This document shows, one piece after another, positions 1 to 20,303 of a DNA stretch of 20,303 nt. Under the pieces are notes generated by a model, which was given only the letters and a program-made list of their open reading frames with translations, was not told where the DNA came from and ran no database searches. The stretch is taken from IMG/VR virus record IMGVR_UViG_3300028388_004914, positions 1-20,303 of that record, one strand, 5' to 3'. Source of the stretch: a virus. Each line of letters begins with the position of its first letter. The stretch's first letter is position 1. Position numbers and translations under genes: made by a program.

Positions 1-624
1 TTGTTTTTGTACTATAATTTATTACAAAAAGATTTATTAAAAGATTTTACATATAGTTTTTTTAATATCTGGCCATATGGTAAAAAAGTTTACAATTGGG
101 ACGAAATGGCAGATGATTTATTAAAACTAGGAGTAAGTCACATTGACAAAAAAACAAAAAGATGGTTAAAGTCTTGTCCCCATGAGTTAGACGATGCTAA
201 CAATGTCCGTAATAAATGGTCAAATGTAACATATGATGCGATTAATTCTGCAGATATTCACATTATTGTAGAAACACATTTTGATCAATCAATGGGTAAT
301 AATTCTAATTATGATAGAATGCATGCTCCAACTAGCATTACGGAAAAAACATACAAAGCAATCGCATGTAAAAGACCTTTTTTTGCGTTTGCAACTCCGT
401 ATTTTTTAGAAGATTTAAAAAAATTAGGATTTAAAACGTTCCATCCTTATATTGACGAAACATACGATACGATAGAGGATAATTTCCAAAGGACACAATA
501 TATTGTGAAGGAAGTTAAAAGAATATGCAATCTTTCCGAAACAGATCGGAAACAATTATTACACAACGTATCATCAGTTGTTGAACATAATTACAATTTG
601 CTAAGAAAAAATCAAGATAAATAG
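1..624 (+). CDS. Glycosyltransferase-like protein, C-terminal part (5' end outside window)
   Basis: The reading frame is open from the left edge and the first codon is TTG with nothing visible upstream, so the gene most likely starts outside the window. About 207 residues are visible. The motif ITEKTYKAI (residues about 113-121), followed by a Pro-Phe, a GFKTF stretch and IDETYD (151-156), is the C-terminal signature of a family common in T4-like marine phages. It resembles the donor-binding end of GT10 fucosyltransferases, where a TEK motif occurs. Two further members lie at 1338 and 2979. The likely role is transfer of a sugar in the host cytoplasm, but donor and acceptor are unknown. The next gene starts 3 bases after the stop. 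The family assignment is by motif only; many relatives are annotated merely as hypothetical. Confidence 0.6.
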   Translation: MFLYYNLLQKDLLKDFTYSFFNIWPYGKKVYNWDEMADDLLKLGVSHIDKKTKRWLKSCPHELDDANNVRNKWSNVTYDAINSADIHIIVETHFDQSMGNNSNYDRMHAPTSITEKTYKAIACKRPFFAFATPYFLEDLKKLGFKTFHPYIDETYDTIEDNFQRTQYIVKEVKRICNLSETDRKQLLHNVSSVVEHNYNLLRKNQDK

Positions 625-627
625 TTC

Positions 628-1338
628 ATGCATGATATCATACACGACTTTTTTACAAATCTAAACGATATTCATAAACCTGCTGATTTATCAGAACCAT
701 TCAGCACAGGTAATCCAGTACCATTTATTATAATTGACAACTTCTTACCACAGGATGTATATAGACAAATCATTACACAGTTTTATGAAATATCCGACAA
801 TAACTATATGATATTTGAAAATAAGACAAGCAGAAGAAAAGAGTGTAGAAATATGTATCAAGCACCTCTTTTACAAACTCTTAGCCACTGTTTAAATGGA
901 TCCTTATTTATAAAATGGTTAGAACAAGTGTCTGACACTGAAAAACTAGTGCCTGATCCACATCTTAGGGGCGGCGGCTTCTGTAGAAGTCCTAGGGGAA
1001 CCTCATTGGGATTACATACTGATTTTAACTGGAATGATCAGATTGCTCTGAATAGAAAAATCAACATAATTTTCTATATGAATCAAAGCTGGAATGAGGA
1101 TTGGAACGGCCATTTAGAATTTTGGAACAATGACAGGACTCAGTGTTTACAAAAAATTTATCCCTATCCTAATAGATTAGCAATATGGTTATATGATATA
1201 AATCACGTTCACGGCCATCCTGAACCTATCATGTGTCCAGAAGATCTTTCAAGAGATAGCTTAATTCATTTTTATTATACCAGCAATGCCATTCCTGAAC
1301 ACGATCCAAGAAGATCATATTTTCCAGATGCAAAATAA
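628..1338 (+). CDS. 2OG-Fe(II) oxygenase, prolyl-hydroxylase-like
   Basis: The 236-residue protein carries the Fe(II) triad of the 2-oxoglutarate dioxygenase superfamily: His130-x-Asp132 (LHTDF) and a distal His195 in HVHGHP. Arg209 in SRDSLIHFYY probably binds the 2OG carboxylate. The order and spacing fit the prolyl-4-hydroxylase-like group that is frequent in cyanophages. Such enzymes hydroxylate a peptide or small-molecule carbon using O2 and 2OG. The gene lies between two glycosyltransferase-like genes, starts 3 bases after the first and shares a TAATG stop/start with the next, so it is probably co-transcribed and may act on the same substrate. No Shine-Dalgarno sequence is obvious before the ATG. 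Fold and chemistry are fairly sure; the substrate is unknown. Confidence 0.85.
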   Translation: MHDIIHDFFTNLNDIHKPADLSEPFSTGNPVPFIIIDNFLPQDVYRQIITQFYEISDNNYMIFENKTSRRKECRNMYQAPLLQTLSHCLNGSLFIKWLEQVSDTEKLVPDPHLRGGGFCRSPRGTSLGLHTDFNWNDQIALNRKINIIFYMNQSWNEDWNGHLEFWNNDRTQCLQKIYPYPNRLAIWLYDINHVHGHPEPIMCPEDLSRDSLIHFYYTSNAIPEHDPRRSYFPDAK

Positions 1339-2396
1339 TGAAAGCATTTATACTTTCACCTACACACTCACCTCATAACAAAAATATATATGAGTGGAAT
1401 ATTATAATTAAACAAATTAAATCTATAAATCCTGACACTATTATTATATACAGTCCAACGGAGTGTAGGTCAAAAGATATTTTTGAATATTTTTTAAGTC
1501 AAATAGAACCATATTTACAGGACTATAACAAACTTCTTTACATAGTTACGCCAAACAGTCACGGCGAATATATTACGGATAATATTGTTACCGAAATGTC
1601 ATATGGCAATCTTGTTAGTGTCTGGCCTGAATTTATAAATTATTCTTACAATAATACGATATTATCGAAAACAACTTGGAAATATATTTTTATAAATCTC
1701 AATAATAGATACGCAAAACACAGACATAGTTTAGTAGATAAAATTGTTGGTTACAAATTACAGCCTTTTGGTCTGATATCTCTAAACCAAGTTAATGATA
1801 GATACAAATTTCTTTATCACAACGGATCTAAGATTTTGCTAGACAAATCATATTCAAAGAATAATTATAAGGCAAAACTTTTTCCCGAAAATTATGAAAC
1901 TTGTTTTATGGATTTGGTTTCTGAAACACATGCAAAACCTAATGAGTATCATGTAACAGAAAAGACACTAAAACCTATAGCACATCTTAAACCGTTTTTG
2001 GTAAACACCTGTGCAAGATTTCACCAAACTCATCTCAGAGATTATTGGGGGTTCAAATTATACGATGAAATTTTTGACTATGAATTTGACGACATAGATG
2101 ACTTAGATCTGCGCCAACGATTTTTATTGAAAAACATACGTCGTCTTGCTAAAATGTCTAGCAAACAGTTAACGCAAGCACATCAACAAATTTTTCCAAA
2201 AATGCTGTATAATAAAAACAGGGCTACAGAAATTTTGCATGATAAAAATAAAATTGTTCCAGATTGCATGAAATTTTTATTTGAACCCGATAAACATACT
2301 ATACTTGGACCAACTTCAGAACGGCTTTATGATCTTATGTACGATATGGGTTGGACACATGGACAAAAAATAAACATAGAATCTATTGAGGTATAA
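1338..2396 (+). CDS. Glycosyltransferase-like protein with VTEKT motif
   Basis: 352 residues. The C-terminal half shows ETHAKPNEYHVTEKTLKPI (196-214), then a Lys-Pro-Phe and a GFKLYDE stretch. This is the same layout as in the genes at 1 and 2979. An N-terminal-half element with Asn-Asn-Arg followed by a basic His-Arg-His (about 121-130) matches the position of the LNRAHRSHR element in the 2979 protein. The family is typical of T4-like marine phages and resembles GT10-type transferases at its C-terminus. The start overlaps the preceding stop (TAATG). The three copies differ strongly outside the motif, so they are probably old paralogues or independent acquisitions with different acceptors, not a recent tandem duplication. 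The specificity cannot be read from the sequence. Confidence 0.6.
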   Translation: MKAFILSPTHSPHNKNIYEWNIIIKQIKSINPDTIIIYSPTECRSKDIFEYFLSQIEPYLQDYNKLLYIVTPNSHGEYITDNIVTEMSYGNLVSVWPEFINYSYNNTILSKTTWKYIFINLNNRYAKHRHSLVDKIVGYKLQPFGLISLNQVNDRYKFLYHNGSKILLDKSYSKNNYKAKLFPENYETCFMDLVSETHAKPNEYHVTEKTLKPIAHLKPFLVNTCARFHQTHLRDYWGFKLYDEIFDYEFDDIDDLDLRQRFLLKNIRRLAKMSSKQLTQAHQQIFPKMLYNKNRATEILHDKNKIVPDCMKFLFEPDKHTILGPTSERLYDLMYDMGWTHGQKINIESIEV

Positions 2397-2397
2397 C

Positions 2398-2982
2398 ATG
2401 GCAAATTTTCATCTTTATTCTGAAGCATATTTAGAGCAGATTCAATTTACAAAAAGTGACTTAATTGTAGAAATTGGTAGCGAAAATGGTGAAGGATCTA
2501 CTGCATACTTCGATGCCGTTGCAAAAGATAAACAGGTTGATTTTTATAGTGTGGATGTAGTAGATAATGCAAAAAACAAATGCAGTCATTTAGAACATAC
2601 AAATTGGGTAATTTGTGAATCGGGCTCGAAATGGGCAGACGAGCAGTTACCTTTGCTGGATAAAAAAATTAGACTATTGTATCTTGACAACTATGACTGG
2701 TTACACAATACAAAGAGTCCAGATCCAAAGATTGTTGCAGATTACAACAGCAGAGGCATAGCTGTGTCTAATTTAAGTTGCCAACAAGAACATTTATTGC
2801 AGATGATAAAATGCTTGCCGTATATGCATGATAATTCAATGATTATTTGTGATGATACGCCATTTCAGGAACACAGTGGGATTTATATTGGAAAGTGTGG
2901 TGCAGTTATACCTTATCTACTGTCGTACGGTTATGAGATTGTAAAGTCTGGTGACAACGGTGTTATACTTGTAAGAAAATGA
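2398..2982 (+). CDS. Class I SAM-dependent methyltransferase-like protein
   Basis: I chose the ATG at 2398 because GAGG (2388-2391) lies 6 bases upstream; a TTG at 2386 in the same frame is less likely. The resulting protein has 194 residues. Near the N-terminus is a glycine-rich SAM-binding loop, VEIGSENGEGST (24-35). It is followed by an acidic residue after strand 2 (SVDVV, Asp53), LYLDN (95-99) and a late ICDDTPF (150-156). The arrangement and short length fit the TylF/FkbM-like or Methyltransf_24-like O-methyltransferase group, which often methylates sugars. Its place between two glycosyltransferase-like genes supports sugar or glycan methylation, but this is inference. It overlaps the next gene by ATGA. 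Confidence 0.6.
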   Translation: MANFHLYSEAYLEQIQFTKSDLIVEIGSENGEGSTAYFDAVAKDKQVDFYSVDVVDNAKNKCSHLEHTNWVICESGSKWADEQLPLLDKKIRLLYLDNYDWLHNTKSPDPKIVADYNSRGIAVSNLSCQQEHLLQMIKCLPYMHDNSMIICDDTPFQEHSGIYIGKCGAVIPYLLSYGYEIVKSGDNGVILVRK

Positions 2983-4214
2983 TATTATATTTTGACGACA
3001 ACAATGCGGTAAATTTACACAATGTATCCCAAATAAAAAATGTGCGATCCTTAGACGAAGCTTTATTGCGATATTCTAATTCCAAATTTGAATTTAGATA
3101 TACAAAAAATTATACTCTGCCTGGACTATATCCTGTAGAAGTAAGCAAGCATTCTCATCTTTGGATTGACCAATACTACGATAACTCTGACAGTTTTAAT
3201 TTACTTAAGACTTTGCCTATGCATGTAATAAAGGCTGTGAAACAGCATAAAATTAGGATTGCAATAATAAGCATAGTTGAAGGTGATGATTTTGTTAAGG
3301 AAGACTTTGATGGATTTGCTAGCTTGCACAAAACCATAAATGATTTGAAACTTCCAAAGTTTTCAGTAATTATTGTTTCAGGTAACTTAAATTGTGCTGA
3401 TCAATATGCTGCTTGGTGTGCTAAGAAAAAAACAAGTCCAGTGATTGAATTTACGCACGGTATTGAATGGGACGGCGTGCCTTGGAAAGCACATCAAATC
3501 CGTAAACCCTTGGCATTTACTGCATTAACAAATGCAACAGCAAAATCTTTTAATAGTTTAAACCGAGCACATCGATCTCATAGAACAGATCATTTGTATA
3601 TGTTGTGTAATATTGCAAACTTTAAAGACTTATATGTAAGCGGAGGATCATATTTCGAAAATAACGAACTAAAATCAAAATATATAAATGTGGATGATAA
3701 TTCTTTTACGACAAAATTACAATCACAATATCCGAGAAGTGTTGATGTAGAATCATCTACAATATGTAATAATAATCCTGCGCATTCACTAAACACCAAA
3801 ATCTATGAAAATTCACTGCTTACTGTGGTAACAGAAAGTTCCTACGAAGGAAACGGCTGTTTTATCACAGAAAAAACCTTTAGACCTATTGCGGCCGGAC
3901 ATCCGTTTATCATTCTAGGTCAGCCAAATTTTGTTAATAAACTGCAATCTTTTGGGTTTGAAGCCAATTTCAAAGGGCTAGATTTAAGTTACGATAATAT
4001 CTTATGTGCGGAAAAACGATTCGTTGAATTTCATAAGACATTGAAGCACTGGTATGATTTACCTAGAAAACACAAGAATATTTTGATTCACGATGTATGG
4101 AAAGAGCAAATTCAGCACAATTTTGATTTATATAGAAAGTCAAATTTCAAAAAAATTATGTTTGATGAACTGTTGTGTAGTACAAAAGAGTATTTTAGAT
4201 TGACAGCACTTTAA
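2979..4214 (+). CDS. Glycosyltransferase-like protein with ITEKTFRPI motif
   Basis: The most complete of the three related proteins, at 411 residues. Two family elements are visible: LNRAHRSHR (194-202), a basic segment that precedes the second domain, and ESSYEGNGCFITEKTFRPI (286-304), followed by GHPFIILG and SFGFEAN. The second element is like the C-terminal nucleotide-sugar-binding half of GT10 and GT-B-type enzymes. No signal peptide or membrane segment is seen, so it probably acts in the cytoplasm. The start overlaps the previous stop as ATGA, which suggests coupled translation. A 20-base gap follows, the largest within the first 10 kb. Family membership is fairly secure by motif; the biochemical role is inferred. 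Confidence 0.65.
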   Translation: MILYFDDNNAVNLHNVSQIKNVRSLDEALLRYSNSKFEFRYTKNYTLPGLYPVEVSKHSHLWIDQYYDNSDSFNLLKTLPMHVIKAVKQHKIRIAIISIVEGDDFVKEDFDGFASLHKTINDLKLPKFSVIIVSGNLNCADQYAAWCAKKKTSPVIEFTHGIEWDGVPWKAHQIRKPLAFTALTNATAKSFNSLNRAHRSHRTDHLYMLCNIANFKDLYVSGGSYFENNELKSKYINVDDNSFTTKLQSQYPRSVDVESSTICNNNPAHSLNTKIYENSLLTVVTESSYEGNGCFITEKTFRPIAAGHPFIILGQPNFVNKLQSFGFEANFKGLDLSYDNILCAEKRFVEFHKTLKHWYDLPRKHKNILIHDVWKEQIQHNFDLYRKSNFKKIMFDELLCSTKEYFRLTAL

Positions 4215-4234
4215 ATCTAGTGTAGTATAAGATA

Positions 4235-5260
4235 ATGTATGATATTGTGTACTTTGGCCCACCCACGGACGAATGGTATAATCTTAAAAATAAATATCGC
4301 ACGGCTAAAATAGTCGACACTGTTGAAAAAGCCAAACAAGTTACATTCACCAAAATGTTCTGGTTGGTCTATCCTGATACTTATGTTTGTGATAGTTTTG
4401 ATTTTTCTTACACTGTACCGGACTGGGATCTACAGTACCATCATCTTTTTAAAAACGGAAAATTTTTTGATGGCATAGCGTTAATCAGCAAAAAAAATTT
4501 TCCGAGTAAAAATGAAATAATTTATAGATTTTATATACAGAAAAAAGAAATAGATATTGTTGCAAGTTGTCCAAAGCCATATGATGTTATTTTTATTTCT
4601 TATAACGAACCTAATGCTGATAAAAATTTTGAACTTTTACAAAACAAAATCCCTAGTGTTAAAAGGGTACATGGTATAAAAGGAATTCATAAAGCTCACG
4701 TAGCTGCGGCTGAACTAGCTACTACAGATATGTTTTATGTAGTAGACGGCGATGCTCAAATATACGACGATTTCCATTTTGACTATCAAATCCCCCAATA
4801 CGATATAAATGCAAAAAACACTGTGTATGTTTGGAAAAGCAAGAATCCTGTAAATGGTCTAGTATATGGCTATGGGGGTGTAAAATTACTTCCTAGAAAC
4901 ATGACTATAAATATGGACATTAGCAGCACAGACATGACAACAAGCATCGGATCATTTTTTAAGCCAATGGATGCAACAAGCAATCTTTCTGCATTTGCCA
5001 CAGACGAATTCAGTACCTGGAAGAGTGCTTTCAGAGAATGTGCTAAATTAGCTAGCAAAACAATTCAAGGACAAATAGATGAAGAGACAGAGCAACGCCT
5101 TAAAACTTGGACAACCGTGGGACAAGATCACAACTTTGGTGAATATGCAATTCGAGGTGCTAGGGCTGGTATGCAGTTTGGCATTTCTAATAAGTCTGAT
5201 ATATCATTAATAAATGATTTTGAGTGGTTATATGACAGATTTCAAACAGATTCCGTTTAA
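4235..5260 (+). CDS. GT-A-like glycosyltransferase
   Basis: 341 residues. The central region reads like a GT-A nucleotide-sugar transferase. A strand-rich start (DVIFISYNEPNADKN, about 117-131) leads to a helix and then MFYVVDGDAQ (166-175), where DGDA supplies the metal-binding DxD motif. After this come charged loops and a C-terminal acidic/His element (GQDHNFGEYA). Similar proteins with SYNEPNA and VDGDA motifs occur in T4-like cyanophages. The first 110 residues form a separate domain that I do not recognise. The 20-base gap before the ATG contains no clear ribosome binding site. The gene ends within the next gene (29-base overlap). Likely role: sugar transfer together with the TEKT proteins upstream. 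Confidence 0.6.
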   Translation: MYDIVYFGPPTDEWYNLKNKYRTAKIVDTVEKAKQVTFTKMFWLVYPDTYVCDSFDFSYTVPDWDLQYHHLFKNGKFFDGIALISKKNFPSKNEIIYRFYIQKKEIDIVASCPKPYDVIFISYNEPNADKNFELLQNKIPSVKRVHGIKGIHKAHVAAAELATTDMFYVVDGDAQIYDDFHFDYQIPQYDINAKNTVYVWKSKNPVNGLVYGYGGVKLLPRNMTINMDISSTDMTTSIGSFFKPMDATSNLSAFATDEFSTWKSAFRECAKLASKTIQGQIDEETEQRLKTWTTVGQDHNFGEYAIRGARAGMQFGISNKSDISLINDFEWLYDRFQTDSV

Positions 5261-6131
5261 AGATATTGTAAGATTTGGACAAAAAACTCTTCTAAAGAGC
5301 CATCTTTTCACAGTCTCTTGGATAACCACAAGATATTGTAATTATAACTGCTCATATTGCTGGCCTCATGCTAGATCTAGTGTTGTAGATAAAAAACCAC
5401 TAGAATTGTACCTAAACACTATGGATAGTATCAAGGCACAGGCTCGTGCTAATAATTTTACAGATTTTCACTTTAGCTTTAGCGGCGGTGAACCTACAGC
5501 AAACAAACATTGGTGGAATAAATTCGTTAAATATACTACCACATTGCAACGCAGAAGTATCACAGCAAGTTTTCATGATGAATTTGCCAACGAACAAGAG
5601 TTTGGAGATAAATGCCTTGCACTTATGGAAGGAGGCGTTTATATTACAATAAATCAAGTTATGGTACCTGAAAAGTTTGAAGAGCTGTATCAACGCCTTC
5701 GAAGATTTGCCGATAGGGGAATCAATATTACCCTCAAGCCACAATCTAACCCTACTGCCACAGCAGTAGTTGAAGGCTACACACAGGAACAAATCAACAT
5801 TATGCAAACGGGATTTCCGCAAAAAATCCACGAAAAAGAATTATTAAATGTAGAATTAATAGCCACTGATGGTAAAAAGTATTATATAGATCAAGCCGAG
5901 CGTCTCAATGCATTTGACTTCAATAAATTTAAAGGATGGGAATGTAACGCAGGTTTTCAAAGTTGTGTTGTAAAGAACGATATAGTGTGTCGAAGTTATT
6001 CTTGTCATGACGAACCACTTGGAAACATATATGATGGCTTTGAGTTGTTCAAAACACCTAAGTCCTGTATAACTCATAGTTGTGTAAGCAGTGCAGACAG
6101 TAAAATACCAAAGAAAAATGTGCGTATCTAA
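5232..6131 (+). CDS. Radical SAM protein with C-terminal auxiliary cysteines (1 of 7)
   Basis: I chose the ATG at 5232 (299 residues; GAGTGG a few bases upstream). An in-frame ATG at 5214 would overlap the previous gene further. Cys36-x3-Cys40-x2-Cys43 (CNYNCSYC) binds the radical-generating [4Fe-4S] cluster, and SGGEP (84-88) contacts SAM. The C-terminal 60 residues hold six cysteines (238, 245, 253, 258, 279, 284), in a GN-I-YDGF context like a SPASM or twitch domain, so at least one auxiliary cluster is likely. Enzymes of this layout modify peptides, proteins or small molecules by hydrogen abstraction. It is the first gene of the radical SAM block and overlaps the genes on both sides. The substrate is unknown. 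Confidence 0.85.
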   Translation: MTDFKQIPFKDIVRFGQKTLLKSHLFTVSWITTRYCNYNCSYCWPHARSSVVDKKPLELYLNTMDSIKAQARANNFTDFHFSFSGGEPTANKHWWNKFVKYTTTLQRRSITASFHDEFANEQEFGDKCLALMEGGVYITINQVMVPEKFEELYQRLRRFADRGINITLKPQSNPTATAVVEGYTQEQINIMQTGFPQKIHEKELLNVELIATDGKKYYIDQAERLNAFDFNKFKGWECNAGFQSCVVKNDIVCRSYSCHDEPLGNIYDGFELFKTPKSCITHSCVSSADSKIPKKNVRI

Positions 6132-6744
6132 ACTATTAGTATACAAAGCAGAAAGTTGGTCTGTGAAGAAGGCACAAGAGTTCCATAATAACTCTTTTCC
6201 TGGACATCCCAGTGAAGATTTAAAGTATATTTGGGAATCCCACGGAAATGATTGGTTATTGTATAGAGATTCAGATGCAAAATTGTTTGCAAATAACGGT
6301 GTTATATATAAAGTAAGTACAATGTCACGCAAAGAAGACTGGGAAGCACATCGAGCACTTTTTGATATCACTTCGATACCTATAGAAATACCAATAAAAT
6401 ACGAGGATTTAGGAAAATTTAAATACACGGTTGTTCAAAGGCCCTATAATGTATTAGGAATATCCTTATCAGAAACTGTCGTTAGTGGAAATTTGGATGA
6501 AAATTATTTACGACGTATGGTAGATAATCATAAATTATTATTTAAAGACTTATCAAAATTGGGAAAAGGATATCCAATCCCGCCAAAATGGTGTGATAGT
6601 GACGTTACTGGATTTTGGACTGATTTCAAATACTGGAAATATTCCAAAGAAGAATATGTGGAGTTTTATACGTGCAGTATAAATAAAATCTTAGAAAACT
6701 TTAATTTGAATTTTGATAAGGATGACATAAATTTATGGAACTAG
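6118..6744 (+). CDS. Unknown protein, possibly kinase-like N-lobe
   Basis: I take the ATG at 6118 (208 residues, 14-base overlap with the previous gene). A GTG at 6091 is an alternative that would overlap more. I do not recognise the family. Residues 50-105 run as a series of short strands with Tyr-Lys-Val (Lys65), then an acidic helix with Glu76, then VVQRP (105-109). This is loosely the order of a protein-kinase-like N-lobe (ATP-binding Lys, helix C Glu, hinge). A convincing catalytic HxD or DFG motif is not seen, so the resemblance may be chance. The C-terminal third is rich in aromatic residues (GFWTDFKYWKY). It sits between a radical SAM enzyme and an aminotransferase and has no signal peptide. 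Confidence 0.5.
   Translation: MCVSKLLVYKAESWSVKKAQEFHNNSFPGHPSEDLKYIWESHGNDWLLYRDSDAKLFANNGVIYKVSTMSRKEDWEAHRALFDITSIPIEIPIKYEDLGKFKYTVVQRPYNVLGISLSETVVSGNLDENYLRRMVDNHKLLFKDLSKLGKGYPIPPKWCDSDVTGFWTDFKYWKYSKEEYVEFYTCSINKILENFNLNFDKDDINLWN
6678..6685 (+). promoter_or_regulatory. Possible T4-type late promoter, inside a gene
   Basis: The exact octamer TATAAATA lies on the plus strand near the 3' end of the unknown gene at 6118, about 50 bases before the small gene at 6735. If used, transcription would start near 6691 and serve the small gene and the aminotransferase. In sequence this AT-rich a few chance matches per 20 kb are expected, so position is the only support. Confidence 0.2.
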
Positions 6745-6923
6745 TTGAATATAAAATGTTCAAAGACAATAAACTGGTTTATAGAAATACTTGTCCTGCC
6801 TTATTTTTTATAGGCATAGTTCCTGTGCTAGAAGTTGATTTATATGATTACATTGAGATAAAATATAAGGGTACAATAACAATATACTATGCAGATGGGA
6901 TTGTAAATAAATGGAAGCAATAA
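6735..6923 (+). CDS. Small unknown protein, 62 residues
   Basis: The ATG at 6735 overlaps the preceding stop by 10 bases, and the stop overlaps the start of the aminotransferase gene by 13 bases. This tight spacing argues that it is a real gene despite its size. The protein is rich in Ile, Val and Tyr, with alternating hydrophobic and polar residues (VLEVDLYDYIEIKYKGTITI, about 31-50) that suggest a small all-beta fold. There is one cysteine and no signal peptide. I do not recognise it. It lacks the leader/core look of a RiPP precursor (no Gly-Gly site, no Cys/Ser/Thr-rich end), but its position among modifying enzymes makes a carrier, substrate or recognition subunit possible. Confidence 0.5.
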   Translation: MELVEYKMFKDNKLVYRNTCPALFFIGIVPVLEVDLYDYIEIKYKGTITIYYADGIVNKWKQ

Positions 6924-7693
6924 TAAATTTATCACAAAATGTTTGTTACGATAAGCATTTGAAATTTGAACTAGATTACAATTCTTACGGTAAACACAGT
7001 GTATGCTTGGATATCCTCAAAAAACATTATCACTGTAATAATATTGATATTGGCTACGGAATAAGCGAACTAATATCCAGAATTATGTTTTTTTTCAAGC
7101 AGAATAACCTAAAACTTACAATTTGTAAGAATGCTTGGCCAGGATTTGCAGAAATGCAAAAGTCAATGGACGTATTATCAGGCAACGATGTATATTATCT
7201 AGTTAATCCTAGTGGTATCAATGGAGAACAACTGACAAAAAGCCAGGTGACCGATTTGGCAAAGCAATACAAGTATATTGTTGTGGACGAAGCATATGGA
7301 GATTTTTTTGAAAACTCCGTTATTGATTGTCGAACTAATAACATGATAATTCTAAAAACATTGTCTAAAAGTATCGCTAGTCCAGGTGTCAGGTTTGGGT
7401 GGTGTATTGCACCTACAGAAGTTATTGATACAATTTCAACTATCAGACCACGAAGTTGCACAGTTGGCGGAATACAAGATCAATTAGAAGCAATGTTAGC
7501 AGAGATACCTAATCATGTAAAACGCATGATTGAAACTAGAAACTTTTTAGAAAGTAACTATAATTGCACAAAAAGCTACGGAAATTATGTTTTGTTCAAC
7601 ACCCCTAACAAATATACAGAGAAATTTATCTGCAAACAGATAGGAAATCATTACAGAATGGCTCTGGTTGACATGGATACATTAAATGAGTGA
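6911..7693 (+). CDS. HisC-like PLP aminotransferase, shortened
   Basis: The 260-residue protein has the core of a fold-type I class I/II aminotransferase near histidinol-phosphate aminotransferase. Features are NPSG (99-102), VVDEAYG (124-130, Asp126 pairing with the PLP nitrogen), TLSKS (150-154, Lys153 forming the Schiff base) and GVRFGW (159-164, Arg161 binding phosphate). The family is usually about 350 residues. Here the N-terminal arm is short, and the protein stops after a segment like that before the last strand-helix unit of the small domain, so the usual substrate-carboxylate arginine region is reduced. All core catalytic residues are present. It would move an amino group to or from an alpha-keto acid or keto sugar. 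It overlaps both neighbours, the next radical SAM gene by 8 bases. Confidence 0.8.
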   Translation: MEAIINLSQNVCYDKHLKFELDYNSYGKHSVCLDILKKHYHCNNIDIGYGISELISRIMFFFKQNNLKLTICKNAWPGFAEMQKSMDVLSGNDVYYLVNPSGINGEQLTKSQVTDLAKQYKYIVVDEAYGDFFENSVIDCRTNNMIILKTLSKSIASPGVRFGWCIAPTEVIDTISTIRPRSCTVGGIQDQLEAMLAEIPNHVKRMIETRNFLESNYNCTKSYGNYVLFNTPNKYTEKFICKQIGNHYRMALVDMDTLNE

Positions 7694-8492
7694 TTTCTAC
7701 ATCTTAAGACAGCAACAAAGCCAAGGGGCAACAGATCTATTGTCAACTTTAAGAACAGTTGAGATTAATGCCGTTGACATATGCAATAGATCCTGCAAGT
7801 TTTGTCCACAGAGTCAGGGGTACAAGCCCAAGAAAGGTTTTTTTGATATAGAACTGATAGAAAAAATAGCAAATGATCTGCAAGCAATAGAATATAATGG
7901 CCGGGTAAGTTTTACAGGTTTTGGTGAACCCTTGCTTTACAAAAATTTGTATGAAGCCATAGAAGTGCTGAATAAAGTTATTAAGAATATATCTTGGATC
8001 GAGGTAGTTACGAATGCTGATTATTTAAACAAACAAGTAGCTAAAAATTTATACGATAGTGGTTGTACTAATGTTACTGTGAGCATGTACGATGAAGATA
8101 TTTCTGATACCATAGCAAAATATTTTCTGGACACAAATATTAATTTGAATTTCAAATATCAATACAAAGGTTTTATAGTAGTAAACAGAAATGAAATAGT
8201 AGCCAAAGAAACAGACCTAGACATAAACAGACCATGTTATCTTCCTTTTTACAAAATGATGATTGATATTGATGGACAGGTCTTAATCTGTGCAAACGAC
8301 TGGGCAAGGTCTGGTATAGTAGGAAATGTACACAGAGATACTATTAAAGATATTTGGTTAGGAGAATCTATTAATTTTTATAGAAAACAACTGGCAAGAG
8401 GAAAACGTCAAAATTGTATGCCTTGTAAATTCTGTGACATAAACGGAACATTACATGGAGAAGAGTCTTTTAAACTTTGGAGAAATTACTAA
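7686..8492 (+). CDS. Radical SAM-SPASM protein (2 of 7)
   Basis: 268 residues with the full layout of a radical SAM-SPASM enzyme. Cys33-x3-Cys37-x2-Cys40 (CNRSCKFC) binds the catalytic cluster, TGFGEP (77-82) contacts SAM, and VVTN (107-110) follows. A compact SPASM domain has Cys184, then MIDIDGQVLIC (192-202), VGNVHRDTIKDIW and a final Cys244-x2-Cys247-x2-Cys250. This is the textbook pattern of anaerobic-sulfatase-maturase and peptide-modifying relatives, and it is the cleanest SPASM match in the window. Many such enzymes act on ribosomal peptides or proteins, others on sugars and small molecules. Its stop overlaps the start of the QueC-like gene (TAATG), so the two are likely translated together and may act in sequence. 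Confidence 0.9.
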   Translation: MSDFYILRQQQSQGATDLLSTLRTVEINAVDICNRSCKFCPQSQGYKPKKGFFDIELIEKIANDLQAIEYNGRVSFTGFGEPLLYKNLYEAIEVLNKVIKNISWIEVVTNADYLNKQVAKNLYDSGCTNVTVSMYDEDISDTIAKYFLDTNINLNFKYQYKGFIVVNRNEIVAKETDLDINRPCYLPFYKMMIDIDGQVLICANDWARSGIVGNVHRDTIKDIWLGESINFYRKQLARGKRQNCMPCKFCDINGTLHGEESFKLWRNY

Positions 8493-9043
8493 TGCAAATT
8501 ATTTGCGGCCCAAATTGGGACAGGCGTGTTGTAAATATCGATCATAAGGAAGATGCTGGCATTTTGATGAGCGGCGGAATAGATAGTTGGGTTTTATATA
8601 ATCTAATACAAGGACCTGTGAAAATATTCAACTATAAAAGGCACAATGGCATTGATTCTATACATCAAGTTGAATTATTAACTGGAAGAAGAGATATAAT
8701 AGAGATTATACAGGACAAGCCAAATAAAAAATTTATTGATTATGCGGCCGACTATATAAAAGAATATTGTTCAAGTCTATATATTGGAATAAATCATATT
8801 CCTCCGATAGATATTTTTCCAGAATTTGCAGACGATTACCCAATACGACCCTGGAGATCATTAGATAGTAATTTGTTGATGCCATTTTTACATGTGCAAA
8901 AATATCATATCATAGACATTGCTAGACAAAAGAAGATTGACTTATCTCTTACACAAAGTTGTCTAGTAAATGCTAACGGACATTGTGGAAAGTGTTGGCA
9001 GTGTTTAGAAAGAAAATGGGGATTTGATCAATTAGATGACTAA
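8492..9043 (+). CDS. QueC-like PP-loop ATPase with zinc site
   Basis: I place the start at the ATG at 8492, which overlaps the previous stop as TAATG (183 residues); a TTG at 8477 is the alternative. The PP-loop SGGIDS (27-32) marks an N-type ATP pyrophosphatase that adenylates a carboxylate. Near the C-terminus TQSC (Cys157) and HCGKCWQC (Cys165, 168, 171) match the zinc-binding tetrad of QueC, which makes 7-cyano-7-deazaguanine; the following ERKWGF also fits. QueC is usually about 220-230 residues, so this one is short. No other deazaguanine gene (FolE, QueD, TGT/DpdA) is visible here, so it may work on another carboxylate, making an amide or nitrile. QueC-like proteins also occur in anti-phage systems such as Qat and type IV CBASS. 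Confidence 0.75.
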   Translation: MQIICGPNWDRRVVNIDHKEDAGILMSGGIDSWVLYNLIQGPVKIFNYKRHNGIDSIHQVELLTGRRDIIEIIQDKPNKKFIDYAADYIKEYCSSLYIGINHIPPIDIFPEFADDYPIRPWRSLDSNLLMPFLHVQKYHIIDIARQKKIDLSLTQSCLVNANGHCGKCWQCLERKWGFDQLDD

Positions 9044-10073
9044 AACACTTTGCGCATATCCGTGGCACGGAATGGCTATTCGGCCAAATGGCACACAATT
9101 ACCATGCTGTATATTTCAAGGCATACCGGACTGGAGCGATATACGAAATAAACAGTTACGCGGAGAAAGACTAGAAGGGTGTGCTTTGTGTTACAACAAC
9201 GAAAGTCATGGTATTAAAAGTTTGAGACAAAATAGTTTTAATCGAATGCCTACACCTTCGACATCTCACGCAGGTGATTTAATTTTTTTGGAACTTGCCT
9301 TTAGTAATTTGTGTGATACTGCATGTATGCATTGTAGTTCAGATTTTAGTACAAGATGGGGAAATAGTAAAGTAGCGCATAATATCAATATAGATTCGTT
9401 AGAGTTGTCAAAGGTAAAATACCTAAAAGTTATAGGGGGTGAACCTATGTTAGAACAAGATAAGTTTAATGAATGCCTAGATAGAATGAACATTGCTGAT
9501 TTATCCATGCAAATTTGTACAAACGGCCGATCTTTTCCCAATAGTAGATTGTTGAAGCATATAGAAATGTCAAAAGCTACGTTAATTGTAGTCAGCATGG
9601 ACGGAATTGAGGGAGTAAATGACTGGTTTCGTTGGCCTAGTAAATGGATTCAATTACAAGAACAATTCTCCAAATACGACAAATTGCATAGAGAAAATAT
9701 TTTTCTGCATTTTCATTGTTGCATCAATGTATACAACATTTTTTATCTTAAAGAAACCGTTGATTATGTGTTAACACGATGGCCTAATTGGAAAATAGAG
9801 TGGGATTGGGTAGATCAACCTTCATGGCAAAGTATTAGTGTACTTCCAGAAGATATAAAACAACAACTGAAGATCGAATTACTAGCACATTCTAAAGAAT
9901 ACAAAGATTTATCAAGATTATGTGATGTAGATCCTTTTGCATCTAGTGCCAGCAGATTAGATACTGTATTGTCTACCAACTGGCAAGAATGTGTAAGATA
10001 TACAAAAAAGTTTGCACAAAAACGAAACCTAGACCTAACTGCCCTCATACCTAAATTTGCTAAATTATTATAA
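9036..10073 (+). CDS. Radical SAM protein, twitch type with N-terminal cysteine domain (3 of 7)
   Basis: 345 residues. The N-terminal 60 residues hold a SPASM-like half domain (CAYPWHGMAIRPNGTQLPCC, Cys6, 24, 25; then Cys49 and Cys52). Next is the radical SAM core: Cys93-x3-Cys97-x2-Cys100 (CDTACMHC), GGEP (134-137) and CTNG. In this family, common in T4-like cyanophages and annotated as twitch domain-containing radical SAM proteins, the auxiliary-cluster domain comes first instead of last. The next gene encodes a longer relative with the same order, so the pair looks like an ancient tandem duplication. The reaction is unknown. It overlaps the QueC-like gene by 8 bases and is followed by a 14-base gap. 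Confidence 0.85.
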   Translation: MTKTLCAYPWHGMAIRPNGTQLPCCIFQGIPDWSDIRNKQLRGERLEGCALCYNNESHGIKSLRQNSFNRMPTPSTSHAGDLIFLELAFSNLCDTACMHCSSDFSTRWGNSKVAHNINIDSLELSKVKYLKVIGGEPMLEQDKFNECLDRMNIADLSMQICTNGRSFPNSRLLKHIEMSKATLIVVSMDGIEGVNDWFRWPSKWIQLQEQFSKYDKLHRENIFLHFHCCINVYNIFYLKETVDYVLTRWPNWKIEWDWVDQPSWQSISVLPEDIKQQLKIELLAHSKEYKDLSRLCDVDPFASSASRLDTVLSTNWQECVRYTKKFAQKRNLDLTALIPKFAKLL

Positions 10074-10087
10074 CGAAAGAGTATAAA

Positions 10088-11476
10088 ATGGAAGATAGAG
10101 CTAAAAATTTTATAAAACAAATGCAACAAAAAACAGGCACTGATAAATTCTGTGTGTTGCCGTGGATACATGTAGCTACGAGACCAAATGGCGATGCAAG
10201 ATTGTGTTGCGGCTCAAATGCAAGTCAAGCTACCAACGGCATTCTAGATGCTGGTAATATAAAAAAAGAAAACGGCGAACCTGCAAATTTTGGCAAAGAA
10301 AATTTATATTCTGCAATAAACAACGAATATATGCGTAATGTACGAACAACCATGCTTGCTGGCGATATTCCCTTAAGTTGTACCAAGTGCTTTGAAGAGG
10401 AAGCAAATGGAATGATTAGTAAAAGGCTGTGGGAAAGTTTTTGGTGGCAAGAAGAAGAGGGCACTAGTTTTGAAGATTTAATTTCTGAAACATCAGATGA
10501 TGGCACTATACCCAATAAAGTAGAGTACCTAGATCTACGTTTAGGGCATACGTGTAATCTAAAATGTGTTATGTGTACTCCAAATGACAGTTCTCGTTGG
10601 ACGCAAGATTACGATAAATTAATTGCCACAACTTCCGATCCACAAATACATAAACAGGTCAACTTTGACGCATCTAAATTTAATAATAAATGGTATGAAC
10701 GGCCAGAATTATGGAATGAAATATTCCAACAGATTCCTAATATAAAACAACTATATTTTGCAGGCGGCGAGCCCTTGATGATCAAAGAGCATAGAAAGTT
10801 ATTGGAAGAGGTTATACGCCAAGGCTATGCAAATCAAATTACCCTTAGGTATAATTCAAACGGAACCTTGGTCGAAGATTGGATACTTGAACTTTGGTCT
10901 CATTTTAAACAAGTCAAATATGGATTTAGTATAGATGATATAGAAGATCGGAACCACTATATTAGATACCCTACCAAATGGCAAACTATTGTAGATACAT
11001 TACATAAATTAGATAAAACACCTGATAACATAGTGGTAAGTATTGCATGTGCTGTTCAGGTATTTAACATATTACATGTCACAGAATTTGCCAAATGGGT
11101 GATATCCCAAAACTTCCAAAAAATTAACAAAAGTGTTTATCAAGGGGTTGAAACAGGTGGGGGTATTATCAGTATGCATCTGCTATATATTCCTACGTTT
11201 TTGAGTGCTAGGATTCTACCACAGGAAGACAAAGCTAAACTTCGTGATAAGTTTTTAGAATTTAAAGACTGGTTGTGGAACAATTATCGTCAAGACGACG
11301 ACTTCTGGAAGTATAATCCAAACGGATGGAAGCGTTGGGAGGGTTTGTTAAGTTTTGTTGAAGCAGAAGATCACAGCAACTTGCTGACAACATTCAAACA
11401 ATATGTAGACAGCTTAGATCGTATCAGAGGTCTAAATGCTAAAGAAATTTTTCCTGAGCTAGAGCATTTATTATGA
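10088..11476 (+). CDS. Radical SAM protein, twitch type, long paralogue (4 of 7)
   Basis: At 462 residues this is the largest radical SAM protein here. The N-terminal domain has FCVLPWIHVATRPNGDARLC (21-40), with Cys22, 40 and 41, then after about 55 residues Cys98-x2-Cys101. The radical SAM core follows: Cys156-x3-Cys160-x2-Cys163 (CNLKCVMC) and AGGEP (225-229). The C-terminal 150 residues are rich in Trp and charged residues and unlike the shorter paralogue. A 14-base gap precedes the ATG, with AAAGAG as the likely ribosome binding site. This is the only gene of the radical SAM block that does not overlap its upstream neighbour. It shares ATGA with the next gene. Its function is unknown; the N-terminal clusters may bind or position a peptide or nucleotide-linked substrate. 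Confidence 0.85.
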   Translation: MEDRAKNFIKQMQQKTGTDKFCVLPWIHVATRPNGDARLCCGSNASQATNGILDAGNIKKENGEPANFGKENLYSAINNEYMRNVRTTMLAGDIPLSCTKCFEEEANGMISKRLWESFWWQEEEGTSFEDLISETSDDGTIPNKVEYLDLRLGHTCNLKCVMCTPNDSSRWTQDYDKLIATTSDPQIHKQVNFDASKFNNKWYERPELWNEIFQQIPNIKQLYFAGGEPLMIKEHRKLLEEVIRQGYANQITLRYNSNGTLVEDWILELWSHFKQVKYGFSIDDIEDRNHYIRYPTKWQTIVDTLHKLDKTPDNIVVSIACAVQVFNILHVTEFAKWVISQNFQKINKSVYQGVETGGGIISMHLLYIPTFLSARILPQEDKAKLRDKFLEFKDWLWNNYRQDDDFWKYNPNGWKRWEGLLSFVEAEDHSNLLTTFKQYVDSLDRIRGLNAKEIFPELEHLL

Positions 11477-12432
11477 TATCAAAAATCGTCACAGACTATA
11501 AAGATAATCTAGATGTTGAGCTAATGCTCAGTAATGTCTGTAATTATAAATGTCATTATTGCTTTCCTGGATTCAATGAAGGCAGTTTGAAATGGCCCAG
11601 TGATAACTATGATTTGCTAGTTAGTAATGTCAAACATTTGTTTGAATACTATAAAACCAATCTCGGTAAGAAAAAATTTCATGTAAAAATTATGGGAGGT
11701 GAACCTACTGTATGGTCTGACCTTCCAAAGTTTGTTTATGATTTAAAACAGGCAGAGGAATGCTATGTTAGAATGTCTACCAATGCTTCAAGAACATTGC
11801 GATATTGGAAGGAAAAATCAAATCTTTTTGATCAGATTATAATTTCTGTACACAATGAATTTTCTGATATAGATCATATTATCGATGTAGCAAATCATAT
11901 ATATGAAACTAAGAAGTCAAATTTATATGTTACTGTGTTAATGGATCCTTATAATTGGGAAATATCTGTAAGAAATTTTGAATTTTTACTGAATAATAGC
12001 TGCAATTGGCACCTCGCAGTAGCACCGGTTAATTTTGAAGGTAGCACAAGATACAATTATAAACAGTTAGAATACCTTAATAATGCGCCAAAGAGAACTG
12101 CACTGCAACCTATAGATTTTTACACAGGATTATCTGCTCCTTTGTTTTTAGATGAAGATAATAATACTGTTGACACAGATCAGCATAAAATTATTACTAA
12201 TAAAAAAAATTGTTTCAAAGGATTCAAGTGTAATATAGGCTTAGATAAAATTTTTGTATACGGAGATGGAGAAATCAAAGGTGCGTGTGGTCAAAAGTTT
12301 TTCAACAATGTTAATTTATATTCAACAAATTTTATAAAACAACTTGAATCTAATATATTGCAGCCCAGTATTTGCACACAAGACTTTTGTTCTTGCAGTT
12401 CTGAAGTTATACTAACAAAGAGCATTGTATGA
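11473..12432 (+). CDS. Radical SAM protein with C-terminal auxiliary cysteines (5 of 7)
   Basis: 319 residues. Cys23-x3-Cys27-x2-Cys30 (CNYKCHYC) binds the catalytic cluster and MGGEPT (74-79) contacts SAM. The C-terminal third contains Cys247, Cys253, Cys272, Cys301, Cys306 and Cys308, with a KIFVYGDGEIKGAC stretch resembling the central strand pair of SPASM/twitch domains; one auxiliary cluster is likely. Overall it is the nearest relative in the window of the protein at 5232 (same CNYxCxYC and GGEPT forms, similar length and cysteine spacing), although the remaining sequence is well diverged. Translation is probably coupled on both sides, with ATGA overlaps to the previous and next genes. 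Confidence 0.85.
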   Translation: MISKIVTDYKDNLDVELMLSNVCNYKCHYCFPGFNEGSLKWPSDNYDLLVSNVKHLFEYYKTNLGKKKFHVKIMGGEPTVWSDLPKFVYDLKQAEECYVRMSTNASRTLRYWKEKSNLFDQIIISVHNEFSDIDHIIDVANHIYETKKSNLYVTVLMDPYNWEISVRNFEFLLNNSCNWHLAVAPVNFEGSTRYNYKQLEYLNNAPKRTALQPIDFYTGLSAPLFLDEDNNTVDTDQHKIITNKKNCFKGFKCNIGLDKIFVYGDGEIKGACGQKFFNNVNLYSTNFIKQLESNILQPSICTQDFCSCSSEVILTKSIV

Positions 12433-13031
12433 AATTAGATATAGAAGATATAATGTTTTGGATGGATGCTATTCGCAACAGCGATGACAGATATCGTACA
12501 CTAGAAAGTTTTTGGAAAGGACAAATCAAAAGCAAAGTCTGGCTCATTGAAAATCTAGAACATCATATAGATACCGAACCCAAGAATGTTATTATACACG
12601 GAGGATGGAATGGAGTTCTTGCCAGTCTTATTTTTAATAGTGAGATTAATGCTATACAAATTACAAGTTTAGACGTAGATCCGGCATGCGAGAAAATTGC
12701 CCTTACAATGAACAAAAGACAAGAAATTGAAGGAAGATTTACTGCTGTTACTGCTGACATGTGCAATTATAAGTATAGTGCAGACATTGTGATCAATACA
12801 AGTTGTGAACATATCACACAAGAACAATACGAACAATGGTTAAGAAATGTTCCTGACAATGCTATCGTTGTATTGCAAAGCAATGACTATTTCCAGTTAA
12901 ATGAACATGTTCGTTGTGTAAATAATAACACTGAGTTTTTAGAACAGTCTAAAATTAAACCGTTACAAGTATATGAAATGAGACTACCTAAGTATACTCG
13001 TTTTATGATTATTGGAAAAAAGAATGTATAA
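12429..13031 (+). CDS. Class I SAM-dependent methyltransferase, marine-phage type
   Basis: The 200-residue protein has a variant SAM-binding loop HGGWNGVLAS (57-66), an acidic end of strand 2 in LDVDP (81-85), ADM (109-111) contacting the adenine, and VINTSCEH (121-128) in the place of the usual motif IV. The HGGW, NTSCEH and YTRFMIIG (189-196) signatures are those of a family seen in many T4-like cyanophages and annotated as methyltransferases. The target is unknown; DNA N-methyltransferase motifs (DPPY and similar) are absent. It lies between two radical SAM genes with a 4-base overlap upstream and an 8-base overlap downstream, so methylation is probably one step of the same pathway. Confidence 0.75.
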   Translation: MKLDIEDIMFWMDAIRNSDDRYRTLESFWKGQIKSKVWLIENLEHHIDTEPKNVIIHGGWNGVLASLIFNSEINAIQITSLDVDPACEKIALTMNKRQEIEGRFTAVTADMCNYKYSADIVINTSCEHITQEQYEQWLRNVPDNAIVVLQSNDYFQLNEHVRCVNNNTEFLEQSKIKPLQVYEMRLPKYTRFMIIGKKNV

Positions 13032-14160
13032 ATTTATTCATGATACTATAAGCCTATGTAATGAATGTTATAGACACATTCCTGCCATTGTATACGAGCA
13101 TGAAGAAACAATCAAAATGCGTAAAGAGTGTCCTGTACATGGCAAGCAAAAAAGTATTGTAGAAATAGATCCTGAGTTCTATTATGGCTTAAATCATACT
13201 AGAGATGTGCCTCAATTCAATTATGTTTTTTTCGAGGCAACTGATCGGTGTCAGTTGAATTGTCCTCATTGTTATCATTTACCTGACAATAAGATAACGG
13301 ATAGGCCTATACCTACATTGATACAACAAGTACAACAATTTCCTAAAGATAGTAAAATAATGATTGCAGGAGCAGAACCGACATTAAGGCCTGATTTTGT
13401 AATGTTATGCTCAGACATCAATCAGTTAGATTATGGTGGGTTTAGTGTGCTTACAAATGGTTTGAAATTTGCTTCTGAGGAATTTACAAAACAATGTAAA
13501 AATGCAGGATTGAATCATGTATCATTTGGACTAAACCATCCTGATTATCAAGGTAGGGCTGTACATGATAAACAACTACGAGCAATTGAAGTTTTGAAAC
13601 AACAAGAAATTTACATAGGTTACGTAGGATATACCATAAAGTCATTAGAAGAATTGCCTTATATATTAGAAGAAATCGAAAGACTACATGTCCCTATTAA
13701 TAATTCAAATAAAGATATGCCTACTACAGGAATAAGCCATTATAGAATTAGATGTGGCAGTTTTATAGGTAGGAGTAGTGATAATAAAAGAAGCTTCTTA
13801 AGCGATACATTTAAGCGTATTACAGAATTATTAGGTGATGTTGAAATAGGAAGTTTAGGAGACGATAATCCTTATCACATAATGATTAAAAAAGGTGATA
13901 TTAAAATTAGGGTAATTCAATGGCCTGATAAAACAAATATAGATATGGAAGAGTTAGCTTCTGGACCATGGAGTAATTTCTACAATGGACCTATCACTAA
14001 TTTTGTACATCAAACCATTATGCGTGATGCATTTGTAAACAGAAGTCTTCCTATTTTAGATACTGTACCAGAAAAATATCAATATAAATCAGTAGGAGAA
14101 CATATCTACTGGAAAAATAATTGGAAAGGTCCTATTGAATGTTCAACTTTAAAGATTTAA
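13024..14160 (+). CDS. Radical SAM protein with N-terminal zinc-knuckle, Tes/MJ0619-like (6 of 7)
   Basis: I start at the ATG at 13024 (378 residues), preceded by GGAAAAAAGA; a TTG at 13012 is less likely. Residues 12-39 form a small metal-binding domain: Cys12-x2-Cys15, then Cys36-x2-His39 in KECPVHG. This cap followed by a radical SAM core is the layout of the family that includes tetraether lipid synthase and the MJ0619 methanopterin methylase. The core has Cys76-x3-Cys80-x2-Cys83 (CQLNCPHC), but the SAM-contact motif reads AGAEPT (115-120), not GGEP. Relatives often act on unactivated carbons, joining lipid chains or transferring methyl groups. The length is shorter than Tes (about 500 residues). 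The substrate here is unknown. Confidence 0.8.
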   Translation: MYKFIHDTISLCNECYRHIPAIVYEHEETIKMRKECPVHGKQKSIVEIDPEFYYGLNHTRDVPQFNYVFFEATDRCQLNCPHCYHLPDNKITDRPIPTLIQQVQQFPKDSKIMIAGAEPTLRPDFVMLCSDINQLDYGGFSVLTNGLKFASEEFTKQCKNAGLNHVSFGLNHPDYQGRAVHDKQLRAIEVLKQQEIYIGYVGYTIKSLEELPYILEEIERLHVPINNSNKDMPTTGISHYRIRCGSFIGRSSDNKRSFLSDTFKRITELLGDVEIGSLGDDNPYHIMIKKGDIKIRVIQWPDKTNIDMEELASGPWSNFYNGPITNFVHQTIMRDAFVNRSLPILDTVPEKYQYKSVGEHIYWKNNWKGPIECSTLKI

Positions 14161-15221
14161 AATCTGTTCATGTAGAACTTAGTACTCGTTGTCAGGCAAG
14201 TTGTCCTATGTGCGCAAGGAATAATCATGGAGGTTTACCTAATCCTAATCTAAAAATCGCCGATATGAGCTTAGATACGTTTAAGAAAATAATTGCACCC
14301 GAAGTTTTAGAAACTGTAAATCATATTTGCTTCTGTGGTAACTTTGGTGATCCGATAATGAATAATGACTTAATCAATATCTGTCGCTACCTTAAACAAA
14401 CCTCAGATATAATAAATGTTCATATTCATACTAATGGCGGAGCAAGATCAGCAGGGTGGTGGCAAGATCTCAAAGAAGCATTGCCAGAAAAACACTGCAT
14501 ATTTTTTGCTATTGACGGATTAGAAGATACCCATCATATATATCGTATTGGGACTACCTATGAAAATGTAATTACAAATGCTAAAACATTTATAGATATA
14601 GGAGGGAAAGCAGAGTGGGTATTCATTAAGTTCGAGCATAACCAACATCAAGCACAAGAAGCAGAACGCAGAAGTAAAGAGCTAGGCTTTGCTCGATTTA
14701 CTATGAAAAACACTAATCGTTTTATCGGCGAAAATAGATTTAGTGTTGTAGATAAAGACGGTCAACATCAGTATAACTTGAAACCGCCATCCGATAACAA
14801 AGTTGCAGAAATAACTAAGCAAGATATTGACCACTTTATGCAAACATACAAATCCTGTAATATTAAGTGTCAAGCAAAAAAAAACAAAGAAATTTATATA
14901 GATGTTCATGGTAGAATTTCTCCCTGTTGTTTCATAGCTCATGCTCCGTACAATACTCCTGATAGTAGAACTATTGTTAAGGAACAAAAAGCACAAATAA
15001 AAAAACAATATTATGATCTTGTTGATGATTTAGGGGGAATCGATAATTTAGATTTGAATCAAAAATCCATAAAAGAAGTTTTTCGCAATCACAAGTGGCA
15101 TACTGTATGGAAAAAATACTGGGGCGAAGAAAAACTTTTAATGTGTGCAAAGACATGCGGGGATTTTAAGAATTCAAAACCCAAAGAACAAATAATCTCT
15201 AATATAATTCACAAAGAGTAA
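14139..15221 (+). CDS. Radical SAM-SPASM protein (7 of 7)
   Basis: 360 residues, last gene of the plus-strand run. Cys18-x3-Cys22-x2-Cys25 (CQASCPMC) binds the catalytic cluster, and NFGDP (68-72) takes the place of GGEP, as is usual in one branch of SPASM proteins. HTNGG (97-101) follows. The C-terminal SPASM-like domain holds Cys240, Cys244, Cys263, Cys264, Cys336 and Cys340, with IYIDVHGRISPCC (252-264) as the central hairpin. The RCQASCPMCARNNHGG start is familiar from a radical SAM family in T4-like cyanophages. The ATG overlaps the previous gene by 22 bases with GGAAAGG upstream. Its stop overlaps by 13 bases the end of the convergent gene on the other strand. Confidence 0.85.
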   Translation: MFNFKDLKSVHVELSTRCQASCPMCARNNHGGLPNPNLKIADMSLDTFKKIIAPEVLETVNHICFCGNFGDPIMNNDLINICRYLKQTSDIINVHIHTNGGARSAGWWQDLKEALPEKHCIFFAIDGLEDTHHIYRIGTTYENVITNAKTFIDIGGKAEWVFIKFEHNQHQAQEAERRSKELGFARFTMKNTNRFIGENRFSVVDKDGQHQYNLKPPSDNKVAEITKQDIDHFMQTYKSCNIKCQAKKNKEIYIDVHGRISPCCFIAHAPYNTPDSRTIVKEQKAQIKKQYYDLVDDLGGIDNLDLNQKSIKEVFRNHKWHTVWKKYWGEEKLLMCAKTCGDFKNSKPKEQIISNIIHKE

Positions 15222-15784
15222 TTATCTATTTGAGAAATAATTTTTTGTATAGTGTTCCAAATGCCTTGATTTTTATCTATACTTTCATGTATTGTCCAAG
15301 TGCCATTAGGATTTAAAATGCCCTTTTTAGATCCATATAATAATTCTAGTCTTGCATTATTTGTATTTTCAATCCAGTGAGACATAAAAATTTCATATTC
15401 AACTCCAGGTTGATCAAATGCCCGAGAATGTTCATGCAGATTCTTTGCTTTGATTTTACCAGTTTGTTTAATCCATCTGATACCGCTAATCGGTAGTGGT
15501 GTTTTATTAGTTAATATTATAGCAGGAATCCATTCTGGCTCCTTGCGTAGGCATGCTCCAAAGAATCTATTTAATCCTGGATGTATAGATATCGCACTAT
15601 CACTGCTCTGAGTTGCAACAATTGGATTCTGAATTGTTATATCTCTAAAGTATAAAAATTTAGCAATTGCTTGTACATTGAAAAAATCGTTAGATCTGAT
15701 TAAAAAATTTCTTAGCGCAAAGTCATTTGCATTCACATGATTTGGAACTGTGGCCGATATTTCAGCCTGCCAATAATATATCAT
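15209..15784 (-). CDS. Unknown phage protein, 191 residues
   Basis: This is the last gene of the minus-strand run. The ATG directly follows the stop of the upstream gene (TAAATG) and has GAGG (plus-strand 15790-15793) as ribosome binding site, so the start is well supported. I do not recognise the family. A middle segment, ISIHPGLNRFFGA then WIPAIILT (about 66-94), recalls the G-x-x-R...IP-hydrophobic run of ParB/sulfiredoxin-like domains, but the resemblance is slight. There is no signal peptide, no membrane segment and almost no cysteine (one). Its stop codon lies within the end of the convergent radical SAM gene. Co-transcription with the oxygenases upstream is likely. Confidence 0.65.
   Translation of the reverse strand: MIYYWQAEISATVPNHVNANDFALRNFLIRSNDFFNVQAIAKFLYFRDITIQNPIVATQSSDSAISIHPGLNRFFGACLRKEPEWIPAIILTNKTPLPISGIRWIKQTGKIKAKNLHEHSRAFDQPGVEYEIFMSHWIENTNNARLELLYGSKKGILNPNGTWTIHESIDKNQGIWNTIQKIISQIDNYSL
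15220..15246 (+). terminator. Weak candidate terminator at the strand switch
   Basis: Directly at the stop of the last plus-strand gene, AATTAT (15220-15225) can pair with ATAATT (15237-15242), followed by a run of T to 15246. The stem is six A-T pairs only, so it is weak; a terminator is expected here because the strands converge. It lies inside the 3' end of the opposite gene. Confidence 0.25.
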
Positions 15785-16363
15785 TTATGCCTCACTTATT
15801 ACAATATGTACCCTATCCTGTCTGCCTCCATTATACACAAAATGTTTCCTGCGAGTGTCTACTTTGTAAACATAACCGTCGGCGGGGATATGATAACATT
15901 TGGCAGAATATTCATTATGATCTATAACTTCTCCGAAAAATGCTGAAGGATGAGTTATTAAGGCAATATGATATCTTTGTTCTAAATCTTGATGCACTGT
16001 AAGTCCTGTTTTTTCTTGGAGTCGCATATATCTTACACGACCAATTTTGAATCCTATTTTTTTTGCAAGATTTTTTATAAATTTTATAGTATACGGTGCA
16101 TTTTCGATATTAAATTCAGTAAAATCTTTTTCTTTAGCATCGAATTGTTGTAGCGAAGAATTATATAAACTTCCGGTATTGTCAAGCCACTGATCAGAGG
16201 CTCCTGGTCGATAATTAAGGCCTATTTGATTACTAGATAATGTATTGCCTTCGCTGTCATATTTTTTTGGCCAGTTCTGGGCCTCAATTATATTAATGTA
16301 TTCTGTCAATGCCAAATTGAGGTCAATATTATTTTCTGTCTTTGATATAAAATTCATATCCAT
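15785..16363 (-). CDS. Asp/Asn beta-hydroxylase-like 2OG oxygenase
   Basis: 192 residues; the C-terminal 80 carry the double-stranded beta-helix signature of the aspartyl/asparaginyl beta-hydroxylase family. It has His124-x-Asp126 in LTVHQDLEQRYHIAL, where the QRYHIAL stretch (129-135) is typical. YKVDTRRKHFVYNGG (166-180) gives distal His174 and Asn178, and Arg184 in DRVHIVIS would bind 2-oxoglutarate. It should hydroxylate an Asp or Asn side chain or a related group. It overlaps the GNAT-like gene upstream by 10 bases, and the following gene begins immediately after its stop. Because the minus run appears to be expressed late with the structural gene, a virion protein is a reasonable but untested substrate. 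Confidence 0.8.
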   Translation of the reverse strand: MDMNFISKTENNIDLNLALTEYINIIEAQNWPKKYDSEGNTLSSNQIGLNYRPGASDQWLDNTGSLYNSSLQQFDAKEKDFTEFNIENAPYTIKFIKNLAKKIGFKIGRVRYMRLQEKTGLTVHQDLEQRYHIALITHPSAFFGEVIDHNEYSAKCYHIPADGYVYKVDTRRKHFVYNGGRQDRVHIVISEA

Positions 16364-16911
16364 CTACCATATTGTTCCAGCTCTCTATAGAATAATTCAG
16401 CATCTAACTTCCATAATGTTTGCAAGGCTCCTCTATATTTAATTTGCCCGCAATTTTTTACTAGTCCTGTTTTTTCCAGTGCAGGAAAGTAAATTTTGTG
16501 AACCAAGCGTTGTGAACCGCTTTCTAGTTCGTTCGAAGTAACATATAAATTTTTATCATTTCCTGCCCACTCTATGCAAGTAGGTATTAAAAATTGTGCA
16601 GTAGGGTTTTGGTGTTGTTGGATTGTTTTCTTTATGTTTCGTAAGCCATGGTTAGGAAGCTCATCTGTAAATACACAAGTCCTACATGCAATGCGATATG
16701 AGTCTTTATCTAAAAAGTCAAATGTATGTGCCGCAACACATCCCACAGGTTTATTTTTGTAATATAAAATCCAAGTTTTACTTTTCCTTTCGTTTCTAAA
16801 GCAATCGTGTATCCAAAACTGGCTTGTGTTATTTTCAAATCCTTTCTGCTTTGCTTTTGCATAAAATTCTTCAAGGTTTAAATTTGCTGAAAAAGGCACT
16901 ATCTTATACAT
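16354..16911 (-). CDS. GNAT-like acyltransferase (probable)
   Basis: 185 residues. The N-terminal half has the strand pattern of a GNAT acetyltransferase: KTWILYYKNKPVGCVAAHTF (44-63) looks like strands 2-4 around the beta-bulge, followed by CRTCVFTDEL (76-85). The expected R/Q-x-x-G-x-G/A acetyl-CoA loop is not clear; NHGLRNIKKTI (87-97) occupies its place. It could therefore be a divergent member that binds CoA poorly, or one that uses another donor. AAAGGA lies about 8 bases before the ATG. The gene overlaps its upstream neighbour by 8 bases and its downstream neighbour by 10. Together with the flanking oxygenases it suggests decoration of a protein or small molecule. Confidence 0.5.
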   Translation of the reverse strand: MYKIVPFSANLNLEEFYAKAKQKGFENNTSQFWIHDCFRNERKSKTWILYYKNKPVGCVAAHTFDFLDKDSYRIACRTCVFTDELPNHGLRNIKKTIQQHQNPTAQFLIPTCIEWAGNDKNLYVTSNELESGSQRLVHKIYFPALEKTGLVKNCGQIKYRGALQTLWKLDAELFYRELEQYGRWI

Positions 16912-17614
16912 TTAGCAATCCTTTTACTAAATTTTTTGCAGTAGGAAGTGTAGATAAAAATAATTGATATATGTCATCTTCAAATGCTTCAGCATCATGT
17001 ACAATACTAGTGTCAATGAGATATAGTCTGCCTTTTTCTACGTCTTGTATTTTTTCCATGCTTTCAGTTGTTGTATTGTAATAGCTGACATGGAGATTAT
17101 TCGGATCATTTGTGGCCCATAAGCGTAACCATGGCGCCGGAATACAATTATCGATGTGCGGAAAAAATTTTGCACCATTGCCCCATTTTAAAATATTAGA
17201 TCTGCACCAGTGTCCGTCGAAAATCCTTAAGGGTTTGATACTTGGAAGATTTATCAGTTCAGTAGGCACGACACAATCTGATTCAATAATTTTGTTCTTT
17301 GGATGTAAGGCATTATACTCATATAAAGAACCGTTTGTAGGGTCTTGTGTGCGGCTTAAGACACCATCTAAATTGACTAGTGCAATTCCTGATCTTGAAA
17401 GATGCGTATGATTATTGCCCCATTGCTGAAAAAAAGTTTGATAAGATTGTAATTCATTCTGTAGACTATCCATATCCACTATGATAGACGTGGGGGTTAA
17501 AAAACTTTTATGCATGTGTTTATAATCACTATAAGATACAAAGTTGTTGATATTCGCTAACTCTTTCTCAAACACTTTCATTGTGTCGCTGATTATTTTT
17601 TTAGGTTTCAGCAT
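16904..17614 (-). CDS. Asp/Asn-hydroxylase-like cupin oxygenase, large form
   Basis: 236 residues. The C-terminal half has GNGAKFFPHIDNCIPAPWLR (145-164), giving His153-x-Asp155 and Arg164, then a strand pair, and GRLYLIDTSIVHDAEAF (195-211) with distal His206. This is the layout of Asp/Asn-hydroxylase-like 2OG-Fe(II) oxygenases known from T4-like cyanophages. The usual late Arg that binds 2-oxoglutarate is not obvious; the matching strand reads IYQLFLS, so 2OG may be held by another residue, perhaps Arg164. The N-terminal 110 residues include RSGIALVNLDG (74-84), probably part of the same family. It overlaps the upstream gene by 14 bases. Confidence 0.7.
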   Translation of the reverse strand: MLKPKKIISDTMKVFEKELANINNFVSYSDYKHMHKSFLTPTSIIVDMDSLQNELQSYQTFFQQWGNNHTHLSRSGIALVNLDGVLSRTQDPTNGSLYEYNALHPKNKIIESDCVVPTELINLPSIKPLRIFDGHWCRSNILKWGNGAKFFPHIDNCIPAPWLRLWATNDPNNLHVSYYNTTTESMEKIQDVEKGRLYLIDTSIVHDAEAFEDDIYQLFLSTLPTAKNLVKGLLNV

Positions 17615-18065
17615 ATTTTATTCTCTTTGATAAGTTATTGTATGATTCTTCAAAAATTGATATTTTGAAAAGAATCCTTTCTTCGTTGTTGTTTACCACA
17701 GAGTGAGGAACTTGGGTGTTCAGCAATGCGGCTGTGTATAGATATTCTACGTCTCCGAACAATACTGGTGCAGGATTATCATTCAAAACAAAATTTAATG
17801 CACATTCTGTGTTGTGATCTACGTGTTCGGGTAAAAATGCATGTGGAGCAAGCCAATAAAATCTAGGTTTACCTTTAATATCAAAATCAGTCATAATTTG
17901 TTCTATGTATTTGCTATTGTGTTTACAAATAAGCCAGTCATTGAATTGTTTTCCAGGATACCTAGGGTCTTTGCCGTAAGGCACTGCATTTGTCTTTGCT
18001 TGTTTTGCCTCCATTAGTAGTTGATATTTGTTCAACGGATAATTTATGTATGTAATTGGATTCAT
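17601..18065 (-). CDS. Short cupin/2OG-Fe(II) oxygenase-like protein
   Basis: The 154-residue protein looks like a minimal double-stranded beta-helix oxygenase. It has His81-x-Asp83 in LPEHVDHNTECALNF (78-92), distal His121 in VPHSVVNN, and Arg130 in ERILFKISIFEE. The triad spacing and final Arg fit Asp/Asn-hydroxylase-like phage proteins. The start is well supported: TAATG overlap with the upstream gene and GAGGA about 6 bases before the ATG. It is the third oxygenase of the minus run, and the three are so divergent that they are likely to have different targets or act in succession. The substrate is unknown. Confidence 0.7.
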   Translation of the reverse strand: MNPITYINYPLNKYQLLMEAKQAKTNAVPYGKDPRYPGKQFNDWLICKHNSKYIEQIMTDFDIKGKPRFYWLAPHAFLPEHVDHNTECALNFVLNDNPAPVLFGDVEYLYTAALLNTQVPHSVVNNNEERILFKISIFEESYNNLSKRIKYAET

Positions 18066-19207
18066 TACAAGTCCTCAAGATTTTTTATGCCGTCGAATAT
18101 ATCGGATAAATTTTGATAATAATCTACGTTTTTTAGCGGCGAAATAAGTCTTAGCAATCCTGGTCTATTTTTTTGTATCAGTTGTTTGGACACATATGCG
18201 TCCAAAAGTTGCTTTCTGGCAGTCTCCCAAGTAAGATTAAGGGATAAATTTAACAATTCTATATTGTCAAAAGGAGCAAAATATAATGTGTTGCCTAAAT
18301 GCCAGTGCTGATAATCTGTTTTAAATTTGTTCAAAATATATGATTTCAATTGATTTTCGTTTTCAAAGCACATATCGCTGTATTCCTTATATTCTTCTAT
18401 ACACTGTGGCAACAAATAATGAGTGCTTTGGTATAGCTGAGGATTTTTAGTACATACAGTAACTAAATCCTCATCGTGATATTTTAACATTAAATAAGCT
18501 TGCAAAAAGTCTCGGAGTAAAGTTTCATCGCCATGTGCACCTGTAAGTAAAATCGAAGGCTCCTTCCAGTGTTGTATAGTAGAATATGCCCAGTAATTTT
18601 TGCGTAATCTGTTTCTATGATTACAAAGGAATCGGTCCATTTCTGCGTGTTCGCCTGTAACTAAGTCATAGGGTATGTCATGTTTTAGGATATAGGAAAT
18701 CAGCAATATGGTATCTACGCCACCTGTAGGATAAATTTTTATAGGTGTAGGACTATTGAAATCTTTTATGTAATTACTAATTGCGTCGTCAAGTAGATTT
18801 ATTATGTTTTTGTCGTCGGTATTTAGATTTGTATAATAAAGATCTTTTGTCGAACTTTCTGTAATATTTGTGTTTGAAATAAAAATTGGACATGTCACAT
18901 TTGTGCCGGCAGTGTATGTATTTGAAATAGTCATATCTAATAGATATATAGGAAATTTTTGTTTTTTTCCGCCGATTACTTCTATCTTATCTGAGTCAAG
19001 ACTAATTATACAAAACGTACCGTTGGCATTTCTATAGTTGTCGATGTCTTGCTTACTTTTGATTTGTAAGACACCTTTTTGTGTGATACCTTTGTATAAA
19101 AAATTCTCACAGTATGTCCATCCGTTATCAAAATGAATAAAGTAATCATTATGATTGATATAATTAGGGAAGGTATAATCAAACTTTTTTGAAATGTGGA
19201 AAAACAT
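18065..19207 (-). CDS. Asparagine-synthetase-like PP-loop protein lacking the N-terminal Cys
   Basis: 380 residues. The C-terminal domain has the PP-loop YPTGGVDT (159-166), a variant of SGGxDS, and LTGAHGDETL (221-230), the G-x-x-x-D/E element of class B asparagine synthetases. Both point to ATP-dependent activation of a carboxylate. The first 110 residues keep the outline of a glutamine amidotransferase II domain (GTFCIISLDSDKIEVIGGKK, 63-82, in place of GxFxxxxxD...RDRxG), but there is no Cys2: the protein starts MFFH. Loss of that Cys is what separates beta-lactam synthetase from asparagine synthetase, so this protein may use free ammonia or another amine, or close a ring. The start has AGGAGA at 19212-19217 and a late promoter just upstream. 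Confidence 0.7.
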   Translation of the reverse strand: MFFHISKKFDYTFPNYINHNDYFIHFDNGWTYCENFLYKGITQKGVLQIKSKQDIDNYRNANGTFCIISLDSDKIEVIGGKKQKFPIYLLDMTISNTYTAGTNVTCPIFISNTNITESSTKDLYYTNLNTDDKNIINLLDDAISNYIKDFNSPTPIKIYPTGGVDTILLISYILKHDIPYDLVTGEHAEMDRFLCNHRNRLRKNYWAYSTIQHWKEPSILLTGAHGDETLLRDFLQAYLMLKYHDEDLVTVCTKNPQLYQSTHYLLPQCIEEYKEYSDMCFENENQLKSYILNKFKTDYQHWHLGNTLYFAPFDNIELLNLSLNLTWETARKQLLDAYVSKQLIQKNRPGLLRLISPLKNVDYYQNLSDIFDGIKNLEDL

Positions 19208-19211
19208 ATGA

Positions 19212-19217
19212 TCTCCT
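19212..19217 (-). promoter_or_regulatory. Ribosome binding site of the Asn-synthetase-like gene
   Basis: On the minus strand AGGAGA stands four bases before the ATG at 19207. It is the strongest Shine-Dalgarno sequence in the window. Its first three bases form the end of the 3' arm of the hairpin at 19215-19242, so access may depend on where transcription starts. Confidence 0.7.
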
Positions 19218-19242
19218 GTATCAAATTATTTATAGACACAGG
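19215..19242 (-). promoter_or_regulatory. RNA hairpin that could mask the ribosome binding site
   Basis: On the minus strand CCTGTGTC (19242 to 19235) pairs with GATACAGG (19222 to 19215) through eight base pairs, one of them a G-U pair in RNA, around a 12-base loop. The 3' arm includes part of the ribosome binding site, and the loop contains the late promoter. No T run follows, so it does not look like a terminator. Confidence 0.55.
19227..19234 (-). promoter_or_regulatory. T4-type late promoter
   Basis: The minus strand reads TATAAATA, the exact T4 late promoter -10 octamer, in the 57-base gap between the structural gene and the Asn-synthetase-like gene. With T4 spacing transcription would begin near 19221, giving a leader of about 14 bases that keeps the ribosome binding site. 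It would drive the minus-strand run from 19207 to 15209 late in infection. Confidence 0.65.
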
Positions 19243-19264
19243 TTGGAGAAAATGCTATTTCCGA

Positions 19265-20303
19265 TTAGTGCAAATCAACCCAAACGCCGTTAGCATAACC
19301 TTTGAATTTATCAGTATCGCTATCGTATATAATCATTCCGTCTGTGCCTGTAGGTTCGGCACCCGTTGCGTAGGATCCCACAATCAATGCAGGCACAGTT
19401 GTGATTCCGTCCTCGTCAATTCTTAAGAAGTTTCCATTATTTGCCGTTAGGTTCTCGGCAGAGCCTATACCTATCTGTACAGGAATAAATGCGTCTCCTT
19501 CGTTTGGAGTTGCCGCTGCCGATATCACCATAGTTCCTCCTGGAGACATATCTGTGCCCATCCATCCACTGGCTGAAAATGAAGTTAACACATCCCCTGC
19601 CTGTACTTTTGTCTTGTTCTCTGCTGTGCCTCTAAATGACTCCCCTCTTATAACAGGAAATATACCTGATCCGGTATTATTGGAGGAACTTAGAATAAGT
19701 GCTTCGGAATTAAAAATCATATCTGCGGTTGATGTTACAGTTGCTCCATCGATGGTTATGTCACTGTTCCTGAAAATATTATTAACACTATCAACTAAAA
19801 CAGTAGAATCATCTCCAAATACGGATCCTTTTACATCGCCAGTATGAAATCCTGATAGATTACCAATGACATCTGCTGTTAATATAGCATCCGTGCCGTC
19901 TGTGCCGTGATCTAAAACTACAATGCCATTTGCGGATTTGACATCACCTGTAAAAGCACCAAGAAATTCGCCTGTGTCGCTATTGAATGCCTGTGTGCTA
20001 TCAGAAGATATCAGGTCAGCTGAGATTGCATTAGCCTGTATTGTTCCAAAGAATGTGCCGCCATTTGCATACACATTTTGCCATCTTAGACTGGTACTTC
20101 CTAGATCGTGCGAGGCATTTTGATTTGGAATTAGACTGCTTGAAATAGATCCGCCAACGATTACATTATCTTCAGCACCGTCGCCTAAGTTAATGTTACC
20201 TGTAGCAGTAATTGTGCCATTGATATTAATATTACCGGTACCAACAATGTTGTTTGTGTTTAAATCTAAGTCTCCGCCAAGTTCCGGTGATAATTCGTCT
20301 ACA
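19265..20303 (-). CDS. Tail-fibre-like structural protein, C-terminal part (5' end outside window)
   Basis: The frame is open through the right edge, so the visible 345 residues are the C-terminal part of a longer protein; the GTG at 20074 is internal. The visible start VDELSPELGGDLDLN, followed by Gly-Asn-Ile repeats (NININGTITATGNINLGDG), the element HDLGSTSLRWQNVYANG and the ending GMIIYDSDTDKFKGYANGVW are all characteristic of long repetitive fibre or baseplate-associated structural proteins of marine T4-like phages. The sequence is rich in Gly, Ser, Thr, Asn and Asp and has no cysteine or signal peptide, as expected for a beta-rich fibre. Its local GC is visibly higher than that of the enzyme genes. 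The gap after its stop carries the late promoter and hairpin for the next gene. Confidence 0.85.
   Translation of the reverse strand, partial: VDELSPELGGDLDLNTNNIVGTGNININGTITATGNINLGDGAEDNVIVGGSISSSLIPNQNASHDLGSTSLRWQNVYANGGTFFGTIQANAISADLISSDSTQAFNSDTGEFLGAFTGDVKSANGIVVLDHGTDGTDAILTADVIGNLSGFHTGDVKGSVFGDDSTVLVDSVNNIFRNSDITIDGATVTSTADMIFNSEALILSSSNNTGSGIFPVIRGESFRGTAENKTKVQAGDVLTSFSASGWMGTDMSPGGTMVISAAATPNEGDAFIPVQIGIGSAENLTANNGNFLRIDEDGITTVPALIVGSYATGAEPTGTDGMIIYDSDTDKFKGYANGVWVDLH

Follow-up and report, generated by a model that had tools for sequence, protein, structure and literature searches.

Does a dense run of radical SAM (rSAM) genes on a viral genome fragment encode a biosynthetic pathway, or does it mark a site where such genes collect, and what might a pathway of this kind produce? 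The window analysed here is a complete IMG/VR record (IMGVR_UViG_3300028388_004914), a fragment of 20,303 bases. No hallmark phage genes were recognised in the window using PHROGs, and its 20 kb contain no T4 core genes. It is called phage because of its IMG/VR listing and because related contigs bear T4-like structural or replication genes, including G003 (gp13, gp17, gp18, gp20, gp21 and gp23), G001 (gp43, gp44, gp47 and gp55) and G020 (gp17, gp18, gp20, gp21 and gp23). The window also contains a tail-like ORF downstream of the rSAM genes (19265-20074).

The rSAM gene run

ORF calling, Pfam and NCBIfam identified seven rSAM ORFs (R1 to R7) within positions 5214-15221 (Table 1), and together with shuffling they bore out an earlier note on this DNA, which had described seven rSAM cores in one tight run. 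Each ORF contains one CxxxCxxC core, and shuffling of the 25 window proteins gave an expectation of 0.08 such proteins compared with the seven observed. Six of the ORFs score above the cut-off of the Pfam Radical_SAM model (29.5 bits). R3 falls below it (19.0 bits) and is assigned through NF033640 (twitch domain-containing rSAM proteins; cut-off 170 bits), so that all seven carry the CxxxCxxC motif inside a Radical_SAM domain. R4 likewise exceeds this cut-off, and both matches extend over the full NF033640 model; we know of no reaction for this subfamily. The extra cysteine sets that the note had ascribed to six of the enzymes comprise a SPASM domain above cut-off in R2, N-terminal sets in R3 and R4, and C-terminal sets in R1, R5 and R7, which are invariant or nearly so (alignments A1, A3 and A4); R6 has an HMPTM N-terminal Zn-ribbon in place of such a set.

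Six of the rSAM ORFs are intact. In the window copy of R1, an in-frame gap of 90 nt at about position 5505 removes 30 residues that are present in 29 of 29 other non-redundant R1 proteins (A1) and correspond to helix 100-108 and strand 115-122 of the R1 structure model; inactivity or mis-assembly of this copy is therefore probable. Compared with locus L012 at the DNA level, identity outside the gap is 85-100% over the first 600 bases and only 56-84% over the remainder, so that window R1 is a recombinant or an assembly chimera.

The aminotransferase and QueC-like ATPase reported between the rSAM genes were confirmed, the former also reaching 71 bits against TIGR01141, which is under the cut-off of that model. 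The methyltransferase reported with them is likewise present, with a weak Pfam score (17.2 bits, cut-off 27). Beyond the run, g22 contains an HxD...H oxygenase-type pattern identified by eye, and g20 and g22 are syntenic with genes in L169, L010 and G019.

Table 1. Genes of the rSAM run and its flanks (window coordinates)
Feature	Position	Strand	Evidence
g06, GT-A-like glycosyltransferase, conserved DGD motif, frequent core partner	4235..5260	+	AF2 model, Foldseek, synteny
R1, core rSAM, C-terminal auxiliary-type cysteines, mosaic copy without 30 barrel residues	5214..6131	+	PF04055 36.7 bits, A1/A7
g08, accessory, unknown family	6091..6744	+	no Pfam match; L169 synteny, 31%
g09, small accessory ORF	6735..6923	+	kept in L169, 44%
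Aminotransferase, HisC/CobD-like, accessory, short form	6911..7693	+	PF00155 53 bits; L169 72%, equal length
R2, accessory rSAM/SPASM	7686..8492	+	PF04055 49.2 bits, PF13186 38 bits
g12, QueC-like PP-loop ATPase	8477..9043	+	PF06508 34 bits, C-terminal part only
R3, accessory N-twitch rSAM	9036..10073	+	NF033640 177 bits
R4, core N-twitch rSAM	10088..11476	+	NF033640 379 bits, PF04055 43.3 bits, alignment A5, co-occurrence
R5, phage-core rSAM, C-terminal auxiliary-type cysteines	11473..12432	+	PF04055 44.5 bits, A3
g16, core class I-like SAM methyltransferase	12429..13031	+	weak Pfam match, alignment A2
R6, accessory rSAM, HMPTM N-terminal Zn-ribbon, TrsS/Tes/MJ0619-like outline	13012..14160	+	PF04055 54.9 bits, PF23545 50.6 bits
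R7, core rSAM, SPASM-like C-terminus	14139..15221	+	PF04055 33.8 bits, PDB profile match, A4
g20 (Asp/Asn-hydroxylase-like, PF05118), g21, g22, flank common to relatives	15785..17614	-	Pfam, synteny

A co-inherited core with exchangeable slots

Scans of viral contigs with R1 yielded 80 loci, to which scans with R6 and R4 added 15. Most of these loci encode R1, the methyltransferase, R7, R4, R5 and g06 within about 6-8 kb in differing orders, and a g06 homologue adjoins R1 in most phage loci. Fifteen non-redundant phage loci remained once R1 identities of 90% or more had been removed and 7 kb or more of sequence was required on either side. At thresholds that we set ourselves (R1 200, R4 300, R7 120, R5 80, methyltransferase 80 and glycosyltransferase 100 bits), R4 was found within 10 kb of R1 in 11/15 loci, R7 and the methyltransferase each in 10/15, R5 in 9/15 and the glycosyltransferase in 8/15. 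The loci that depart from this pattern belong to a single divergent clade of phage R1, in which L080, L086, L087 and L089 lack nearby partners and L088 has R4 only. Distances within the families are also correlated across 27-39 loci (Mantel r=0.88 for R1 and the methyltransferase, 0.73 for R1 and the glycosyltransferase, 0.59 for R1 and R4 and 0.34 for R1 and R7; all p=0.001), which partly reflects the shared ancestry of the carriers. R1, R4, R5, R7, g16 and usually g06 are thus a core that is co-inherited in many T4-like phages. Individual relative phage contigs contain 1 to 25 PF04055 matches, with the maximum of 25 in the 184-kb contig G014.

R2, R3, R6, the aminotransferase and the QueC-like ATPase occupy slots that are filled otherwise in relatives. 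The nearest syntenic relative, L169, shares the downstream flank of the window and has the order R1, g08, g09, aminotransferase, R2, FA-desaturase-like gene, R4, R5, methyltransferase, nitroreductase-like gene and R7; in the window, the QueC-like gene and R3 replace the FA-desaturase-like gene and R6 replaces the nitroreductase-like gene. L169 provided the single relative found for R2 (71%), while a homologue of R6 is the sole rSAM gene of the 114-kb phage contig G020, and a looser family of QueC-like ATPases occurs at most 9.5 kb from R1 in about 30 phage loci. Our own viral scans returned no viral relatives of R3 and the aminotransferase, an absence that is weak evidence because the pattern pre-filter misses relatives: L169, found via R2, holds the aminotransferase.

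A second set of loci was identified in bacterial chromosomes. When the R1 alignment was used to search genome contigs, 25 loci were recovered, of which about 20 are in Bdellovibrionota MAGs on contigs of up to 936 kb; R1, R4 and R7 adjoin one another there, often together with homologues of g06 or g16. Among 11 Bdellovibrionota loci with wide flanks, R4 is present in 11/11, R7 in 10/11, the glycosyltransferase in 7/11 and the methyltransferase in 6/11. Across 291 Bdellovibrionota genomes, R1 (E<=1e-60) was detected in 17, R7 in 20, the glycosyltransferase in 18 and core R4 in 15. Core R4 was delimited post hoc by its high scores, the best copy in each genome reaching about 650 bits or more. 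All 15 genomes with core R4 are R1-positive, with both genes on the same contig and at most 4.3 kb apart, and 15 of the 17 R1 genomes encode R7 and 14 the glycosyltransferase. The Fisher value for co-occurrence of R1 and R4 (3e-23) is uncorrected for genome relatedness and overstates the significance; their physical linkage is independent of this value. The smallest unit found, in L130, consists of the glycosyltransferase, R4, R1 and R7 with gaps of about 110, 10 and 12 bp. R5 was not found beside R1 in bacterial loci at the phage threshold and therefore belongs to the phage version. T4-like genes are missing from the Bdellovibrionota loci except for one weak hydroxylase match, which makes an origin from T4-like prophages unlikely. 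The R1 tree separates a phage clade A (21 rows, including the window) from a group comprising all Bdellovibrionota and a second phage clade. Cellular R1 loci L133, L143-L145 and L147, which bear the labels Rickettsiales, Chloroflexi, Acidimicrobiaceae and Gammaproteobacteria, branch with this second phage clade; they were set aside for this reason and are probably mis-binned phage contigs.

These distributions bear on the possibility that there is no pathway and the locus is a hypervariable collecting site merely rich in rSAM genes, which the earlier note had considered would be revealed by scattered, unrelated combinations in related phages. The exchange of R2, R3, R6, the aminotransferase and the QueC-like genes between relatives, the differing gene order among loci and the variation of the pelagimyophage hypervariable region by rSAM cassettes (PMC7029224) are what such a site would present, and for the accessory genes as a set this reading stands. 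For the core, it is already contradicted, in phages and bacterial chromosomes alike, by the co-occurrence of the genes and the correlation of their distances, and as an account of the whole locus we regard it as improbable. Co-inheritance in both phages and Bdellovibrionota indicates that the core is a co-inherited pathway and not a random pile. The viral biosynthetic pathway proposed in the note is accordingly retained for R1, R4, R5, R7, the methyltransferase and the GT-A-like protein and given up for the seven rSAM enzymes as one unit; the locus combines a conserved core with slots whose content is exchanged.

Candidate chemistry of the core

R1 has a mean column identity of 56% across phages and bacteria (alignment A7), which suggests one fixed substrate. 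Structure models were made for R1 (L012 copy) and g06. The R1 model (pLDDT 87.7) is a MoaA/anSME/EpeE/TigE-like rSAM protein with extra cysteines in the C-terminal region. Its nearest solved folds are MoaA and then the peptide enzymes anSME, EpeE and TigE, with SuiB among the neighbours, and its nearest viral-model folds in Foldseek are rSAM proteins of uncultured phages and Campylobacter phages. The R7 profile gave its best PDB match to the cytosylglucuronate decarboxylase BlsE (E 3e-7), the R5 profile is nearest to TigE, MoaA and others, and SkfB is the only PDB match of the R4 profile. At a low level, the R1 and R5 profiles match viperins, and R5 also matches MoaA and QueE. The model of g06 (pLDDT 91), a protein with no Pfam match, has the GT-A enzymes SunS, RmlT and GalNAc-T as its top Foldseek PDB matches, with a TM of only about 0.3.

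We tentatively hypothesize, with somewhat less than even confidence, that the core pathway edits a sugar or glycan by radical chemistry, likely a surface glycan. This reading is preferred because of the GT-A partner, the sugar genes close by, the BlsE-like R7 and the lack of a RiPP marker. In the pathway that we infer, the rSAM enzymes would introduce radical changes one after another, by epimerising, dehydrogenating, deoxygenating or decarboxylating a sugar, nucleotide-sugar or growing glycan, which g16 would methylate and g06 would attach; the slot genes (the aminotransferase, QueC-like ATPase, R2, R3 and R6, or the desaturase-like and nitroreductase-like genes of relatives) would diversify the product. 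The product might decorate the bacterial envelope and, during infection, could appear on the host surface, where it would block competing phages, or on the phage's own tail.

The genomic surroundings of the core were compared with this proposal. GT2 glycosyltransferases account for 12/48 non-core ORFs in nine hand-picked bacterial loci, a tally biased by that selection, and an epimerase, an Asn-synthase-like protein and an acyltransferase were also present. An NDP-sugar epimerase was found in 18 phage loci and two families of UDP-Glc-dehydrogenase type in 15 loci each; GT2 or epimerase genes are close to many, not all, loci. Glycosyltransferases are common in pelagimyophages in general, so their proximity is weak evidence (PMC7029224). 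Several observations speak against a glycan. The Pfam tally omitted L130, L132, L135, L139 and L141, and those of the omitted loci that were checked are flanked by housekeeping genes (UvrD, GST, MoxR/DUF58, enoyl-CoA hydratase and a TrmB-type methyltransferase). The support comes from neighbour genes and weak fold matches, as for g06, the R1 neighbours after MoaA are peptide enzymes and R4 points to SkfB, and the divergent phage R1 clade is without nearby partners.

Modification of a protein, such as a tail fibre, or of a separately encoded peptide ranks second and seems rather unlikely; the rSAM enzymes would then cross-link, epimerise or thiolate the polypeptide, with the glycosyltransferase and hydroxylases finishing it. 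The similarity of R1 to anSME, EpeE, TigE and SuiB, the SkfB match of R4, the peptide S-glycosyltransferase SunS as top fold match of g06, the Asp/Asn-hydroxylase-like gene in the common flank and the downstream tail-like ORF are consistent with such a role. They are opposed by the strong conservation of R1, unusual for a peptide maturase, by the short gaps of the minimal unit in L130 and by the lack of a PqqD/RRE domain in all 21 phage contigs (E 0.1), on which ground a RiPP cluster defined by its recognition element was rejected. Among the most recurrent families, none was a small conserved ORF (40 aa or more) accompanying the core, in a search that is blind to shorter or distant precursors. 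Nucleotide, cofactor or tRNA chemistry of the 7-deazaguanine, viperin-like ddhNTP, pterin or thiolation type would account for the QueC-like ATPases close by, the low-level matches of R1 and R5 to viperins and of R5 to MoaA and QueE, and the likeness of R6 to pterin and lipid enzymes of MJ0619/Tes outline. We nevertheless consider it very doubtful, as the QueC match covers the C-terminal part only (TIGR00364 18.2 bits, cut-off 150.3), no QueE-family model exceeded its cut-off in the rSAM ORFs, which gave only weak matches, the ten main proteins scanned did not match QueD or FolE families, and glycosyltransferase and methyltransferase partners would be unexpected. A queuosine or 7-deazaguanine pathway, for which QueC above cut-off together with QueD or QueE was sought, was rejected.

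A radical-modified surface glycan thus remains the favoured product. We advance more cautiously still the wider proposal that a previously undescribed multi-step rSAM pathway (R1, R4 and R7 with the GT-A protein and methyltransferase, and R5 in phages) produces surface sugars or glycoconjugates of a new class, and that some phages amplify this chemistry to 25 rSAM genes in a single genome. Should the core indeed make a radical-modified surface sugar, phages would carry surface chemistry of a new kind, from which new enzymes could be obtained. The four-gene unit of L130 is open to expression and assay.

Relation to known rSAM-rich phages

The earlier note had taken single rSAM genes as the known state in T4-like marine phages, a premise that is wrong. 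The Campylobacter phages CP220 and CPt10 encode 11 and 12 rSAM proteins, five of them in one interchangeable cluster of 10-12 genes (PMC2853527), phage IBB_35 encodes six (PMC3322345), and the 183-kb T4-like Tara genome TARA_ERS488813_N000010 has 12 rSAM genes (PMC5332604). Dense rSAM clusters in T4-like phages are therefore already published.

CP220, CPt10 and F379 (Eucampyvirinae/Firehammervirus) are distantly T4-like and have rSAM-rich clusters as found here, and in F379 an NDP-sugar-transferase-like gene accompanies the cluster near tail genes. However, the similarity of F379 rSAM proteins to the R5 and R7 profiles does not go beyond the superfamily (90 bits or less), and the F379 cluster has no match to the R4, methyltransferase or glycosyltransferase profiles. 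The Campylobacter-phage clusters also carry an amidinotransferase, which the window lacks. Membership in this module was rejected on account of the missing orthologous rSAM genes and amidinotransferase. The host-recognition or hypervariable region of pelagimyophages, as in Pelagibacter phage Mosig, resembles the window: it has MoaA-like rSAM genes together with those for an aminotransferase, a methyltransferase, a nitroreductase and a hydroxylase, bounded by tail-fibre and baseplate genes (PMC7029224). The MoaA-like genes of Mosig are placed in this way; its methyltransferase is 28% and its R7-like ORF 25% identical to those of the window. The Tara genome, marine and T4-like with many rSAM genes, was compared by description only; the accessible part of its source treats them as Fe-S proteins only and describes no cassette (PMC5332604).

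Megablast of the window found no match among GenBank phages, and tblastn against 50,697 GenBank phage records gave none for R1, R5 and g06; the tail-like ORF likewise had no GenBank phage match in tblastn, which gave only weak matches for R4, the methyltransferase and R7. No description of the core (R1, R4, R5, R7, methyltransferase and glycosyltransferase) or of its Bdellovibrionota twin was found in the open-licence literature. Phages rich in rSAM genes have been reported since 2010, with no explanation found, and can now be related to a defined, co-inherited gene set. Set against these known systems, novelty appears to lie in the conserved core, in its counterpart on bacterial chromosomes and in a phage contig that reaches 25 rSAM matches.

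Genes flanking the radical SAM run and the R1 copy

The ORFs upstream and downstream of the radical SAM run are listed below together with R1, a radical SAM gene of the conserved cassette core.

Coordinates, motifs and Pfam results for ORFs of the window
ORF	Position	Motif	Pfam search
Upstream ORF	1-624	TEKT-type (TEKTxxxI...PF)	nothing above cut-off
Upstream ORF	1338-2396	TEKT-type (TEKTxxxI...PF)	nothing above cut-off
Upstream ORF	2979-4214	TEKT-type (TEKTxxxI...PF)	nothing above cut-off
R1	5214-6131		
g22	16904-17614	HxD...H, by eye	no match
g23	17601-18065	HxD...H, by eye	no match
Downstream ORF	18065-19207	PP-loop-like TGGVDT; asparagine-synthetase-like by eye	no match

The three upstream ORFs, which share their motif, may encode glycosyltransferases; similar ORFs are present in many relatives and in the bacterial Bdellovibrionota locus L134. 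Downstream, the patterns in g22 and g23 suggest two further oxygenases. R1 carries an in-frame deletion of 90 nt at about 5505, and its identity to the viral relative L012 falls sharply beyond about 5814; these two features point to either recombination or a chimeric assembly.

Related contigs

Five MAG contigs with diverse bacterial labels (L133, L143, L144, L145 and L147), most of them dense in radical SAM genes, look like mis-binned phage contigs. In a Bdellovibrionota genome, a homologue of the cassette methyltransferase (L134:14349-15590) is fused to an additional N-terminal region of about 200 aa. A single phage contig of 184 kb (G014, IMGVR_UViG_3300009126_000404) contains 25 matches to PF04055 (Radical_SAM); a large share of these lie in one stretch, at about 60-86 kb.

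Campylobacter phage F379

Campylobacter phage F379 (L175) encodes six annotated radical SAM proteins at 17244-31575, a region adjoined by tail genes that also encodes amidinotransferase, NDP-sugar-transferase-like and haloperoxidase-like genes. F379 is a cultured phage, open to experimental tests of radical SAM function.

Follow-up and report, generated by a model that had tools for sequence, protein, structure and literature searches.

A hairpin-embedded late promoter that probably gates translation of an accessory gene cassette in an uncultured T4-like phage

A putative gp55-type late promoter, TATAAATA, is placed in the loop of a predicted hairpin in front of a 380-aa ORF of an uncultured T4-like virus of bacteria, and the 3′ side of this hairpin carries the Shine-Dalgarno sequence (SD) and AUG of that ORF. 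The DNA analysed, here called the window, is the whole 20,303-base IMG/VR record. The hairpin is likely to be a late-promoter translational gate of the T4 e and I-TevI type; the switch itself is already known from phage T4, and the window presents another case. The assignment is based on the sequence, predicted folding, statistics, and the status of the box and the architecture in relatives, and from these we infer the +1 position, the repression, and the existence and timing of a read-through RNA. In the proposed mechanism, RNA reading through from the upstream structural gene would fold, hide the SD and AUG and be translated poorly, whereas RNA begun near 19221, with a predicted 14-nt leader lacking the 5′ arms, would expose the ribosome binding site (RBS) and be translated. 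The 380-aa gene and the genes coupled to it would thereby depend on their own late promoter for expression.

RBS-masking late-promoter hairpins are established for two T4 genes, e and I-TevI, and the list extends to soc and 49 (PMC3014915); similar arrangements are found at I-TevII, segB and mobE (PMC2988022). In T4 e, as in the window, TATAAATA lies in the upstream part of the RBS-masking helix; the long early RNA of e is translated poorly and its late RNA is translated (PMC3014915). Unlike in T4 e, the upstream gene of the window is of a late structural type and the putatively gated genes form an accessory enzyme cassette. T4 I-TevI, I-TevII and segB and Aeh1 mobE share with the window both the placement of a late promoter within an RBS-hiding hairpin and the location of the accessory gene inside a different transcription unit (PMC2988022); unlike that of the window, these gates control homing endonucleases, and I-TevI also represses its own promoter. 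Marine T4-like cyanophages resemble the group of the window in having the NATAAATA late box and a gp55 homologue (PMC2984593), and no RBS-masking hairpin at cyanophage NATAAATA promoters was found in the literature searched.

Leader and cassette on the minus strand

The features of the leader are, in order of transcription:

19265–20303, minus strand: upstream structural gene, MALQIRRG-type, tail-fibre-like, cut by the contig end (relatives L002–L005)
19252–19256, minus strand: outer 5′ arm, pairing with the AUG region 19207–19203 in the minimum-energy fold
19245–19249, minus strand: anti-SD segment TCTCC, pairing with GGAGA 19216–19212 in the minimum-energy fold
19235–19242, minus strand: 5′ arm described by the first-pass annotation, CCTGTGTC, upstream of +1 and missing from the predicted late RNA
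19227–19234, minus strand: late promoter box TATAAATA, hairpin loop, its promoter status taken from relatives
19221, minus strand: predicted +1 of the late RNA, a position given by T4 spacing
19215–19222, minus strand: 3′ arm GATACAGG, overlapping the SD, from sequence and fold
19212–19217, minus strand: SD, AGGAGA, from the sequence

The structural gene ends with TAA at 19267–19265 and the ATG of the 380-aa ORF is at 19207–19205, both on the minus strand. The 57-nt gap between the two holds CCTGTGTC-TATAAATAATTT-GATACAGGAGATCAT ahead of the ATG, with CCTGTGTC-TATAAATAATTT-GATACAGG covering 19242–19215. The frequency of TATAAATA in the 20,303-nt window is ordinary (4 observed, 4.6 expected); the box alone is not unusual, and what is unusual is its position 27 nt 5′ of the ATG together with the pairing. 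A transcription terminator was sought between the structural gene and the 380-aa ORF and none was found, by which the hairpin was ruled out as a terminator at this gap.

The cassette comprises six minus-strand ORFs from the ATG at 19207, adjoining or overlapping by up to 14 nt:

18065–19207, minus strand: 380-aa ORF behind the hairpin, possibly PP-loop or Asn-synthase-like by eye, without family match
17601–18065, minus strand: 154-aa ORF, hydroxylase-like by eye only
16904–17614, minus strand: 236-aa oxygenase-like ORF, 43% identical to the gene directly behind the structural gene in L002
16354–16911, minus strand: 185-aa ORF with a weak GNAT-like match below the cut-off
15785–16363, minus strand: Asp/Asn beta-hydroxylase (PF05118), 45% identical to one in L002
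15209–15784, minus strand: 191-aa ORF, the final one in the cassette

Because the ORFs adjoin or overlap, the whole cassette, beyond the 380-aa gene, would probably be held back through translational coupling. The hydroxylases named in the first-pass annotation were recovered in part, at 15785–16363 by the PF05118 match, the 154-aa ORF retaining its resemblance by eye only, and the ligase is no more than putative, as Pfam and PDB searches with the 380-aa protein gave no match; AlphaFold returned no usable fold for it (pLDDT 34). Positions 1–15221 of the window hold a convergent plus-strand run facing the cassette, with genes that by eye resemble those for glycosyltransferases, radical-SAM enzymes and methyltransferases.

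Predicted fold and opening of the ribosome binding site

An eight-pair stem with TATAAATA in its loop, as described in the first-pass annotation, was present at 19242–19215 (minus strand), where CCTGTGTC (19242–19235) pairs with GATACAGG (19222–19215) including one G-U pair at 19237/19220. Two registers compete for the GG of the SD, this one among them, and the minimum-energy fold is larger, with 16 pairs in three runs (19240–19235/19222–19217, 19249–19245/19216–19212 and 19256–19252/19207–19203). AGGAGA was partly in the 3′ arm as claimed, and the masking was wider than claimed, the minimum-energy fold covering both AGGAGA and the AUG with predicted probabilities of being unpaired of 0.05 (SD) and 0.02 (AUG).

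The arrangement was scored as the free-energy cost of opening the RBS (−13 to +3) in upstream-started RNA versus late RNA. The late RNA was taken to start on the sixth base 3′ of the box, which is the T4 spacing; the T4 late box spans −13 to −6 (PMC2988020). The start near 19221 proposed earlier agrees with this spacing, as to position only. The predicted opening cost was 14.8 kcal/mol in the read-through RNA versus 4.1 kcal/mol in RNA from +1 at 19221, as expected from the earlier claim of a folded read-through and an open late leader, and the SD and AUG were masked only in the upstream-started RNA. The late-RNA cost stayed at 4.1 kcal/mol for any +1 in 19222–19218. The cost in upstream-started RNA was 11.8 kcal/mol with 20 nt of upstream context, 14.6–16.7 with 30–100 nt and 11.0–11.5 with 200–400 nt, and at this last length the gate effect was smaller (11 versus 5 kcal/mol).

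When only the upstream part was shuffled, a cost of at least 14.8 kcal/mol was reached in 15 of 9000 shuffles (mean 6.4, sd 1.7), which corrected for about 24 genes gives about 0.04. When the upstream parts of 255 other natural late leaders were swapped in, none reached 14.8. Fold energy by itself was less striking (z −2.2, 10 of 200 shuffles).

In the T4 positive control, the opening costs in long and late RNA (kcal/mol) were 16.3/1.6 for e, 13.3/0.4 for I-TevII and 14.4/2.9 for I-TevI. Genes e, I-TevII, I-TevI, 26 and 51 were near the top of the T4 ranking (p up to 0.04), segB followed with p 0.09, and 18, 34, 22, alt, 9 and 36 scored at chance with the same script. The sensitivity of the score is limited, since soc and 49 were not picked out (p 0.2). 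The parallel with T4 drawn in the first-pass annotation is accordingly upheld for e by literature and score, and for soc by the literature.

The box and the architecture in related phages

The window is a fragmentary contig of 20 kb, and gp55 was sought in relatives. Homologues were found in 7 of the 15 related contigs searched (G001, G008–G010, G012, G015 and G017). G001 shares the structural gene with the window and encodes proteins homologous to two of the cassette enzymes, at 43% and 45% identity; two others of the seven, 212 and 270 kb long, carry the second junction type. A gp45 search with phrog_223 gave no match anywhere and was uninformative. In the structural-gene relatives from IMG/VR, 257 of 359 distinct NATAAATA sites (72%) were located 20–61 nt upstream of an SD-preceded ATG, versus 3–10% of the sites of ten permuted control motifs, in accordance with the late promoter proposed for the window, and NATAAATA was rare inside genes. 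Without two bait gene families, 79 of 181 sites (44%) preceded a gene. The first box base among the 257 sites was G in 149, A in 47, C in 35 and T in 26, the T of the window thus being a minority variant (26/257), and L110 has T where its relatives have G at the same box position. The structural gene upstream carries its own [GC]ATAAATA promoter in relatives. A scan with TATAAATA (1 in 79.5 kb) had pointed to no late promoter in relatives, a reading overturned by NATAAATA; the scan misled because the group favours G or C at the start of the box, which it avoids elsewhere. A gp55-type late promoter in the phage group is well supported by these sequence comparisons.

The RBS-masking hairpin is absent from most late promoters of the group and present in four settings. 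In three late-promoter families with 15–16 leaders each, the hairpin score was at chance, and the hairpin as a general companion of late promoters was rejected on these well-sampled families. The 96-aa MSRPKP gene has homologues in PA5oct, Phosso and Atu_ph07 and lies between replication-type genes (RNase H, QueE) on its upstream side and structural genes downstream. Its leader pattern GATAAATA-TATGCGTA..AAGGA..TACGCATATG was aligned in 52 leaders with 94% of cells paired, most of the 5′ arm lying upstream of +1 and the AUG ending the 3′ arm. Double changes from G-C to A-U, with G-U intermediates, were counted 12 times at one pair of the stem, and the variable pair 12/42 was G-C in 32, A-U in 12, G-U in 8 and A-C in none; none of 500 shuffles scored as high as the alignment. 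At this border a gate that stops early read-through is plausible.

The MSRPKP gate with covariation was observed in more than 50 phage contigs (L104–L181, e.g. L104:9964–10003), and no description of this late-promoter hairpin was found in the literature searched. In the cultured jumbo phages PA5oct, Phosso, Atu_ph07 and SCTP-2, GATAAATA or AATAAATA stands before the MSRPKP homologue (boxes at L183:5966, L184:1956, L185:1962 and L186:1938), and in Atu_ph07 the box itself is within a 14-pair stem (p 0.09).

At the junction behind the MALQIRRG gene, the leaders of an Asp/Asn beta-hydroxylase (PF05118) in L194, L195 and L197–L199 have a stem in which both sides have changed at 4 of 9 pairs, with 98% of cells paired. 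A 1051-aa gene at the same junction is preceded by CCCGATGC-cGATAAATAca-GTATCGGGG; its promoter, like that of the window, occupies the loop, and the leader variants show G-U/A-U changes. Four of its five distinct leaders opened at 13–16 versus 1–3 kcal/mol (highest 16.3/2.0) and the fifth at 7.5 versus 2.3 kcal/mol (p 0.19). The structural gene of close relatives has GATAAATA in an RBS-masking stem (L027, 16.1/3.8; also L036 and L041). Desaturase genes at similar junctions had the promoter and a hairpin no better than chance, so a gate at every co-directional junction gene was rejected and gating is gene-specific.

Tandem NATAAATA boxes with arms CTAATAACA/TGTTATCAG were observed in the structural-gene leaders of L052, L069, L085 and L097. 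At position 15398 of L017 (contig G006; the same as G005:87207, minus strand), a 305-aa capsid-like gene is preceded by the arms TCCTCCA/TGGAGGA with CATAAATA in the loop between them (opening 9.1 versus 3.3, p 0.04); this contig has 48–50% GC and gp55 was not detected in it.

The compensating changes that the first-pass annotation had proposed to look for in related phages were seen in the analogous MSRPKP and hydroxylase leaders. For the window leader itself and the 380-aa gene, searches found no relatives, including a DNA pattern scan for the leader with R-Y covariation allowed and tblastn of the 380-aa and structural proteins against named phages.

Alternative readings and significance

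That the promoter is real and the hairpin a chance pairing with no regulatory effect is improbable. Most late promoters of the group lack such a hairpin, no relatives of the window leader are at hand to show conservation, and the spot was chosen by a reader out of 20 kb; against this stand the shuffles and the swaps, still at about 0.04 after the correction for genes, the three paired segments that cover both SD and AUG, and the same architecture conserved at the same junction in relatives. It is very unlikely that the inverted repeat serves as a DNA operator over the late promoter, or as an RNA processing or stability element, rather than as a ribosome mask. I-TevI acting on its own promoter gives a precedent for an operator overlapping a late promoter (PMC2988022), and an inverted repeat by itself does not separate DNA from RNA function, but the G-U pairs without A-C at pair 12/42 of the analogous MSRPKP leaders form an asymmetry that a transcribed RNA would be expected to show and a DNA palindrome would not, and the arms extend to the SD or AUG with no terminator present.

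A variant of the gate explanation, with which it can hold together, stands at only slightly below an even chance: the gate would be real and not temporal, both RNAs being late and the hairpin setting the level of the cassette. With a [GC]ATAAATA promoter in front of the structural gene in relatives, transcripts reading through from this gene would themselves be late, and the hairpin may then serve to separate expression of the cassette from the structural transcript. The holding back of the cassette until late infection, as put forward in the first-pass annotation, would apply only if early or middle RNA enters from further upstream, which it may do, and the MSRPKP gate is found at a border of replication-type and structural genes where timing makes sense.

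With the hairpin read as a translational gate, the MALQIRRG junction could be tentatively viewed, with some doubt, as a cargo slot of aquatic T4-superfamily phages, the cargo often having a hairpin-embedded late promoter that arose several times independently and insulates accessory enzymes from the structural transcript. The gate would extend a regulatory device known from a few genes of the T4 group to uncultured aquatic phages; within the group, covariation of other leaders shows the device to be conserved. It also offers a testable case of RNA structure insulating accessory enzyme genes from neighbouring late operons.
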